From contig NZ_FPHO01000002.1 in NCBI RefSeq assembly GCF_900117455.1, positions 62,001-126,000 on the forward strand: 64,000 bases of DNA, in the 5' to 3' direction. The notes beneath the pieces were generated by a model. It was not told the origin of the DNA and made no database searches. It saw only the letters and a program-made list of their open reading frames with translations. This DNA comes from Hyphomicrobium sp. CS1GBMeth3. GTDB taxonomy: Bacteria; Pseudomonadota; Alphaproteobacteria; Rhizobiales; Hyphomicrobiaceae. Position numbers and translations under genes: made by a program. How positions within the stretch are numbered: position 1 is the stretch's first letter; every line of letters starts with the position of its first letter. Positions 1-64,000 of this stretch are shown here, piece after piece.

Positions 1-156
1 GAATACGCAAGCTACCTCGAGCACGGCACATCGAAGATGGCGCCGCGCCCGTTTCTCTCGCGCGCCTACGCGGAAAACATCGGTGAAATCCGCCGGCGCG
101 CGCGACGTGCCGTCAAGCTCGGCTTCCTCGGCCGGGTCGGAAGGTGGTTCACATGA
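1..156 (+). CDS. HK97 gp10-like head-tail/tail-completion protein (C-terminal fragment)
   Basis: Only the last 51 codons are in the window; the start is to the left. The fragment reads EYASYLEHGTSKMAPRPFLS followed by a basic helix. The E-x-G-T-S-x-M-x-x-R-P-F pattern is the hallmark of the HK97 gp10 family of head-tail joining/tail-completion proteins. The TGA stop overlaps the ATG of the next gene (ATGA), consistent with translational coupling in the late operon. Family assignment rests on this short motif and on its position directly upstream of DUF3168-like and tail tube genes. Confidence 0.75.
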   Translation, partial: EYASYLEHGTSKMAPRPFLSRAYAENIGEIRRRARRAVKLGFLGRVGRWFT

Positions 157-332
157 GCAAGGTGCTCTTCGAGTTTACCGGCGAGTTCTGGCATTGGGCG
201 CGCGGCAAGTGCGTGCTGTGCAAGGCGCTGGCGCTCTTCGTCTACAAGCCGGGCGTGCTGCCCGTGTCTGAGGATGTTGCCGCTCAGGCGGAAGCCGAGG
301 GCAAGGGCCGCCGCGTCGAGGCGGGCCAATGA
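153..332 (+). CDS. Small phage protein of unknown function, 59 aa
   Basis: The ATG at 153 overlaps the stop of the gp10-like gene and the TGA overlaps the ATG of the next gene, so it is wedged between two tail genes with 4-base overlaps on both sides. This is the main reason for calling it real. The product has an aromatic N-terminus (FEFTGEFWHW), a CVLCKALALFVYKPG core with a CxxC pair, and an acidic, Ala-rich tail. I do not recognise a family. A role in head-tail joining or tail completion is only suggested by position. Confidence 0.6.
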   Translation: MSKVLFEFTGEFWHWARGKCVLCKALALFVYKPGVLPVSEDVAAQAEAEGKGRRVEAGQ

Positions 333-739
333 GCGCCGACCCGACCGACAAGCTCTTCGCGGCCGTGCGGACCAAGCTGCTCGCTGACGCGCAGATTGCA
401 TCGGCCGTGGCTGATCGCGTCGTCTCAGATTGGGGTGTGCCGCTTGATGCACCTTTCATTCGGCTCTCCGTGCCGCGCGCGCTGCCCTACGACGACGAGT
501 GTGGTGAGGGGGCGCAGATCACGCTTCGCGTTCACGTCTTCGCCGAGCACGCGGGGCCGATCCAGTGCGCCACAATCGCTGGACGGGTCCGCTCGGTCCT
601 CGACAATGCCGCGTTCCCAATCGACGGGCACGATCTCGACGAGATCACATATGAGCGCACCGACTACTTGGGCGACGCCGACAATCCGCGTCTGAGGATG
701 GGCATCGCCGTCTTCAACGTCCTCACCACCGCCATCTAA
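329..739 (+). CDS. DUF3168-like tail completion/terminator protein
   Basis: A 136-residue protein starting at an ATG that overlaps the preceding stop. It opens with a helical stretch (DKLFAAVRTKLLADAQIASAV), followed by an I-R-L-S-V-P strand, a repeated beta pattern (ITLRVHVFAEHAG) and a closing strand (RMGIAVFNVLT). This length and pattern match the DUF3168 family, phage proteins encoded between gp10-like and tail tube genes and thought to cap the tail tube at the head end. The position agrees. Assignment is from pattern and synteny rather than a catalytic motif. Confidence 0.7.
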   Translation: MSADPTDKLFAAVRTKLLADAQIASAVADRVVSDWGVPLDAPFIRLSVPRALPYDDECGEGAQITLRVHVFAEHAGPIQCATIAGRVRSVLDNAAFPIDGHDLDEITYERTDYLGDADNPRLRMGIAVFNVLTTAI

Positions 740-754
740 CGGGAGATCTCAGCC

Positions 755-1204
755 ATGGCGCGCGCTATTACGGAAACCTTTGGTCAGTTCCAGGTCCTCG
801 TCGGCGACGGCGAGGACCCTGAGGTGTTCTCGGTCATCTGCGGCCTGACGTCGAAAGGCGTGCAGCGCACGGCCTCGACGAATACGACCGTCGTGCCCGA
901 TTGCGCCAACGAAGACCTGCCCGGCTACGAAGAGGCCGACGTCGCGAGCATCGCGGTCAGCATTTCGGGCTCCGGCGTCTGGGCTCAGCAGAACCACGAG
1001 ATGCTGCTCGATTGGTTCTATTCGGCGGCGCCGAAGAACGTCAAAATCCGCAACGTCAACGCTGCGACCGGTGACACCGAATACGAGAACGGCCCGGCCA
1101 TCCTGACGACGCTGAGCCAGACCGGTGAGCGTGGTCAGAAGGTGCAGGGTGAGATCGCCATTCTGTTCACGCAGCAGCCGACCCGCGTTGCGAAGCCCGC
1201 CTGA
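755..1204 (+). CDS. Phage major tail tube protein
   Basis: 149 residues, ATG at 755 with a GGGAG ribosome-binding site about ten bases upstream. The protein is beta-rich, with features of tail tube subunits: an early core strand (GQFQVLVGDGEDPEVFSVIC), a TSKGVQRT strand, a central conserved VSISGSGVW segment and a C-terminal segment (KVQGEIAILF). It lies directly before the tail assembly chaperone and tape measure genes, the invariant place of the tail tube gene in siphoviruses. Its stop overlaps the next ATG by one base. Subunits of this kind stack into hexameric rings around the tape measure. Confidence 0.75.
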   Translation: MARAITETFGQFQVLVGDGEDPEVFSVICGLTSKGVQRTASTNTTVVPDCANEDLPGYEEADVASIAVSISGSGVWAQQNHEMLLDWFYSAAPKNVKIRNVNAATGDTEYENGPAILTTLSQTGERGQKVQGEIAILFTQQPTRVAKPA

Positions 1205-1665
1205 TGAGTAACCTGAAGGCTGAGATCAGCATCGACTGGGCAGACGGGACTTATCTGTTCCGTCTGCCCGTCAATCAGCTCCTTGAGCTGGAGCAGAAGT
1301 GCGACGCCCCGTTCGCCACCGTTTACCGACGCCTTGCTACCGGTGCCTACTCCGTCACCGATCTGCGCGAGACGCTCCGCCTTGGCCTCATCGGTGGCGG
1401 CGCCGAGCCCGTCAAGGCCCTCCAGCTCCTGAGGAACTACTTCGACGACCGGCCGAAGGCGGAGGCGTTGCCCGTGGCTCGCGCGGTGCTCGGCGCCGCC
1501 CTGTTCGGCTTCGAGGTTGATGACCTGGGAAATCAGGAAGCGGCGATGGAGGAGAGCCAAAGCGCCTCGTCGCCGCCGACTTCTACGCCTCCGCCGCGAC
1601 CGTCAGCGGGCTCTCCGTTGCGGACCTCGACCGCCTCTCGCTTTGGCAATGGGCAGCAGCCGTAA
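1204..1665 (+). CDS. Tail assembly chaperone, zero-frame product (gpG-like)
   Basis: 153 residues. The first ~110 form a compact helical domain (DWADGTYLFRLPVNQLLELE, then VTDLRETLRLGLIGGG), resembling the short tail assembly chaperone encoded upstream of tape measure genes and in gene transfer agents. After residue 110 the zero frame turns into low-complexity Ser/Pro/Thr sequence with no protein-like pattern, while the -1 frame becomes protein-like. The zero-frame product is therefore probably the short form and residues 111-153 a disordered tail. Such chaperones coat the tape measure while the tube polymerises. Confidence 0.75.
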   Translation: MSNLKAEISIDWADGTYLFRLPVNQLLELEQKCDAPFATVYRRLATGAYSVTDLRETLRLGLIGGGAEPVKALQLLRNYFDDRPKAEALPVARAVLGAALFGFEVDDLGNQEAAMEESQSASSPPTSTPPPRPSAGSPLRTSTASRFGNGQQP

Positions 1666-1766
1666 AAGGCTGGAACGACGCGCATAAGCGCGAAGACGAC
1701 AAGCCGCCGCCGATGTCTGAGGCGGACGAAAACCGGCTCTTGGGATGGAATAGCGATGGCCGTTGA
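1204..1766 (+). CDS. Tail assembly chaperone, -1 frameshift product (gpGT-like), predicted
   Basis: If ribosomes slip -1 at 1527-1533, reading continues without a stop to a TGA at 1764-1766, giving about 187 residues. The added 77 residues are protein-like: acidic-helical RLVAADFYASAAT, VADLDRLSLWQWAAAVKGWN and a charged end with MSEADENRLLGW. This contrasts with the low-complexity zero frame. The long form ends 11 bases inside the tape measure gene, so it is coupled to it. In lambda the equivalent long form links tail tube subunits to the tape measure. The short form is given as a separate entry. Confidence 0.7.
1527..1533 (+). promoter_or_regulatory. Programmed -1 ribosomal frameshift site, GGGAAAT
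   Basis: In the zero frame the sequence reads CTG GGA AAT, so the heptamer G GGA AAT has the X-XXY-YYZ form. Both tRNAs can re-pair one base back on GGG and AAA. Lambda G/T uses GGGAAAG, one base different, in the same gene position. The -1 frame is open from here to 1766. Confidence 0.7.
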
Positions 1767-4338
1767 CCTCGATCGGTACATTCTCGAACTGCAGGCTCGC
1801 ATGGATCGCTACGACCGCGATCTGTTGCGCGCTCAGCGGGCGACCGATCGCAGTCTCGGGACGATCGAGCGCCGGTTCGCGACCACCAATCGCAGCGTTC
1901 GCACGAATGTGCTTGGCATGGGCACGGCGCTCGGCGGGCTTGGTGCCTACCTCGGTGCCAAGCAAATTCGAGAGTACGCCGATAGCTGGAACAGCGTGTC
2001 GCGCGCGCTCGAGGCGGGCGAGCAGATCTTCGGTGTTCGTCTGCGCTCGGCGAGCGAACTCAACAAGCTCGCCAACGATGCGCGCATCGACAACGATGCG
2101 CTGGCCAAGCTCTACATCCGCACGGCCGCCGCGACGCGCGAACTCGGCGCGTCCGAGGAGGATGTTGCCAAGGCCACGACGACGGTAGCCAAGGCCCTAA
2201 AGTTGGGCACGGCTTCGGCTTCCGAGCAGACGTCGACCATGCTGCAGCTCTCCCAGGCCCTTCAGAAGGGCAAGCTCGACGGTGACGAGTTCCGCACCGT
2301 CATGGAAAACGCCGGCGTGGTTCAGGAATTGCTCGCCGATCGGCTGAAGGTCTCGAAGGGCGAGATCGTCAAGATGGCCGCGGCCGGGAAGCTCAGCGTC
2401 AATGAACTGTTCGGTGCACTGGTCGACGGCGCTGACAAGGTTGACCGCATCTTCAGGCAGATGCCGGCGACGATCGAGGAAAGCTTCCTCGTCCTCAACA
2501 ACAACATCGAAGAGTACATCGGTAAGCTCGACGATACCTATGGGACGACCGAGGCGCTCGTCGCGGCGGTCAAATCGTTGTCTGACAACATCGAGCCGAT
2601 TGCTGATGGCGCGCTCGTTGCTGGCGCTGCCCTCGTTACTGCGTTCTCGCCGCGGATCCTCGCATCGATCGCGGCCATGACAGTCGGCATCGGCGCGGCG
2701 GCCGGGCCGATCGGCCTGATCGGCGGCGCGCTCGCAGGCGCCGGCGGCTATGCCGAGCTATTCGGCGATAAGATGAATTTCAACATCGACCTGATGCGCA
2801 ATGCGATCAATCAGGGCGCCGACTTCGGGACGGCCTGGGGGCAGGCCTTCAGCACGGTTGATAAGCAGGGCGTGACGCTACAGGACACGTTCCGAGCGCT
2901 GGTCTCGGTGTTGGCCGATGATACGAGCGCGGCGATCCGTTCGCTCATCGATGCGATCCCCGAGGGCCTCAGCGGTGCGGCATCGACCACGCTCAGCATC
3001 GTGCGCGATCTGGTCAACAAGCTGATCGGTGCCGTTGCCTTCGCGCGCGATGCTATCTTCGAGGGCTTGGCGTCCATTCCGGCCGCGATCTCCGAGGTGC
3101 TTGTCAACGCCGTCAATGCGATGCTGCGTGGCTTGCAGACGATGCTTGATACGGTCACCGACGGCATCAACAACCTGATCGCCGGCATCAACCGGATCCC
3201 GGGTGTCGAGTTCGGCTTCCTTGTGGCGCCTGACCTTGGCCAAATCGAGAATGCCTATGCGGGTGCCGGCGCGCGGGCTGGCAAGGCCTTTTCCGATGCG
3301 GCGGGTAACCTGTCGCGCGATTGGATCGGAGAAGCTGCGGGCGCCGTCGGGAAGGCCATGGACGGCGTGCTTGACCGCGTGTCCGAGCGCGCTCGAGAGA
3401 ACGCCATGCTCCGCCAGTGGCGGCAGGGCACCGACGTAGATCGGGCCATCCCCGATAAGCCGAAGTATCCGGGCTCTACCGAAGAGGACAAAGCCGCAGC
3501 CCGGGCGCGCCGCGCCTTCGAGCGTGACATGCTGCAGATTGAGAACCGCATCGCCCTCGAAAAGCAGGAGGCCGATCTCATCGGCCGCTCCGCCTTCGAA
3601 ATCGAGAAGATGCGGACCAAGCAGGAGCTTCTGAACGAAGCCCGCAAGGCTGGCATCGAGTTGACTGAGGCGGATCTAATCAAAATCGACGCGCTCTCGG
3701 AAGGATTGGCCCGCGCCGTCACGGAAGCCGACACGCTGCGCAAGGCTTATGAGGATCTCAAGAACGATAGCCAGGAGTTCCTCTCGTCGTTCATCCGCGA
3801 CATGAAGGACGGTGCATCTGCATCTGACGCTCTGGCCGGCGCTCTCGACCGCATCGCCAACAAGCTGATTGACATGGCCGTTGAAGGGCTCGTCGAGAGC
3901 GCCCTGGGCGGGCTCACAGGCCGAGGCGGCAATGCCCAAGGGGCATCGGGCGGCCTCGCGCTGCTCAGCCTCTTTGGCTTCGCCAAGGGCGGCATTGCGG
4001 CCAATGGTCGGCCGGTGCCGCTTCCGCGATTTGCCAAAGGCGGCATCTCCCGCACGGCGTCGATCTTTGGCGAGGCTGGTCCGGAGGCCGCCGTGCCTCT
4101 TCCTGACGGCCGCAGAATCCCGGTCGAGCTGCGCATGCCCGACATGCCGAAGGCGTCAGCGGCGGGTCAGGCGGTCACGCTGACCGTGGCGCCCGTCTTC
4201 AACGTCGAGAACGGCACCCCCGAGGGCGTCGACAAGATGAAGTCGGACATCGTGCCGACCATCCAGAAAGTGGTGCGCGCCGAGGTCGGGCAGATCTTCT
4301 CGCGCAACGCTGAATTCCGGAAAATCAAGGGCAACTGA
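1756..4338 (+). CDS. Tape measure protein
   Basis: 860 residues, the longest tail gene, starting inside the frameshifted end of the chaperone. The N-terminal ~250 residues match the tape measure domain: DLDRYILELQARMDRYDRDL, then LAKLYIRTAAATRELG and FRTVMENAGVVQELLAD. A central region has hydrophobic membrane-like stretches (about 290-345), then Ala-rich amphipathic helices and a charged coiled coil near 575-690. The C-terminus has Gly-rich GFAKGG repeats and the typical FGEAGPEAAVPL segment. It sets tail length and probably assists DNA passage through the inner membrane. Length relates to tail length as in other siphoviruses. Confidence 0.92.
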   Translation: MAVDLDRYILELQARMDRYDRDLLRAQRATDRSLGTIERRFATTNRSVRTNVLGMGTALGGLGAYLGAKQIREYADSWNSVSRALEAGEQIFGVRLRSASELNKLANDARIDNDALAKLYIRTAAATRELGASEEDVAKATTTVAKALKLGTASASEQTSTMLQLSQALQKGKLDGDEFRTVMENAGVVQELLADRLKVSKGEIVKMAAAGKLSVNELFGALVDGADKVDRIFRQMPATIEESFLVLNNNIEEYIGKLDDTYGTTEALVAAVKSLSDNIEPIADGALVAGAALVTAFSPRILASIAAMTVGIGAAAGPIGLIGGALAGAGGYAELFGDKMNFNIDLMRNAINQGADFGTAWGQAFSTVDKQGVTLQDTFRALVSVLADDTSAAIRSLIDAIPEGLSGAASTTLSIVRDLVNKLIGAVAFARDAIFEGLASIPAAISEVLVNAVNAMLRGLQTMLDTVTDGINNLIAGINRIPGVEFGFLVAPDLGQIENAYAGAGARAGKAFSDAAGNLSRDWIGEAAGAVGKAMDGVLDRVSERARENAMLRQWRQGTDVDRAIPDKPKYPGSTEEDKAAARARRAFERDMLQIENRIALEKQEADLIGRSAFEIEKMRTKQELLNEARKAGIELTEADLIKIDALSEGLARAVTEADTLRKAYEDLKNDSQEFLSSFIRDMKDGASASDALAGALDRIANKLIDMAVEGLVESALGGLTGRGGNAQGASGGLALLSLFGFAKGGIAANGRPVPLPRFAKGGISRTASIFGEAGPEAAVPLPDGRRIPVELRMPDMPKASAAGQAVTLTVAPVFNVENGTPEGVDKMKSDIVPTIQKVVRAEVGQIFSRNAEFRKIKGN

Positions 4339-4988
4339 TGGCACCGACGTTTCCAAGGCCCTTTCCGCTTGGTGGGGTCTTCACGGGCGATTGCGCCTTC
4401 GATCTCGTGCGCGTCCAGACGCGCAACCTGCCGGGCAACTCGACCCCGGATGTGGCCGATGTCGCCGATCCGTATTGGCGTGGCGAGTGGCGGACGTCCG
4501 TCACGTCGCGCCAGGCCTATGCGGAGTGGGCAGCGTGGCTCGACAGTCTCCGTGGCGGCCTCAGGCTGTTCAAGGGCCGGCCGAACAGGCACTGCTGGCC
4601 CCTGACATACCCCCGTGGGTTCGCGGGCCTCACGGTCGAGGGTGACCCGTTTGACGGCCTTGGAAACCTCGCCTCGATCGGTGCCTCTCGTGACAGCGTG
4701 ACGATCGAGGGCTTGCCGGATGGTTTCACGCTGCTCGTCGGCGACTTGTTCTCGATCCCGGTCGGTGCGCGTCAGCACATCCATCGCATCACCGAGGGTG
4801 GCGTCGCGGTCGATGGCGATGTCACGGTCTACTGCGAGCCGATCATCAATCCGTCGGTTGTCGCTGGCGCAGTGCCGGTGCGGCTCGATACGCCCTACTG
4901 CGACATGATCCTGACCGAAGCGCAGATGCCGCGCAATCCGATCAAGGGCGGCACGATCTCGTTCGTCGGTCAGCAGGCGCTCATCTGA
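4338..4988 (+). CDS. Phage distal tail / baseplate-type protein, 216 aa
   Basis: It starts at an ATG overlapping the tape measure stop by one base. The sequence is beta-rich with many Trp and Gly (DPYWRGEWRTS, AEWAAWLDSLRGG) and has a pattern of small barrel strands in the second half. Position directly after the tape measure is where distal tail proteins are encoded, and size fits. I see no decisive motif, so the role is an inference from synteny. It is followed by another baseplate-type gene with a one-base overlap, suggesting one co-translated baseplate block. Confidence 0.5.
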   Translation: MAPTFPRPFPLGGVFTGDCAFDLVRVQTRNLPGNSTPDVADVADPYWRGEWRTSVTSRQAYAEWAAWLDSLRGGLRLFKGRPNRHCWPLTYPRGFAGLTVEGDPFDGLGNLASIGASRDSVTIEGLPDGFTLLVGDLFSIPVGARQHIHRITEGGVAVDGDVTVYCEPIINPSVVAGAVPVRLDTPYCDMILTEAQMPRNPIKGGTISFVGQQALI

Positions 4989-5575
4989 TGCTGACGCTAC
5001 CACCGGAAGTTATAGCGCTGGTCGAAAGCGGCCGGTTCGCGATCCGCCACCTGCTGCGCGTCGATCTTGACGGTGGATCCGAGGGCCTCTGGAACGGCTC
5101 GTATCCGCTGATCGTCTCGGACGTGACCTATGCTCCGCTCGCCGGGAATATGGTCGTCGAGGAAGTGCCCGGCTCGGTCAACCTCGACGCGGAGCGGGTG
5201 CAGGTCCGCGTCTCCGGTCTCTCGCCGGCCGTCACGGGCGTGCTCGACGGCGTGGCGTGGCATCAGCGCCCGACGGTGCTGTCGGTGGCATTCATGAACG
5301 AAGCGGGCAGTGCCGTGCATGTACTGCCGCGCTTCTCGGGGTTTCTCGACCATCTGACGATTTCCGACGTGGCGGATGGCGTCTGCGAGATCGTGGTCGA
5401 GGTCGAAAGCAATAACCGGGGCCTCTACCGGTCGTCGACGCGGGTGCGGTCGGACAACGACCAGCGCCGCGTCTCGGCGACAGATGGCTTCTTCAAGTAC
5501 GCCACGGCGGCGGCGATCGACGTGCAAATTCCTTGGGGGCGCAAGGGTGAGCAATATCCAGTCCGACCTAAATAG
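4988..5575 (+). CDS. Phage tail-tip / baseplate hub protein, DUF2163-like
   Basis: 195 residues, ATG at 4988 overlapping the previous stop. The N-terminus (IRHLLRVDLDGGSEGLWNGS, then a YAPLAGNMVVEEVPGSVNLD stretch) has the pattern of the upper baseplate hub/DUF2163-type proteins found before the cell-wall-hydrolase-like gene in siphoviruses and gene transfer agents. No catalytic residues are visible. The 3' end overlaps the start of the next gene by about 29 bases. It probably joins the distal tail to the central hub; this is from family order rather than from a diagnostic motif. Confidence 0.5.
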   Translation: MLTLPPEVIALVESGRFAIRHLLRVDLDGGSEGLWNGSYPLIVSDVTYAPLAGNMVVEEVPGSVNLDAERVQVRVSGLSPAVTGVLDGVAWHQRPTVLSVAFMNEAGSAVHVLPRFSGFLDHLTISDVADGVCEIVVEVESNNRGLYRSSTRVRSDNDQRRVSATDGFFKYATAAAIDVQIPWGRKGEQYPVRPK

Positions 5576-5984
5576 GCGTCAGCGCGCCGAGCGCTGGCCT
5601 GCTCTTTTGCGGGAGGTCGTCCGTCGCCACGCCGAGAGCCCCTTCGCATGGGGCGAGTGCGACTGCGCCACGCTGTTCGGGCAGTCGGTCGAGGCGATTG
5701 CGGGATTCGATCCTATCCCCGAACGACTGAACTACCGCACGCCTCAAGGCGCGCTTCAGAGTGTGCGCAAAGCCGGGTTCGGCTCGATGCTCGAGCTCGT
5801 CGCCGCGCGCTTCCCGGAAATCCCCCCATCGGCAGCTCAGCGCGGCGATCTCGGCTTTCTCGCCGAGGATAACGGCCCGCTCGTTTGCCCGATGATTATC
5901 GACGGATCGATTGCGCATGTGAAGGCGCTGTCGGGCTATTGCCAGATCCCCCGCGGCCTCGTTGCAAGGGCGTTTGCCGTATGA
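5547..5984 (+). CDS. DUF6950/NlpC-P60-like tail protein
   Basis: A GTG at 5547 gives 145 residues. It lies within the end of the preceding gene, and the alternative upstream starts would overlap that gene far more. The core FAWGECDCATLFGQSVEAI places a Cys within a helix start in the manner of NlpC/P60 and DUF6950 proteins. A downstream GDLGFLAE strand and a His in GSIAHVKAL could supply the rest of a Cys-His active site. Such proteins sit next to the tail hub gene and are thought to nick or modify peptidoglycan during DNA entry. The stop overlaps the next start. Confidence 0.65.
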   Translation: MSNIQSDLNRRQRAERWPALLREVVRRHAESPFAWGECDCATLFGQSVEAIAGFDPIPERLNYRTPQGALQSVRKAGFGSMLELVAARFPEIPPSAAQRGDLGFLAEDNGPLVCPMIIDGSIAHVKALSGYCQIPRGLVARAFAV

Positions 5985-8722
5985 TGCAGATCGCGCTGCT
6001 CGCGCTCGCGTTCGCAGTCTGCTGGTCAAGCCCGGCCGCTGCGGACCCGATCAGCACTCTCATCGTGAGCGCGATTGGCCTAACGGGCGCGGCTGCAACG
6101 GTTGGAACGGCGCTTCTGAACGCCGGCATGGCATTCGGGCTGAGCGCGCTTTCGCGGTCGCTGGCCCCGAAAGGGAAGCGCGGCACTGCGCAGGGAGGCC
6201 AAAACCTCTCGCTGCGCATCGAGACGGATGCTCCGCGGCAGGTCATCCTCGGCCGGCAGGCGACGGCTGGCACGCTCGCTTACTGGCAGTGCACGGGGTC
6301 GAACAATCAGACCCTGCACATGGTCATCGCGCTCGCGGACCATGAGTGCCACGGCCTTGCTGAGCTGTGGGTTGATGGCAAGCTCCGGTCTTGGAACGCC
6401 GAGACGGGCGTCGTCAGTGGTTTCGACAGCAAGCTCAAGGTCCGCTTCTATCGCGGCACGCCGGATCAGACCGTCGACACGGTGGTTCGCAACGCCTCCG
6501 GTGGCCGCTGGACCGACAACGAGCGCGGCATCGGTGTCTGCTATGCGGTCGTCGAAGCCACCGAAGACGAGAAGGTCTTCAAGGGTGGCATTCCGCAGAT
6601 CATCTTCGTCATCGATGGCGCCAAGCTCTACGATCCCCGCAAGGACGATACCGCGGGCGGGTCTGGTGCGCATCGTTGGAATGACCCGACAACCTGGGAG
6701 TTCTCGGACAACAACGCAGTCGCCATCTACAACGTTCTCCGGGGCATCTACCAGAACGGCGCGTTCCTCATGGGCCTTCTCGCGCCCGCCGACACAATCC
6801 GCATGTCGGATTTCGAGGCCGCCGCGAACGCCTGCGACGAGACGATCGCGCTTGCGGCTGGCGGCACGGAGCCGCGCTACCGCTGCTCGGTCATCGTCGA
6901 CGTCGGTCCCGGCCTCAATCCCGAGCGCGACGCTCTCGAGCTGTTGATCGAGGGCATGGCGGGCGACGTCATCTGCTCGGGCGGCATCTATCGCATCATG
7001 GCGGGCGTATCGCGGTCGAGCGTGGCGACCCTGACGGACGCGGATTTCATCGTCACCGAGCCGCTGATCGCGGATCCTCGGCGCCCGCGCACAGAACTGA
7101 CCAATGCCGTTTCGGCATCGTTCTCCGATCCGTCCCGGTCCTACAACATCGTGCCCCTTCCGACACGCTCGTCGAGCGAGGATGAGGAAGCGGACGGCGG
7201 CTATCGCTGGACGCGCGCGCTCGATCTCTCAGGGGTGCGCTCACGCACGCAGGGTCAGCGGGTGCAGGAGATCCGGCGTCGAGAGGCGCGCCGTCAACTC
7301 CGGGCGCGGGGATCGCTGCGGGCACGTTGGTTTATCCTTGAGCCAGGCGATTGGGTCACGATCAACTCGAACCGTCGCGGCTGGTCCGGGCGCACGTTCA
7401 TGATCGGCGACACGACGATCGCGGCCGACCTAGCGTCGGGCCGCGACTTCGTAGAGGTCGACGCCGAGATTGACGACTGGTCAGCCGGCATGGAGATCGC
7501 CGACGATACGGTCGCAGATCTTCCGGGCGGCGGGCCGACGCTGACGACGGTGCCCGGCTTTGTGATCGAAGCGGTCACGATCGAGGGCATTGGTGGGCAA
7601 CAGTTGCCCGGCGTCCGAGCAACATGGACGCCGATTGACGACGCAACCGTCGTCAACCTGCGTATCGAGTATCGCAAGGCCGGCGATACCGTCGTGCTGG
7701 GCGAGGTGGTCGTGCTCGACCCTTCGACCGGCCAATACACATGGACGGGCGCCATTCAAGGCGGGATCGTCTATGAGGCGCGTGCGATCCCCGTCACGCA
7801 ACCGGTGCGCGGTGTCGACTGGACGTCATGGGCGAGCACCGGGGAAGAAGCGGCGCAGCAGATCGTTGGCGTGGCGCAGTTTGCTCAGGGGGTCTCTCCC
7901 GGCTCCATCACGCCCGAGATGCTCGACGAGCAGACGCGGTTCGAACTCTACCTCGTCACGGCCCAGGAGGCGGCGCAGGGCTCGGTCAATGAGCGCTGGG
8001 CGAAGCTCAACGACAAGATCATCCAGATCGCCGAGGCGGTCGCGGCTGTGCAGCTCGATAGCGTCGAGCAGGGCGCCTTCGTGCGCCGCCAGGAGATCAT
8101 CCGCCAGACGGACACGGAGAGCCTGGCGCAGGACATCGTGGAGTTGCGCGCGCAGGTCGATGAGGACGTTGCGAGCGCCATTCAGGTGCTTGAGGCATCC
8201 GTGTTCGATCCGGACGACGGCCTTCCGTCGAAGGCCAGCGCATCGGCGCTGACGGCGCTGTCGACGACTGTCGACGGAAATACGAACTCGATTGCCGAAA
8301 TCATGGAGGTCGATAGCGAGGGGAACTCGCGATGGATGATCGGTGCCTCGAATGACGGCACGGTGGCGTTCTTTATCTCTGCGGACGGCACGCAGACCGC
8401 GAGCGAGATCACGCTCGGCGCCGGTGCCATCCGCTTCGCGAACCCTGACCCTGGTCTGAATGACGGCGAGCCGCTTAGCCTCGTCAGCATCGAAACGGTG
8501 ATGATCGACGGTGTTCCGAAGTCGCGAACCGTCTTCAACGGCGAGATGCTGGCCGATGCTCTGCGCGCCGGCTACATCTCCGCCATCGAGCTAACGGCGA
8601 TCTTTGCTCACCTCGGGTCCGGCTACGTCGACGGCGTGCTGCAAAGCAACCCGGAGAATCCCAACGGCAACCTCAAGCTCGATTTCGACAACATCGAGTT
8701 CGAACTTACGACGGCCTCCTGA
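5981..8722 (+). CDS. Central tail hub / tip attachment protein (gpJ-like)
   Basis: 913 residues from the ATG at 5981, which overlaps the previous TGA (a second in-frame ATG follows at 5984). It is the largest gene after the tape measure. The protein has the hub layout: an N-terminal segment ending in a Gly-rich stretch, a beta-rich core with APRQVILGRQATAGTLAYWQ, a fibronectin-like region (LPGVRATWTPIDDATVVNLR) near 540-640, and a helical/DUF1983-like end (FFISADGTQTASEITLGAGA). It probably forms the tail tip and carries receptor-recognition elements. Unusually, the first ~23 residues look like a Sec signal peptide (IALLALAFAVCWSSPAAADP). Confidence 0.8.
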   Translation: MMQIALLALAFAVCWSSPAAADPISTLIVSAIGLTGAAATVGTALLNAGMAFGLSALSRSLAPKGKRGTAQGGQNLSLRIETDAPRQVILGRQATAGTLAYWQCTGSNNQTLHMVIALADHECHGLAELWVDGKLRSWNAETGVVSGFDSKLKVRFYRGTPDQTVDTVVRNASGGRWTDNERGIGVCYAVVEATEDEKVFKGGIPQIIFVIDGAKLYDPRKDDTAGGSGAHRWNDPTTWEFSDNNAVAIYNVLRGIYQNGAFLMGLLAPADTIRMSDFEAAANACDETIALAAGGTEPRYRCSVIVDVGPGLNPERDALELLIEGMAGDVICSGGIYRIMAGVSRSSVATLTDADFIVTEPLIADPRRPRTELTNAVSASFSDPSRSYNIVPLPTRSSSEDEEADGGYRWTRALDLSGVRSRTQGQRVQEIRRREARRQLRARGSLRARWFILEPGDWVTINSNRRGWSGRTFMIGDTTIAADLASGRDFVEVDAEIDDWSAGMEIADDTVADLPGGGPTLTTVPGFVIEAVTIEGIGGQQLPGVRATWTPIDDATVVNLRIEYRKAGDTVVLGEVVVLDPSTGQYTWTGAIQGGIVYEARAIPVTQPVRGVDWTSWASTGEEAAQQIVGVAQFAQGVSPGSITPEMLDEQTRFELYLVTAQEAAQGSVNERWAKLNDKIIQIAEAVAAVQLDSVEQGAFVRRQEIIRQTDTESLAQDIVELRAQVDEDVASAIQVLEASVFDPDDGLPSKASASALTALSTTVDGNTNSIAEIMEVDSEGNSRWMIGASNDGTVAFFISADGTQTASEITLGAGAIRFANPDPGLNDGEPLSLVSIETVMIDGVPKSRTVFNGEMLADALRAGYISAIELTAIFAHLGSGYVDGVLQSNPENPNGNLKLDFDNIEFELTTAS

Positions 8723-9303
8723 TGGCACGGGTTACGCTCCGCGGGCGCGGCTCCGATGGCCGGGTCGCGATCTGGACGGGTGAGGATGACGACCCGTTCA
8801 ACGATCCGCTCGATCATCTGAGCCGGGTGAAGTACCACTCGGAGCTTGGCTATCCGAAGGTCATCAGCGAGTGGACGGGTAACGTCAACTTCACGGCACG
8901 CACGAGTTGGAACCCTGGCGATGGTGGCGCGGTCAACGGCTGGCGGACGAGCGATAGCGTCCGGGTGGTGACGCACAACCTGTTCGCGCACGGCCTTTCG
9001 GGGCAGCCGTGGGTGCTCGGTTCAGTGAACATCGGCGGCGTCGATGTCGCCTTTACCGGCAGCGTCCCGGTGCAAATGGGTGTTCGCTCGTCGAGCAGCA
9101 GCGGAGCGCCATCTGGCGACGGCAAGAACCCATGGGCGCGGTGGGTCACGCTCGGAGCTGATGGGACCAATGTTGCCCTGTTCGAATATTGCGTTGTGGG
9201 GCGGTGGGCGAGCGGTGGCAACGCGAATGCCTCCGGCATCTACATGCCTGCCATCACGTTGCCCGTCACGGTGTGGGTAACCGACGAGATCCTGTCCACA
9301 TGA
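8722..9303 (+). CDS. Minor tail protein of unknown function, 193 aa
   Basis: Starts on the last base of the hub gene stop. The product is Gly-, Ser- and Thr-rich with alternating beta-strand patterns and a Ser run (VRSSSSSGAPSG), features of exposed tail or fibre-associated proteins. No family recognised. It is coupled by a 4-base overlap to the next small gene, and both probably belong to the tail-tip/fibre block. Confidence 0.5.
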   Translation: MARVTLRGRGSDGRVAIWTGEDDDPFNDPLDHLSRVKYHSELGYPKVISEWTGNVNFTARTSWNPGDGGAVNGWRTSDSVRVVTHNLFAHGLSGQPWVLGSVNIGGVDVAFTGSVPVQMGVRSSSSSGAPSGDGKNPWARWVTLGADGTNVALFEYCVVGRWASGGNANASGIYMPAITLPVTVWVTDEILST

Positions 9304-9578
9304 CTCAAACGATCCTCATGACGCCCGAGCGCGTTGTCTTCAACGCCGGCCAGTTTGACAGCGACCGTCGCTATTTGCGGGAGACGTCAGGGACGCATTT
9401 GACAACGCTACTCGCAGGTCCGAGCATCGCGTTTGCGGCGCGCTCGCAAGACACGTTTACGTACAATGTCGGATGGCGGTTCAAAGTCGGTGCCTACGAA
9501 GTGACGGGCGAGGATGATAGCGGGGATTATCCGCCGCCCTCCAGCATCACCAACACGCCAACGAACATCGTGCTCTAG
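9300..9578 (+). CDS. Small tail-associated protein, 92 aa
   Basis: The ATG at 9300 overlaps the preceding TGA (ATGA). The 92-residue product begins TQTILMTPERVVFNAGQ and has a beta-strand character (AFAARSQDTFTYNVGWRFKV). Longer starts upstream would run through the previous gene and are not preferred. Its TAG stop is followed without a gap by the ATG of the next gene. Function unknown; the position suggests a minor tail or fibre component. Confidence 0.5.
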   Translation: MTQTILMTPERVVFNAGQFDSDRRYLRETSGTHLTTLLAGPSIAFAARSQDTFTYNVGWRFKVGAYEVTGEDDSGDYPPPSSITNTPTNIVL

Positions 9579-10082
9579 ATGGGTCTTGAGGCCAACAGCG
9601 GGCGCTTCCGGATCACCAATGAGGATGGTGACCTGCGTCTCGACACCGACGACGGTCTATTTCACCGCGTTGGTCCCCTGATCACGGGGTCGCGCAGCTA
9701 CGCGTCGCAGAGTTCGCAGCCGAGCCGCATCAACCAGACCACGACGTCAGTGGTCGGCACCTGCCACCCCGACTGCACGCACGTCATCGGCTCCGTCTAC
9801 TTCACAGGCTCTAGCGGCGCGAACGCCATCGGCTACGAGCGCTGGACGACCTACCTCGGCGGCACGCTGATCTGGGCGCTGACGGGACCGAACCTATTCG
9901 CACCCCCGCCGGGCGGCATCTATCGCCACTACATCACGACCGTCGTCGCCTATCGCTTCTACATCGACGGGACTGACGTCGTCCTTGAAAAGCGCCTCGT
10001 GATGGAAGCGATGCGTGCGGGCAGCGCCACCATCGTCGCGCATCAGATCGCCTTCAACCTCAAGACCGGCCTCTTCACCTAA
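9579..10082 (+). CDS. Minor tail protein of unknown function, 167 aa
   Basis: The ATG directly follows the previous stop with zero spacing. The protein is beta-rich with Tyr/Trp positions (YERWTTYLGGTLIWALTGPN, FYIDGTDVVLEKRLVME) and resembles a carbohydrate-binding-like or fibre-attachment domain in general texture only. I do not recognise a family. It lies immediately before the long fibre gene, so a tail-fibre connector is one possibility. Confidence 0.5.
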   Translation: MGLEANSGRFRITNEDGDLRLDTDDGLFHRVGPLITGSRSYASQSSQPSRINQTTTSVVGTCHPDCTHVIGSVYFTGSSGANAIGYERWTTYLGGTLIWALTGPNLFAPPPGGIYRHYITTVVAYRFYIDGTDVVLEKRLVMEAMRAGSATIVAHQIAFNLKTGLFT

Positions 10083-10096
10083 CCTCGGGAACACCG

Positions 10097-12031
10097 ATGA
10101 GCAGCTATCTCCTGCCTTATAGCGCGGGCACGATCTCGCTTGAGAACGGCTCAAAGGTCGTGACGGGCGTCGGGACCGCGTTCGGGATTGCCGTCAAGCC
10201 GGGCGACCTCCTGCAGCTCGACGACGGCATTCTGCGCGCCATCGGTGCCGCTGAGATCACCAACACCGGCTTTGAGCTGATCGATGACTATGAGGGCGCA
10301 ACAGACAGTGGCGTCGCCTACAAAATTCACCGCGTCTCGCCGGGCTGGGGCGACGTCGCCAACCTCAATGCCCGCGTTTCCGAGCTGATCGAGGGCGTGC
10401 AGCGCGGCTACGCCATGACCTCGCTCTCGTCGGTTGAGATCGGCACGGGAGAACAGACGTTCATCGTCAATACGGCTCTCCCAATCGGTTCGGGGGCTCG
10501 GCTCAACATCTCATCGACGGTGCCCGGCGAAGAAGCATCGCACACGATGAACGGCGTCGTGAAATCGCTCGTCGGGCAGACGCTGATTGTCGACGTGGTG
10601 TTCGCGACAGGCACCGGCCAGACGCGCGCGAGCTGGAACATCAACATCTCCGGTCTCGTCGGTGACGTGACGCCAGAAGCCGAAGCGGCGCGGGATGCCG
10701 CCATCGAAGCCAAGGACGATGCGGAGGCGGCTGCTTCGGCGGCATCTGCCAGTGCCGGGGCAGCCTCGCTGTCGGCCGATGCTGCAGCGGACAGCCAGGG
10801 GGACGCCGAGAGCGCGGCCACGGCCGCGGCGGGCGTGCAGACGGCGCTGCAGTCGTATCTGCTGACGCCGAAAGCCGCAGATCCTACGGTGGACGATAAC
10901 GGCAACGCGCTGCAGGTCGGCACCCGCTATTACAACACCACGACAGAAAGTGAACGCATCTACAAGACCGGCGGCACCTGGGACAACTACACGGGCGCCG
11001 ACGGTATGGCGGCGCTGCTCGACGACACGGCGCCGAAGCTTGGCGGCGATCTGGACCTCAATGGCTTCGATGTTCCCGGCCTCGCGAAGGGCGCCGGATC
11101 GTCGGTCGCCGGTAACATTGCGACGTTTGCGGATGCCAGCGGCGAAGCGCTCGGCGACAGCGGCGTCAGGATACTCGACGAGGACGATTTCGCCTCGGAC
11201 AGCGCGACGGCTGTTCCGACGCAGCAGAGCACGAAGAAGTATATCTCGGATGTGCTCGCGGCCGGCGACTATGCGGCGCTTAAGGGCGGCATCAACTGCG
11301 CCGCCAACCCGGACTATCCGGCAGCAAATGCCGGCGACACGTACCGTGTGACAGGGGCGGGGCGGATCGGCGGTGCGGCCGGCCCTCTCGTCCAGGCTGG
11401 GGACGCGATCCAGTGCTTTGTGGACGAATCCGCGAGCGGCAACCACGCCGCTGTCGGCGCGAACTGGCTCATCCTGCAGGCCAACGTCGACCTTGCCACG
11501 GATGCCGCGCCGGGCATCGTCGAGCTTGCGACGAACTCGGAGGCGCAGGCGAAGACAGACACCGCGCGCGCTATCACGCCGGCCAATTTAGCGGCGCTCG
11601 GCGCGACGGAAGCGTTCTCTGGCATCGTCGAGTTAGCTACTGCGGCAGAGACCGCAGCGGGCACCGACAGCGTTCGTGCCGTGCATCCAGCCGGCGCAGC
11701 AGTCGTCTATACGCCCAAAACGCGGCAGGTCAATCCGCAGACGGGCACGACGTACACCTTCGTGCTGGCGGACGCCGGGAAGCTATGCACGTTCTCGAAC
11801 GCAGGAGCCATCACGGTCACGGTGCCACCAAACAGCAGCGTGGCGTTCCCGGTCGGCACACAGATTGACATCGCGCAATTGGGCGCGGGCCAAGTGACCC
11901 TGGCTCAAGGCTCTGGCGTGACGATCAACAGCGAGGTCGCCCAGAAGAAATTGGCCACGCAGTATTCCGGAGGAACGCTGGTCAAGACCGGGACCGATAC
12001 GTGGTTGTTGGTCGGGAGCCTTGCAGCATGA
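10097..12031 (+). CDS. Tail fibre protein
   Basis: 644 residues. Layout: an N-terminal domain (SYLLPYSAGTISLENGSKVV, typical of fibre attachment domains); an Ala/Asp/Glu-rich collagen-like or coiled-coil stretch around 190-250 (DAEAAASAASASAGAASLSA); a GTRYYNTTTESERIYKTGGT segment seen in many fibre and structural proteins; two copies of an (A/S)PGIVELAT-type repeat near 470-520; and a C-terminal beta-helix-like part (AGAITVTVPPNSSVAFPVGT). This domain mix is characteristic of phage side or central fibres that contact the cell surface. Its stop overlaps the next start. Confidence 0.8.
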   Translation: MSSYLLPYSAGTISLENGSKVVTGVGTAFGIAVKPGDLLQLDDGILRAIGAAEITNTGFELIDDYEGATDSGVAYKIHRVSPGWGDVANLNARVSELIEGVQRGYAMTSLSSVEIGTGEQTFIVNTALPIGSGARLNISSTVPGEEASHTMNGVVKSLVGQTLIVDVVFATGTGQTRASWNINISGLVGDVTPEAEAARDAAIEAKDDAEAAASAASASAGAASLSADAAADSQGDAESAATAAAGVQTALQSYLLTPKAADPTVDDNGNALQVGTRYYNTTTESERIYKTGGTWDNYTGADGMAALLDDTAPKLGGDLDLNGFDVPGLAKGAGSSVAGNIATFADASGEALGDSGVRILDEDDFASDSATAVPTQQSTKKYISDVLAAGDYAALKGGINCAANPDYPAANAGDTYRVTGAGRIGGAAGPLVQAGDAIQCFVDESASGNHAAVGANWLILQANVDLATDAAPGIVELATNSEAQAKTDTARAITPANLAALGATEAFSGIVELATAAETAAGTDSVRAVHPAGAAVVYTPKTRQVNPQTGTTYTFVLADAGKLCTFSNAGAITVTVPPNSSVAFPVGTQIDIAQLGAGQVTLAQGSGVTINSEVAQKKLATQYSGGTLVKTGTDTWLLVGSLAA

Positions 12032-12696
12032 GCCGGTTTGGTCTTGGTATGACCTCACGGTATGGTCCGGCGCGGCTGATCTTCCTCGATCAGTATTTCT
12101 CGACTGTTACGGCGGCAAGTTGGAACACGGGCGCCATCAACCTCGGGCAGGCTCGAGGTCGCAGCCTTGTTGCCGTCGGGCTATCTGCCGCCTCTGGAAC
12201 GTCTACGCCAACGGTAAACTCGATCACTATCGGGGGCGTCGCGGCCACGCTGATCGAAACCGCAGCCATTGCGACGCAATATCGGACTTGGCTCTACGTT
12301 GCCGAGGTGCCGGCCGAAAGCGGGGCGATTGCCGTCACAATGGCGGGGAACGTTGATCAGTGCTTCGTGGCAGCCGTCTATCGCCTGAACAATCTTGCTA
12401 GCCTGACCCCATTTCATACGAATAACGCTGGCGTGACCTCTGGGGTCGCATCCCTGTCTCTCAACGTGCCGGCTAGAGGAATTGCCCTTGCGGCCGGCAT
12501 TGGCCGTATCTCCGGAGCGTACTACGCCATCGCGGCCGGTGACGAGGGTATGGCTGCCGAGACCGGACGAACGGTTTCGGTGAACAATAGTGGCTCCAAC
12601 TTCCTGTGGACCGGGCTCATCGAACGCGATGAAGATCACATCGTCACGGCCGGCAGCGCAACTCAGCGTATGATGACGGCCGCGAGTTGGGCCTAG
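12028..12696 (+). CDS. Probable fibre-associated / receptor-binding protein, 222 aa
   Basis: ATG at 12028 overlaps the stop of the fibre gene (ATGA). The protein is beta-rich (VNSITIGGVAATLIETAAIA, then alternating strands and AGSATQRMMTAASWA at the end), like jelly-roll or lectin-like tail tip proteins. No catalytic motif. A protein encoded last in the tail block after the fibre is often the receptor-binding tip or a fibre chaperone; neither can be shown here. The TAG stop shares the four bases CTAG with the stop of the convergent methyltransferase gene. Confidence 0.5.
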   Translation: MSRFGLGMTSRYGPARLIFLDQYFSTVTAASWNTGAINLGQARGRSLVAVGLSAASGTSTPTVNSITIGGVAATLIETAAIATQYRTWLYVAEVPAESGAIAVTMAGNVDQCFVAAVYRLNNLASLTPFHTNNAGVTSGVASLSLNVPARGIALAAGIGRISGAYYAIAAGDEGMAAETGRTVSVNNSGSNFLWTGLIERDEDHIVTAGSATQRMMTAASWA

Positions 12697-13400
12697 ACAT
12701 CGACGCGGCGGACGACGAACAGCCAAATCGAATGCCCGCTTGGCTTCGTGAAGGGCGGGATGAGCACCTCGGTCGCAGCGTATCGTCCCTTGCCCCATTG
12801 CAGGATCAGGTAGGGCAGCACGTCCGGATCGGCGCCAAAAGGATCAAGCTCATTGGAGTGGCCAGCGGTATGCTCCGAGGTGTGCTCGATGATGACGCAG
12901 CCGCCCGGCGCGAGCTGGTCGACCCACGTGTTGAGCGCCTTTTCCGGGTCGTAGGCGTGGTCGTGGGAGTTCGTGTAAACGAAGTCAAAGCGGCCCTCCC
13001 ACTCAGCGCGCGGCTCGTGAAAGTCCCACTGAACCGTGCGTGGAAATTGATCTGCGGTATCGGAGATCTCGGTACCGATCATCTCCGCGCCTAGGTGGTC
13101 GGCGAACCACTGTTGCTCGAGGCCGCGCCGCGTGCCGTGGCACAGGCCACGAACCGGCATCTTTGAGGAGTTGCGCAGGTAGCTGCTGATGAATCGGATC
13201 GTGTCTTCATCGGCAAAGACCCAATCGAGCTTGCGCTTGTTGCCGGCGATCTGGACCTCGCGATAGCGGTCGAGATCGAAGGTTCCGTCGGGCTTTCGGT
13301 ACGTGTAGAGCGAAACGGAGCGGCTGGGCTGCCGGGGCGCGACGAGGCGCTTGATTGCCTTCTTGAGCCTGACCGGAACCAAGGCCTTGAGCGGCTGCAT
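12693..13400 (-). CDS. Class I SAM-dependent methyltransferase, prophage moron
   Basis: 235 residues on the strand opposite to the whole tail/lysis block. The start chosen is the ATG at 13400 (MQPLKALVPVRLKKAIKRLV); a longer version would extend into the spacer. The N-terminus is basic and amphipathic. A Rossmann methyltransferase core follows: RGLCHGTRRGLEQQWFADHL, MIGTEISDTA (an acidic ribose-binding end), FDFVYTNSHDHA and an APGGCVIIEHT strand. It resembles methyltransferases found with glycosyltransferases in surface-polysaccharide loci. Its place in the prophage suggests a lysogenic-conversion gene, perhaps altering host surface sugars; this is inference. Confidence 0.7.
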   Translation of the reverse strand: MQPLKALVPVRLKKAIKRLVAPRQPSRSVSLYTYRKPDGTFDLDRYREVQIAGNKRKLDWVFADEDTIRFISSYLRNSSKMPVRGLCHGTRRGLEQQWFADHLGAEMIGTEISDTADQFPRTVQWDFHEPRAEWEGRFDFVYTNSHDHAYDPEKALNTWVDQLAPGGCVIIEHTSEHTAGHSNELDPFGADPDVLPYLILQWGKGRYAATEVLIPPFTKPSGHSIWLFVVRRVDV

Positions 13401-13490
13401 CGTGCGTCCTCGTGTTGGAGCGTTCGTATACGGAAACATTAGGTGCAGTAGGCGGACAGTAGCAATGCTGTTCTCCACACATTTCTGTCA

Positions 13491-13520
13491 GGGCTGGCAT
13501 CTCGCCGGCCCTTTTTCTTT
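13491..13520 (+). terminator. Rho-independent terminator before the lysis module
   Basis: GGGCTGGC (13491-13498) pairs with GCCGGCCC (13504-13511) across a 5-base loop, with one G-U pair, followed by TTTTTCTTT. It lies 10 bases before the endolysin start, and the ribosome-binding site GGGGG comes directly after the T-run. It would stop plus-strand transcripts coming from the tail genes. Confidence 0.75.
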
Positions 13521-13530
13521 GGGGGTGACG

Positions 13531-14217
13531 ATGGCTCTGAACGAGCGAAGTCTCAAAAACCTGCAGGGGGTGCATCCTGACCTCGTGCGGGTGGTGAAGC
13601 TGGCCGCCGAGCGCGAGCCCTTCATCGTAACGGAGGGCGTGCGTACGATCGAGCGGCAGAAGCAGCTCAAGGCGGCGGGCAAGAGCTGGACGCTCAATTC
13701 CCGGCACCTCAACGGCCACGCGATCGATGTCGTCGACCCCGACGGGAAATACGACATCCCTGACATGGATCACATCGCGGTGGTCATGAAAGGCGCCGCG
13801 GCCGAGCTCGGCGTGCCGATCACCTGGGGCGGAGATTGGAAATCCCGCGACACGCCCCATTTCGAGCTCGACTGGAAGGCGTATCCCGAGACCGGAATGA
13901 GCTTCGTCTCGCGGATCAAGGAAACCGCCGTCGACGTCGCCACGTCGAAGCCGGGCGTCGTCACGACGGGCGTTGGTGTCGGCGCTGGCATTGCCGAGAA
14001 CGCAGACAAGATCCCGGCTCCGCCCGACCTCACGTCTTTCACTGCGTGGAAGGTTTTCAGTCAGACCGCCATCGATCTCGGCTCGTGGGTCTGGGGCAAT
14101 CCCACCATCGTCGTCATGATCGGTGGCTGGATTGCCGGCACGCTCTATTGGCCGAAGATCAAGGCAACAATCGGTGGAGCCGTCGATGCCATCGCAGAGA
14201 AGCGGAGGGCGGCATGA
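13531..14217 (+). CDS. M15-family endolysin (L-alanyl-D-glutamate/D-Ala-D-Ala peptidase type)
   Basis: 228 residues from the ATG at 13531, with GGGGG six bases upstream; a GTG at 13525 is a less likely alternative. Residues ~1-130 form an M15C peptidase: EGVRTIERQKQL, then SRHLNGHAIDVVDPDG (zinc ligands His and Asp) and GGDWKSRDTPHFELDWKA (third ligand His and catalytic Asp/Glu region). A linker follows, then a hydrophobic segment near 190-205 (TIVVMIGGWIAGTLYW), which could anchor the enzyme in the inner membrane. It cuts peptide cross-bridges at lysis. It opens the lysis module and overlaps the next gene by 4 bases. Confidence 0.88.
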   Translation: MALNERSLKNLQGVHPDLVRVVKLAAEREPFIVTEGVRTIERQKQLKAAGKSWTLNSRHLNGHAIDVVDPDGKYDIPDMDHIAVVMKGAAAELGVPITWGGDWKSRDTPHFELDWKAYPETGMSFVSRIKETAVDVATSKPGVVTTGVGVGAGIAENADKIPAPPDLTSFTAWKVFSQTAIDLGSWVWGNPTIVVMIGGWIAGTLYWPKIKATIGGAVDAIAEKRRAA

Positions 14218-14465
14218 TCGGCAGCATCGTTGCCTGGCTCGTCGCGCGCCTGATCCCCATCGGGGCAGGGGCGGCGGCCGTCTTGGCGTTGGTTGTGTGG
14301 GACTACGTGCGTATCGAAAGGGCTGAGCAGCGCGGCGAGGATCGCGCGCACGTTGAAACGGAGCGCAACAATGCAAAAGTTCAAGAGCTGGGCCGTCGTG
14401 GCTCTGATAATGACGGTAAGCCCGTTCCTGGCAGCGTGCGAGACCCTGGGTATCGCGACGGCTGA
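14214..14465 (+). CDS. Inner-membrane spanin (Rz-like)
   Basis: 83 residues, ATG at 14214 overlapping the endolysin stop (ATGA). One N-terminal membrane segment (MIGSIVAWLVARLIPIGAGA and beyond, to about residue 30) is followed by a charged helical stretch (VRIERAEQRGEDRAHVETER). The end has a Gly/Asp-rich PGSVRDPGYRDG, as seen in short i-spanin-like proteins of rhizobial phages. A lipoprotein is encoded in another frame inside and past its 3' end, the classic Rz/Rz1 arrangement. It would span the periplasm with its partner and fuse the two membranes at the last step of lysis. Confidence 0.7.
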   Translation: MIGSIVAWLVARLIPIGAGAAAVLALVVWDYVRIERAEQRGEDRAHVETERNNAKVQELGRRGSDNDGKPVPGSVRDPGYRDG

Positions 14466-14667
14466 GAAGAAAGCGTCCGTCAGCGCGGCCTCGGTGCTGC
14501 GCAACGTGCCCGAAGTCGAGAACAGCCCCGACGCGCCGTGCTGGCAGCAACGCCAGATCGCCAAGCAGCGGGCCTATATTCATAGCGTCACGAAGGGCAA
14601 GCCGAAGCGATATCACGCCGATTGCACGGACGAGCCGCCCACCAAGCCTACACCGAAGACGTCGTGA
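14371..14667 (+). CDS. Outer-membrane spanin lipoprotein (Rz1-like), nested in Rz
   Basis: 98 residues in the +1 frame relative to the Rz-like gene, starting at an ATG inside it. The N-terminus is a lipoprotein signal: basic MQKFK, hydrophobic core, then a lipobox SPFLAAC with the acceptor Cys at residue 23. The mature part is Pro- and Ser-containing and ends EPPTKPTPKTS. It extends about 200 bases beyond the Rz-like stop, so the pair overlaps rather than being fully embedded. Lipobox, frame and position support an o-spanin that binds the Rz-like protein in the periplasm. Confidence 0.72.
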   Translation: MQKFKSWAVVALIMTVSPFLAACETLGIATAEKKASVSAASVLRNVPEVENSPDAPCWQQRQIAKQRAYIHSVTKGKPKRYHADCTDEPPTKPTPKTS

Positions 14668-14691
14668 GGCTGGCCATGGGGAACCACGCCT

Positions 14692-15099
14692 ATGTTCGAT
14701 CAGAGCCCGAATGGCCAGCACAGTTGGCGCATGCCCTCGCCGGGCGAAATCCTGCTTCGCATCGAGAGCCGCCTCGGCGGCCTCGAGACGGGGCAGGCCA
14801 TGACGCTCGACGCGGTGAAGGAGGGCTCCCGCAAGATGGATCACGCCCACGCCCGCATCACGGACCTCAAGGGGAGGGTGGAGCGCCTGGAACAGTCCGC
14901 CTCTACGACGCAGCCGTCGGGCCAGCCGCCTATGGGCACGGCGGGTTTGCTCAGCGGCCTCACGTCGTTGCTGACGGCCCTGGCAGCGGTGTTGCCGCCT
15001 CTCGGCACGCTGGCGGTGCTGATCATCTGGTTGGTGGCGGCTCTGACGGCGGGTCTCAACGCCGAGACGGTGCGGGGCTTGATTGGCCTGACACCGTAA
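14692..15099 (+). CDS. Coiled-coil plus hydrophobic hairpin protein, holin candidate (DUF1515-like)
   Basis: 135 residues. The N-terminal half is helical and amphipathic (PSPGEILLRIESRLGGLETG, then KMDHAHARITDLKGRVERLE), resembling DUF1515 and XhlA-type proteins. A Thr/Gln/Pro linker follows, then two closely spaced hydrophobic segments (GLLSGLTSLLTALAAVLPPL and GTLAVLIIWLVAALTAGL). Placement next to endolysin and spanins, and the hairpin topology, make it the holin candidate of this module. No other small membrane protein of the module is visible. The identity is an inference; it could instead be an antiholin or accessory lysis protein. Confidence 0.5.
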   Translation: MFDQSPNGQHSWRMPSPGEILLRIESRLGGLETGQAMTLDAVKEGSRKMDHAHARITDLKGRVERLEQSASTTQPSGQPPMGTAGLLSGLTSLLTALAAVLPPLGTLAVLIIWLVAALTAGLNAETVRGLIGLTP

Positions 15100-15380
15100 A
15101 GCTCGGGCTCATCGCTGCCTGTTCGCTCGCCACCGGTGCCGCCCTGGCTCTGATCCTCTTCCCGACGGGATAGCGCGCCCGCGACCGCACCGCGGTTGAA
15201 GCGCTTGTCGCCCCCGCTGCCGTTCCGACCGCCCCCGGGACGGTGGCGGGGGCGGTATTGCGTCTGAGCCCCTTTGTCCCCGATGGACAAAACAGGTTGC
15301 GGAGACGTGTAGCATCCTCACTCTGGCGCACTTGGACGGCTCCAAAACGCTCGTAAAATCATTCACTTCACTACCGCCCT
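15100..15380. other. Prophage right-end spacer with a long GC-rich hairpin
   Basis: About 280 bases after the last phage gene with no convincing gene. A strong inverted repeat sits at 15209-15254: 15-base arms CGCCCCCGCTGCCGT and ACGGTGGCGGGGGCG with two mismatches. There is no T-run, so it may be a factor-dependent stop or a structural element near the attachment site. A short hydrophobic frame at 15114-15173 has no credible start codon. Confidence 0.5.
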
Positions 15381-15438
15381 TTACCTTGAGGTGGTAGCGG
15401 GGCAACCCGTGGAAGTTCGAGTCTTCTCGACCGCACCA
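15381..15438 (+). other. Prophage attachment site: 3' part of tRNA-Leu(GAG)
   Basis: This stretch folds as the 3' two thirds of a class II tRNA: anticodon arm TTACC-TTGAGGT-GGTAG (anticodon GAG), a short variable arm, T-arm GGAAG-TTCGAGT-CTTCT, then acceptor CGACCGC, A and CCA. The expected 5' half (GCGGTCG, D-arm with GGTAGAC) is absent; the sequence before it is unrelated. A tRNA 3' end without a 5' half at the end of a prophage is the classic mark of integration into a tRNA gene, which stays intact at the other end. The intact copy would be left of the window. Confidence 0.75.
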
Positions 15439-15636
15439 TATTGATGTCGATGGCGAGGCCGCATGGCGGCTCGTCTCCTGCTCAAGCTTCTCGATCGAGC
15501 GCTTGGCTGTGCAGGCCCACATGCGAGGCGGGCTAACCGGTTTTTTACCGTCGTGGGTTGCCGCAAGCGGGCGTCAACCATTCCTATATAGGCGCAGAGC
15601 TAGCCTGACGGCCGTTCGACGGGGCGTCTGGACTTC
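15439..15636. other. Spacer between prophage end and TadE-like genes
   Basis: Nearly 200 bases of presumed chromosomal flank. It probably holds the promoter for the TadE-like pair. I see no clear promoter match, gene or repeat; a TTTTTT run near 15541 lacks a paired stem. Confidence 0.4.
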
Positions 15637-16236
15637 ATGCGCAGCAGCAACTTATATCTTGCGGTCGTTCGCCGCCATGTACTTGGCATGGGCCGCCGGT
15701 TCCAAGCCGATGCGCGGGGTGCGACGGCGGTCGAGTTTGCGATCGTGGCTGCGCCTTTCTTCGTCCTGGTGCTCGGCATCATGACCATCGGCCTGCAGTT
15801 CATGACCTCGCATTTTCTCGAGCATGGCGTCGAGGCGGCCTCCCGGAAGATCAGGACAGGAGAGGTGCTCAAGGACGGGCTGACGCTCGGCGACTTCCGC
15901 CAAATGTTCTGCAGTGAAGCGGGGCGCCTGATTTCCTGCGACGAGCATCTGGTCATTCATATCAAGAGCAGCGAGACGTTTGCCGGGCTTTCACCGCTCA
16001 CGAGCTGCGTGACGGACGGGCAGCTCACGCCTGCCGAAGGCGACGATGGCGATGGTCTTGGCACCCGCACTGGCGGGGCGAGCCAGCGGGTCGTGGTCAG
16101 CGCCTGCTACCAATGGGACATGGGGCTCGTGCTCTGGCAGAAAATCTGGAACCTGCTCTCTCCGACGCCGACCGCGCAGGGCAGGCCCGTGCTTTCGGCC
16201 GTCGCGGCGTTCCAGTCCGAACCCTACCCGGAATGA
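15637..16236 (+). CDS. TadE-like pilus assembly protein
   Basis: 199 residues. After a basic N-terminus comes the diagnostic TadE segment: RFQADARGATAVEFAIVAAP, with the G-A-T-A-V-E-F motif leading into one transmembrane helix. The rest is a predicted periplasmic domain with four Cys (FCSEAGRLISCDE, LTSCVTDG, VSACYQWD), likely disulfides. TadE/TadF are minor pseudopilins of the Flp/tight-adherence pilus. It is followed 16 bases later by a second TadE-like gene. No tadA-D or pilin gene lies nearby, so this is a detached pair. The start at 15637 is tentative; an ATG at 15688 is an alternative. Confidence 0.85.
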   Translation: MRSSNLYLAVVRRHVLGMGRRFQADARGATAVEFAIVAAPFFVLVLGIMTIGLQFMTSHFLEHGVEAASRKIRTGEVLKDGLTLGDFRQMFCSEAGRLISCDEHLVIHIKSSETFAGLSPLTSCVTDGQLTPAEGDDGDGLGTRTGGASQRVVVSACYQWDMGLVLWQKIWNLLSPTPTAQGRPVLSAVAAFQSEPYPE

Positions 16237-16252
16237 GCCCGAGGAGCCGATC

Positions 16253-16912
16253 GTGAGCGATGACGTTGTGACAAGCGGTCGGAAGCGAGTGCTCGCGTTT
16301 CGCCTTCTGCGAGGGGTAAGGCGTTTCCGCAGAGACGCGCGCGGCGTGGCGGCGCTCGAGTTCGGGTTGATTGCGCCGATCCTCATCCTGATGCTGATCG
16401 GGGCGGTGGAAATCACGCGGGCGGTGTCGATCGATCGGCGCCTTACCGTGGTCACCAACACGGTGGCGGACCTCGTCGCGCGCGAGGAGGAGCTGACGGC
16501 AGACGATGTCACGGCGATCTACGACATCGCAGAGCTCATGATGAGCCCTTACGATGCGGGGCCGCTTAAGATCTCGCTCATTCCGGTGCGCTCGAGCATG
16601 GATAACGCCAGCATCACGCGCGTCTATCCTGCGGCCCAGCACCGGCCCGCCTTTAATGGCGGGGCGCTGCCCGCCCGGTGCCAGTCCTACCCCCTCGCGG
16701 CCGGGTTTCTGAAGGAGGGCACCAGCCTGATCGTGGTCGAAGGTAGCTACCAGTTCACGCCGCTGTTCGGGAGCTTCATCATGAGCGGCGTCGAGTGGAA
16801 AGACACGGCCTATGCCAGCCCGCGCAAGGGATGCGTCGAGTTCTACGACAAGGCGCAAAGTCCGAGCCAGCGCGAGAAGGTCTGTATGACCTCGACCTGC
16901 TTCAGCTCTTAA
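16253..16912 (+). CDS. TadE/TadF-like pilus assembly protein
   Basis: 219 residues from a GTG at 16253 with GAGGAG seven bases upstream. It has a basic cytoplasmic stretch, then RRDARGVAALEFGLIAPILI, the G-x-x-A-x-E-F motif and the single transmembrane helix of the TadE family, followed by a periplasmic part with a Cys near the middle (PARCQSY) and three near the end (KGCVEFYDK, KVCMTSTCFSS). It is encoded right after another TadE-like protein and probably forms a minor pseudopilin pair with it. The preceding gene stops 17 bases upstream, so the two are one transcription unit. Confidence 0.82.
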   Translation: MSDDVVTSGRKRVLAFRLLRGVRRFRRDARGVAALEFGLIAPILILMLIGAVEITRAVSIDRRLTVVTNTVADLVAREEELTADDVTAIYDIAELMMSPYDAGPLKISLIPVRSSMDNASITRVYPAAQHRPAFNGGALPARCQSYPLAAGFLKEGTSLIVVEGSYQFTPLFGSFIMSGVEWKDTAYASPRKGCVEFYDKAQSPSQREKVCMTSTCFSS

Positions 16913-17244
16913 GCTCCAGGGATCTGCTCGGGGTGATGGGAAGCTAACTTGCCCGCACGCTTTCGTTTCTCGCGGCAGCGGCCGAGCGTTGCGACCGTCT
17001 GCGACATTCAGTATGCTGCCCACGAGGCGGGTCCCGTTTTTGGTCCCGTTCGCCCGCGATCAGGGAACGAAGTCGTCTTTTAACGGTTCCGTGGATCGAG
17101 GGGCGGTGCGTGCCAGTAGACTATGCGGCCGCAACGAGAAGGAAAGCTCAAGGGTCTTTAGCGTGCCGGGCCGCTGTGCGGCACGGCTCAGGTTGGTATT
17201 CGGCCGGCGTTAGCCGTTCGAACTATAGGCGCGAGAGAAACTCA
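16913..17244. other. Intergenic region upstream of the TetR-type regulator
   Basis: About 330 bases with no supported gene. It contains a short tandem GGTCCCGTT (17031-17050 area) but no clear inverted repeat or terminator. It should hold the promoter, and perhaps the operator, of the downstream regulator. Confidence 0.4.
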
Positions 17245-17874
17245 ATGGGCCGTCGATCTCTTCACTCCGCGGAAGAGCTGCGCGAGCTAATTATTAATGC
17301 TTCGACCAGTCTCATTCAGGAATCTGGTCTCGATGGGCTTTCCGCCCGCGAAATCGCTAGACGCATCAATTACTCCCCAGGCACCCTCTATAATTCCTTC
17401 GAGAACCTCGATGATCTGATCCTGACCATCGAGGGCAGGCTTCTCGACGATTTGCTGGCTGCGCTTGCGACCGTGCCCGAGAGCGATGATCCGCGCGAGC
17501 GGGTCCATCAGCTAGCGAACTGCTATCTGACCTTCGCGGCGCGCAAGCCCAAGCTCTGGAACCTGCTCTTCGAGCACCATGTGCCCGCCTCGCAGAACGT
17601 GCCGGACTCGTACCGGCAGAAGTTCGAGGCGCTCATGGGCATGATCGAGGACGCCTTGCTGCCGTTCTCGCAGGAGCTCGATCCAGAGGCCGTAAAGCGC
17701 TCGGCGCGCGTGTTGTGGGCCGGGGTCCACGGCATCGCGTCCCTTTCGGCGGCGGACAAGCTCTCCGTGATTACGGCCGACGATGCCAGCGTTCTCGTCG
17801 ATGACCTGGTCGGCACCTACCTCAGCGGGCTCGAGCCGCGCACGCGGTCGGCCGAGGCCATTCCCCATCGGTGA
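17245..17874 (+). CDS. TetR/AcrR-family transcriptional regulator
   Basis: 209 residues, ATG at 17245. The N-terminal helix-turn-helix is clear: ELIINASTSLIQESGLDGLS, then AREIARRINYSPGTLYNSFE, with the G-T-L-Y-x-x-F recognition-helix pattern of TetR proteins. The C-terminal helical part (CYLTFAARKPKLWNLLFEHH, then VKRSARVLWAGVHGIASLS) matches the TetR_C WHG-type ligand domain, in which W-A-G-V-H-G is conserved. The ligand is unknown. The convergent neighbour is a YdjM-like membrane protein 46 bases away. A self-repressing operator in the upstream spacer is likely but no palindrome stands out. Confidence 0.9.
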   Translation: MGRRSLHSAEELRELIINASTSLIQESGLDGLSAREIARRINYSPGTLYNSFENLDDLILTIEGRLLDDLLAALATVPESDDPRERVHQLANCYLTFAARKPKLWNLLFEHHVPASQNVPDSYRQKFEALMGMIEDALLPFSQELDPEAVKRSARVLWAGVHGIASLSAADKLSVITADDASVLVDDLVGTYLSGLEPRTRSAEAIPHR

Positions 17875-17920
17875 TTGCTTTACTGAGCTTACGGAGCGGG
17901 CAAGGCTGCCGCCAGTCCTC

Positions 17921-18739
17921 TTACCGGGATGGCGGGGCCTCAGGCTGAGGCTCGCTGTCCGGGAGGGTGCCGGTGGTGATGGCCTCGGCCGGCGGCTCGG
18001 TCTCGGCCACCAAGCTCGGCAGCTTCACGAGGCCGAACCAGCGCTCCTTCGGCAGCAGCTGCGCGTTGAGCTCGGCCCACATGTCACGCGAGGAGAGGCC
18101 GGTGAAGAACGGGGTCGGGGAGGGGGCTAGCCATACGGCGAGCGCGAGCGCAGCCGCCATGCCCGCGGTCGCATAGGGGTAGCGGCGGTCGACGATCTTG
18201 AGGGCCGTGCCGAATGAGTTCTTGAGGCGGCGGTCCGCGATGTCCACCGAGTAGACTTCGTCCAGGATCAGATGCACGACAAAGCCGACGAACATGAACG
18301 CGGCCGCGAGCCACGCGACGCCGGCGTGGCGGTCGAGCACGTTGCCGAAGACCACAGCCGTTGCCGCGGCGGCGAACAGGGCTGCGATCAACGAGTGCCA
18401 TGTGCCTCGGTGGACGGAGGCGTTGTGGAATATGGCGTGCAGTCCGTACCGGATCAGGATTAGCGTTCCGAGCCAGAGAAGCCACAGTTCGGCGATCGAG
18501 TAGCGATCGGCGACTGAGAACAGCACCGCGAACGAAAAGAAGATCGCGAGGCCTGCGAACATGGCTCGGCTCGGCCGGCTTTCGCGGAGATCGATGTCGG
18601 GGAGCACGGAGCCCAGAACGCCGGCAAGCGTCACCGGGATCAGGTTCTCCGGCGCTATGACGTCCGCTGCCAGCGTCAGCGTCGCGAGCGATCCCGAGAC
18701 GAGGGTCCCCGCAGCAATGTGGGTCGTGAAATTGGCCAT
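17921..18739 (-). CDS. YdjM-like membrane-bound metal-dependent hydrolase
   Basis: 272 residues; the ATG at 18739 is chosen because the family begins M-x-x-x-T-H-x-x-A-G, as seen here (MANFTTHIAAGTLVSG). Further family marks are LPDIDLRESRPSR, the HRGTWHSL motif with two His, and LILDEVYSVDI; these acidic and His residues could bind a metal. Several transmembrane segments lie between them. The C-terminal ~50 residues are Pro/Glu-rich and soluble. YdjM-type proteins are inner membrane proteins of uncertain activity, LexA-controlled in E. coli. It is divergent from the CDF transporter with about 250 bases between. Confidence 0.8.
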   Translation of the reverse strand: MANFTTHIAAGTLVSGSLATLTLAADVIAPENLIPVTLAGVLGSVLPDIDLRESRPSRAMFAGLAIFFSFAVLFSVADRYSIAELWLLWLGTLILIRYGLHAIFHNASVHRGTWHSLIAALFAAAATAVVFGNVLDRHAGVAWLAAAFMFVGFVVHLILDEVYSVDIADRRLKNSFGTALKIVDRRYPYATAGMAAALALAVWLAPSPTPFFTGLSSRDMWAELNAQLLPKERWFGLVKLPSLVAETEPPAEAITTGTLPDSEPQPEAPPSR

Positions 18740-18986
18740 GGCGTCGCTCTCCCTGGAAGGGGCCATGCGCCGCCCTCGTGCATCCCGCGACGCCCGCTGG
18801 GCTCTTGGGACCAGATTCGCTTGCTGCGCGGGAGGCTCAGGCGCGCAATCGGTGTGGATAACGGGGCGAGCCCGTGTCGCAAAAATGGGCCGGCACGCGA
18901 GAGTGGCGCCCCGTGACGATCTCTGGCAGAAGGCCGTGGCACTCACACTCTCCCACCGGACGTCTCCGAAAAAGGGTCGCACGCGC

Positions 18987-19910
18987 ATGTCAGCCCCGTC
19001 GGCAAATGATCGCTCCAACCGCACGCTGCAGCTCATCGGAGCCGGCAGCATTGCGGTCGCGCTTGCCGTCATGGGCCTCAAGTATATGGCTTACCTGGTG
19101 ACGGGCAGCGTGGCGCTTTATTCCGATGCGCTCGAGAGCATCGTCAACCTCGTGACTGCGATCGCGGCCTTGATCGCCATCCGCGTCAGCTCCCAGCCGG
19201 CGGACAGGCAGCATCAGTTCGGCCACCACAAGGCCGAATATCTTTCCGCCGTGCTCGAGGGTGCGCTCATCATCGTTGCTGCCATCCTGATCATGCGTGA
19301 AGCCTACGATGCGCTCGTGCGGCCGCGGGCGATCGAGGATTTCGGGCTTGGCATGGCCGTCAGCCTTTTCGCCACGGCGCTCAATGGCGGCTGGTCGACG
19401 TTCCTGATCCGGCAGGGGCGTGCGCGGCGCTCTCCCGCGCTGGTGGCGGATGGCTGGCACCTGCTGACGGATGTGATGACCTCGGTCGGCGTCCTCGCAG
19501 GGCTCGTGCTCGTTGCGGTTACGGGGCTCTATGTGCTCGACCCGCTGCTTGCGCTCGCGGTGGCGGCTTACATTCTCTGGAGCGGTTCGAAGATCGTGGT
19601 CTCCTCGATGAGCGGGTTGCTCGACGAGGCGGCCGGCAGCGAGATCCAGACGCGAATTCGCGACGCGATCCGGCAAAGCGGCTACGGGGCGCTCGAGGCG
19701 CACGATGTGCGTACGCGACAGGCCGGGCGGGCCACGTTCATCGAGTTCCACCTGGTCGTGCCGGGCGACATGACGGTTAACGCCGCGCACGAGATCTGCG
19801 ACCGGCTGGAAGCTGCCATCGAGGCTGCGATCGACGGCTCGGAGGTCGTCATCCACGTGGAGCCGGAGCATAAGGCCAAGGATCACGCCAGGGGGACCAT
19901 CCCGCTGTAA
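18987..19910 (+). CDS. Cation diffusion facilitator (CDF) family divalent metal exporter
   Basis: 307 residues from the ATG at 18987; an upstream open frame lacks family similarity. Six hydrophobic segments are visible. The metal sites of the CDF family are clear: YSDALESIVN in helix 2, the QHQFGHHKAEYLSAVLEG loop between helices 2 and 3, and DGWHLLTDVMTS (HxxxD) in helix 5. A cytoplasmic domain with FIEFHLVVPG and VVIHVEPEH at the end is typical. It exports Zn2+, Fe2+ or a related ion by proton antiport; the specific ion cannot be told from the sequence. Confidence 0.9.
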   Translation: MSAPSANDRSNRTLQLIGAGSIAVALAVMGLKYMAYLVTGSVALYSDALESIVNLVTAIAALIAIRVSSQPADRQHQFGHHKAEYLSAVLEGALIIVAAILIMREAYDALVRPRAIEDFGLGMAVSLFATALNGGWSTFLIRQGRARRSPALVADGWHLLTDVMTSVGVLAGLVLVAVTGLYVLDPLLALAVAAYILWSGSKIVVSSMSGLLDEAAGSEIQTRIRDAIRQSGYGALEAHDVRTRQAGRATFIEFHLVVPGDMTVNAAHEICDRLEAAIEAAIDGSEVVIHVEPEHKAKDHARGTIPL

Positions 19911-20138
19911 GGCCGTGGCGGACGCGGGGCAGCCTGTTCCGTAGGGAACAGCGCGGGGGTGGCTCAAGTGCTCTGTTTCAGAGTGGTGCAGTGCGGCCGG
20001 AATGCTTTTCGAGATAGTCCGCCGACTGCAATATAGGCTAAGCTCGGGGTCACGCCGCTTTCGGGCCCTCAGGCCTACGCGAGTCCACTTCGCTATGCGG
20101 TCTCGCGGCCTTTGGTCCCCCATTGAAGGATGGCTGTC

Positions 20139-21134
20139 ATGAAATCCGCCTCGGCCCTTGTACTCTGTCTCATGATGCTGATGCCGGTTTCGGGGCTCCA
20201 GGCCGCGTCGCAGCAGCCGATCGGATCGGCGCTCGTGGTGGTCAACCTCGTCACCGCAGCATTCAATCGCGATACGCGCACGCTCCAGAACGGCGACCGC
20301 GTGCACCAGGATGAGGAGATCGAAGTCGGTCTCGATGCATCGAGCGAGCTCAAGCTCGACGACGATACAAAACTGGCGCTCGGTCCCGGCGCACGACTGA
20401 TGCTCGACAAGTTCGTCTACGATCCGGCCAAGACCAAGGGCTCGATCGTGCTCGATCTGGTGAAGGGCTCGTTCCGCTTCATCACCGGCGTGGCGGAGAA
20501 GCCTACCTATGTAATCAAGACGCCGTCGGCCGCGATCACCGTGCGCGGCACGATTTTCGACGTCTATGTCGAGGATAACGGCGAGTCGTGGCTGCTGTTG
20601 CTTGAAGGCGCCATCCAAGTCTGCAACGCGCGCGGTCAGTGCCGCGACCTTACGGAGCCGGGCAAGCTCATCCGCATTTCCGAGGACGGCGATGTAGGGC
20701 CGCCCAGCCGGTGGGCGTCGCTTTCCGACAAGGACGGCGTGCCGTTCGACAATGCCTTCCCGTTCGTGACCCAGCCGCCGAGCATTGATCCGACACCGAC
20801 ACTGACGCGCGATGTCATCATTCTCGGCGCGCTACCGAAGACCGATCCACCGAAGGCCGATCCGCCGACGAAGAGGCGGACCGAGACCACCAAGCCCACG
20901 AAGAAACGGGCCGAACGGACTCCGACCAAGACCCAAGAGAAGACGAAGCCGAAGAAGAAGACGCGCACCGCCAAGAAGCGGGATTCCGGCGATGGCAACA
21001 TCGTGAGTGGCATGGACATCGTGATCGGCATCGGCGGCGGGATCGGGCGCGGCATCGGCGGCGGCAAGCATCGCGGCGGAAACAAGCATCCGTCCGGCGG
21101 TAGAGGAGGTAGTCTGACCGACGGCGGGCGCTGA
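20139..21134 (+). CDS. FecR-domain protein with basic/Gly-rich tail
   Basis: 331 residues from the ATG at 20139 (GAAGG upstream; another ATG at 20130 is possible). A Sec signal peptide (MKSASALVLCLMMLMPVSG, cut near LQA-A) leads to a FecR domain: NGDRVHQDEEIEVGLDASSE, LALGPGARLMLDKF, and YVIKTPSAAITVRGTIFDVY, the last being the family signature. A Pro/Lys/Thr-rich linker (KPTKKRAERTPTKTQEK) and a Gly-rich end follow. FecR domains in Hyphomicrobiales often sit beside CHASE2 adenylate cyclases. Here the cyclase gene is convergent, with 23 bases between stops. The protein probably acts in the periplasm or at the cell surface. Confidence 0.85.
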   Translation: MKSASALVLCLMMLMPVSGLQAASQQPIGSALVVVNLVTAAFNRDTRTLQNGDRVHQDEEIEVGLDASSELKLDDDTKLALGPGARLMLDKFVYDPAKTKGSIVLDLVKGSFRFITGVAEKPTYVIKTPSAAITVRGTIFDVYVEDNGESWLLLLEGAIQVCNARGQCRDLTEPGKLIRISEDGDVGPPSRWASLSDKDGVPFDNAFPFVTQPPSIDPTPTLTRDVIILGALPKTDPPKADPPTKRRTETTKPTKKRAERTPTKTQEKTKPKKKTRTAKKRDSGDGNIVSGMDIVIGIGGGIGRGIGGGKHRGGNKHPSGGRGGSLTDGGR

Positions 21135-21157
21135 GCCGACGGCGGCGGCCCGGGCCG

Positions 21158-23341
21158 CTATGGCCGCTTGAGGCCTGTTTCGTAATAGGTGAAGAGGCCG
21201 TCGAGCGGCAGCGTCGTCAGTGCGCGTGCGGCTTCGCGGCAGGCAAGGATGTTTGCGGCCGCGGCAGCCAAGTCGCCCGTGTCCAGGGCCTTACGTAGGG
21301 CGGCATAGTGCTCCGCGAGGCGTGCGAAGGCTGGCGAAGTTGCCGTCGCCTCGTCGCCGATGAGTGCGAATAACCGTTCGGTGCGCTCCTTGCCGCGCAG
21401 CCGCGCCGCAGTGTCAATCTCAAGCAAGGCAAAGTCCTTTGCTTCGCGGGCCGTGTGCTCGCCGATGATAATAGGTGCGCCGTAGAGCTTCGTCGTGTCC
21501 TCGATGCGGGAGGCCACATTCACGGTGTCGCCGAGCACCGAATAGTCGAAGCGCTGGGGTGAGCCGACGTTGCCGACGCAGCACGGCCCCGTGTTGAGGC
21601 CGATGCCGATGCGGATCGGGCGATGCGGCACGCCCGCGGCGGCGTTCTCTGCCGCGTGCTCGCGGTTCAGGCGATCCATTACGGCCTGCATGGCGAGCGC
21701 TGCTCGGCAGGCCTGCGCGGCATGGGCGGCATCCGGCACGGGGGCGTTCCAGAACGCCATGACGGCGTCGCCCATGAACTTGTCGATGGTGCCGCGGTGC
21801 TCGAGGATGGTGTCGGACAGCGGCGTGAAGAGGCGGTTGACGAAGCGGATCAGCGTTTCCGCGTCCATGCCTTCGGAGAGTGCGGAGAAGCCGCGCACGT
21901 CGGCGAACAGCAGCGTCACGTCGCGCGTCTCGCCGCCGAGCTTCAGCCGCGACGGGTCGGCGGCCAGCTCCTCGACGAGCGGTGCGGCCAAGTAATGGCC
22001 GAAGGCGCGCTTGACGCGCGCGCGGTCGGTTTCGGTTCGCACGAACGAGACGAGCGAGCCCGTGAGATAGACCGCGAGCAGGGCGAGCGACGGGTAGACG
22101 GGGTCGAACAGAAGGCCGGCTCGGGAAAAGGCGAGCCACGAGCCCGCTCCGACAAGCGCGACCGCGGCGATGCCGATGCCGGCTGCTGCGAGCGCGCCCG
22201 AACGCCGGATCAAGCCGGCGACGAGAGCACCCACGGCGAGCAAGAACAGGATCTCGGCGCCGGTCGCGAACGCGGGACGAACGAGGTGCTCGCCGGAGAG
22301 CATCTGCTCGACGGCCTGGGCGTGGATCTCGACGCCCGGCACCGAGGCGGCGAGCGGGGTTGCGCGCAAGTCGAGAAGCCCGGTGGCGCTGGCGCCGATC
22401 AGGATGTGGCGGCCTGCGATGTCCTCAGGTTTGAAGGTGTCGTCTAGGATCGTGTGCGCGGGGACATAGCGGCGCTGATCGGGCGGCGCGAAGTTGAGCC
22501 AGAGCTGACCGTCGCTCGCCGTCGGCAGCACCGTGCTGCCGACGCGAACCGTTTCGACGCCGGTCTGCTGGCCGAAGCTCAAAACACCGCTGCCACCCGA
22601 CGAGCGCACGAAGGCCGTGGTCTCGCCGGCGCCCGTGCGCAGGGCTTCGAGTGAGAGCGTCGGGCTCAGCACGCCGTTGATCGATACGAGCAGGGGAACC
22701 TGGCGCACGATCTGGTCGGCGGCAGGGAGCCAGTTCACGGCGCCGATGCCGGCGGCCGGCTTCGCGAGCTCGGGCAGCGGCTCGATGACGCCGGCGAAGC
22801 GCGGCACAAAGTGCACGGGATCATCGCCGGCAATGGCGAAGCTCGCTTTGGGTGGCGCGGGACGACGCGCCGTCGAGTCATCGCCAGCCATGCCAAGCAC
22901 GACCGGCGCACGTTCCAGAGCGCGGGCGAGGAGCGCGTCGTTCGAGGGGAGCGCGGCCAGCTCGGCGACGATGGGGGCAAGCTCGCTTCTGGCCTCGGCC
23001 TGCCGTGCCAGCGCCGCGGGCGACAGCCGGTCCGGCTCGGCGAGGATGAGGTCGATGGCGATCGTCTTGGCGCCGGCGTCTGCCAGGCGCTCGATGATGC
23101 GGGCCAGCTCGGACCGTGGCCAGGGCCATTGGCCGAGTTTTGCCAGCGAGGCTTCGTCGATGTCGACGATGCGGACCGGGAAGTTTGGGTCGGCCGCGCG
23201 CGGTTTGAGGGTGAGGTAGGTGTCGAATACGGACAGGCGCAGGCGCGCGACCGGGCTCGGATCGAAGATGCGTAGTGCCACCCCGAGCGCCAGCACCGCG
23301 GCCGTCAGGATGATGAGCAGGGGTGGGTGGCGCAGCGTCAT
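21158..23341 (-). CDS. CHASE2-domain adenylate cyclase (class III)
   Basis: 727 residues from the ATG at 23341 (MTLRHPPLLI); a longer frame to 23434 lacks similarity. Layout: one N-terminal membrane segment, a periplasmic CHASE2 domain to ~330 (VRIVDIDEASLAKLGQWPWP is its signature), three more membrane segments, then a class III cyclase. The cyclase shows LFADVRGFSALSE (metal-binding Asp), IDKFMGDAVMAFW (Lys and Asp) and FDYSVLGDTVNVASR; the Lys/Asp substrate pair predicts ATP as substrate. A C-terminal helical region follows. It makes cAMP in response to a periplasmic cue. It is paired with the FecR gene. Confidence 0.92.
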   Translation of the reverse strand: MTLRHPPLLIILTAAVLALGVALRIFDPSPVARLRLSVFDTYLTLKPRAADPNFPVRIVDIDEASLAKLGQWPWPRSELARIIERLADAGAKTIAIDLILAEPDRLSPAALARQAEARSELAPIVAELAALPSNDALLARALERAPVVLGMAGDDSTARRPAPPKASFAIAGDDPVHFVPRFAGVIEPLPELAKPAAGIGAVNWLPAADQIVRQVPLLVSINGVLSPTLSLEALRTGAGETTAFVRSSGGSGVLSFGQQTGVETVRVGSTVLPTASDGQLWLNFAPPDQRRYVPAHTILDDTFKPEDIAGRHILIGASATGLLDLRATPLAASVPGVEIHAQAVEQMLSGEHLVRPAFATGAEILFLLAVGALVAGLIRRSGALAAAGIGIAAVALVGAGSWLAFSRAGLLFDPVYPSLALLAVYLTGSLVSFVRTETDRARVKRAFGHYLAAPLVEELAADPSRLKLGGETRDVTLLFADVRGFSALSEGMDAETLIRFVNRLFTPLSDTILEHRGTIDKFMGDAVMAFWNAPVPDAAHAAQACRAALAMQAVMDRLNREHAAENAAAGVPHRPIRIGIGLNTGPCCVGNVGSPQRFDYSVLGDTVNVASRIEDTTKLYGAPIIIGEHTAREAKDFALLEIDTAARLRGKERTERLFALIGDEATATSPAFARLAEHYAALRKALDTGDLAAAAANILACREAARALTTLPLDGLFTYYETGLKRP

Positions 23342-23458
23342 TGCGAGCCCGCGCGCGTTCGTCCGGGGCGTGATGCCGGAAGGGTGCTCACTGCGTTCTA
23401 CTCCGAGGGCGAGCTGACAATGAGCGGCATTCAACCCCGGATGTGGTCCGCGCGCACG

Positions 23459-24220
23459 TCAAATCACGACGGTTGCTTTCTGACCCATGGCGGCCTGCAC
23501 CGCTTTCAATGGCGTCGCCGCCCGCCAGACGTTCTCGATGCGGAATTGCTCGTGGCCACCCCCAAAGATCGAGACCTTAGCCTCGATATCGCTGGTGCCG
23601 AGGCCGAGGAAGCCGAGCGCTAGGATCTTGTGCGCGATCAGGTCGTCACTGTAGCGAGTGAGGCGGATGTGCAGCGCCGACCAGCTCTCCGGCGCCCGGC
23701 CGAGGGCGCTGCCAAAGAGCTGCACGCGCTCGACCTGCGTGCCGCGCACGCGCCAGTAGCTCAGCCGGTCGACGGTGAAGACGATGACGAACCAGACCAC
23801 GAACAGCACCGTGGAAAGGAGTAGGTAGAACGCCAGGTTCATGTGCAAGAGCAGCGACGGCGCGGTGGTCCAAAGGCCCGGCGTGTTCATCACCACATAG
23901 AAGCCGGTAGCTGCGCCGCCGAGAAGCAGCAGGAGGAGAAGGGCGTTGATGCCACGGGCGCGAACCGAGGTAGCGACGATGACGAGCAGCAAGAGCAGCG
24001 TGAAGGAGAGGCCGACCCACGGGCTCGTGTGAATGAAGATCGGCTTGGCGCTTTCGCTGAGCGTGATGCGCTCACCCTGAAAATAGGTGAGCGCGGCGCA
24101 GACATAGCCGTAGGCCCAGATGACCCACCAATAGAGGATGGGCGAATGCGCGTAGATGCGGATTTCGGCGGCGCTTTGTGTTGCGGCTGCGGACCCGGCC
24201 GTCTGATCGATCGAAACCAT
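23459..24220 (-). CDS. Four-helix membrane protein of unknown function
   Basis: 253 residues, ATG at 24220. Four hydrophobic segments are evident (WWVIWAYGYVCAALTYF, VGLSFTLLLLLVIVATSV, INALLLLLLLGGAATGFYVV, LAFYLLLSTVLFVVWFVIVF). A soluble C-terminal domain of ~100 residues contains VDRLSYWRVRGTQVERVQLF and LIAHKILALGFLGLGTSDIE. No catalytic motif is visible and I do not recognise the family. It lies 117 bases upstream of the cyclase start on the same strand, so both could be in one transcript. A role in membrane signalling is only a guess. Confidence 0.7.
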   Translation of the reverse strand: MVSIDQTAGSAAATQSAAEIRIYAHSPILYWWVIWAYGYVCAALTYFQGERITLSESAKPIFIHTSPWVGLSFTLLLLLVIVATSVRARGINALLLLLLLGGAATGFYVVMNTPGLWTTAPSLLLHMNLAFYLLLSTVLFVVWFVIVFTVDRLSYWRVRGTQVERVQLFGSALGRAPESWSALHIRLTRYSDDLIAHKILALGFLGLGTSDIEAKVSIFGGGHEQFRIENVWRAATPLKAVQAAMGQKATVVI

Positions 24221-24475
24221 TGCGGCGTGCTCCCCTGTGGCGAGGGCCTGCGTTCACGCTGCGCTGGTTCCCCTCGTATCGAGGAGGCTTATAGGAGGGG
24301 GATTTCAGAGTATTGACGGCTGGGAGTCCCCCGACCACCTCACCCCCACCGCGCTAAGGCGGACAGGGGAACGCGCAATATGCGTAGGTCCCTCGAGGAC
24401 AGACTGTCGCACCCCGTGCTGTGTGCTGTCAACGCGTCGAGAGCGGGCAAAAGTCGTTCGCGGATGAAGGGGACG

Positions 24476-25849
24476 TCAGGGATTGGTCGAGACGGTGGCC
24501 CAGAGGTCGTAGTCGTCGGCCGTGTGCACGTGGGCCTTCACGATGTCGCCCGGGCGCAGTGTTTCGCCGCCGTCCAGGAACACGCTGCCGTCGATCTCGG
24601 GGGCATCCCACTTCGAGCGACCGATGGCGCCGTCGTCGTCGACCTCGTCGATGATGACTTCGATCTCGGTGCCGACGCGGGACGCGAGGATCTCGCCCGA
24701 GACCTCCTGCTGGGCGGCCATGAAGCGGTGCCAGCGTTCCTCCTTAACCTCCTCGGGGACGGCTCCCGGAATATCGTTGGCGCGGGCGCCGTCGACGGCT
24801 TCGTATTTGAAGCAGCCAACGCGGTTCAGCTTTGCTTCGCGCAGCCAGTCGAGCAGGAAGTTGAAATCCTCTTCCGTTTCGCCGGGGAAGCCGACGATGA
24901 ACGTCGAGCGGACGGCAAGATCGGGGCAGACTTTGCGCCAACCGGCGATGCGCTCGGCGGTCTTCTCCTGATGCGCGGGGCGGCGCATGGATTTCAAGAC
25001 GGCGGGTGAGGCGTGCTGGAACGGGATGTCGAGGTAAGGAAGGATCTTGCCCTCGGCCATCAGCGGGATCACGTCGTCCACGTGCGGATAGGGATAGACG
25101 TAATGCAGGCGCGTCCAGGCGCTGAGCTCGCCGAGGGCGTTGGCGAGATCGAGGAACTTGGCCTTGAGCGGAGCGCCTTTCCAAGTGCTTTCGGCGTATT
25201 TGAGGTCGAGGCCGTAGGCGCTGGTATCCTGGCTGATGACGAGCAGCTCTTTCACGCCGGCTTTCACGAGGCGTTCTGCTTCGGCCATGATGTGGTTTGC
25301 GGGGCGGCTTGCAAGATCGCCGCGGATGTTCGGAATGATGCAGAACGTACAGCGGTTGTTGCAGCCTTCGGAAATCTTCAGATACGCGTAGTGACGCGGC
25401 GTGAGGCGCAGGCCCTCGGGCGGCACGAGATCGAGGTAGGGATCGTGCAGCGGCGGCACGGCCTCGTGCACGGCGGTGACGACCTGCTCGTATTGGTGTG
25501 GGCCGGTGACCGCGAGCACGCCCGGGTGCACCTCGCGGATGCGGCCTTCCTCGACGCCCATGCAACCCGTGACGATGACGCGGCCGTTCTCCGACAGCGC
25601 TTCGCCGATGGCGTCGAGGCTTTCCTGCTTGGCGCTATCGAGGAATCCGCACGTGTTGACCACGACAACGTCGGCACCGGCGTAATCGGGCGCCACCTGA
25701 TAGCCCTCGGCGCGCAACTTGGTGATAATGCGCTCGCTGTCGACCAGCGCCTTCGGGCAGCCAAGCGACACGAAGCCGACCTTGGGGGCCGGTTTCGGCG
25801 CGCGCGTGGGCGCAGACGAGGAGGTGCTTGCCGTTTCTTTGGCGGTCAT
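24476..25849 (-). CDS. rimO: Ribosomal protein S12 methylthiotransferase RimO
   Basis: 457 residues. RimO adds a methylthio group to an aspartate of ribosomal protein S12. Domains in order: an N-terminal UPF0004 domain starting [17 protein letters not shown] with its three Cys (including [10 protein letters not shown] and VTGCMG); a radical-SAM core with the CxxxCxxC motif in [14 protein letters not shown] and IRGDLASRP, as in RimO/MiaB; and a C-terminal TRAM domain ([20 protein letters not shown]) ending near [20 protein letters not shown]. The SLGCPKxxVDSE opening and the DAPEIDG segment separate RimO from MiaB. The first ~25 residues are a Ser/Pro/Ala-rich extension. Confidence 0.95.
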
Positions 25850-26155
25850 GTTCAGCCTTGAGCGTGGAAAAAGCGGCTTCTAGCACAGGCGCGTGCGGCG
25901 TAAAGGGGCGCAACCGGTCGCGGACAGGGCCGAAGACGGGATGAGGCGTCGCATGATTTGACCCGGCTTTCAGAATTTTGCCCACAGAACGTCAATTTCG
26001 GAGCATATTAGTATGCAGCTGGGCGGCCAAAAGCGGAGACGAGCGAAAAGCGAAAAAAGAAGAACGATGGCGCGGCTTTCTAGGGCCGATTGCCAGCCGC
26101 GATATTAGGGCGGGTCGCGGCACTTCATCACAACGCGGGGTATGTGCAGTCTAGG
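25850..26155. other. Divergent intergenic region between rimO and the ParA-like gene
   Basis: About 300 bases holding the promoters of two divergent genes. AT-richer sequence around 26000-26020 (CATATTAGTATGC) is the best place for one. No RNA gene or terminator recognised. The palindrome next to the ParA-like start is given separately. Confidence 0.4.
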
Positions 26156-26176
26156 CACGAGACGACACGTCTCGTG
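26156..26176. promoter_or_regulatory. Perfect 9-bp inverted repeat upstream of the ParA-like gene
   Basis: CACGAGACG (26156-26164), spacer ACA, CGTCTCGTG (26168-26176): all nine base pairs match. It ends four bases before the GAGGGA ribosome-binding site (26181-26186) and 13 bases before the ATG at 26190. No T-run follows, so it is not a simple terminator. The place and symmetry suggest a protein-binding operator, or a centromere-like site for the adjacent ATPase. Confidence 0.6.
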
Positions 26177-26189
26177 ATGTGAGGGACCA

Positions 26190-27113
26190 ATGGCACTTTA
26201 CCTCGCCATAGCCAACCGCAAGGGTGGCGTCGGCAAATCAACCGTATCCGTCATGCTCGCACACGCTCTCAGCATCTGGGGCGGCAAGCGTGTTCTGCTC
26301 GTCGACATCGACTCGCAATGCAATGCTTCGATCATCCTGCTCGGCGGGCAGGGGTGGCGCGATGCCCGCGATGGGCGGCAGACGATCTCAGACTTCTTCG
26401 TCGATTGCTTCCAGACCCCACATACCTTCCTCGACAAGTACGTGGTTAAGGGCGCGGGCGACGTGACGGCCACTAACGGCCGAAAGCCGACGCTCGATCT
26501 TCTGCCCGGATCGCTGATGATCGACGAGGTGCAGGGCGATCTATTCCTCGATCTCGCCAACCGGGCGGGCGGCGAGAAGCTCGTCATCGATCTTTCGCAT
26601 CGCTTCGGGATGCTGCTGCGCCGCTTCGAGAATGCCTACGACGTCGTCATCATGGATTGTGCGCCGGGGTTGTCGTTCGTCACGCATGCGGCCATCGCCG
26701 TTGCAGATCGGGTGATCGTGCCGTTCCGTCCCGACTACGTGTCGATGATGGCCATCGACCGCATTTCTCTGATCGCGGAGCGCGTGACCAATCTGGACGA
26801 GCTGTCGGCCGTGCCGCTGTCGCGGCGGCGCTATGTATGCCTGCCGAATTTCGTGCGCGGGCGCGGTGCGGAGCGGCTGCTTGTCGAAGAGGTGGGGCTG
26901 ACGCATCCGCTCACCGGCGTGCAGCTCGCGCATCGCGACGGTATTGCGAATGCCTTCGAATGGAGCCCCAACGCGCGAACGATCGAGGCCAAGTACGGCG
27001 ACGGGATGCATGACCTGCGCCGGCTGTACGAGGAGTTCTCGGGCTTGGTTCTGAATGGGGGAGCGCATGCGAGGGAGTATGCTCATGACAGGCAACAAGC
27101 GCTCAGCGCATAA
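26190..27113 (+). CDS. ParA/MinD-family ATPase
   Basis: 307 residues, ATG at 26190 behind a GAGGGA ribosome-binding site. The deviant Walker A motif KGGVGKST (residues 11-18, with the ParA signature Lys at 11) is intact. Walker A' VLLVDIDSQCNAS and Walker B VVIMDCAPGL are also clear, so it should hydrolyse ATP and form dimers. It lacks an N-terminal helix-turn-helix, so it is not a plasmid-type autorepressing ParA. Chromosomal Soj/ParA is normally followed by parB; here a small protein without ParB motifs follows. It may position a cellular cargo (chemoreceptors, carboxysomes, PHA granules and pili are known ParA cargoes). The cargo here is unknown. Confidence 0.85.
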   Translation: MALYLAIANRKGGVGKSTVSVMLAHALSIWGGKRVLLVDIDSQCNASIILLGGQGWRDARDGRQTISDFFVDCFQTPHTFLDKYVVKGAGDVTATNGRKPTLDLLPGSLMIDEVQGDLFLDLANRAGGEKLVIDLSHRFGMLLRRFENAYDVVIMDCAPGLSFVTHAAIAVADRVIVPFRPDYVSMMAIDRISLIAERVTNLDELSAVPLSRRRYVCLPNFVRGRGAERLLVEEVGLTHPLTGVQLAHRDGIANAFEWSPNARTIEAKYGDGMHDLRRLYEEFSGLVLNGGAHAREYAHDRQQALSA

Positions 27114-27552
27114 GGAGCTGCGCGCACTTGTCGTGCGGGCTGTGCAGCAGGAGGCCGGCCTGCCCGAAGGGGCCGCGCGCCGTATCGCCAACCGTATCCT
27201 GCGCCAATCCGAGCGGATCGCGGAGATCGCGTCGGGTCTTCGCGATCAGGCGACGGCGGTGCATGCAGCCGCTGCTGCCGAGAGCCCATCTGCGGTGGTT
27301 CAGACCCCGACGGTCGAGCTTGCAGAGTTCGATCCCTATGCCATTGGCGCAGTCGTCACTCTGCATCGGCACGGCGCGAGCGGCCTCATGGACCGGCTTT
27401 CCGAAATCCGGCGGGTCGAGGATCTGGCGCGGCTCGCCGCTGCGCAGAACCTCGCCGTGAGGCCCGGATGGGCCACGGCAGACGAGCTGCGCGTGGCCAT
27501 CGTGCGCTCGGCGGAGCAACGGCTCGCGGAGCGGCGCGCAGCGGCCAGCTGA
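27085..27552 (+). CDS. Small helical protein, likely partner of the ParA-like ATPase
   Basis: 155 residues. The ATG at 27085 has GAGGGAG eight bases upstream and overlaps the end of the ParA-like gene by 29 bases, so the two are co-translated. The N-terminus is basic and helical (GNKRSAHKELRALVVRAVQQ, then AARRIANRILRQSERIAEIA), like regions that stimulate ParA ATPases. An Ala-rich linker follows, then a second helical domain (MDRLSEIRRVEDLARLAAAQ, DELRVAIVRSAEQRLAERRA). No ParB CTP-binding motif or helix-turn-helix is seen. I do not recognise a family. Partnership is inferred from overlap and order. Confidence 0.6.
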   Translation: MTGNKRSAHKELRALVVRAVQQEAGLPEGAARRIANRILRQSERIAEIASGLRDQATAVHAAAAAESPSAVVQTPTVELAEFDPYAIGAVVTLHRHGASGLMDRLSEIRRVEDLARLAAAQNLAVRPGWATADELRVAIVRSAEQRLAERRAAAS

Positions 27553-27564
27553 GCCGGCTTTCGA

Positions 27565-28317
27565 TCAGAGGTTTGCCGGGGCGAGGACGCCGAGCTTGGC
27601 GGCCAGCTCGACCGCCGGCAAGACGTGGCCGAAGCCCTCCGTGCCCATGGCGAACTTATCCGCGTCCTTGAGGCTGCCGACCACAAGCGGATCGAAGCCG
27701 GCAGATGACACCAGCGTCTTTGCGATCTCGAGCGCTTCCGCGTCGTCGCCTGCAATGGGCACCGCCATGCGCGGCGCCGGGCGGTTGGCGTTGCTCGTGA
27801 ACAGGCGGTGGTTTGCGGCGTTGAAGGCGCGCACGATGCGGACGCCTGGGAAGTATTTCGCGGTGGTGACACCGACGCCGTTCTCCTGCGTCTCCGCAAA
27901 GAGCGAGCTGCGGTTGGCGTTGCCGGCGTCGAGCACGACCTTGCCTTTGAGCTTCTCCGCGTAGTCGGCCCCGACCTGCGGGTAGGCCTCATAGGGAACC
28001 GCGAGCAGGATCGCATCGCCGAACGCGATCGCCTCGTCGACCGTGCCGGCACGTGCCTTGGCTCCGAGGCCGTCCACCAGGCCTTTCAGATTGTCCGGGT
28101 TGCGGGACGAGAACAGCACCTCGTGGCCGGCTTTGACCCACAGCGTACCGACGGCGGCGCCGAGATTGCCGGCGCCGATGGTGGCGATCTTCAAGGGCGC
28201 GGAAGCAGTTTGCGCCATTACGGAGGTGGTGCGGACGAGGGCGGAGGTGGCGAGGCCGGTTGCCGCTGTGAGCTGAAGGACGCGACGGCGCGAATAGAGG
28301 GCGCTCTGCACTGTCAT
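27565..28317 (-). CDS. Tat-exported NADP-binding protein, F420-dependent NADP reductase-like
   Basis: 250 residues from the ATG at 28317 (GGAG six bases upstream). The N-terminus has a Tat signal: SRRRVLQL followed by a hydrophobic stretch and a cut near VMAQTA. The mature protein starts with a Rossmann nucleotide-binding site: IATIGAGNLGAAVGTLWVKA, then VLFSSRNP, with Ser-Arg typical of NADP preference. VVLDAGNANR, VRAFNAANHRLF and IAGDDAEALEIAKTLVSSAG match NADPH-dependent F420 reductase-like proteins. Family members are normally cytoplasmic, so export is odd. The substrate is unknown. Confidence 0.8.
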   Translation of the reverse strand: MTVQSALYSRRRVLQLTAATGLATSALVRTTSVMAQTASAPLKIATIGAGNLGAAVGTLWVKAGHEVLFSSRNPDNLKGLVDGLGAKARAGTVDEAIAFGDAILLAVPYEAYPQVGADYAEKLKGKVVLDAGNANRSSLFAETQENGVGVTTAKYFPGVRIVRAFNAANHRLFTSNANRPAPRMAVPIAGDDAEALEIAKTLVSSAGFDPLVVGSLKDADKFAMGTEGFGHVLPAVELAAKLGVLAPANL

Positions 28318-28594
28318 GATCATCTCCGTATCTGGTGAGCGTTCGTGGGATGGCGGACGGAGCGCGGCCATAAGGCTTTGACGCTGCTTGAGATCCGCCG
28401 CTTGGAGGCGCATTCGCCGGGGTAAATTCGACGGTTTCGAGACCATGCGGCTTTGAGCTGCGCGCATGGCGCAGATCACGGCGTCAAGGATGCCTTAACC
28501 GGTGCGAGAAAATCGCAAGGCGGACCATGATCGGTTGGAGCATATGGGGTCAGTTTTGATCGCCGCTGAAACGCTGGCGCGATGAGGCCGCCAC

Positions 28595-28960
28595 ATGACC
28601 GATTTCTGCATTCAAATTCATCCCGACCTTTCACCCGATCTCGATCTGGCGCAGGTGCGGTCCGCTTGCGAAAGCCTTGCGAGCGATCGCGATCTCATCA
28701 AGCGGTTCGCGTTTCTGGATCGACCCGCCGAGGGGGAAGAGCCGCATCACATCAACCTCATTTTCGATACGGATCGGCCGGCCCATCTCTGGAGGTTGCT
28801 CCAGGACCGCCTCTACGAGTGTGATCGGGTGGGGCGTCCGATGCAGGTGTCGTCCATGGCGATGTGCGAAGGCGAGCACGGATGGCGCGACTATCTGCTG
28901 CTCTATCACTACGACCCGCGCGAAAGCCTCAATCGGCTCGACCATCAGACGGGGCACTGA
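28595..28960 (+). CDS. Conserved-looking hypothetical protein, 121 aa
   Basis: ATG at 28595. The product is a compact alpha/beta protein (FCIQIHPDLSPDLDLAQVRS, PHHINLIFDTDRPAHLWRLL, SMAMCEGEHGWRDYLLLYHY) with no signal peptide or membrane segment. Base composition matches that of neighbouring genes, which supports a real gene. I do not recognise a family or catalytic motif. It is convergent with the PHA synthase gene, with 60 bases between stops, so it is probably its own transcription unit. Confidence 0.6.
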   Translation: MTDFCIQIHPDLSPDLDLAQVRSACESLASDRDLIKRFAFLDRPAEGEEPHHINLIFDTDRPAHLWRLLQDRLYECDRVGRPMQVSSMAMCEGEHGWRDYLLLYHYDPRESLNRLDHQTGH

Positions 28961-29020
28961 GGGCATCAAAAAAAGGGGGGTGTGCAGACGTTCTCCGCTT
29001 GGGAGAGGGTTTTCTGCAGT

Positions 29021-30829
29021 CTACGAGCGGACCTTGACATAGCAGCCCGGCGCGTCCTCGATGACACCCAGCGTTTCGCCAGGCTCGCGCGGAATGGTCC
29101 AGTCGCCCGATTGCTTCGCAAGCCATTCGGCCCAATAGGGCCACCAGGAGCCCGGGTGCTCCTTGGCCATGCTCAGCCAATCCTCGATCGTGTCGGCGGC
29201 GGCCCTGCTGGCGGTCCAGAACTGATACTTCATTTTGTCGGGCGGGTTTACGACGCCGGCGATGTGACCGGAGCCGGCGAGCACGAATTCCACCTGGCTG
29301 CCGAGCAGCTTCGAGCCGATGAACACCGACCGCGCCGGGGCGATGTGATCCTCCTTGGTGGCGACCTCGAACACCGGCAGCTTGACCTTCTTCAGATCGA
29401 GCTTGATGCCGGCGAGGGTCATCCCGCCTTTGGCCAACTTGTTCTCGTTATAGAACTCCTTCAGATAGAAGGCGTGGTTGACGGCCGGCATCCGCGTCGA
29501 GTCCTGGTTCCAGAACAGGAGGTCGAATGGGAACGGCTTCTTGCCCAGCATGTAGTTGTTGACGATGTAGGGCCAGATCAGGTCGCGCGGGCGCATCATG
29601 TTGAAGACGTTCGCCATGCGCGAGCCGTCGAGATAGCCGCGCTCGGCCATCATTTCCTCGAGCGAGGCAAGCTGGGCGTCGTTGGTAAACAGCAAGAGAT
29701 CGCCCGCTTTCGAGAAGTCGAGCTGTGTGGTGAGCAGGGTGGCGGAGCGGAATGGCTCGTCGCCGCGGGCTGCCAGATAGGCCAGCGTCGCACCGACCAG
29801 CGTGCCGCCCACGCAGTATCCGACGATGTTGCACCGCTCGACGCCGGTCTCGCGGCTGACCGCGTCCGCGGCCGTCAGCACGCCTTCGAGCATGTAATCC
29901 TCGAAGCTCTTGTGCGCGAGACGCTCGTCCGGGTTGACCCAGGAGACAACGAACACCGTGAAGCCCTGGTCGACGGCGAACTTGAGGAAGCTCTTCGGCG
30001 GCGTGAGATCGAGGATGTAGTACTTATTGATCCAGGGCGGCACGACCAGTACCGGCACCTCGCGGACCTTGTCCGTCGTGGGCGCATACTGGATGAGCTG
30101 GAAGATCTCGTTCTCGAAGACGATCTTGCCCGGCGTCGTCGCGAGGTTGTGGCCGACCTCGAACGCCTCCGTGTCGGTCTGGCTGATCTTCAGCAGGTCG
30201 CCGGACTTCTCCATATCGCGTGCGAGGTGCGCCATGCCTTGCACGAGGTTGCGGGCGTTGGTAGCGAAGGTCTCGCGCACGACCTCCGGATTGGTCATCG
30301 GGAAGTTGGACGGTGAGAGCGCGCTCGAGACCTGGCGCAGATAGAACTCGGCCTTCTGCCGCGTCGGATCGTCAAGGCCATCGGTCTGCTTAAGCATGTC
30401 CTCGGCCCAGTGTGTGGTCAGAAGATACGCCTGCTTCCAGAAGTCGAAATAGGGGTTCGTCGACCACTCCGGATCCTTGAAGCGGTTGTCGGACGGCTCG
30501 GGCTCGGCGACCGGGTCGACCTGCTCACCCAGCATGCGGCGGATCGACGTGTTCCAGAGGTCGATATAGGAGCTGAGCAGCGTGCCCTGAGCCTCGGCGA
30601 GCTTGGTCGGATGGGTGAGCCAAAGGCGCGCGATATCGCCGAGCGTACCGACAGCCTGCGTCATCTCGCTGGCGGCAGAATAGGGGCTGATCCTCGCGTC
30701 CGGGCGCTCGAGCAGCTCCGACAGGGCGCGCCCGCCTTCCTCAAGAAAACGGAGCAAGTTCTGTGCGAACTCCTCCGGGTTCTCGATGCGGTACGGTGCA
30801 GCCTTGGGGGGTGGGCTGTGCTCGTTCAT
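29021..30829 (-). CDS. phaC: Class I poly(R)-hydroxyalkanoic acid synthase PhaC
   Basis: 602 residues from the ATG at 30829 (MNEHSPPPK). It polymerises hydroxyacyl-CoA into polyhydroxyalkanoate storage granules. The N-terminal PhaC_N domain includes FWKQAYLLTTHWAEDMLKQT, and the alpha/beta hydrolase core has LVVPPWINKYYILDL and FVVSWVNPD. The lipase-box-like GYCVGGT puts the nucleophile Cys near residue 339. The C-terminal region has FWNQDSTRMPAVNHAFYL and SGHIAGVVNPP, with the catalytic His in the S-G-H-I-A-G motif. It ends in a class I-type Trp-rich segment. No phaA/phaB or phasin gene is near. Confidence 0.95.
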   Translation of the reverse strand: MNEHSPPPKAAPYRIENPEEFAQNLLRFLEEGGRALSELLERPDARISPYSAASEMTQAVGTLGDIARLWLTHPTKLAEAQGTLLSSYIDLWNTSIRRMLGEQVDPVAEPEPSDNRFKDPEWSTNPYFDFWKQAYLLTTHWAEDMLKQTDGLDDPTRQKAEFYLRQVSSALSPSNFPMTNPEVVRETFATNARNLVQGMAHLARDMEKSGDLLKISQTDTEAFEVGHNLATTPGKIVFENEIFQLIQYAPTTDKVREVPVLVVPPWINKYYILDLTPPKSFLKFAVDQGFTVFVVSWVNPDERLAHKSFEDYMLEGVLTAADAVSRETGVERCNIVGYCVGGTLVGATLAYLAARGDEPFRSATLLTTQLDFSKAGDLLLFTNDAQLASLEEMMAERGYLDGSRMANVFNMMRPRDLIWPYIVNNYMLGKKPFPFDLLFWNQDSTRMPAVNHAFYLKEFYNENKLAKGGMTLAGIKLDLKKVKLPVFEVATKEDHIAPARSVFIGSKLLGSQVEFVLAGSGHIAGVVNPPDKMKYQFWTASRAAADTIEDWLSMAKEHPGSWWPYWAEWLAKQSGDWTIPREPGETLGVIEDAPGCYVKVRS

Positions 30830-31089
30830 GGGAACCAAGGATAGGGCGTCTCTATGACAACGCCTAGTAGGATGAAAGGAGGAGTGCGACTGGGGATACG
30901 ATGTGCACAAGTATCGATTACGTGTCGGTGCAGCCTCTGGACGCTGGGGGGCACCATGGCGTACATAATAACGCCAATTATACCGGTTTCATTGCCGAAT
31001 TCCTGATGGCGGCGCGAAAGGCGACGCCACGAAAAGTCGGCCTCGCGGGCTCGGACTAACGCTCCACCGCACTGCAGCAAGAGACGATC

Positions 31090-32316
31090 GTGATCGACGA
31101 TTTCCACCGAATTAAGCGCCTGCCGCCCTACGTATTCGCCGAGGTCAACCGGCTTAAGGCGACGGCGCGCGCCGACGGCGCGGACATCATCGATCTCGGC
31201 ATGGGCAATCCCGACATGCCGACGCCGCAGCACATCATCGACAAACTTGTCGAAACGGTGTCGAAGCCGCGTACGCATCGCTACTCGGCATCGAAGGGCA
31301 TTCCCGGGCTCAGGCGTGCACAGTCTGCCTACTATGCGCGCCGCTTCGGCGTGAAGCTCGATCCCGAGACGCAGGTGGTAGCAACGCTCGGCTCCAAGGA
31401 GGGCTTCGCCAACATGGCGCAGGCGATCACGGCGCCCGGCGACGTGATCCTGGTGCCGAACCCGACCTATCCCATCCACGAGTTCGGCTTCTTGATCTCG
31501 GGCGCCGCCATGCGCCATGTCAAAGCCGGCAACGGTGAGGACTTCCTGCGCGCCGTCGACCACGCGTGTCGCCATTCGATTCCGAAGCCGCTTGCGGTGG
31601 TGCTCTCCTATCCGTCGAACCCCACGGCGATGACGGCCAGCCTCGACTTCTACAAGGAGGCGGTGGCGCTGGCGAAGAAGCTCGACCTCATCATCCTGTC
31701 GGACCTCGCCTACGCGGAGATCTATTTCGACGACAATCCGCCGCCGTCGGTGCTCGAGGTGGCAGGTGCCATCGACATCACGGTGGAGTTCACCTCGCTC
31801 TCGAAGACCTACAACATGCCCGGCTGGCGCATGGGGTTCGCGGTCGGCAACGAGCGGCTCATCGGCGCGCTGGCGCGCGTCAAGAGCTACCTCGACTACG
31901 GCGCGTTCACGCCGATCCAGGTGGCTGCTGCGGCGGCGCTCAACGGGTCGCAGGATTGCGTCGAGGAGATCCGGCGCGTCTACAAGAGCCGGCGGGATTG
32001 CCTGGTCGAGAGCTTCGGCCGCGCGGGTTTCCCCGTTCCGGCGCCGCCGGCGACCATGTTCGCCTGGTGCCCGATTCCGGAACCGTTCCATGCCCTCGGC
32101 TCGGTTGAGTTCGCTAAGCTATTGATTGAAAAAGCAGATGTTGCTGTTTCTCCGGGGTTGGGTTTCGGCGAGCACGGTGAAGGCTACGTGCGCATCGCGC
32201 TGGTCGAGAACGAGCACCGCATCCGGCAGGCGGCCCGCTCGATCAAGAAGTTTCTCGCCCAAGGGACGGAAACCATGCATAACGTCATCCCCATCCCGCA
32301 AAAAGCCAGCCGATAA
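31090..32316 (+). CDS. Class I/II aminotransferase, AlaC / LL-diaminopimelate aminotransferase type
   Basis: 408 residues starting with GTG at 31090. It is a PLP enzyme of fold type I: LGMGNPDMPTPQHIID at the N-terminus, LVPNPTYPIHEFG, SYPSNPTAMTA (Asn/Pro of the PLP site), ILSDLAYAEIYFDD (Asp binding the pyridine N), and the Schiff-base Lys in SLSKTYNMPGWRMGF. C-terminal YVRIALVENEHRI has the substrate carboxylate-binding Arg. This subfamily is annotated as alanine transaminase AlaC or as LL-diaminopimelate aminotransferase. It is followed by hom after 27 bases, fitting amino-acid synthesis. The exact amino donor is not settled from sequence. Confidence 0.88.
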   Translation: MIDDFHRIKRLPPYVFAEVNRLKATARADGADIIDLGMGNPDMPTPQHIIDKLVETVSKPRTHRYSASKGIPGLRRAQSAYYARRFGVKLDPETQVVATLGSKEGFANMAQAITAPGDVILVPNPTYPIHEFGFLISGAAMRHVKAGNGEDFLRAVDHACRHSIPKPLAVVLSYPSNPTAMTASLDFYKEAVALAKKLDLIILSDLAYAEIYFDDNPPPSVLEVAGAIDITVEFTSLSKTYNMPGWRMGFAVGNERLIGALARVKSYLDYGAFTPIQVAAAAALNGSQDCVEEIRRVYKSRRDCLVESFGRAGFPVPAPPATMFAWCPIPEPFHALGSVEFAKLLIEKADVAVSPGLGFGEHGEGYVRIALVENEHRIRQAARSIKKFLAQGTETMHNVIPIPQKASR

Positions 32317-32343
32317 ACCGCTTTAGAGCTTTCGTTCGTCCAC

Positions 32344-33678
32344 ATGTCAGAGCCTTTGACCCTCGGCGTCGCCGGACTTGGCACCGTCGGAATGGGTCTC
32401 ATCCAACTTCTGGCGGCCCATGCGCCGCGCCTCGAAAAGATGCTCGGTCGCCCGGTCAAGGTGACCGGCGTGTCGGCGCGCAACCGCGACAAGGCGCGCG
32501 GCGCGGGCTTTGGCGACGCGCAGTGGTTCGACGATCCGGTGGCGTTGGCGCGGGATCCCTCCAACGAAGTTTTCGTCGAGCTGATCGGTGGCGAGGATGG
32601 GCCGGCGAAAGCTTCCGTCGAGGCGGCGCTGACCGCCAAGAAGCACGTCGTCACCGCCAACAAAGCGCTGCTCGCCAAGCACGGCGTGGCGCTTGCCAAG
32701 CTTGCCGAAGCGAACGGTGTCGCGCTCAACTTCGAGGCTGCCGTTGCGGGCGGCATCCCGATCATCAAGACGCTGCGCGAGGCGCTGGCTGCCAACGGCG
32801 TGCAGCGTGTCTATGGCATTCTGAACGGCACCTGCAACTTCATCCTCACCAAGATGACGGATGAGCATCGCAGCTTTGCCGATGCGCTGAAGGAGGCGCA
32901 GGAGCTCGGCTACGCAGAGGCCGATCCGACGTTCGACATCGGCGGGTTCGACGCGGCGCATAAGCTGTCGCTGCTGATCTGCCTCGCGTTCGGGACCATG
33001 ATCGCGTTCGATCAGATCCATGTCGAAGGTATCCAGACGATCACCAAGGCCGACATCGAGGCCGCGACGGAGCTCGGCTACTGCATCAAGCTGCTCGGCG
33101 TTGCGACGGAGACGGAGAAGGGCATCGAGGCGCGTGTGACGCCTGTGCTGGTCGCCGAGGAGTCGGCGCTGGCCGAGGTCTCGGGGGTCACCAACTGCGT
33201 CGGCATCGAGGGCGATTTTGCCGGCAACCTGATGCTCGTCGGGCCGGGGGCCGGGGCGAGGCCGACGGCGTCGGCGGTGGCGAGCGACATTGTCGATATC
33301 GCGCGCGGTCTCGTGATGCCGCCGTTCATCCGCTCGACGAAGGTTCTTGAGCCGGCGCGGGGCCTCGATCTCAACACGCGGCTCGGCAATTATTATGTGC
33401 GGCTCTCGGTTTACGACCGGCCGGGCGCCATGGCTGCGATCACACGTCGCATGAGCGACGAGAACGTTTCGCTAGAGAGCATCGTTCAGAAAAGGCCGGG
33501 GCCCGTGCATCCCGGACAGGCCGCCGAACCGCCGCCCGGCGCAGCGGAGCCGGCGGTCAATGTTATACTCATCACGCACGATACAACCGAGGACGCGATG
33601 CGGAAGGCGCTCTGGGCCATCGAGGCCGACGGCCAGGTGGCGGAGCGGCCGCAGATGATCCGCATCGAGGATCTTTGA
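32344..33678 (+). CDS. hom: Homoserine dehydrogenase
   Basis: 444 residues. It reduces aspartate semialdehyde to homoserine for threonine, methionine and isoleucine synthesis. The N-terminal NAD(P)-binding site is LGVAGLGTVGMGLIQLLA. The catalytic domain has AAVAGGIPIIKTLRE, GILNGTCNFILTKM and LGYAEADPTFDIGGFDAAHK with the conserved catalytic Lys, and KL in the C-terminal part. A C-terminal ACT domain (VRLSVYDRPGAMAAITRRMS) would allow feedback control. The ACT domain carries an unusual Pro/Ala-rich insertion of about 20 residues (RPGPVHPGQAAEPPPGAAEP). glpX follows after 20 bases. Confidence 0.95.
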   Translation: MSEPLTLGVAGLGTVGMGLIQLLAAHAPRLEKMLGRPVKVTGVSARNRDKARGAGFGDAQWFDDPVALARDPSNEVFVELIGGEDGPAKASVEAALTAKKHVVTANKALLAKHGVALAKLAEANGVALNFEAAVAGGIPIIKTLREALAANGVQRVYGILNGTCNFILTKMTDEHRSFADALKEAQELGYAEADPTFDIGGFDAAHKLSLLICLAFGTMIAFDQIHVEGIQTITKADIEAATELGYCIKLLGVATETEKGIEARVTPVLVAEESALAEVSGVTNCVGIEGDFAGNLMLVGPGAGARPTASAVASDIVDIARGLVMPPFIRSTKVLEPARGLDLNTRLGNYYVRLSVYDRPGAMAAITRRMSDENVSLESIVQKRPGPVHPGQAAEPPPGAAEPAVNVILITHDTTEDAMRKALWAIEADGQVAERPQMIRIEDL

Positions 33679-33698
33679 CAGCGAGGGGAACGAGACCC

Positions 33699-34697
<999 letters not shown>

Positions 34698-34743
34698 TCC
34701 CGGCAGGGCCGCGATGCGGCGCTTCGTTTATGATCAAACGCGC

Positions 34744-34875
34744 CTACTTCGCTTCGAGCTTGAAGCCCGGTACGTCGATGCGCACGGCGGTCTGCTGGCT
34801 GTCGTAATAGAGATAGCCAAGCACGGCGATGCCGATCAGAAGCAGCAGGATCAGGATGTTTTTAGGGTCGCTCAT
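34744..34875 (-). CDS. Small single-pass membrane protein, 43 aa
   Basis: Start ATG at 34875, reading MSDPKNILILLLLIGIAVLG then YLYYDSQQTAVRIDVPGFKL. One transmembrane helix is followed by a short, probably periplasmic tail. Too short for most gene finders, but the hydrophobic segment, charge pattern and placement in its own 300-base space between glpX and recJ support it. A longer frame reaching 35178 runs into recJ and is not preferred. Function unknown. Confidence 0.6.
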   Translation of the reverse strand: MSDPKNILILLLLIGIAVLGYLYYDSQQTAVRIDVPGFKLEAK

Positions 34876-35028
34876 GGGCGCCTCGTTCTGAAACCGTCTC
34901 GCTCCTCTGCCACAAGCCCGGCGTCCCGACAAGCTCCTGCAACTTGTGGACAAGCATGGGCAGGGGTCGCTCCTGCCTGCATCTCCTGAAACGCTTAGCA
35001 GAAGGCGAATCAGGGCGGGGGGTTCCAC

Positions 35029-36882
35029 ATGACGGCACTCAGGAAGGTCCGCGTTCCGGCGGAGATGCCGGAAGAAGCGGCGTTTCTCGGCGTGGTACAG
35101 TCGGCGCGGGGCTATCGCTGGCGCGAGACGCTTGAGGCGGGGCGGCTCAACGAGGCGGTGGCGATCAGCCAGCAGCATGCGCTGCCGGAGCTGTTGGGAC
35201 GGGTGCTGGCAGCGCGCGGCGTGCGGCTCGACGACGTGCCGGTGTTCCTCGATCCGACGATCCGGGCGCTGATGCCTGATCCATCGACGTTGACGGATAT
35301 GGACAAGGCGGCGAAGCGCTTGGCGGACGCCGTCGTGCGCCGCGAGCGCGTCGCAGTGTTCGGTGATTATGACGTCGATGGTGCGTGCTCATCGGCGCTG
35401 ATGGCGCGCTTCCTTGCGCACCATGATGTGCGCTCGCGCATCTACATTCCGGATCGCCTGACCGAGGGGTACGGTCCGAACACGGATGCCATCGCGCAGC
35501 TCATCGGCGAAGGCGCCAATCTGATCGTCACGGTGGACTGCGGCACGACCAGCGTCGATGTGCTCGGCGGTGCGCCTGCGCAGGGTGCCGATGTTGTTGT
35601 CATCGATCACCATCAGGCCGATGAGACGCTGCCGGCGGTGCATGCGCTCGTCAATCCCAACCGGCTCGACGACATCTCGGGACAGGGGCATCTCTGTGCG
35701 GCGGGGGTGGTCTTCCTCGTGCTGGTGGCGACGGTGCGCGAGCTCAGGCAGCGGGGTTTCTACGGCGCGAGTAAGCCGGAGCCTCAGCTCATCCGCGATC
35801 TCGATCTCGTGGCTCTGGCGACGGTGGCGGACGTGGTGCCGCTTACGGGGCTCAACCGCGCCTACGTGACGAAGGGGCTCGCCATCATGCGCGAGCGCCA
35901 GAACGTCGGTTTGCGTGCTCTTGCGGATGCCGCCGGGCTCAGCGAGGCGCCGAACGCCTATCATCTCGGGTTCATCCTGGGGCCGCGCATCAATGCCGGA
36001 GGCCGCATCGGCGATGCGGCGCTGGGGGCGAAGCTGCTCTCGACGGAAGACGAGGGTGAAGCTGTGCGTATCGCGGCGCTGCTGGACCGGCTCAACAAAG
36101 AGCGCAAGGAGATCGAGCGGGCCGCGCTCGAGGAGGCCGTGGCGATGGCCGACCGCATGCTTGAAGAGGATGCCAACCTCAGTGTGCTCATGGTTGGCTC
36201 GCCCGAGTGGCATCGCGGCGTCGTCGGGCTCATCGCAAGCCGCATCACGGAGCGGTTCAAGCGGCCATCCTGCGTGATCGCATGGGACAACGCTGCAGCT
36301 GGTGGCGTCGTGTCGGGCACCGGGTCGCTGCGCTCGGTGGCGGGCATCGACATCGGCGCGGCCGTGCGCCAGGCCGTGGCCGCGGGCCATCTCGTCAAGG
36401 GGGGCGGTCACGCCATGGCGGCGGGGCTTACGGTTGATCAGGCGAAGCTCGACGACCTGAAGAGTTTCTTCGCGAGTGTGCTCGGCAACGCGGCGGTGCG
36501 TCTTTCGGAGCGTGCGGCGTTTGCGATCGACGGTGCGCTGACGCCGTCGGCTGTCACCGACACTCTGATTGATCTCATCGAGCGCGCGGGACCCTACGGG
36601 CAGGGCAATCCGCAGCCGCGGTTCGCGTTTCCTGCCCATCGGGTGAAGTTCGCCAAGCCGGTTGGCACGGCGCACATTCGCTGCGTGCTGGAAGCAGGGG
36701 ACGGCTCGCGGCTCGATGCGGTTGCTTTCCGTGCTGCCGGGCAGCCGCTGGGCGATCTGTTGACGGCCGCCTCGGGGGCGTTGCCGGTGCATGTGGTGGG
36801 GCAGCTTCGCCGCGACACCTGGGGCGGGCGCAACCGCATCGAGCTTCAGATAGAGGATGCGGCTGATCCGCGCCAACAATGA
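35029..36882 (+). CDS. recJ: Single-stranded-DNA-specific exonuclease RecJ
   Basis: 617 residues. RecJ degrades 5'-ended single-stranded DNA in recombination and mismatch repair. The DHH-family metal motifs are present: VAVFGDYDVDGACSSALM (motif I), IVTVDCGTTS (II), VIDHHQADETLP with the DHH triplet (III), and ALATVADVVPL (IV). The DHHA1 domain has VKGGGHAMAAGLT, and a C-terminal OB fold ends with RNRIELQIEDA. The ATG at 35029 gives a protein of normal RecJ length. It is preceded by a small antisense membrane protein gene and followed by tRNA-Glu. Confidence 0.96.
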   Translation: MTALRKVRVPAEMPEEAAFLGVVQSARGYRWRETLEAGRLNEAVAISQQHALPELLGRVLAARGVRLDDVPVFLDPTIRALMPDPSTLTDMDKAAKRLADAVVRRERVAVFGDYDVDGACSSALMARFLAHHDVRSRIYIPDRLTEGYGPNTDAIAQLIGEGANLIVTVDCGTTSVDVLGGAPAQGADVVVIDHHQADETLPAVHALVNPNRLDDISGQGHLCAAGVVFLVLVATVRELRQRGFYGASKPEPQLIRDLDLVALATVADVVPLTGLNRAYVTKGLAIMRERQNVGLRALADAAGLSEAPNAYHLGFILGPRINAGGRIGDAALGAKLLSTEDEGEAVRIAALLDRLNKERKEIERAALEEAVAMADRMLEEDANLSVLMVGSPEWHRGVVGLIASRITERFKRPSCVIAWDNAAAGGVVSGTGSLRSVAGIDIGAAVRQAVAAGHLVKGGGHAMAAGLTVDQAKLDDLKSFFASVLGNAAVRLSERAAFAIDGALTPSAVTDTLIDLIERAGPYGQGNPQPRFAFPAHRVKFAKPVGTAHIRCVLEAGDGSRLDAVAFRAAGQPLGDLLTAASGALPVHVVGQLRRDTWGGRNRIELQIEDAADPRQQ

Positions 36883-37002
36883 CGGGCGGTGTTGCGTGAA
36901 ATTGGCGCGTCCGGGCCATGGGCTCGCGCACGGCTTGCGCCCGGGGCCATTCCTTCCTATACCACGCTGCCGCGCATCGGCGCTTCGCCTCAGCGAGCTT
37001 CT

Positions 37003-37077
37003 GGTCCCTTCGTCTATCGGTTAGGACGTCAGATTTTCAATCTGAAAAGACGGGTTCGACTCCCGTAGGGACCGCCA
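37003..37077 (+). tRNA. tRNA-Glu (anticodon TTC)
   Basis: 75 bases that fold into a full cloverleaf. The acceptor GGTCCCT pairs with AGGGACC, discriminator G, encoded CCA. The D-arm contains TCGGTTAGGAC. The anticodon stem TCAGA/TCTGA encloses loop TTTTCAA with anticodon TTC at 37036-37038. The T-arm has GGGTTCGACTCCC. Confidence 0.98.
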
Positions 37078-37088
37078 TGTTATTGCTC

Positions 37089-37111
37089 AGGAATTTCGTT
37101 CCTGTTTTGTC
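37089..37111 (+). terminator. Rho-independent terminator after tRNA-Glu
   Basis: CAGGAA (37089-37094) pairs perfectly with TTCCTG (37100-37105) across the loop TTTCG, followed by TTTTGT. It lies 11 bases past the tRNA end. Confidence 0.75.
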
Positions 37112-37359
37112 ATTCCCACTTTTCCACAGGTTTGCTTCTCGATCAGTTCGCGACGTTTCCGTGCGGTGGCCGCGCTCTGGGTTCCGTGCGCTTAACGTAG
37201 AGCCGTGCCGCGTTTGGGGTCTTGTGCATCGACGCACCCGTTGTCTCGGCTTCGGTCGCGCTGGACTCTCCGAGTCTCACCGAGTGTCACGTAAGTTGGA
37301 GTAGATGCCGGATCGAGGTTGATAGCCACTCGTGCGGCCGTGTTGGAGCAAATCTCAAG

Positions 37360-37590
37360 CTATCCGCGCTTGACCACCTTCTCGATCTGAAAAAGCGGCT
37401 TGAACTTGCGGGCAACGAGCGTCAGACGCATCCCCACCGGAACTGCGGGCAGTCCGCGCGTGAGCAGCGGGACCGTGACCCCGCTGTCCGTGAGAAGCTC
37501 GCCGTAGTCGCCGTACCAGACGGTAACTGTTCCGGTGAACACGTGCGTGTCCGGCTCAACAGGATAGGAGGTGTTCATCTCGAGATCCAT
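37360..37590 (-). CDS. Small OB-fold/cold-shock-like protein of unknown function, 76 aa
   Basis: Start ATG at 37590 (MDLEMNTSYPVEP); a second ATG at 37578 is possible. The core runs FTGTVTVWYGDYGELLTDSG, then VPLLTRGLPAVPVGMRLTLV and FQIEKVVKRG. The order short beta strand - G-Y-G/GDYG - strand - V-G-x-R-L-x-V - strand resembles cold-shock/OB-fold proteins, but the aromatic RNP motifs of true CspA proteins are weak. It may bind RNA or another ligand. It lies between tRNA-Glu and the glycine-cleavage operon with no linked genes. Confidence 0.5.
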   Translation of the reverse strand: MDLEMNTSYPVEPDTHVFTGTVTVWYGDYGELLTDSGVTVPLLTRGLPAVPVGMRLTLVARKFKPLFQIEKVVKRG

Positions 37591-38145
37591 TCTTTGATCG
37601 CCGCGTCCGGCCGTGAGGGAGGAGCGTATGCATTGGCGCTGGAAGGCACGAGGCAATCGGTTGTTTTGATGTTTGGGTGCGACGTCCGGGGGGCGATGCG
37701 ATCGAGACGTCTGAAAGCTTTGCCTCGAAGCCGCTTGGTCGGCCGCTTACACCGTCGGAGGGCGCGAAGGCGCGCGATGCGCGCAGACTCGCGGCGTTGG
37801 CGGTTGAACGATCCGTCGCATCTCATGGCAGCGCGCCACAGAGCAGTGGAGGCTGCGGGTGCGCTCGACGATAACGACTGATTGGAATCGGTGTGGCATG
37901 AGTGGGTACCTCGCGGCGCGATACGGTCGCGCATTCCGCTTGGAGCAAGGCCGGGATGGCCCGCAGTCCCATTCGACAGTCAGTCTGCGAGGAATACGAC
38001 TGACCTCATATGAAAAACGCTCTCCCTCGCGACGAGACTTTTGCTTATCCGGACGGTGCAGCGCAACAGAAAAATGCGCCGACGGGTGTCCCGGCTCCGC
38101 TGCCGTGCGAACACCCGTAATCAGCGCGCGAAGGCTGTGCCGGAT
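37591..38145. other. Intergenic region between the OB-like gene and gcvP
   Basis: About 555 bases. No supported gene: frames here are short and lack protein-like composition. It contains the probable gcvP terminator (38082-38118, minus strand). The rest should hold the promoter of the small minus-strand gene. No repeat or RNA gene recognised. Confidence 0.4.
38082..38118 (-). terminator. Possible terminator downstream of gcvP
   Basis: On the minus strand ACGGGTGT (38118-38111) pairs with ACACCCGT (38089-38082) over a 21-base loop. A TTTTT run lies about eight bases further on. It is 28 bases past the gcvP stop. The long loop and late T-run make it a moderate candidate. Confidence 0.45.
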
Positions 38146-40992
38146 CTACTCGGCGGCCTCCTTATAGCTCTCCAACGGCGGGCACGCGCAGACGAGATTT
38201 CGATCGCCGTAGACGTTGTCCACGCGGTTGACCGGCGGCCAGTACTTGTCGACTCGGAAGGCGCCTGGCGGAAAGCACGCGGCCTCGCGCGAGTAGGGCC
38301 GATCCCACGGGCCCACCAGATCCTCGACAGTGTGCGGCGCGTTCTTGAGCGGGTTGTTCTTACGGTCGATGAGGCCCTCCGCGATGGCGCGGGCCTCCTC
38401 ACGGATGGCCAGCATCGCCGAGCAGAACCGATCCAGCTCGGCTTTGGTCTCGCTCTCCGTCGGCTCTATCATCAGCGTGCCGGCAACCGGCCAGCTCATG
38501 GTCGGCGCATGGAAGCCGCAGTCGATCAGCCGCTTGGCGATGTCGTCCACGGTGACGCCGGCGCTCTCCATGAGCGGACGCGTATCGATGATGCACTCGT
38601 GCGCCACGCGACCGTTCCGTCCGGTGTAGAGCACAGGGTAGGCACCCTCGAGCCGCCTGGCGATATAGTTGGCGTTGAGGATGGCGATACGGGTGGCCTG
38701 CGTGAGCCCTCGCCCGCCCATGAGCAGGCAATAGCTCCACGAGATCGGCAGGATCGACGCCGAGCCGTAAGGTGCCGCCGAGACGGTATGCTCGCGCCCA
38801 TCCGTTTCGGGGTGCCCGGGCAGGAACGGGATGAGGTGCTCTCTGACCCCGATGGGTCCCATACCGGGGCCCCCACCCCCGTGTGGAATGCAAAACGTCT
38901 TGTGCAGATTAATGTGACCGACGTCGGCGCCGATGTCGCCGGGGCGCGCCAGGCCGACGAGCGCGTTGAGGTTGGCGCCGTCGAAATAGACCTGGCCGCC
39001 GTTGGCGTGCGTGATTTCGCAGAGCGCGATGACACTCTCCTCGAACACGCCGTGGGTCGAAGGATAAGTGATCATGCAGGCGGCCAGGCGGTCCTTGTGT
39101 CTCTCGGCCTTGGCGCGGAAGTCGGCAACGTCGATGTTGCCCTCCGCGTCTGTGCCGACGACGACGACCGACATGCCGCACATCTGCGCGGAGGCCGGGT
39201 TCGTGCCGTGCGCGGACGCCGGGATGAGGCAGACGTCGCGGTGGGGTTCCCTGCGGCTCCTGTGATAGGCGCGGATGGCGAGCAGCCCGGCGTATTCGCC
39301 CTGCGCGCCTGAGTTGGGCTGCATCGAGATCGCGTCATAGCCGGTGATCGCGCAAAGCTTCGCGCAGAGATCGTCGATCAACTCCCTGTAGCCCTCGACC
39401 TGGTCAGCGGGCACGAAGGGGTGCAACTCGCCGAACTCGGGCCAAGAGATCGGCAGCATCTCGGCGGTGGCGTTCAGCTTCATCGTGCACGAGCCGAGAG
39501 GGATCATAGAGCGGTCAAGCGCCAAGTCGCGGTCGGCGAGGCGACGCATGTAGCGCGTCATCTCGCTCTCCGCGCGGTTCATGTGGAAGATGGGATGCGT
39601 CAGGATCTCCGACGTGCGGATGAGATCCTGCGGCAGCCGCGAGGCGGGCCAGGCGTCCTGGTACCTGAGATCGAAGCCGCCGAAGGCACGCCATACGGCT
39701 TCCAGCGTGTCGGGGCGCGTGCGCTCGTCGACAGTGATGCCGATACGGTCGCTCCCGACCTTGCGCAGATTGATGGCGTTGTCGACGGCGTTCTTGAGGA
39801 TCAGCCCCTGATAGGCGCCGACCTCGACCGTGATGGTGTCGAAGTAGGCGGCGGGGCTCACCTTGAAGCCGAGTGAGGTCAGTCCCTCGTCAAGACGCAC
39901 GGCGTCGCGATGCACACGCTCGGCAATGGCCTTGAGCCCACGCGGCCCGTGGAACACGGCGTACATCGACGCGATGACGGCCAGCAGCACCTGGGACGTG
40001 CAGATATTCGAGGTCGCCTTCTCGCGGCGGATGTGCTGCTCGCGCGTTTGCAAGGCGAGACGGTAGGCGCGATTGCCGCGCGAGTCGACCGAGACGCCGA
40101 CAATGCGGCCGGGAAGCGTGCGCTTGTAGGCGTCGCGCGTGGCCATGTAGGCTGCATGCGGTCCGCCGTAGCCCATCGGCACGCCATAGCGCTGCATGGA
40201 CCCGACGGCGATGTCGGCGCCCATCTCGCCAGGAGACTTCAAGAGCGTAAGCGCCAGTGGGTCGGCGGCAACGACAGCGATGGCGCCGGCCGCATGCAGC
40301 TTCGCAATCGGATCTGAGAAGTCGTGGCAGGCACCGCACACGCCCGGATATTGGAACAGCGCGCCGAAGACGGTCCCGGGCTCGAGGTCGTGGAACGGAT
40401 CGCCAACGACGACGCGCCAGCCGAGCGGCTCGGCGCGCGTTTTAACGACGGCGATGGTCTGCGGCAGACAATCCTTGTCGACGAAGAATGTGTCGGCTTT
40501 GGCGGTCGCCACACGATGCGCCATTGCCATCGCCTCGGCAGCCGCCGTTGCCTCGTCGAGCAGCGAAGCGTTGGCGATGTCGAGTCCGGTCAGATCGGAG
40601 ACAAGCGTCTGGAAGTTGAGTAGCGCTTCAAGACGGCCTTGGCTGATCTCGGGCTGATAGGGTGAGTAGGCCGTATACCAGGCCGGGTTCTCGAAGATGT
40701 TGCGCTGGATGGCCGGCGGCATGGTGGTGCCGTGGTAACCCTGCCCGATGAGCGAGGTCAGCACGCGGTTCTTGTTGGCCGTAGCACGCACTTTGTCGAG
40801 TGCGCGGCGCTCGGACAGCGATTTGCCGAAGTCGATGCGCGACGTCTGACGGATCGAGGCCGGCACCGTCTCGTCGATCAGCGCGGCGAGGCTCTCAGCG
40901 CCGACGACAGCCAGCATTTCCGCAATCTCGGCGGCGGATGGCCCTATGTGGCGCCGATTGGCAAAATCATAAGGATCGTAGGAGCCGGGCAT
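38146..40992 (-). CDS. gcvP: Glycine dehydrogenase (decarboxylating), P protein
   Basis: 948 residues, ATG at 40992. It decarboxylates glycine and passes the aminomethyl group to the lipoyl arm of GcvH. It is the full-length, single-chain form of two homologous halves. The N-terminal half has [12 protein letters not shown] and [20 protein letters not shown]-type sequence ([15 protein letters not shown] here). The C-terminal half has [37 protein letters not shown], and the PLP Lys in [20 protein letters not shown]. Terminal gene of the gcvT-gcvH-gcvP operon; 13 bases separate it from gcvH. Control by the glycine riboswitch upstream of gcvT is expected. Confidence 0.97.
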
Positions 40993-41005
40993 TGTCCTCT
41001 CCGCG

Positions 41006-41377
41006 CTAGGTATTGTCGCCGATCAGCGCCTTGTAGGACGCCTCGTCCATGAGACTGTCGAAGTCCGCGGCGCTCGCGAGTTTCATGCGGTAGAGCCAGC
41101 CCTTGCCAAGCGGGTCTGTGTTGACCAGGGCCGGGTCCTGAATGACGGCTTCATTGATCTCGACCACCTCGCCGTCGAGCGGCGCGAAGACGTCGGAGGC
41201 GGCCTTGACCGACTCGACCACGGCCGCGCCTTGCCCCTTCGTGAGCTTGGCACCGACCTTCGGCAGCTCGACGAAGACGAGATCGCCGAGCTGGGTCGAG
41301 GCATGTGCAGTGATGCCGACGGTGGCGACATCGCCATCCAGCATCAGCCATTCATGCTCTTCGGTGAATTTCGTCAC
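41006..41377 (-). CDS. gcvH: Glycine cleavage system H protein
   Basis: 123 residues from a GTG at 41377, chosen because AAGGAG lies about eight bases upstream and the family starts near TKFTEEHEW. The lipoyl-attachment Lys is in [20 protein letters not shown], the conserved ESVKA motif. The C-terminus ([16 protein letters not shown]) is also standard. GcvH carries the aminomethyl group between GcvP and GcvT and the dihydrolipoyl arm to the L protein. Lies between gcvT and gcvP with 14- and 13-base gaps. Confidence 0.97.
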
Positions 41378-41391
41378 GGCGGATCTCCTTC

Positions 41392-42564
41392 TCACGGCAG
41401 GCGGCTGTCGCCGCGTTTGAATCTCGGAGCGACGAATGGCAGCGATGCGACCGTCATCGGCAGCCGCTGGCCGCGCACCTCGGCGAGAACGACCGTGCCC
41501 GGCGTGGCCATCGCGCGCGGGACATAGCCCATGGCCACAGGCCGGTCGGCCGTCGGCCCGAACCCGCCGGACGTGACGGTGCCGATAGGTTCGCCCGCAT
41601 CGTCGGATGTAAAGATCAGAGCGCCGGTGCGAACGGGCGCGCGCCCTTCGGCGAGCAATCCGACGCGGCGGCGGGCGGTTCCCTTTTCAATCTGATCGAG
41701 GACGGTGTCCGCTCCGGGAAAGCCGCCCGCGCGTGCGCCGCTGCGGTGGCGGACCTTCTGGATGGCCCACGCAAGGCCGGCCTCGACGGGCGTCGTCGCC
41801 TGATCGATGTCGGAACCGTAAAGACACAAGCCGGCCTCGAGACGCAGTGAATCACGCGCGCCGAGCCCGATCGGTGCGACAGCCGGATCTTCGAGCAGGG
41901 CCATTGCCACCTCGCACGCCTTCTCCAGAGGCAGAGAAATTTCGAACCCGTCCTCGCCCGTGTAGCCCGAGCGGGTGACGATGCAAGTTGCGTCAATGAT
42001 GTCGAACGACCGCACGTCCAAGAACATCATGTCGCGGCACGCATGCGCATGACGCGCGAGAATGTCTTCGGCTTGCGGACCCTGCAGCGCGATAAGGGCG
42101 CGGTCGAGCCGCTCCACATCGCAAGCATCCGAGAGAGACGCACTGAGGCGCACTTCATCGGCATCCTTGCAGGCCGCGTTGACGACGAGGAGAAGATGAT
42201 CGCCGCGATGCGCGATCATCAGGTCGTCCAGAATACCACCGGCGTCGTTGGTGAAGACCGCATAGCGCTGACGGCCCGGGGCGAGCCCGAGCACGTCAAC
42301 CGGAACCAGCCGCTCGAGCGCCCGCGCGGCATCCTCGAGCCGCCCAGATTTGGCGCGGAGTGCGATCTGCCCCATGTGTGACACGTCGAACAGGCCAGCA
42401 GCGGCGCGCGTGTGCAGGTGCTCCTTGAGGACGCCGGGAGCATAGTTGACCGGCATCTCGTAACCGGCGAACGGTACCATGCGTGCGCCACGCGCCACAT
42501 GCAGCGCATGGAGCGGCGTGCGTTTGAGAACTGCGGAAGAATCGGCGTGCGGCGTATCGCTCAC
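41392..42564 (-). CDS. gcvT: Aminomethyltransferase, T protein of the glycine cleavage system
   Basis: 390 residues from a GTG at 42564 with GGAG eight bases upstream; a longer frame to 42603 enters the riboswitch. It moves the one-carbon unit from GcvH to tetrahydrofolate. Motifs: [57 protein letters not shown]-type central region and [14 protein letters not shown] (folate site), then [20 protein letters not shown]. The C-terminal barrel ([20 protein letters not shown]) is complete. First gene of the operon and directly behind the tandem glycine riboswitch. Confidence 0.97.
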
Positions 42565-42609
42565 GTCGGGGCTCCATCTCTCTCTCGCGCACGAAACGTG
42601 CACGGAAAT

Positions 42610-42830
42610 GAGCCCCCTCTGTCGCGAAACCTGAAAGATTAGGCGCCTTGCCCGCCAAGTTCCCGGCGGGATCGGCCCCTTGTCATCGTCGGTGGATGAA
42701 ACGGATCACTGTCTCATCGCTTTCCAGAGCGTCATCGGACTGCGGTCCGTTTGCCTGAGAGATTCCGGGGCGGTTGCTCCTTCGGCGCCAGCCTAGCACA
42801 AGGCAGGCTGATCTCTTCCGCAGTCCATAG
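42610..42830 (-). promoter_or_regulatory. Tandem glycine riboswitch upstream of gcvT
   Basis: On the minus strand two consecutive glycine aptamers are seen. Aptamer I (42826-42737) contains GCGGAAGAGAT, the core GCGCCGAAGGAGCAA and CTCTCAGGCAAACGGAC, closed by GGACTGCGG at its 5' end and CCGCAGTCC at its 3' end. Aptamer II (42735-42610) shows GCTCTGGAAAGCGATGAGAC, CACCGACGATGACAAGG and AATCTTTCAGGTTTCGCGAC. These are the conserved pieces of the glycine riboswitch class. It should switch gcvTHP on when glycine is high. The end of aptamer II is about 45 bases before the gcvT start. Confidence 0.92.
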
Positions 42831-43052
42831 TTGACGCGCAAAACATGGAGAGCTTTGCGATCGGGGTCAAGTTCGTCTTTGGTTGGGACAGTCTTCGCTC
42901 TTTCGTGGCAAATCGAAAACGCGACTTCCTGGCGAACAGTTCGACCACAAGCTCGTCCTCGCAAATTGCAGCTCTGGAAAAGCAGATCACCGCCAAGGAG
43001 ACCGGGGTCATCTACGGCGAGCGCATAGACTTTCATTTGGGAATAAAGAATG
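42831..43052. other. Divergent-side spacer upstream of the glycine riboswitch
   Basis: About 220 bases with no supported gene. The promoter of the gcv operon should lie at its left side on the minus strand; CAACTAT just before the riboswitch is a possible -10. Nothing else recognised. Confidence 0.4.
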
Positions 43053-43076
43053 CCCCGGAGGAGTTAGCCTCCGGGG
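43053..43076 (-). terminator. Terminator of the carboxylate-amine ligase gene
   Basis: CCCCGGAGG (43053-43061) and CCTCCGGGG (43068-43076) pair perfectly across a 6-base loop. On the minus strand the stem is followed by CATTCTTTATT, a T-rich stretch. It lies 36 bases past the stop of the minus-strand gene. Confidence 0.7.
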
Positions 43077-43111
43077 GGCCCTTATCCCGAGGCGTGTGGT
43101 GGCAGCAGCGC

Positions 43112-44251
43112 TCAATGCGTTGACGGGGAAGCGGTCTCGGCGACAAGCTGATCAATGACGGCGATGAATGCGTCGCGCTCATCGCAGCCGTCTGCCAAGG
43201 CTTGTTTCCAAGTTTTCAGTTGTCGATCTGCGCTCGTGCCTGTGGTCGCGATCTCGCGCAAGTTGGCGATCTCACGCTCGCAGTCCAGTGCCCGCGCATC
43301 CTCGGCAATGAGCTCACAGAGTTCTTCCGCGAGGTTGGCGAATGGGACCAACGAGCCGATACTCAGATCAAGCAATGTGCCCGAGGCACCGTATCGTTGG
43401 GCGCGCCATCGGTTCTCGTCGATCAGGGAGATGGGATACGTGCGCCATTTCAGATTGCTTCGTTTTCGTCGCCATAGCATTCGCAAAATGCACAAGTAAG
43501 CAGCGGTAATCGTCAGTGTGTCGTCGATGCGAGGACAGACATCGCAGATTCGCATTTCGAGCGTGGGGAACCGCGCCGACGGCCGAAGGTCCCACCAAAT
43601 CTTGCTTCCATCCTCGATTATCCCGGCGTTGATCAGAACGGCCAGAGTGCGCTGATACTCGCCCCAACTCGCAAATAGGCCCGGCAGGCCAGAGCGTGGA
43701 AGGCGGCTCATGACGGTCAGTCGATACGACTTGAGGCCGGTATCGATGCCACGCCAAAAGGGGGAAGACGTGGAAAGCGTGAGGAGGTGTGGCAGGAAGT
43801 ATCGCGCTTGATTCATAAGGTCGATGCGCAAGTCGTCGTCCTCAATTCCGGCATGCACGTGCATCCCGCAAACTGCGAGCCCGCGGATTGCGCCCGCGAG
43901 TTCTCTATCAAGGTCCTTGTACCGCTCCTTGTCGGTTGTCCCTGTTTCGCCCGGCTGCGCGAACGGATGGGTGCCAGATGCGAGAAGCGCCAGGCCGTAT
44001 TGGTCGGCAATATCGATCACGATCCGCCGCAGTTGGGCGAGTTCCCGTCTCGCGTCTTTGAAACTGCTTAGGGGCTGTGTCGCAACTTCGATTTGGGAGC
44101 GTAGAAATTCCGGGCCGACTTGAGGTCCTATATGGTCTTGAAGGTCCCGCATCATCGCCTCGGGTGCGACCGCAACGTCCCGTGTCTCCCGGTCGACCAA
44201 GTGAAATTCTTCCTCAATTCCGAAGGTGAGGGATGGCGCTCTGGCGATCAC
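43112..44251 (-). CDS. Carboxylate-amine ligase, YbdK / glutamate-cysteine ligase type 2 family
   Basis: 379 residues with a GTG start at 44251. Family motifs: LTFGIEEEFHLVD at the N-terminus (the GxEEE/GIEEEF metal-binding signature), LRSQIEVATQPL, LASGTHPFAQ, CGMHVHAGIED (His/His region), and FPTLEMRICDVCPRIDD. These residues form the ATP-grasp-unlike GCS2 active site that joins a carboxylate to an amine using ATP. The YbdK group has weak glutamate-cysteine ligase activity and its true substrate is unknown. No linked genes; a good terminator follows it. Confidence 0.9.
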   Translation of the reverse strand: MIARAPSLTFGIEEEFHLVDRETRDVAVAPEAMMRDLQDHIGPQVGPEFLRSQIEVATQPLSSFKDARRELAQLRRIVIDIADQYGLALLASGTHPFAQPGETGTTDKERYKDLDRELAGAIRGLAVCGMHVHAGIEDDDLRIDLMNQARYFLPHLLTLSTSSPFWRGIDTGLKSYRLTVMSRLPRSGLPGLFASWGEYQRTLAVLINAGIIEDGSKIWWDLRPSARFPTLEMRICDVCPRIDDTLTITAAYLCILRMLWRRKRSNLKWRTYPISLIDENRWRAQRYGASGTLLDLSIGSLVPFANLAEELCELIAEDARALDCEREIANLREIATTGTSADRQLKTWKQALADGCDERDAFIAVIDQLVAETASPSTH

Positions 44252-44701
44252 GGCGTTCCTCGAGGATTGTGCGACCTGGCGGCGAAGCTCTCATTCGGAA
44301 CGGACAGATCGTTTCGAAGGGGCGCGTGCCCGTTCTACTTTCCCGCAGCGTCGATCCAAGACGTGGCGGGACACCGGATCGCTGACCTAAAGCGGCTTCG
44401 CGATGACGATCATCCGCCTGGGCCGAGCGGAGCTAGCACTCTGCTCTTACCACGTCGGGTCAAGACTGACGATGACGAGCCGCACCCGAGGCAGCCCAGC
44501 CGAATATCGAAATGCTCTCAAGGCTAGCTAAGCCAGTCTGTTGTCGTCGCGGCTGGGTGCTAGGCGCTCCTGCTCAAGGATTCGTGGAAGTCAGCCACAG
44601 ATCAATTTGTTCAAATCCTTACAAGGGGGATAAAGAACCTCGGTAGCAACGCCGCTCCGGGGCTTTGTACGGGCTTGACTTTTTCCTCGCGCCGCCGCTC
44701 A
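44252..44701. other. Intergenic region before the glycan locus
   Basis: About 450 bases between divergent genes with no convincing coding sequence. TTGACT at 44675-44680 could be a -35 box for the regulator gene; the -10 is weak and would fall next to the dyad at 44702. On the minus strand the ligase gene promoter must lie at the left side. No RNA or repeat recognised. Confidence 0.4.
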
Positions 44702-44714
44702 TTCACACTGTGAA
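44702..44714. promoter_or_regulatory. Dyad operator candidate TTCACA-C-TGTGAA
   Basis: A perfect 6-bp inverted repeat with one central base, 14 bases before the ATG of the winged-helix regulator and just after a possible -35 TTGACT (44675-44680). Its position over or next to the transcription start fits self-repression by the adjacent regulator; this is an inference. Confidence 0.5.
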
Positions 44715-44728
44715 CGCCGGGGGGCGCC

Positions 44729-45373
44729 ATGCCGGACAAGGCCAGCATTCAAACCGAACTCGATCTTATTGCGGCGCTCGAAAGGGGCGACGTGATCAGC
44801 CAGTCGGCGCTTTCCAAGCGGCTCGAGGTTTCGGTCGGTCTGGTCAATGCGCTTCTGCGGCGGGTGATCCGGAAGGGACTGGTCAAGACGCGCAAGGCGC
44901 CCTATCGGCGCTGGGCTTACTACCTCACGCCCAAGGGGTTGGCCGAGAAAAGCCGGCTTGTCGCGAAATATCTCGAAGCGTCTCTGGGGTTCTTCCGGAA
45001 GGCGCGTGATGAGTACGGCCAGATTTTTATGGCCCTGCGCCGTGCCGGTGTTGATCGCGCCGTGCTTGTCGGACGTGGCGAGCTTGCGGAGATTGCCCTT
45101 CTGGCCGCGCGCGAGCACGAGATACGCATCGTCGGACTTCTCGATGCTGAGATGAACGAGGGCAGCTTTCTCGGTATCCCGGTGCTGCGGGGCCTTCACG
45201 ATATCGACCGGACTGCTGGCCTGGTGATCACGGCGTCGCGCCATCCGCAGGAGGCCTACGATCGTCTCATGGGCGCGAGCGCCGAGCGGATCATTCATGC
45301 GCCGCCGTTGTTGCGTGTCGTCGTGGCGCCGCAGGAGCGAGGGGCGAAGGCGAGCAATGGATCGGACGTGTGA
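44729..45373 (+). CDS. Winged-helix regulator with C-terminal Rossmann-like domain
   Basis: 214 residues. Residues 1-85 form a MarR/EPS-type winged helix: IQTELDLIAALERGDVISQS, ALSKRLEVSVGLVNALLRRV, and a wing ending YYLTPKGLAEKS. Residues ~105-200 look like a nucleotide-binding Rossmann/PglD-like fold: VDRAVLVGRGELAEIALLAA, IRIVGLLDAEMNEGSFLGIP, AGLVITASRHPQEAYDRL. The glycine-rich loop is GRGELAE rather than GxGxxG. The pairing of a DNA-binding wing with a sugar-nucleotide-like sensor recalls the layout of Rex. As first gene of the glycan locus it probably controls it. Confidence 0.7.
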   Translation: MPDKASIQTELDLIAALERGDVISQSALSKRLEVSVGLVNALLRRVIRKGLVKTRKAPYRRWAYYLTPKGLAEKSRLVAKYLEASLGFFRKARDEYGQIFMALRRAGVDRAVLVGRGELAEIALLAAREHEIRIVGLLDAEMNEGSFLGIPVLRGLHDIDRTAGLVITASRHPQEAYDRLMGASAERIIHAPPLLRVVVAPQERGAKASNGSDV

Positions 45374-45436
45374 TGGCGGTCGCCGTGACCGTTGCCGCGG
45401 TACTGCAGGGGTAACTGTTTGACAGGCGAAAGCTCA

Positions 45437-46816
45437 ATGCTGTCGAAAGCTGCCAGCCTGATTGGCTCGCCTCGCCTGTGGTTGCAGGACGACCTGCTGC
45501 GTCGGCTGTTCAAGAACGCCGCGATGTTGTTCAGCGGCAGTATGGTGGCCTCTGCGCTTGGGCTTGTTTCTTTGGCGTTGACGGCGCGGGCGCTTGGTGC
45601 CGAGCGGCTCGGCGTTCTGGTGCTCATCACCACGTACGTTCTCATCATGGATCGGTTGGTGAATTTTCAGAGCTGGCAGGCCATCATTAAATTTGGTGCG
45701 GACGCGCTTGAAGAGAAACGGACCGACGACTTCAAGGCTCTCGTCCGGTTCGGTTTCCTCTTGGATGCGGGCACGGCGGTGCTGGGCGCGGCGCTGGCTG
45801 CGTGCGTTGCCTGGTTCGTCGGGCAGTGGCAGGGTTGGGACAGGGAGGTCGTGCTCATGGCCGCCCTCTACAGTCTGACGATCCTGTTTCATGTCAATGG
45901 CACGCCGACGGGTGTGCTGCGTCTCTTCGACAGATTTCATCTCGTCGCTTATCAGAACGTCATCGCGGCGAGTATCAAGCTTGTTGGCGTGTCCGCCGCG
46001 TTTTGGTTCGATGCCGGGCTGTGGACGTTCCTCGTCGTCTGGGCGGTGACAGACATCGTCGGCAACGCGGTGCTCGTTGTTTTGGCGATCAGGGAGTTAC
46101 GTGCGCGCTCGCTGCTTCCCAGCCTCCGGCGAAAAGGACGTGAGGTGTCGGCTCTTTTCCACGGCATCTGGGGTTTCGCGCTGAGTTCGAATGCGAACAC
46201 GGCGCTGCGCTCGGCGATCCGAGAGACGGATATCCTCGTGACCGGCGCCTTGCTTGGGCCCGCCGGCGCGGGCCTCTTCAGGATCGTCAAGAGCTTTGCG
46301 TCCGTGCTCGGGAAAATCGCGGATCCGCTTTATGCCTCGGCCTATCCGGAGATGGCGCGGCTCGTGTCCTCCGGCCGGCTGCCGGAGTTCCGCTCCTACT
46401 CGCTTCGCGCCTCAGTGCTTTCCGGTGCAGCGGGCCTTGCGCTTTTTGCCGGTGTATTCGTTTGTTCGTATCCGGCGTTGCAGCTTGCATTCGGTGCGGA
46501 GTACACGGCGGCCTATTGGCCGATGGTCGTCTACATGCTCGCCTATGTGGTGTGGTTCTTCTTCTATCCGTTGTCCGGCGCGGTGTTGGCATTCGGCAAA
46601 CCGACGGCGAGCCTCGTCATCCTGCTTATATCGAGTGCCTTCTATTATCCCTTGCTGGTTGCGCTTACGAAAAGCTACGGGCTTCTGGGCGCCAGTCTGG
46701 CCTGCGTGATCTTCTACGTGGCGTGGGCCGCGATGATGTTTTTTGTCGTGGCCAAAGAATACAGTTTGCGCACGTCAGCCCAAGCACTCTCCGATCAACA
46801 GGTTCAATCCGTCTAA
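45437..46816 (+). CDS. Wzx-like polysaccharide flippase (MOP family)
   Basis: 459 residues from the ATG at 45437 (MLSKAASLIG). About twelve hydrophobic segments are visible. The N-terminus (LFKNAAMLFSGSMVASALGL, then LGAERLGVLVLITTYVLI) and the middle RSAIRETDILVTGALLGPAG match polysaccharide-exporting MOP proteins such as Wzx/RfbX. It would flip lipid-linked sugars across the inner membrane for a surface polysaccharide. It is followed after 29 bases by a methyltransferase and a run of glycosyltransferases on the same strand. The transported unit is unknown. Confidence 0.85.
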   Translation: MLSKAASLIGSPRLWLQDDLLRRLFKNAAMLFSGSMVASALGLVSLALTARALGAERLGVLVLITTYVLIMDRLVNFQSWQAIIKFGADALEEKRTDDFKALVRFGFLLDAGTAVLGAALAACVAWFVGQWQGWDREVVLMAALYSLTILFHVNGTPTGVLRLFDRFHLVAYQNVIAASIKLVGVSAAFWFDAGLWTFLVVWAVTDIVGNAVLVVLAIRELRARSLLPSLRRKGREVSALFHGIWGFALSSNANTALRSAIRETDILVTGALLGPAGAGLFRIVKSFASVLGKIADPLYASAYPEMARLVSSGRLPEFRSYSLRASVLSGAAGLALFAGVFVCSYPALQLAFGAEYTAAYWPMVVYMLAYVVWFFFYPLSGAVLAFGKPTASLVILLISSAFYYPLLVALTKSYGLLGASLACVIFYVAWAAMMFFVVAKEYSLRTSAQALSDQQVQSV

Positions 46817-46845
46817 GCGGCGCGCTGCTTATCCAGGGAGCTTCA

Positions 46846-47550
46846 ATGTTTCTCCTCGATCGCAAGTTCATAAGGCCCAGAGTATGGTCCAACAGAGAGC
46901 TGCGACGCATATCTCCCCATCTGTCGGGCAAGGTCGTAAACGTGTCAGGGTGGCAAGACCTCGACAAGGAAGGGCAGAGATACAAGGAGTACTTTCCCGG
47001 CGCGAGCGAGTACTGGATCAGCAATTTCCGTAGCGAGGCGCGCGGCTTCCAGGGCGATCTCGAGAATGAGTTCTTTCTGGATCTGGTGCAGGATCTCGAC
47101 GATCCGCTTGCCGGAAAGTTCGACGTCGTTTTCAACCACACGGTGCTCGAGCACATTTTCGAGGTCAACAAGGCGTTCGCCAATCTCTGCCGGTTGAGCC
47201 GAGATGTCGTCATCGTCGTGGTGCCATTCCTGCAGGAGGAGCACGCGGACTACGGCGATTATTGGCGGTTTACGCCGCAGGCGGTCGATAAGCTGTTTCA
47301 GGCAAACGGCTTCGAAACGGTCTACGTCAACTACAACGACGATCGCAATGCATCGATCTATCTGCTCGCGGTGGGAAGCAGGAACCCGGAACGCTGGCAG
47401 CGTATCGCGGGGCTGGACGGGAACAAGAAGGAGACCATTTACGACCCGCGCGTCGGGGCGGGGATGAACGTGATCCAGAATCCCTATGCGCTCAAAGTGC
47501 AGAAGAAGCTCGCCTACGAGGCGAAGCGCCTGATGTCCTGGCTTAGATGA
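46846..47550 (+). CDS. Class I methyltransferase-like protein, glycan locus
   Basis: 234 residues, ATG at 46846 after GGGAG. The methyltransferase-like core is FDVVFNHTVLEHIFEVNKAF (the LEH motif) and VVIVVVPFLQEEHADYGDYW, ending in RFTPQAVDKLFQANGFETVY. The usual Gly-rich motif I is not obvious: the expected place reads GKVVNVSGWQDLDKEGQRYK, without GxGxG. It may use a divergent SAM site or be an inactive relative. Similar proteins stand beside glycosyltransferases in polysaccharide loci. It overlaps the next gene by 4 bases, so the two are coupled. Confidence 0.65.
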   Translation: MFLLDRKFIRPRVWSNRELRRISPHLSGKVVNVSGWQDLDKEGQRYKEYFPGASEYWISNFRSEARGFQGDLENEFFLDLVQDLDDPLAGKFDVVFNHTVLEHIFEVNKAFANLCRLSRDVVIVVVPFLQEEHADYGDYWRFTPQAVDKLFQANGFETVYVNYNDDRNASIYLLAVGSRNPERWQRIAGLDGNKKETIYDPRVGAGMNVIQNPYALKVQKKLAYEAKRLMSWLR

Positions 47551-48668
47551 GAATATCCTACATCTCGCAATCGACCGTTCCGTCCCGCTCGGCCAACAGC
47601 ATCCATGTGATGAAGATGTGCCAGGCGTTCGCGCGCAACGGGCATGAGGTGAGGCTTCTGGCTATGGATGATGTCGCGGGCCGGGAGCCTGGCGTCGAGG
47701 ACGCTTACGATTTCCATGGCGTTGAGCGCAGCTTCGATCTCGTCCACCTTCCAGTGCCGCGCGTTCGCGGGGGCAACGCGCTCTATGGGCTTCTGTCTGG
47801 ATTGCGGGCTGGCCGCAGCGCGCCGGATCTCGTTTATGCGCGCCATCTCGCGGGGTGCTTCTTTGCGGCGAGGCGCGGGCTGCCTGTCGTGCTGGAGGTG
47901 CACCATCCCTGGGATGATCGGCGGCGCGGCGAGGCGTGGATGTTCCGTAAAATCGCAGCATCAAAGTGCTTGCGGCGCCTCGTGGTGATCACGCACGCGC
48001 TCAAGGCATACCACGAAGAGCGTTATCCCGAGCTGGTCGGCAAAATACGCGTAGCCCCGGACGGGGCCGACCCTGTCGGGGATGACGTGCATGCGGTCGT
48101 GCTGCAAAACGCGGGCGAGCGCTTGCAGGTGGGGTACGTCGGTCACCTCTACGCCGGAAAGGGTATGGAGGTTGTTTCCGAGCTCGCGCGCAAATGCCCA
48201 TGGGCCGATTTTCATGTCGTCGGTGGAAAGGACGAAGATCGTGCGCGTTGGCAGGCGCGCTGTGCGGATACGCGGAATTTGACCTTTCATGGACACGTCG
48301 CTCCCAACGACGTTGTGCGCTACATGCTGGCGTTGGACGTCGCGCTCTTGCCGAACCAGCCTTTCGTTGGCGTCGGCGCCAGCGGCGCCCGGGACATCGG
48401 TCCCTGGACCTCCCCGCTCAAGGCCTTCGAATATTTTGCTGCCAGACGGGCCATCATCGCGTCCGATCTGCCGGTCTTACGCGAGATCCTGCGGCACGAG
48501 AGCAATGCTTTGCTCTGTGCGCCGCGTGACATAGAGGATTGGGTGCGGAGCCTCGAACGCCTGAGGGATGATCCGGCGTTGCGGGCTCGTTTGGGGCAGG
48601 CCGGATTGGATGCCTTTCGCAAGAGCTATACGTGGCAGGCGAGGGCTGAGAATGTGCTTCGAGACTAG
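47547..48668 (+). CDS. Glycosyltransferase family 4
   Basis: 373 residues, ATG overlapping the previous stop. It has a GT-B fold: MRISYISQSTVPSRSANSIH at the N-terminus with the HVMKMCQAFARNGHEVRLL helix, and a C-terminal half with VGYVGHLYAGKGMEVVSELA, the usual GT4 strand-helix. The E-x7-E region reads SPLKAFEYFAARRAIIASDL, so only the second Glu is clearly conserved and the first is not obvious. It probably adds one sugar to a lipid-linked repeat unit in the cytoplasm. Substrate unknown. Confidence 0.85.
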   Translation: MRISYISQSTVPSRSANSIHVMKMCQAFARNGHEVRLLAMDDVAGREPGVEDAYDFHGVERSFDLVHLPVPRVRGGNALYGLLSGLRAGRSAPDLVYARHLAGCFFAARRGLPVVLEVHHPWDDRRRGEAWMFRKIAASKCLRRLVVITHALKAYHEERYPELVGKIRVAPDGADPVGDDVHAVVLQNAGERLQVGYVGHLYAGKGMEVVSELARKCPWADFHVVGGKDEDRARWQARCADTRNLTFHGHVAPNDVVRYMLALDVALLPNQPFVGVGASGARDIGPWTSPLKAFEYFAARRAIIASDLPVLREILRHESNALLCAPRDIEDWVRSLERLRDDPALRARLGQAGLDAFRKSYTWQARAENVLRD

Positions 48669-48707
48669 TGTGTCGCGGCGTCCATCACAGAGAGCGGCGG
48701 CGGACTG

Positions 48708-49886
48708 ATGGCAGAAAGAATAAAATCGATCGGGGTCATGACGCCCAACTATCCCTCGCCGCGTTTCATCGAGCGTGGTGCCTTCATCGAGGCTCTCGTC
48801 AATCAATGGCAAGAGGAAGGTGTTGCGGTGAACGTCGTGGCGCCGATCTCGTGGCCGAACTGGATCAGGGGCTTGCGCCGCCCGCGCCAAAGCGTAGCGA
48901 TCGCAGGCGACCGCGTCATCGCTCCTCATTATCCGACCTTTTCCGCCCGATCGGTCGGCGGAATTGATCTCGGCCGGCTCAGCGAATGGTCGTTCAACCG
49001 CGCGGCTGTCCGCGCATCGCTCAAGGCGCCGATTGCGGATGTCTACTACGGGCAGTTTCTGTTCAAAGGCGGAACCGCGGCCGTAAGAGCAGGCAAGGCT
49101 CTCGGGCGGCCGGCTTTCGCGGATCTCGGCGAGTCGCGGCTCTTGGAAGGGATGAGCGGTGAAGAGCAGGCCCGCGCGGCTGCGGTCGTCGCGGGGCTTG
49201 CCGGCGCGGTGTGCGTGTCCGAGCGTCTGAGAGACGAAGCCATCGCGCTTGGCGCCAAGCCGGAGCGCGTGCTGCTGGCGCCGAACCGTCCGGATCCACG
49301 CCGGTTCCGACCGCTTGATCGGCGCGAATGCCGGCGCACGCTCAAGCTTCCGGACGATGCCGTCATCGTGGTGTTCACCGGATACTTCACCGAACGCAAG
49401 GGGCCGCTTCGCGTGTTGGCCGCACTCGAGCGCCTCGAGAAGCCGGTGCTCGGAGTGTTTCTGGGGCGGGGGCCTCAGGCGCCGAGCGGGGCGCGTGTGC
49501 TCCACGCCGGGCCGGTCTCCAATTCGTTAGTTCCGCTGTGGCTCAATGCCGCCGATCTCATGATGCTGCCGACGCTCGCCGAGGGACACTGCAACGCCAT
49601 CGCCGAGGCGTTGGCGTGCGCGCTGCCTGTCATCACCTCCGATATCTCCGATGTGCGTTGGCAGGTGCCGGCCGAGGGAAGCATTCTGGTCGATCCGCGT
49701 GACGTCGGCGCGCTGGCGTCGGCGCTTGCCGAGTTGGTGGACGATCCCGAGCGCCTCGCGCGGATGAGGGACAAGCTTCGCACGCGGCTCGCGGATACGT
49801 CTGCTCAGAGCCGAGGACGCGTGATCCTCGATTGGATGAACACGGTTGTGGCTGCTGGGGAGGGCAGCGCTCCGAAAGGTCGATAG
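48708..49886 (+). CDS. Glycosyltransferase family 4
   Basis: 392 residues, ATG at 48708. GT-B fold: IGVMTPNYPSPRFIERGAFI at the start, GAKPERVLLAPNRPDPRRFR in the hinge region, then VIVVFTGYFTERKGPLRVLA, and TLAEGHCNAIAEALACALPV, which holds the GT4 E-x7-E motif. This is a canonical retaining GT4 catalytic set. It lies 39 bases after the preceding GT4 in the same orientation. It probably adds another sugar of the same glycan. Acceptor and donor cannot be told. Confidence 0.88.
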   Translation: MAERIKSIGVMTPNYPSPRFIERGAFIEALVNQWQEEGVAVNVVAPISWPNWIRGLRRPRQSVAIAGDRVIAPHYPTFSARSVGGIDLGRLSEWSFNRAAVRASLKAPIADVYYGQFLFKGGTAAVRAGKALGRPAFADLGESRLLEGMSGEEQARAAAVVAGLAGAVCVSERLRDEAIALGAKPERVLLAPNRPDPRRFRPLDRRECRRTLKLPDDAVIVVFTGYFTERKGPLRVLAALERLEKPVLGVFLGRGPQAPSGARVLHAGPVSNSLVPLWLNAADLMMLPTLAEGHCNAIAEALACALPVITSDISDVRWQVPAEGSILVDPRDVGALASALAELVDDPERLARMRDKLRTRLADTSAQSRGRVILDWMNTVVAAGEGSAPKGR

Positions 49887-49958
49887 GTTTGACAGGCCTG
49901 CTACTGGCCCGCATGCGCTCGATGGATGAGCGTGTCGACGAAGGGATGATGGGGGAAG

Positions 49959-50825
49959 ATGCTTACGATCGTCATCCCATTTTTCAGGGATCAGGCCCGG
50001 CTCGAGGTGCTGCTCGATGGGCTCGTCGCGCAGAAGAAGTCCGCGGCGTTTCCGGTCGAGATCATTGCCGTCGACAACGACCCTGACGGTGGCTACGTGC
50101 CGCTCACGAGATTTTCGGATGATGTGCGCTTTGCGACCTGCGCCAAGCCCGGCTCCTATGCGGCCCGCAATGTCGGGGTTGGGATGGCTGAGGGGCGCGT
50201 GATTGCATTCACGGATGCTGATTGCACGCCTGCCCCGGGTTTCCTGGCCGCGCTTCACGCGTTCTATTCAGATGCTAACCAGTCAACCGCATTAGCGGCC
50301 GGAAAGGTCACCGTAGTAGCGCAAACGCCTGGCGCCGAAACGTTGGCGGAAGCTTACGACTGCCTCTTTGGCCTGCCGCAGGAGGCCTATGTGCAGCGCG
50401 GCTATGCCGTGACGGCAAATCTTGCTGTTCCGGCGCAGGCGTTCCGCGATGTTGGCGTGTTCGATGAAGCACATTTCTCGGGCGGAGATGCGGAGTTCTG
50501 CCGTCGCGCTACCGGGCAAGGCTACCGCCTCGTCTATTACGGAGCGGCTGAGGTTCTGCATCCTGCACGCCGAACGCTGTCCGAGCTTGCCAACAAGATG
50601 GATCGCGTCATTGGCGCCCAAGTGGATCGGGCGGGTCTGCTTGGCACCGTTCCGCTGATTGCGCGCGCGATGGCCCGGGGTGTGCTCTCGCTCGTCGAGC
50701 TGGTGCGCCGGCCAGCTGCCTGGCGAACGAAGGGCAAGGCCGCTGTGGTTGTGCTCTACCTCTCGATGGCGCGGCTCTATTTCATCGTCTACCACGCGCT
50801 GCCGTTTTCCAAACGCAGGAGATAG
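49959..50825 (+). CDS. Glycosyltransferase family 2
   Basis: 288 residues, ATG at 49959. GT-A fold family 2: MLTIVIPFFRDQARLEVLLD, EIIAVDNDPDGG, SYAARNVGVGMAEGRVIAFT followed by a DADC motif (the DxD-type metal/UDP site), and EAHFSGGDAEFCRRATGQGY. A C-terminal hydrophobic/amphipathic stretch (VVVLYLSMARLYFIVYHALP) may attach it to the membrane. It is the last gene of the first plus-strand block; the next gene is convergent with 5 bases between stops. Confidence 0.88.
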   Translation: MLTIVIPFFRDQARLEVLLDGLVAQKKSAAFPVEIIAVDNDPDGGYVPLTRFSDDVRFATCAKPGSYAARNVGVGMAEGRVIAFTDADCTPAPGFLAALHAFYSDANQSTALAAGKVTVVAQTPGAETLAEAYDCLFGLPQEAYVQRGYAVTANLAVPAQAFRDVGVFDEAHFSGGDAEFCRRATGQGYRLVYYGAAEVLHPARRTLSELANKMDRVIGAQVDRAGLLGTVPLIARAMARGVLSLVELVRRPAAWRTKGKAAVVVLYLSMARLYFIVYHALPFSKRRR

Positions 50826-50830
50826 CGGTC

Positions 50831-52642
50831 TCATCCCCCGATCGAGAAATTTGGCGAACGTCGCGAGAAATGGGGCGAATAGAAGGGGTCCGTTTGCAGC
50901 GCTTTTCCCCACGTGCGCTGCATATACGCCACCTCGCGCTGGAAGCGGCTGTTCAGATGATCGTCCTTGCCGCGCGATACGCTTTCCAGATGATACAACT
51001 CCGCGTAAGGCGTCCAGACGTTGCTGTAGCCCGCCTCGCGCACCCGTAGGCAGAAATCCACGTCATTGAACGCCACAGCGAGGTCTTTTTCGTTCAGGCC
51101 GCCGATTTCCTCATAGATGCTTTTACGAACGACGAGGCAGGCGCCCGTCACCGCCGAATAGTTGTTCAGCACCACGGCCCTGCCGAAGTAGCCGAACGCC
51201 GTGCGTGCCTCCATCAGATGGGCGTGGTTTGCCACGCCGCCAACCCCGAGCACGACGCCTGCGTGCTGGATGGTGTCGTCGGCATAGTAGAGCTTGGCGC
51301 CGACGCAACCGATGTCCGGCTGCGTGGCCCAGGAGATCATTTCGCCAAGCCAGTCGGGAGAGATCACCTCGATGTCATTGTTGACGAGACCGATGACGGT
51401 GCCGGCGGCCTCGCCGACCGCGAAATTGTTGATTGCGGCATAATTGAACGGCTTGTCGTAGCGCAGCACGCGCGTGCGCGGTTCCTCCGCAAGGGCGTCG
51501 AGGTACCGGCGTGTCTCCTGCTCGGTCGATCCGTTGTCGACGACGATGATCTCGTAGTTCGCGTACGTTGTTTTGTTTCGGATCGAACCGATGCAGCGGC
51601 TCAGCATATCGAGCCTGTCGCGCGTCGGGATGATGAGGCTTGCCAGCGGCTGGGGCTCCGGCAAGCCGAGGCGCAGGCGGTAGAACGGGCCGCGCGGGGC
51701 GGGCTCGGCCGTGGCCCTCAGGCCGCTGCGCGCCACGTGCTCCTGCAGCGCGCTGAGGCCCGCAGAATAAGCATAGGTTTTCTGCTCGCCGCCTGCTGCC
51801 GTCGATCCCTCGACTGCGCGCCAGTGATACAGGATCTTGGGAACGTGGCGGATCTTGCTTGGATCGATCCGCTCGAATATGCGCAGGTTGAGATCGTAAT
51901 CCTGGCTTCCTTCGAAGCCCTTGCGCCAGGCGCCGACGGCGCGGATGTTGGCCGCGCGGTGCACCGTCAGGTGGTTCAGGTAGTTCTGTGCGCGAAACAG
52001 CTCACGCGAGAAATCCGGCTTGAAATGCGGCTCGAAGCGATAGGCTCCGGTCGGATCGATCTTGTCCTCGTCGGAGTAGATGAGTTCGGCGTCCGGATGG
52101 CGGGCGATCTCGAGTGCGACCTCGGCCAGTGCGTTCGGGCTCAACAGATCATCGTGATCCATCAGCGCGACCCAGGCGCCGGAGGCCAACGCGAAAGCCG
52201 AGTTCGTAGCTTCTGAAATGTGGCCATTGCTGGGGCGGATCACGAGTTTGATGCGCGGATCGCGCACGGCATAGTCCGCCAGCAGCAGTCTGACGTGCGC
52301 CGCGGGCGAGGCATCGTCCGCAATGCACAACTCCCAGTTATGGTAAACTTGGGCGCGTACGCTCTCGATCGCGGCCCGAAGCAGGTCCTCTGGCGGATTG
52401 TAAACGGGCATAACCACCGAGATCAGCGGCGGATCTGCGATAGCCGAGACGCGCGCGCGCAGAGCCACGATATCGGCCTCTTCTAGTGTATCGTGCCTCA
52501 GGATCCACGTCTGGTAGTCGAGAGCTTCCTCTTCGCCGCGGAGCGCGTTACGGAGGGCCTTGACGAGCCCCTGGATACCCTGGCTCTTGACGATGGCCAT
52601 GGCCTTCCGGCTGCTGTTGAGCAGGTCGGAAGGGGACCTCAT
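50831..52642 (-). CDS. Two-domain glycosyltransferase family 2
   Basis: About 603 residues. The start is uncertain: ATGs at 52642, 52663, 52687 and 52711 lack strong ribosome-binding sites, and 52642 (MRSPSDLLNSSRKA) is taken as the most conservative. Two GT2 domains: the first begins ISVVMPVYNPPEDLLRAAIE with ALMDHDDLLSPNALAEVALE, the second begins SLIIPTRDRLDMLSRCIGSI with VIGLVNNDIEVIS. The second domain ends with FNDVDFCLRVREAGYSNVWT. Enzymes like this add two sugars or an alternating disaccharide. It is divergent from the methyltransferase/coiled-coil gene. Confidence 0.8.
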   Translation of the reverse strand: MRSPSDLLNSSRKAMAIVKSQGIQGLVKALRNALRGEEEALDYQTWILRHDTLEEADIVALRARVSAIADPPLISVVMPVYNPPEDLLRAAIESVRAQVYHNWELCIADDASPAAHVRLLLADYAVRDPRIKLVIRPSNGHISEATNSAFALASGAWVALMDHDDLLSPNALAEVALEIARHPDAELIYSDEDKIDPTGAYRFEPHFKPDFSRELFRAQNYLNHLTVHRAANIRAVGAWRKGFEGSQDYDLNLRIFERIDPSKIRHVPKILYHWRAVEGSTAAGGEQKTYAYSAGLSALQEHVARSGLRATAEPAPRGPFYRLRLGLPEPQPLASLIIPTRDRLDMLSRCIGSIRNKTTYANYEIIVVDNGSTEQETRRYLDALAEEPRTRVLRYDKPFNYAAINNFAVGEAAGTVIGLVNNDIEVISPDWLGEMISWATQPDIGCVGAKLYYADDTIQHAGVVLGVGGVANHAHLMEARTAFGYFGRAVVLNNYSAVTGACLVVRKSIYEEIGGLNEKDLAVAFNDVDFCLRVREAGYSNVWTPYAELYHLESVSRGKDDHLNSRFQREVAYMQRTWGKALQTDPFYSPHFSRRSPNFSIGG

Positions 52643-52907
52643 CCGATGGCTAATCAGGGCCATGGTGAGGCCTAGGGAATGCCTCATGTTGCCTATTCGC
52701 GAGGTTGACATCGAAGCTGAACGTGCCGCCGACCGTACCTCGGAGGGGCGCGTGCATTTGACGGGGTGTCGGGAGGGAACGCAAGCGGGAAGGTGTGCGT
52801 AAACCAAGACGCTAATCGCTCGGCTGCAAATACCGGTTGCGGTTATATCCCAGGGGCTGGATCTTGCATCCGGTAGGGCGGCGGGGCACGAGTATCGGAG
52901 TTGGTGG

Positions 52908-55064
52908 GTGTCAGATTCCAGTGACGGCGACAGTCTTGCGGTGGATACCTTCGAGGAGGTCCGGCCGCTGTTGCTGAGGTCCATGTTTTGGCGACCGGCC
53001 TACATTTCGCGGTCGGCGTGGCTGGACCATATTCCCTTTGCCTTCTGGCTCATTGAAGCGCATCGGCCGACGACGCTGGTCGAGCTTGGCACCCAGTTCG
53101 GGGCGTCCTATTTTGCCTTCTGTCAGGCCGTCGATCGGCTGGGGCTGGATGCCAAATGCTACGCCGTCGATACGTGGAAGGGGGATGAGCACGCGGGTTT
53201 CTACGGTGAGGAGGTCTTTGCCGGCGTTAACGGCCACAATGAAGCGCGCTACTCGGGATTTTCGCGACTTGTCAGATCTACATTCGATGATGCGCTAGGC
53301 TATTTTTCCGACGGTACGATCGACCTTCTGCACATTGATGGCCTGCATACACTCGAGGCCGTCGCTCACGACTTTGAAAGCTGGTTACCAAAGCTGACCG
53401 ACGATGCGGTTGTCTTGTTTCACGATACGAACGTGCGCGAGCGCGGGTTCGGCGTGTTCCAGTGTTTCGAGGAGCTGAGAAAGACCTATCCCTCGTTCGA
53501 GTTCGTGCATGGGCATGGGCTTGGTGTTCTCGGCGTCGGCAAAGAACAGAAGCCGCTGCTGTCGTGGCTGTTCGAGGCAAACGACAAGCCGGTACTGCGC
53601 CGGTCAATTCGGGAAATTTTTTCCCGCTTGGGCAGTAGCTGCAATCAAGCCCTCCTCCTGCAAAAAGGCGCCGAACAGCAGAAGAGAAGCGAGGCAAAGC
53701 TTGCAGAAGCGCAGGGTGCGCTGACAGCCGTGAAATCCGCTGCAGCCGCACGCGACACGGAGGTGGCGGCGCAGATCGCAAAGCTCGATGGTGAGCGAAC
53801 ACGTCTGTTCAGCAGCCTCGAAGCGCTTGGGCGTAGCCGCGAACAAGAAACAGCGGCCTATGAGGCACGACTTGCCCAACTCGAGCTTGAACTTGGAGAT
53901 CGCTCGCAGCAGGTCTATTCGTTGACACAGCGACGCAGCGATCAGTCAATCGGGCGTAACGACGGCATCGCGGCGGTTGAGCTAAAACAGCTCGAGCAAA
54001 CTCATGATCAGGAAATTTCCGCCTATGAAGCGAAGGTTCGCGAACTTGAGCGTGACCTCGCCGAGCGGTCTCGTGAGGTTGAGACGCTAACTCAAAGGTT
54101 GGAGGACGCCACAGCCGAGGCTGAAGCGGCTGAGGCCGCTTTGCTGCGGGCTGCCGAGGCTGAAACGCTGGCCCAGCAACTCACCGGAGAGGTCGAGCGC
54201 CTGAAGGCGAACGTTTCCGATCGTTTCCGTGAGCTTGGCGAGGTGGGGCACCTGCTGCAGGCAAAGACCGCGGAGACGCAAAAACTTGCTGAGCTTGAGG
54301 CGGCTGTTGATGAGCGTGTCGCGCAGGCGGAGTCTCAGCTCGCGTTGGAGAAGTCAGAAGTCGCCAAGCTCGGCGCCAACGTCGCGGATCGCTTCCAGGA
54401 GCTGGCGACAATGTCGCGACTTCTGAAGGATCGGTCGGCCGAAGTGGAGAAGCTTTCGCGCAGCGAAGCGGCGGCCCTGGCGCGTTCCAAGGAGGCCGAG
54501 GCCTTGGCGGATCGCCGCAAGAGTGAAATAGAGCGCCTGGAGGCCAACGTTGCCGCGCGTTTTCGCGAAATTGCGACGTTGAGCCGGCTGTTGAAAGACC
54601 AGGGGCGCGCCGAGTGCGAACAGATGCCCGGGATATCCGAGCAGGGGAGACGAGCGCCGATCCTGGGAGGATTGACCGAGGTCAATGGCAGGTCGATCAG
54701 CGAACGTCTGGCTTTCGTGAGCGGTGGCGCCCAGGAAGCTGCCGCTCGGCTGAGGCAAGCGCTTGAGCCGATTGGCGGGCTGCGTTGGCGGATCGTGCGC
54801 CAGCGCAGGCTGGTGAAGGCGTCCGGCTTGTTCGATGCGCCTTGGTATCAGGCTCAGAACCCCGATGTTGCGGCTGCTGGAGCCGATCCGCTTGACCACT
54901 TCCTTCTGTTTGGCGGGCAGGAGGGGCGGTCACCTTCCCGTGCGTTCGACAGCGCTGCCTATCTGCGCGAAAATCTCGATGTGGCGAAGTCCGGACTCAA
55001 TCCACTCGTGCATTATCTTGCCAGCGGCAGGGCTGAGGGCCGCCGCGCTTCGCCTCTACGATAA
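52908..55064 (+). CDS. Methyltransferase / coiled-coil / terminal-module protein (WbdD-like layout)
   Basis: 718 residues from a GTG at 52908. Residues 1-230 are a class I methyltransferase: TTLVELGTQFGASYFAFCQA (SAM loop), AKCYAVDTWKGDEHAGFYGE, TIDLLHIDGLHTLEAVAHDF. Residues ~255-600 are an almost unbroken coiled coil (FSSLEALGRSREQETAAYEA; VERLKANVSDRFRELGEVGH), with internal repeats. Residues 638-718 carry a module with SGLFDAPWYQAQNPDVAAAG and DPLDHFLLFGGQEGRSPSRA, also found in the adjacent giant glycosyltransferase. In WbdD a coiled coil joined to a methyltransferase fixes O-antigen length. Here the terminal module is an addition. Its 3' end overlaps the convergent gene by 9 bases. Confidence 0.75.
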   Translation: MSDSSDGDSLAVDTFEEVRPLLLRSMFWRPAYISRSAWLDHIPFAFWLIEAHRPTTLVELGTQFGASYFAFCQAVDRLGLDAKCYAVDTWKGDEHAGFYGEEVFAGVNGHNEARYSGFSRLVRSTFDDALGYFSDGTIDLLHIDGLHTLEAVAHDFESWLPKLTDDAVVLFHDTNVRERGFGVFQCFEELRKTYPSFEFVHGHGLGVLGVGKEQKPLLSWLFEANDKPVLRRSIREIFSRLGSSCNQALLLQKGAEQQKRSEAKLAEAQGALTAVKSAAAARDTEVAAQIAKLDGERTRLFSSLEALGRSREQETAAYEARLAQLELELGDRSQQVYSLTQRRSDQSIGRNDGIAAVELKQLEQTHDQEISAYEAKVRELERDLAERSREVETLTQRLEDATAEAEAAEAALLRAAEAETLAQQLTGEVERLKANVSDRFRELGEVGHLLQAKTAETQKLAELEAAVDERVAQAESQLALEKSEVAKLGANVADRFQELATMSRLLKDRSAEVEKLSRSEAAALARSKEAEALADRRKSEIERLEANVAARFREIATLSRLLKDQGRAECEQMPGISEQGRRAPILGGLTEVNGRSISERLAFVSGGAQEAAARLRQALEPIGGLRWRIVRQRRLVKASGLFDAPWYQAQNPDVAAAGADPLDHFLLFGGQEGRSPSRAFDSAAYLRENLDVAKSGLNPLVHYLASGRAEGRRASPLR
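54201..54620 (+). repeat. Three coding repeats at exact 56-residue (168-bp) spacing
   Basis: Within the coiled coil, matching segments begin at residues 432 (LKANVSDRFRELGEVGHLLQ), 488 (LGANVADRFQELATMSRLLK) and 544 (LEANVAARFREIATLSRLLK). The spacing is 56 residues each time, i.e. eight heptads. A related pair lies upstream at 318 (YEARLAQLELEL) and 373 (YEAKVRELERDL), 55 apart. Confidence 0.8.
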
Positions 55065-57986
55065 GGTGGACGCGTGGCTCTGATCAGAGCGCGGTGATCC
55101 GTTCGACTCGCGGCTCTCCATCTGAGCCAACGGGGTGATGAACTTCTGCTCGATAACGCTTCTTATGGCCCCTTTGTACTCGTCGCGCGCGAGCGCGCAC
55201 GCGGTCTTTCTGGCTTCCAGCCCGCTCGAAAGCTGGGCGCGCCGATCGCTTCCCGTCCAGACACCTTGCGGGTGCTGGCGATAGACACTCATCACTCGGT
55301 TTATGAAGCCAATCTTGCCATAGCGGTCGAGGTGGAACGCGAGTGCAATCTCGTTCAGGCGCTTTTCGAACAGGACCGTTGGTAATGTTTTGATTAGGCC
55401 AGACCTGAACATGCAACATGAGAAGTTTGCGATCAGGTTCATGTTGGGGTCGGCCAAGAAATCGCTACCATCAAGCTTCGATTTCTTCAGCGCGGCTTGT
55501 CGCTCCAGAACCTTCCTGGTATCGCGCTGGATGTCGTGAACCTCGATCATCGAGAAGACCATCGAACAGTCAGGGTTTGAAATCAGGAACTCCGACTGAG
55601 CTTGCAGCTTATCATCGGCTGTCCAATAGTCATCGCCTTCCAGCACGGCAACGAAGCTGCCGCTGGCCGCATCGAATGATCGCCAAAAATTTTTAGAAAT
55701 GCCGATGTTGTCGTCGCCGCCTATGCTTCTCACGATGTCTGGGTATTGGCGGCAGTAACTGTCGATGACGGCTTGGGTGCCATCCGTGGAGCCGTCGTTG
55801 GCTACGAGAATCTCGTGCACAAAGTTGCCGCGCTGCTTCAACGCGCTTTCGATGGCTCCGCCGATATATTCCTCTTGATTATACGTCGGGATGATCGTCG
55901 AGATCTTGAGCGAAACCTCTGTCAACGCCGGTATCCGCATGCTCCAAGGCGCAGATGCAGCTCGGCTGACGGTGGTACGTTGTGCTCGAGGAAGCTTGGG
56001 TGAAAGGTCGAGCTTGCGGGGCAGGAGCCGATCCAGCGTCTGCGATACACCTTCAAGCGCACTTTTGGTCGGCGGCACCACGGAGAGGTCGATCGCTCCA
56101 TCGGCCTGAACAGAGGCGAGCGCGACCTTCGCATTCGGATTCTGCATGGCGGCGAGGCCGATCATGCGCTCCAGCCCGTGCTCGGGTGCGCCATCGCTCT
56201 GGAAGACCGTATTGTAGCTTGGTGTATCGTAAACGTGGCGCGCGAGCTTGAGAAGGATGGCGGGCCGAAGCCAGAGCATTGTGCCCGCAAAAAAGCCCCA
56301 GGTTTTATTGATGTCTTGTTCGTGTCCACACGCAATGGCGAATTTCTTTACCTGCTCCCAGGTTGGAGCAACGGAATTGCGCCGTCCTTCCTTAAAAAAC
56401 TCAGCCGGGCCGGCAAGGCAAAGATCGGGGTCGGTGCGGAAGGCGTCGATGATCTGATCCGAGATATGCTCACTACCGAGCATCGAATAGAGGAAGTAAT
56501 CGCGCCACAGATTACCCCATTTGCCGACATTGCGTTTCGTGTGCACTTTGCACACGAGATCGTAGTTGCAGAGTGTCGACGTCAAAGACAGGAACGGGCC
56601 GATGTCGGCCCCGGTGTTCGGAAACCTGAAGACCGTTGCTCTCGGGTGAGCCCGCCTTAACGCTTCGATCTCCGGATCGTCACCGGGATGCGAGGTCGTG
56701 ATGAAGAGATCGTACTCGTGCGGGATGTTATCGACGTACTGAAGGCAGTCTGGCGCGATATTCTTATGATAGACGTGGAAAACGACCGCGATCTGTGGCT
56801 TCGCATTAGAGCGCGCGGGACGCGACGATGACATGAGCGTGCTTCGGGCTCTGTCTCGAATGTACTCCATCGACTTATTCAAGTCCGGCTTGGTCACGTA
56901 CTCGGTGTTCGTGATCCTGGGTAGGTTGGTCCCATCGTAATAATCGACGCCGATGAAGCGCGCGCCTTGAACACGTGTTTGCGCAGCTATCCTCAGGATG
57001 TAATCCCAATCGACAAGGCGCCGGAGGCTTTCGTCGAATCCAATTCTAGCGAGCGAACTTTTAACGCAAAACGTATTCAAGTCTATGAAGTTGAGTTCCA
57101 GGCAGGACTCGAAATCAAACTCCGAGAAGAGCACTGCTCTTGTTTTGCCCGCGTCATCGATCAGATTTGCGGCGCAGTAAGCTGCCGAAAGATCGCGAGA
57201 CGACGCAAACCGCAATAGGCGCTCGATGTGCTGCGGTCGCCACGTGTTGTCCGAGTCCAGGAAGAACACCCAGTCGCCACCTATGTGCTTCAAGGCGGTG
57301 TTTCTCGCTGCGGACACGCCGCGTCCTTTGTCGTGGCGATGGTACTTGATCCGGTCGTCTTGGAAGGAACGAACGCGCTCGGACGTATCATCGTCGCTGC
57401 CGTCGTCAACGACGATGAGTTCCCAATTGTCATGGCTTTGCTCCAGAATCGACTTTATTGCGCGACCAATGCAGCCGCCGCGATTGCGCGTCGGCATAAT
57501 GATCGAAACCTTTGTGGGAGCTGTGTTGACGGATGCCCGTTCAAGGGAGGCGAGTAACTCCGCTTCCCTGGTTGTGTCCCACTTGGGCACATATCGCTCT
57601 ATGATGCGCTTGCAGTCGGTTCTCTCGGTTGAGGGTCTGCATGTGCGATTTTCGGATTTGCCGACACGTGCGTAATGAAGCAACGGATTGAGTTTTTGCC
57701 TGGCCACGTCTGGGTTGACGTCCAGGTAATATCGCGTGCTGAAGGTTGGTGAGGGGTCGCGACCGAGAACCCATCCGAGCCACAGATAGTGCTCGATCGG
57801 GTTCATCCCCAGGTGTGTCACATCCGGGTATTGTCTCAGGTACCAATTTTCATCGAAAAGGCCTGATTTGCGGATGGTTTCGACGTCCGCTGCGCTGTAC
57901 TTCAACAACTCACGCTCCACTCTTCTGCGTCGCCGCGAGAAGCCATCATAGAGCGTAGAGGTAGCGTGGATTTGTGCAGTGAACAA
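55056..57986 (-). CDS. Multidomain GT2 - RgpF - GT2 glycosyltransferase with N-terminal shared module
   Basis: Up to 976 residues. The start is uncertain: a TTG at 57986 or a GTG at 57920 are candidates, neither with a strong ribosome-binding site. Order: a module at ~40-115 (KSGLFDENWYLRQYPDVTHL; LDVNPDVARQKLNPLLHYAR); GT2 from ~155 (VSIIMPTRNRGGCIGRAIKS, VFFLDSDNTWRPQH); a rhamnan-synthesis RgpF-like domain (IAVVFHVYHKNIAPDCLQYV; FPNTGADIGPFLSL; VCKVHTKRNVGKWGNLWRDY) around 400-640; a second GT2 from ~705 (ISTIIPTYNQEEYIGGAIES; VAVLEGDDYWTADD). It probably makes or extends a rhamnose-like or other repeating chain. The module is shared with the convergent coiled-coil protein. Confidence 0.75.
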   Translation of the reverse strand: MFTAQIHATSTLYDGFSRRRRRVERELLKYSAADVETIRKSGLFDENWYLRQYPDVTHLGMNPIEHYLWLGWVLGRDPSPTFSTRYYLDVNPDVARQKLNPLLHYARVGKSENRTCRPSTERTDCKRIIERYVPKWDTTREAELLASLERASVNTAPTKVSIIMPTRNRGGCIGRAIKSILEQSHDNWELIVVDDGSDDDTSERVRSFQDDRIKYHRHDKGRGVSAARNTALKHIGGDWVFFLDSDNTWRPQHIERLLRFASSRDLSAAYCAANLIDDAGKTRAVLFSEFDFESCLELNFIDLNTFCVKSSLARIGFDESLRRLVDWDYILRIAAQTRVQGARFIGVDYYDGTNLPRITNTEYVTKPDLNKSMEYIRDRARSTLMSSSRPARSNAKPQIAVVFHVYHKNIAPDCLQYVDNIPHEYDLFITTSHPGDDPEIEALRRAHPRATVFRFPNTGADIGPFLSLTSTLCNYDLVCKVHTKRNVGKWGNLWRDYFLYSMLGSEHISDQIIDAFRTDPDLCLAGPAEFFKEGRRNSVAPTWEQVKKFAIACGHEQDINKTWGFFAGTMLWLRPAILLKLARHVYDTPSYNTVFQSDGAPEHGLERMIGLAAMQNPNAKVALASVQADGAIDLSVVPPTKSALEGVSQTLDRLLPRKLDLSPKLPRAQRTTVSRAASAPWSMRIPALTEVSLKISTIIPTYNQEEYIGGAIESALKQRGNFVHEILVANDGSTDGTQAVIDSYCRQYPDIVRSIGGDDNIGISKNFWRSFDAASGSFVAVLEGDDYWTADDKLQAQSEFLISNPDCSMVFSMIEVHDIQRDTRKVLERQAALKKSKLDGSDFLADPNMNLIANFSCCMFRSGLIKTLPTVLFEKRLNEIALAFHLDRYGKIGFINRVMSVYRQHPQGVWTGSDRRAQLSSGLEARKTACALARDEYKGAIRSVIEQKFITPLAQMESRESNGSPRSDQSHASTLS

Positions 57987-58485
57987 CGCTGTCTGTGGGT
58001 AGTAGGCGGGCTGAATTTATTCCCGAATAAGGTGTGGGGGACATCTGATAATGGGCTAACGCGGCAACGCGTCTTATGCTGCCGGCGTAAACGCCTAATC
58101 CGTTCGCTGGATATAATCATCCGGATGCATACGGAGTGCCGCCCGCTCGGGAATCGGGCCCAAGCAGGCGGCGTGCCGCGAGGCCAGCCCGGACGGGTCC
58201 GCACCCTCGCGACTCCGATTGTTTATCAGTGCCGCGCCCGCGCCTTCACCTGTGAGATCTGATAGTTGCCTCAAATGCTCGGCTTGGTGACGAGCGATCC
58301 TGTCAGTGCGCAGACGAAGAGTGCCTCGAAGTTGTTCGCCGTCTGATAAAGTTCGATGTCTGCGTCGATCTCGCATCACATACCGTCAGGTTCCTGTTTT
58401 TACCCCAGCGGGCATAAGCCTCACGCAGGATTACGCGCCTATACGATCGGCCTGATCGGCGATAGAGACTCTCCCTTGAGGGACG
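57987..58485. other. Intergenic region between divergent large glycan genes
   Basis: About 500 bases. It should hold promoters for the minus-strand GT2-RgpF gene and for the TPR-OGT gene. A minus-strand frame at 58095-58379 has no recognisable pattern and is not called. AT-rich patches near 58010-58040 (TTTATTCCCGAATAAGG) and 58116-58123 (GATATAAT) are possible promoter parts. Confidence 0.4.
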
Positions 58486-61400
58486 ATGGCCCGGAAAGAG
58501 CGGCGGCTTACGCATGCGAGATCGTTATTGGCGCCAGCGCCGGGCCTCGATCCGCAAGTCGGTCGTGATTTTCGCGAAGCTGTCCAGCATTTGCAGGCCG
58601 GGCGACTCGCTCAGTCGGCAGAGGCGCACCGGCGCGTTCTCGCGCGGTCGCCACGCCACGCGCCCAGCCTGCACAACCTCGGACTGATCGCGTTCAAGAA
58701 CAATGCGGCGCGGGAGGCGATCGACTACATCCGACAAAGCCTCGAGGTCGATCCCAAGCATCACCAGGCGTGGTTGAACCTCGCCCTTATGCTTGGCGAG
58801 GCGCGTCAACTCGACGAGGCGATCGCGGCCTGCCGGCAGTGTCTGGCGTTGCAGCCCGCGAATGCAAAGCCGCATGCCGTGCTCGGCGACCTGCTGCGCA
58901 AAGCCAGCAACATGGCCGACGCGGTGGCAGCCTACGCGCAATCGCTCAGGATCGCGCCGGATCAGCCGGCCGTGCTCGTGAAGATGGGCGACCTGCTCTT
59001 GCAGTCCGGCAACGCGGACGACGCGCTTGCGTGTTGCCGCCGTGCGCTGACGCTCGAGCCCGGCCAGGCCGCGGCTTCTGCTCTTGAGCGCCGCATTCTT
59101 GCGAACAGCGGGCGCGTCGAGGCCACGGTGGCCGCGATCGATGCGGAGGCGAAGGATTCGGCCGATGGTGCGCGCCGATACGACGAGCTTGGGTTGATCC
59201 TTGCCGGCGAGCAGCGCTTCGCCGAAGCCGTGCCGCTTCACCAGAAGGCGGCCGCCTTGGCGCCTAATCGGGCGGATCTTCATTTCCATTTGGCTTCCGC
59301 CCTCGATGGGGCCGGCCGCAAGCGGGACGCGCTCTCGGCCTACCAGGCGGCACTGGCGCTCGAGCCGGAGCGGGCCGACGGGTACATGAAAGTCGGGGCG
59401 CTGCTGCGAAGCATGAACCATCATGCGGCGGCCGTGACGGCGTTTCAGCAGGCGGTAAAGCTCGATCCGGCGTTTGCCGATGCGCACTACAACCTGGCTG
59501 TCACCTGCAAGAACATGGGCCGCTTTGCCGAGGCGCGGGCGGCCTTCGAGCAGGCCATTGTGTATGCGCCGGATTCGCTTCTGCATCGGGTGGAGCTCAG
59601 CAACCTCCTGCGCATGATGTGCGATTGGCAGGGGCTCGAGGTCGCGGAGCAAGAGAGCCTCGAGCTGATGCGCGCCTTGGGCAACCTCGTCTCACCGTTC
59701 CTATTGCTGCCGATGCCGGCAACGCGCGGCGATCAGCTCGAGGCGGGGCGACGCATCGGGCGCACGATGGTTGTGCCCGAGGAGTTGCGGTTCCGCGACC
59801 ACCGCCCGTCTCGGCCGGGCGAGCGCATTCGCATCGGCTACCTCTCAGGTGATTTCTTCTCGCACGCGACGGCGATCTTGCTCGTCGAGGTGCTCGAGCA
59901 GACGGATCGCGAGCGGTTCGAGCTGGTCGGCTATTGCCACAGCCTCGACGACGGCAGCGAGATGCGGCGCAGGATCGTGGCCGCGTTCGACCGTTTCGTT
60001 CCGATCGGGGATCTGTCGGATCGCGACGCGGCGCAGCGGATCCATGACGATGGCATCGACATTCTGGTCGATCTCAAGGGTTACACGCGCAACGCGCGCA
60101 CTGGCATCCTCGCCTATCGGCCGGCGCCGATCCAGGTCAACTATCTCGGCTATCCTGGCACGATGGGGCTCGATTGCGTTGACTACATCGTGGCGGACGC
60201 GGTTGTCGCCCCGATGGCGCATCAGGAGCACTTCTCCGAGCGCATCGTGCACCTGCCGCACTGCTATCAGCCGAACGACCGCCAGCGGGTGATCGCAGAG
60301 ACCCCGGTGACGCGCGCCCAATTCGGGCTGCCGGACGATGCCTTCGTCTTCTGCTCGTTCAACAACATCTACAAGGTCGGCCCATCGCTGTTCGATGTGT
60401 GGATGCGGCTTCTGCAGCAGGTGCCGAACTCGGTGTTGTGGATTCTCGCACGTGACGATGGTTGCCGGGAGAATCTCATACGTGAAGCGGCGGCCCGCGG
60501 CGTCGATCCGGGACGGCTCGTGTTCGCGAGCCATAGCCCGGGGCCTCAGCATCTGGCGCGGCATCGGCTTGCCGACCTCTTCGTCGATTCCGTGCCGTGC
60601 AACGCACATACGACGGCGAGCGATGCGTTGTGGGCGGGGTTGCCGGTGCTGACGTGCCTTGGCGAAACGTTCGCCGGGCGCGTCGCGGCGAGCCTGCTTG
60701 CGGCGATGGATCTCGAGGAACTGATCACGGAGAGCCTCGAGGCTTACGAGCAGGCGGCGCTCGCTCTTGCTCGTGACCGGGAGCGGCTCAGTGACATACG
60801 ACGCAGGATTGCCGAGCGGCGTGAGACCGGCCCACTTTTCGATTCCTCGCGCTACACGCGCAATCTCGAACGGGCCTATGAGACGATGGTGGACATCATG
60901 AGAGCAGGAGAAGCGCCGCGCGCTTTTGTCGTGGCCGAGCCGCAGCCGGATGTGGGGTCCGTCGCAGAGGCGCGGATAGCCTATGTATGTTGCCCGCTGT
61001 GCGACGGCGCCGACATCCCCTACCAGATCGAGGCCAAGGTCAGCGATCATCCGCTCTACAAGCCGGAGCTGCCGCCAACCGTGAAGTGGCGGACCTGCGA
61101 AGACTGCGGGCATGTCTTCACGGAGGGGTATCTGTCGCAGGAAGCCCGCGACGTCGTGCTCGCGTCGGTTCCGCCGCATCAGCAGGTCGGCGCCGATGCT
61201 GCGGCGGGCAGGGCGTCCGCGGCGCGTGTCGTCGAACGCATCGCGCGCCATGCGCCGGCTGGGGAGTGGCTCGACGTTGGCGTCGGCACGGGTGCCTTGC
61301 TGTTCACGGCGGCCGAGTGGGGCTATGACGTCGTCGGCGCCGATCCGCGCATCGACAGCGTCGAGATGCTGCTGAAGCTCGGCTACAAGGGCGTCTGGAA

Positions 61401-61740
61401 CGATATCCTCGATCTCGACTGGACGGACCGCTTCAGCGTTGTGAGCATGGTCGGCTCGCTCGATCAAGCAGCGTTTCCGCGGCAGTCACTTGCGGCGGCG
61501 CGGCGACTGCTACGCAGCGGCGGGGTGCTGTTCGTCGCTGGGGCGAACATGGATACGATCGTGTGGCGCATCCTCGACGCGTCGGGCGCCAATCCCTATT
61601 GGGGCGAAATCGAGCATAGCCACATCTTCACGCGGGCGCGGCTGGCGAAGCTGCTCGAATCGGAAGGTTTCAAGATAATGGACTACACGGTGGGCGACTG
61701 CGGGCCGAGCGCGATGGAAATCATTGCGGTCAAGCGCTGA
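58486..61740 (+). CDS. TPR / O-GlcNAc-transferase (GT41, SPINDLY type) / methyltransferase fusion
   Basis: 1084 residues. Residues ~30-430 are TPR repeats (PSLHNLGLIAFKNNAAREAI; AWLNLALMLGEARQLDEAIA; ADLHFHLASALDGAGRKRDA). Residues ~440-800 are a family 41 transferase: IRIGYLSGDFFSHATAILLV with the His base region, VNYLGYPGTMGLDCVDYIVA, FVFCSFNNIYKVGPSLFDVW and AHTTASDALWAGLPVLTCLG. Residues ~830-1084 are a methyltransferase with a zinc-binding start (CCPLCDG and CEDCGH) and GEWLDVGVGTGALLFTAAEW. GT41 enzymes add sugars to Ser/Thr of proteins; the target here is unknown. No flagellin gene is near. It is preceded by a separate intergenic region, so it is probably its own unit. Confidence 0.88.
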   Translation: MARKERRLTHARSLLAPAPGLDPQVGRDFREAVQHLQAGRLAQSAEAHRRVLARSPRHAPSLHNLGLIAFKNNAAREAIDYIRQSLEVDPKHHQAWLNLALMLGEARQLDEAIAACRQCLALQPANAKPHAVLGDLLRKASNMADAVAAYAQSLRIAPDQPAVLVKMGDLLLQSGNADDALACCRRALTLEPGQAAASALERRILANSGRVEATVAAIDAEAKDSADGARRYDELGLILAGEQRFAEAVPLHQKAAALAPNRADLHFHLASALDGAGRKRDALSAYQAALALEPERADGYMKVGALLRSMNHHAAAVTAFQQAVKLDPAFADAHYNLAVTCKNMGRFAEARAAFEQAIVYAPDSLLHRVELSNLLRMMCDWQGLEVAEQESLELMRALGNLVSPFLLLPMPATRGDQLEAGRRIGRTMVVPEELRFRDHRPSRPGERIRIGYLSGDFFSHATAILLVEVLEQTDRERFELVGYCHSLDDGSEMRRRIVAAFDRFVPIGDLSDRDAAQRIHDDGIDILVDLKGYTRNARTGILAYRPAPIQVNYLGYPGTMGLDCVDYIVADAVVAPMAHQEHFSERIVHLPHCYQPNDRQRVIAETPVTRAQFGLPDDAFVFCSFNNIYKVGPSLFDVWMRLLQQVPNSVLWILARDDGCRENLIREAAARGVDPGRLVFASHSPGPQHLARHRLADLFVDSVPCNAHTTASDALWAGLPVLTCLGETFAGRVAASLLAAMDLEELITESLEAYEQAALALARDRERLSDIRRRIAERRETGPLFDSSRYTRNLERAYETMVDIMRAGEAPRAFVVAEPQPDVGSVAEARIAYVCCPLCDGADIPYQIEAKVSDHPLYKPELPPTVKWRTCEDCGHVFTEGYLSQEARDVVLASVPPHQQVGADAAAGRASAARVVERIARHAPAGEWLDVGVGTGALLFTAAEWGYDVVGADPRIDSVEMLLKLGYKGVWNDILDLDWTDRFSVVSMVGSLDQAAFPRQSLAAARRLLRSGGVLFVAGANMDTIVWRILDASGANPYWGEIEHSHIFTRARLAKLLESEGFKIMDYTVGDCGPSAMEIIAVKR

Positions 61741-61755
61741 TACGCAGACGCGCGT

Positions 61756-62436
61756 TTACGCGGCGTCGGCGACCTTCTGCAGCGTGGCCGTATCGATGAT
61801 GCGCAATCCGGACGGCGTCTCGCGTACGGCGCCTTCCTTCTTCAGGAGAAGAAGCGCCGCACCGAGCTTCTCGATGCTCATGTTGAGCTGCTCGGCGACG
61901 AAGCCCGCCGTGATGTCGTCGGAGATCTCTCTGGGATCGCGTCCCTCGGGCGTGTTCATGGCGGACAGCGCGAGCAGGAAGTTCGCGACGCGTGCCGCGG
62001 CCGGGACGTGTCCTGGACCGCTCAGCGACTTGTCGCGAAGGTGCTCGAACTCGCGCTCGACCGCGGACGCGAGCCGGAAGGAAAGACGATCGTCCCGATC
62101 ACTCGCGGACTCGAACTCCTCGTCGGAGACAAGGCTTACGACGGTGTCCACCATCGCCTGTGCGGTGCTGACGTGATAGCTCAGGTGGCCGAGGCCAACG
62201 ATGTCGCCGGGAAACGCGAACTCGATGACGTCATGGCGCCCGTCGGACCACAGCATGTAATGGCAGAGAGCGCCGCTCTCGATGCGATAGAGCGTGCGCC
62301 GATCTCCAGGCTGAAAAAGCGTGGCGCCGGTCGCGACGTTCTGGAGCACAAGGCCGGCGTCTGGAGATGCGAAAAACGGTTTCCCGTTTTGGGTTCCGGC
62401 GTGCTCAAAATTTTCGGGCTGGCAAACAATCGCCAT
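61756..62436 (-). CDS. Crp/Fnr-family transcriptional regulator
   Basis: 226 residues, ATG at 62436. N-terminal cyclic-nucleotide/effector fold: GATLFQPGDRRTLYRIESGA, then LWSDGRHDVIEFAFPGDIVG. A dimer helix follows, then a C-terminal HTH_Crp domain: DDITAGFVAEQLNMSIEKLG and AVRETPSGLRIID. The Cys residues needed for an Fe-S cluster as in Fnr are not present in the usual N-terminal pattern (only one near residue 5), so it is more like FixK or another Crp-type protein. Effector unknown. It ends 15 bases from the convergent GT41 fusion gene. Confidence 0.85.
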   Translation of the reverse strand: MAIVCQPENFEHAGTQNGKPFFASPDAGLVLQNVATGATLFQPGDRRTLYRIESGALCHYMLWSDGRHDVIEFAFPGDIVGLGHLSYHVSTAQAMVDTVVSLVSDEEFESASDRDDRLSFRLASAVEREFEHLRDKSLSGPGHVPAAARVANFLLALSAMNTPEGRDPREISDDITAGFVAEQLNMSIEKLGAALLLLKKEGAVRETPSGLRIIDTATLQKVADAA

Positions 62437-62827
62437 AACGCATTACTCCGAAAAGGTGCCCTGATGTAGTTTTCCTTCTTGTCGTAATCAAGTCATATTT
62501 TTATTAGCGACCAATGACTAAGGGGTGGTTTCTAACCCTAGAACTATGCGCAAGCTCGTCTGTTCCCTGGGGAACTCTCGAATGTGTCGATGCGACGATT
62601 TCGATCAGTGTGAAGATGGTCGCAGGATGCGCCCTTCTCGTCCGAAACACTGCCGATGAACGCTGTTTGTCCACGGATTTCTCCGCAGACGCAACGTGCC
62701 TGCTGCTTCGTCAGATCGTAAAAGGTCAGCGTTTCTAAATCGTAAGCGGTCAGAGCCCGGTTGTCATAGGTGCCCTAGGGAAAATGCCGGGGGTTGTCCG
62801 AAATCGGCTCTGGCTTTGTGGTCAGCA
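62437..62827. other. Intergenic region between the Crp/Fnr and UspA genes
   Basis: About 390 bases without a supported gene. It should carry the promoter of the minus-strand regulator. TTGTCGTAATCAA near 62484 is a poor match to an Fnr/FixK box. No terminator or RNA recognised. Confidence 0.4.
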
Positions 62828-63265
62828 TCACCTGCAGACAAGCACCGGAACCGAGCTGCTGGTCAGAACCTTCGTTGCCTGGCTGCCGAGCAGGATGCGC
62901 ATCAGGCCGCGTCGGCCGTGCGAGGCCATCACGATCAGGTCGCAGGCGTGTTTCTCCGCCGCCTCGATGATGCCCTCGGCCGGGAACTGATCCCGCACGT
63001 GCTGGGTCGCGCAAGGGACGCCCGCTGCCTTGGCCTCGTCGGCGACGGCAGCCAAAATCTTGTTGGCGTTGACGGCGACGCTTTCCTCGTACTCCGTGAT
63101 CGGGAAGGCCATGGCAACTTCGCCCGGCGCAACCGCGGCCCACGGCTCGGTGACGGTGATAGCCGTCACTTTGGCTCCCAGGGCTTTGGCGATCTCCAGT
63201 CCTTGGGCCACCGCCTTGTGGGCGAGCTCCGAGCCGTCCGTCGCAATCAGGATATGCTTGAACAT
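62828..63265 (-). CDS. Universal stress protein, UspA family
   Basis: 145 residues, ATG at 63265. A single Usp domain: MFKHILIATDGSELAHKAVA at the start, a VTEPWAAVAP loop and the nucleotide-binding end GRRGLMRILLGSQATKVLTS, matching the ATP-binding G-2x-G-9x-G(S/T) pattern. VLVCR closes the fold. Such proteins aid survival of stress and often bind ATP. It is transcribed away from the Thr tRNA gene. Neighbouring Crp/Fnr control is possible, as usp genes are often under FixK/Fnr-type regulators, but no site is clear. Confidence 0.9.
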   Translation of the reverse strand: MFKHILIATDGSELAHKAVAQGLEIAKALGAKVTAITVTEPWAAVAPGEVAMAFPITEYEESVAVNANKILAAVADEAKAAGVPCATQHVRDQFPAEGIIEAAEKHACDLIVMASHGRRGLMRILLGSQATKVLTSSSVPVLVCR

Positions 63266-63504
63266 GCGCTGCCGTCCTCCTCGATTGGAGATAAATTTAG
63301 ACCATCAGGCATGCGACGTCCGTTGATACCGATCAACGGTGGTTGGGGCTTGCGGGTGCCGTTGATTTTCGCTTAAGCGAGGTTGCTCTTGGCGCCTGGG
63401 TCGGGTAGATGAACGCAGCGCGCGGGCGGGAGGCTTTCCGGCCCTCGTGACGGTGCCGCTGTCAAACAGCCTAAGGCGCTAAAATCAAAGCATATTCTAG
63501 GTTC

Positions 63505-63579
<75 letters not shown>

Positions 63580-63633
63580 GAATCCCCCTTACAATCAGGT
63601 TCCTCGGTCGACCGCGGCTCTCGCAGAAAAAAC

Positions 63634-63657
63634 CCGGGGCGTGGAGAGGCGCCCCGG
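63634..63657 (-). terminator. Rho-independent terminator of the small exported protein gene
   Basis: CCGGGGCG (63634-63641) and CGCCCCGG (63650-63657) pair perfectly over an 8-base loop. On the minus strand the stem is followed by GTTTTTTC, a run of six T. It is about 54 bases past the stop at 63711. Confidence 0.85.
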
Positions 63658-63710
63658 CTTGGGTTTGCCCGTGCGTGGGCCGGGCTTGGAAATTCTCGAG
63701 ATGTTGCCCG

Positions 63711-63980
63711 TCAGCGGGCGGCGAGCTTCTTCTCGATGGCAGATTTCGGAACCTCGCCGGCGGCGACGAGGGCGTTGATGCAACGGGAGGAGAGGTTCTT
63801 GCCGACGGCGCGCATGCACTTGCGCACGCCGGGGCTGTCGGGGTCGTGCTGGCTGCAGTGGGCGTAGTAGTCGGAGGCGCAGGCCATCTTGACCGAGAGG
63901 CTGACGGCGCCGGCCTCGGTGGCAACGGCGGTGGCACACAAGGCTGCGGTGGCTGCGAGGATGGTGCGGATCGGGGTCAT
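63711..63980 (-). CDS. Small Cys-containing exported protein, 89 aa
   Basis: Start ATG at 63980 (MTPIRTILAATAALC), with GGAGAGAG upstream. A Sec signal peptide with a cut near TEAGA leads to a ~65-residue mature protein with four Cys (KMACASDYYAHCSQHD, RKCMRAVGKNLSSRCINALV), probably two disulfides, and a basic end. A strong terminator follows. Similar small Cys-rich secreted proteins are conserved in Hyphomicrobiales but I know no function for them. An upstream ATG at 63995 would give an additional five residues. Confidence 0.7.
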   Translation of the reverse strand: MTPIRTILAATAALCATAVATEAGAVSLSVKMACASDYYAHCSQHDPDSPGVRKCMRAVGKNLSSRCINALVAAGEVPKSAIEKKLAAR

Positions 63981-64000
63981 GGCTCTCTCCATCAATCTGG

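What the first reader, a model, noticed from the sequence alone, without database searches (positions are those of the whole stretch)
52908..57986. WbdD-like methyltransferase/coiled-coil ruler with a docking module shared by a giant glycosyltransferase
The plus-strand protein joins a methyltransferase, a long coiled coil and a C-terminal module; the convergent minus-strand glycosyltransferase starts with the same type of module (S-G-L-F-D-x-x-W-Y ... P-D-V). In E. coli O9a, WbdD (kinase-methyltransferase plus coiled coil) caps chains and its coil length sets O-antigen length while it recruits the polymerase WbdA. Here the capping enzyme and the polymerase candidate carry a shared terminal module, so the pair could self-assemble through it. 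Known: domain families and the WbdD model. Inferred: that this pair works in the same way. I know of no description of this layout.
Basis: partly seen in the sequence, partly recalled or inferred. Interest (0 to 1): 0.75.

Follow-up and report, generated by a model that had tools for sequence, protein, structure and literature searches.

The report
Coiled-coil methyltransferase paired with polysaccharide polymerase
Two neighbouring bacterial genes may form one polysaccharide-building machine whose capping enzyme sits at the tip of a long rod that could set sugar-chain length; both proteins carry the same unnamed repeat, which may hold them together, and relatives vary the rod in repeat units.

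Summary
P1 (52908-55064 +) is Methyltransf_24, about 320 aa of coil and a C-terminal two-repeat module; P2 (55056-57986 -) begins with the same module (46% identity over 81 aa), then GT2-RgpF-GT2. No Pfam, NCBIfam or PDB match was found for the module; these are the only copies found in this genome. The layout recurs: coil-plus-C-module proteins lie beside N-module ORFs in 13 of 21 cases, against 3 of 22 without a coil. P1-like methyltransferases are fused to GT2, GT4 or RgpF in 7 of 23 loci, and 11 of 23 hold polysaccharide-type ABC permeases. Coil length varies by tandem units; in one E. coli plasmid the module was exchanged together with the glycosyltransferase. Best reading: a chain-capping sugar O-methyltransferase with a coil ruler, coupled to its polymerase through the module. 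It works like WbdD (O8 type) but shows no sequence kinship. Docking is unproven: no structure job was accepted, pair covariation was negative, modules also sit on RTX, M10 and GH16 proteins, and no ABC permease lies near this pair.

The parts
52908..55064 (+). P1: methyltransferase - coiled coil - C-terminal module (718 aa, GTG start)
   Evidence: ORF, translation, PF13578 E 5.3e-26
53079..53429 (+). Methyltransf_24 core of P1 (aa 58-174), with VELGxxxG, HIDGLH and HDTN motifs
   Evidence: motifs in alignment A3; DGxH...D region aligned to two solved O-methyltransferases
53670..54626 (+). coiled-coil stretch of P1 (about aa 255-573)
   Evidence: composition rule and 3.49-residue hydrophobic period
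54198..54611 (+). three coil repeats with motif ANVxxRFxE(L/I), matches starting at aa 431, 487 and 543, spacing exactly 56 aa (8 heptads)
   Evidence: no DNA-level TRF array in P1
54768..54821 (+). basic segment GGLRWRIVRQRRLV between coil and module (within aa 621-638); possible membrane-associating helix, untested
   Evidence: sequence; E. coli relatives have TVSWKLTAPVRALG at a like place
54813..55055 (+). C-terminal module of P1, two ~38-aa repeats (aa 636-716)
55056..57986 (-). P2: N-terminal module - GT2 - RgpF - GT2 (976 aa, TTG start)
57633..57875 (-). N-terminal module of P2, two ~38-aa repeats (aa 38-118)
57150..57506 (-). first GT2 domain of P2 (aa 161-279)
   Evidence: PF00535 best stretch
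56142..56828 (-). RgpF domain of P2 (aa 387-615)
   Evidence: PF05045 E 3.2e-31
55557..55907 (-). second GT2 domain of P2 (about aa 694-810)
   Evidence: two GT2 stretches; PDB matches from aa 694 to 810 at most
45392..52984 (.). surrounding glycan genes: PF01943 flippase-like (45392 +), GT4-type (47547 +, 48708 +), GT2 (49959 +), double GT2 (50831-52984 -)

Best explanation
P1 and P2 are the two halves of a cytoplasmic polymerisation-termination complex. P2 (GT2-RgpF-GT2) extends a polysaccharide at its non-reducing end. P1 carries a sugar O-methyltransferase at the far end of an oligomeric coiled coil and caps a chain only once it is long enough to reach it, so coil length sets chain length. 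The P1 C-terminal module and the P2 N-terminal module, both short repeat arrays, hold the enzymes together at the near end of the coil, replacing the covalent link seen in fused relatives. Shown: domains, order, recurrence, fusions, exporter linkage in relatives, coil-length variation, and one exchange of module together with GT. Inferred: that the modules touch, that P2 is the polymerase, that methylation is terminal, and that coil length sets glycan length.
For: Order rule over 131 module ORFs, 20 of them in no position class: a coil precedes the module in 19 of 43 C-terminal, 0 of 55 N-terminal and 8 of 13 internal cases; my small set of GT models hits 0 of 43, 40 of 55 and 6 of 13. With a slightly looser coil rule, C-module proteins with a coil lie within 2 kb of an ORF that starts with the module in 13 of 21 cases, without a coil in 3 of 22 (p 0.0016; the 21 include two near-identical couples). 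Fusions: MT24-coil-RgpF (L125, L128), MT24-coil-GT2 (L138, L139, L140, L145), MT24-module-GT4-RgpF (L141): 7 of 23 loci chosen by the methyltransferase alone; more in L019, L044, L081. Exporters: permease in 11 of 23, ATPase with Wzt_C-like domain in 6 of 23. Enterobacterial relatives (P1 methyltransferase 70% identical to L017's) follow export genes and precede a GT gene (9) or a GH99-like gene (1) in the 10 fetched loci. Coil-length changes: 816-917 aa with the first 240 residues gap-free; two 20-kb stretches in one genome identical outside the coil array, which differs by one 84-bp unit; 13 of 18 in-frame coil arrays have periods that are multiples of 21 nt. L124: export genes, methyltransferase and coil end match L017 at 99-100%, module and GT match L122 at 94-99%.
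Against: No structure or complex could be predicted: the queue was full at all 16 tries. Pair covariation is absent: r = -0.08 over 10 pairs, 1114 of 2000 permutations as high; the own partner ranked first in 1 of 10; C-N similarity is no higher within pairs (148) than between (154). In L124 the module lies next to the GT gene, so linkage alone could explain the exchange. Only 3 of 23 methyltransferase-selected proteins carry the module and 10 of 23 have a coil-like stretch after the enzyme, so neither is essential to this enzyme family. Methyltransf_24 was found in 9 of 16 coil-plus-C-module proteins scanned, four of the nine only just over the cut-off. In the order draw, permeases lie in 2 of 11 loci; none lies in the window, which has a flippase-like gene 6 kb from P1. 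Modules occur on RTX, M10, GH16 and Ig-like proteins. Four relatives keep coil and module but have lost the methyltransferase motifs.
Confidence: 0.48

Rival explanations
1. The module is a glycan-binding repeat: on P1 and P2 it holds the nascent polymer, and on exported proteins it holds the finished surface polysaccharide. The two enzymes are co-ordinated through the chain, not through each other.
For: Modules on RTX, M10 peptidase, GH16 and Ig-like proteins (6 of 10 C-module proteins scanned; also annotations); up to nine overlapping module hits in one protein (L052); no covariation between partners.
Against: Single or few copies sit between coil and GT in fused proteins (L019, L044, L081); the order rule has no obvious reason under simple sugar binding (my argument); modules of the partner GTs L059, L021, L048/L049, L070/L072 group with P2's, though weakly (95/72).
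Confidence: 0.25
2. P1 is a decorating methyltransferase that methylates residues along the chain; the coil only oligomerises it and sets no length.
For: The only PDB hits are two O-methyltransferases that I recall as antibiotic sugar-tailoring enzymes; PMC13171606 (passage) treats the coil-length variation as not expected to be critical; relatives without coil exist (for example L127, L129-L132, L134, L137, L142).
Against: A Wzt_C-like domain in the next-door exporter of 6 of 23 loci, the exporter part that recognises terminated chains in O9a (PMC3482155, passage); an enzyme held at the end of 150-750 residues of coil is an odd design for decoration (my argument).
Confidence: 0.2
3. The module is only a recombination seam: a mobile linker that spreads because it lets enzymes be swapped, with no binding role.
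For: Switch at the coil/module border in L124 and substitutions clustered in the last 263 bp of the methyltransferase gene reported for E. coli clusters TBA_3/TBA_7 (PMC10433991, passage).
Against: Strong conservation: 9 invariant and 11 nearly invariant columns over 57 modules; one module type kept at the coil-GT junction in split and fused proteins.
Confidence: 0.07

Closest known systems
WbdD/WbdA, E. coli O8/O9a and K. pneumoniae O3/O5
   Same: N-terminal methyltransferase, long coil, C-terminal region that recruits the polymerase, separate multi-GT polymerase (PMC11231755, PMC3482155, passages)
   Different: No kinase (so like O8, not O9a); no detectable sequence kinship; here both partners carry a homologous repeat module, which the passages I read do not mention for WbdD
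K. pneumoniae O7 ORF6 (methyltransferase-kinase-coil-GT2-GT2) and O12 WbbB
   Same: Terminator, coil and polymerase in one chain (PMC11231755, passages), as in our fused relatives L138, L139, L145
   Different: Other terminator domains; P1/P2 is split in two proteins
E. coli group 3 (3B) capsule clusters: methyltransferase gene after the export region
   Same: Direct relatives of P1 (methyltransferase 70% identical) with coil, C-module and a neighbour whose N-terminus shows one (9) or two (1) module repeats by eye in the 10 loci compared. That these loci are group 3B is my inference from gene order; one module hit (MN423365.1, 13499-13738) lies inside a cluster that PMC10433991 lists as 3B-like
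   Different: Next to Kps-type exporter; in the passages read the literature gives the coil variation no role (PMC13171606, PMC10433991)
Demethylmacrocin O-methyltransferase (8ia9, TylE) and 3ssm (MycE); short names and sugar function recalled
   Same: DGxH...D region aligned to the P1 family profile (E 1.1e-4 and 0.031)
   Different: No coil or module

Membership tests
WbdD family | sequence kinship to WbdD | tested here: not met
   P1 aa 1-297 and profile A3 against PDB chains: no WbdD chain at E <= 0.1; that WbdD has a solved structure is from PMC3482155. WbdD's own sequence was not compared directly
WbdD family | kinase domain (O9a type) | tested here: not met
   Pfam scan of P1; O8 WbdD is a methyltransferase alone too (PMC3482155, passage)
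Coiled-coil chain terminator (functional class) | N-terminal group-transfer enzyme with intact motifs | tested here: met
   activity not tested
Coiled-coil chain terminator (functional class) | long coil following the enzyme | tested here: met
   composition and period only
Coiled-coil chain terminator (functional class) | ABC exporter in the same cluster | tested here: not met
   PF01061 has no match in the window; the weak match 10.7 kb past its end has ABC_transp_aux and DUF4340 partners; nearest polysaccharide-type permease about 60 kb off. Met in 11 of 23 relatives
Coiled-coil chain terminator (functional class) | recruits the polymerase | tested here: inconclusive
   shared module, adjacency and fusions; no binding data; covariation negative
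Coiled-coil chain terminator (functional class) | caps the non-reducing end and sets chain length | not testable with these tools
   needs glycan analysis
Coiled-coil chain terminator (functional class) | membrane-associated amphipathic helix near the C-terminus (WbdD, PMC11231755) | not tested
   a basic segment lies between coil and module
Methyltransf_24 (PF13578) | score over the curated cut-off | tested here: met
   P1 92 bits against 26.3
RgpF (PF05045) | score over the curated cut-off | tested here: met
   P2 109 bits against 25

The most novel reading that the evidence does not exclude
A split, self-assembling glycan machine with a repeat-tuned ruler. The repeats on the terminator and the polymerase stack end to end into one continuous solenoid, the non-covalent stand-in for the linker in fused relatives (5 of 10 pairs match the module model with a single repeat on one side and a double on the other). 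The coil is a tandem-repeat locus whose unit number is gained and lost, so strains re-set polysaccharide length by slippage or recombination, including in Kps-exported capsules, whose length control a 2025 review leaves open.
Probability: 0.27. Interest if true: 0.85.

Novelty: new variant of a known kind. Interest (0 to 1): 0.62.

Why it matters
[quoted passage not shown] This family offers a candidate: a methyltransferase on a coil whose natural length variants exist in otherwise near-identical loci. It also exposes a widespread repeat module without a name in the libraries searched, which links glycan enzymes and could help to predict terminator-polymerase partners.

Tried and rejected
Rejected: P1 as a WbdD homologue. 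Rejected: module as pair-specific. Rejected: the ABC genes about 10-12 kb past the window end as a polysaccharide exporter; their neighbours are ABC_transp_aux and DUF4340 proteins. Tried without result: phage records (no match at E 1e-5); PDB match for the module (none at E up to 1); pair covariation (negative); exporter enrichment among module-found loci, weak (5 of 24 with coil against 3 of 57 without, p 0.046; loci of 15 kb or more 5 of 17 against 3 of 38, p 0.09). The module tree has few resolved forks (18 of 97 inner branches starred). Coil-length differences among the enterobacterial alleles (for example 32, 43 and 96 aa) are not multiples of 7, so there is no strict heptad rule. The coil motif RFxE was found in 2 of 10 other coil proteins checked by pattern. 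A paper search for the module's own letters gave nothing of use. Searches behind 'not found in print': in an open-licence library only; one review of the field was not held, and supplements were not read. Papers were seen as passages from text searches only.
Full report
CHECK. They converge and their 3' ends overlap by 9 nt. P1 carries Methyltransf_24 at aa 58-174 and P2 carries GT2, RgpF and GT2. The terminal modules are homologous: 37 of 81 residues identical without gaps, E 1e-20, score 193 against a maximum of 58 in 2000 shuffles. Each is two ~38-aa repeats with the pattern FDxxWYLxxNPDVAxAGxxPLxHYLxxGxxEGRxP (consensus). In P1 and P2 no Pfam or NCBIfam hit covers it, and a profile of 57 modules finds no PDB chain at E up to 1.

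THE COIL. P1 aa 251-575 has 0.3% proline and a hydrophobic period of 3.49 residues; 22 of 2000 shuffles are as strong. Three matches of ANVxxRFxE(L/I) start at 431, 487 and 543, exactly 56 residues (8 heptads) apart. The E. coli relative L017 carries a like motif twice, and L037 and L095 have it too; 8 of the 10 other proteins checked with a stricter pattern do not.

THE GENOME. These two are the only module copies found in the 4.03-Mb genome, with the two-row profile at E up to 1 and the better one at E up to 1e-6. None of 7 same-genus genomes has one; 14 of 103 genomes of the family and 61 of 297 drawn from the order do, own included in both. G+C is 0.557 in P2 and 0.605 in P1 against 0.634 for the window, which fits acquired genes. 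The best match of the genome scan is an uncultured Hyphomicrobium (L037, 78% over 77 module residues). It has a like convergent layout: methyltransferase-like N-terminus, coil and C-module (45% identical to P1 over its last 330 residues), then on the other strand a 296-aa ORF with a module-like start, then an RgpF ORF whose own start is cut by the contig end. The species of the window was not given; Hyphomicrobiaceae is my inference.

RECURRENCE. A genome scan with the module gave 251 confirmed places, of which the tool kept the best 80. With plasmid loci and the survey loci below I had 131 module ORFs; 20 fell in no position class. A coil precedes the module in 19 of 43 C-terminal, 0 of 55 N-terminal and 8 of 13 internal cases; my GT models, built from a few sequences, hit 0 of 43, 40 of 55 and 6 of 13. 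So the order coil-module-GT holds across split and fused proteins. C-module proteins with a coil lie within 2 kb of an ORF that starts with the module in 13 of 21 cases, those without a coil in 3 of 22 (p 0.0016; coil rule slightly looser than); L017/L018 and L070/L072 are near copies, so the independent count is lower. Pfam finds Methyltransf_24 in 9 of the 16 coil-plus-C-module proteins that I scanned: window, L017, L021, L059, L072 clearly, L037, L073, L095, L097 just over the cut-off; not in L041, L046, L048, L054, L087, L100, L146, some of which may hold other caps. The seven split-off neighbours scanned are GT2, GT4 or RgpF-GT2 proteins.

SURVEY BY METHYLTRANSFERASE. To avoid picking by module, I searched for P1's methyltransferase alone: 12 of 297 order genomes and 13 of 398 phylum genomes, own included in each. 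All 23 other loci were fetched and annotated with my models. Seven are fused to GT2, GT4 or RgpF (L125, L128, L138-L141, L145; Pfam). Ten have a coil-like stretch of 45 residues or more after the methyltransferase (L125, L128, L133, L135, L136, L138, L139, L140, L145, L146). Three carry the module (L133, L141, L146). Eleven have a polysaccharide-type ABC permease in the ~20-kb locus: 9 of 12 from the phylum draw and 2 of 11 from the order draw. Six have an exporter ATPase with a Wzt_C-like domain. My transporter models were built from 2 to 4 sequences each. L129/L130/L132 and L143/L144 are close kin. Thus the enzyme belongs to an export-linked polysaccharide setting, but the module is one of several solutions.

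ENTEROBACTERIA. The methyltransferase gene of an E. coli plasmid relative (L017) is found in 17 of 5426 complete E. coli genomes, 15 of 18 places on plasmids (a search that sees only close DNA, so a lower bound). I compared 10 proteins: 9 of those 17 E. coli (8 fetched, and L017) and the Enterobacter L018. Lengths run 816-917 aa. The first 240 residues have no gap; in 9 of 10 all length change is in the coil; the tenth (L123), which has another partner gene, also has small gaps in linker and module. The 10 genes follow export genes and precede a GT gene (9) or a GH99-like gene (1). L117 is shorter than L017 by one 96-bp unit that is present 1.9 times in L017; L122 has a perfect 231-bp duplication. 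L124 matches L017 at 100, 100 and 99.3% DNA identity in export genes, methyltransferase and coil end but 86.6% in the module; with L122 it is 82.6, 89.1 and 77.3% there but 93.8% in the module and 98-99% in the GT, with the switch at nt 2400-2600 of 2739. Hong et al. report a like pattern for clusters TBA_3 and TBA_7: most substitutions in the last 263 bp of 'a SAM-dependent methyltransferase gene', the first gene after region 1 (PMC10433991, passage); I could not tell whether this is the same event.

COIL REPEATS. In Ectorhizobium quercum BDR2-2 two contigs hold a 20-kb stretch that is identical outside the coil array (mismatches 4 of 9408 and 2 of 11041 in two overlapping stretches, all within the array) and differ by one 84-bp unit, 28 aa or four heptads. 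An assembly artefact is not excluded. Among 39 coils scanned, 18 in-frame tandem arrays of 21 nt or more were found and 13 have periods that are multiples of 21 nt; heptad similarity by itself favours such periods, and several arrays are in related alleles. P1's own coil has no array at DNA level.

MECHANISM. From the O9a work: WbdD caps, its coil length sets chain length, its C-terminal region recruits the polymerase, and export needs the cap (PMC3482155, PMC5082667, PMC11231755; passages). The 2024 paper finds that terminator, coil and polymerase modules may sit on one or several proteins. P1/P2 fits that scheme with a methyl cap only, as in O8. The methyltransferase keeps the SAM-type and DGxH...D motifs; its only PDB hits are demethylmacrocin O-methyltransferase (8ia9, E 1.1e-4) and 3ssm (0.031), which I recall as TylE and MycE, enzymes that act on sugars. 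The basic segment between coil and module (GGLRWRIVRQRRLV) could be the membrane-associated helix described for WbdD; this was not tested. The fused relatives make it likely that P1 and P2 work on one chain. That the module is the dock is the simplest reading of its place, but sugar binding is a serious rival, since modules also occur on RTX, M10, GH16 and Ig-like proteins.

AGAINST. No structure could be obtained (16 tries, queue full). Covariation of partner modules is nil. No ABC2-type permease match lies in the window; a permease and an ATPase with Wzt_C sit about 60-65 kb away among other GT genes and beside a methyltransferase-like gene, and a second exporter set, by my reading of its translations, lies on another contig. 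A flippase-like gene lies 6 kb from P1, so a Wzx-type route cannot be excluded here. In three Halomonadaceae and one Dongia relative the methyltransferase motifs are lost while coil and module stay (L073, L095, L097, L102): there the rod must do something else, or carries a changed enzyme. In L148 and L149, of the same family as the window, adjacent N-module proteins occur with no coil partner in 20 kb.

NOVELTY. The coil-terminator strategy is known; in E. [quoted passage not shown] I found no account of the shared module, of the split/fused equivalence for this family, or of unit-wise coil change as a length control, in searches of an open-licence library. Hence: new variant of a known kind.

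Noticed in passing
L073, L095, L097, L102: Relatives in Halomonadaceae and Dongia keep coil and module but lack the methyltransferase's DGxH and HD motifs: candidate pseudo-enzymes or enzymes of another activity.
   Followed up: partly
L070 and L072 (Ectorhizobium quercum BDR2-2): Two contigs share 20 kb identical outside the coil array, which differs by one 84-bp unit.
   Followed up: partly
L064, L098, L101, L115, L067, L068: The same module in arrays at the C-terminus of RTX, GH16, M10 peptidase and Ig-like proteins.
   Followed up: partly
window 58486-61740 +: 1084-aa protein with TPR repeats, Glyco_transf_41 (O-GlcNAc-transferase-like) and a C-terminal methyltransferase, next to the pair.
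   Followed up: no
L122 coil (E. coli ET350 chromosome): Perfect 231-bp (77 aa, 11 heptads) tandem duplication inside the coil gene.
   Followed up: no
L148, L149 (same family as the window): Two adjacent N-module proteins, one with a GT2 domain, without any coil partner in the 20 kb.
   Followed up: no
L019, L022, L063, L081: Other N-termini in fused coil-module proteins: Methyltransf_11, sulfotransferase, a pyruvyl-transferase-like domain, and an unassigned one, suggesting caps other than methyl.
   Followed up: partly
window 50831-52984 -: Double-GT2 ORF whose listed start overlaps the start of P1 by 77 nt; its true start is probably further in.
   Followed up: no
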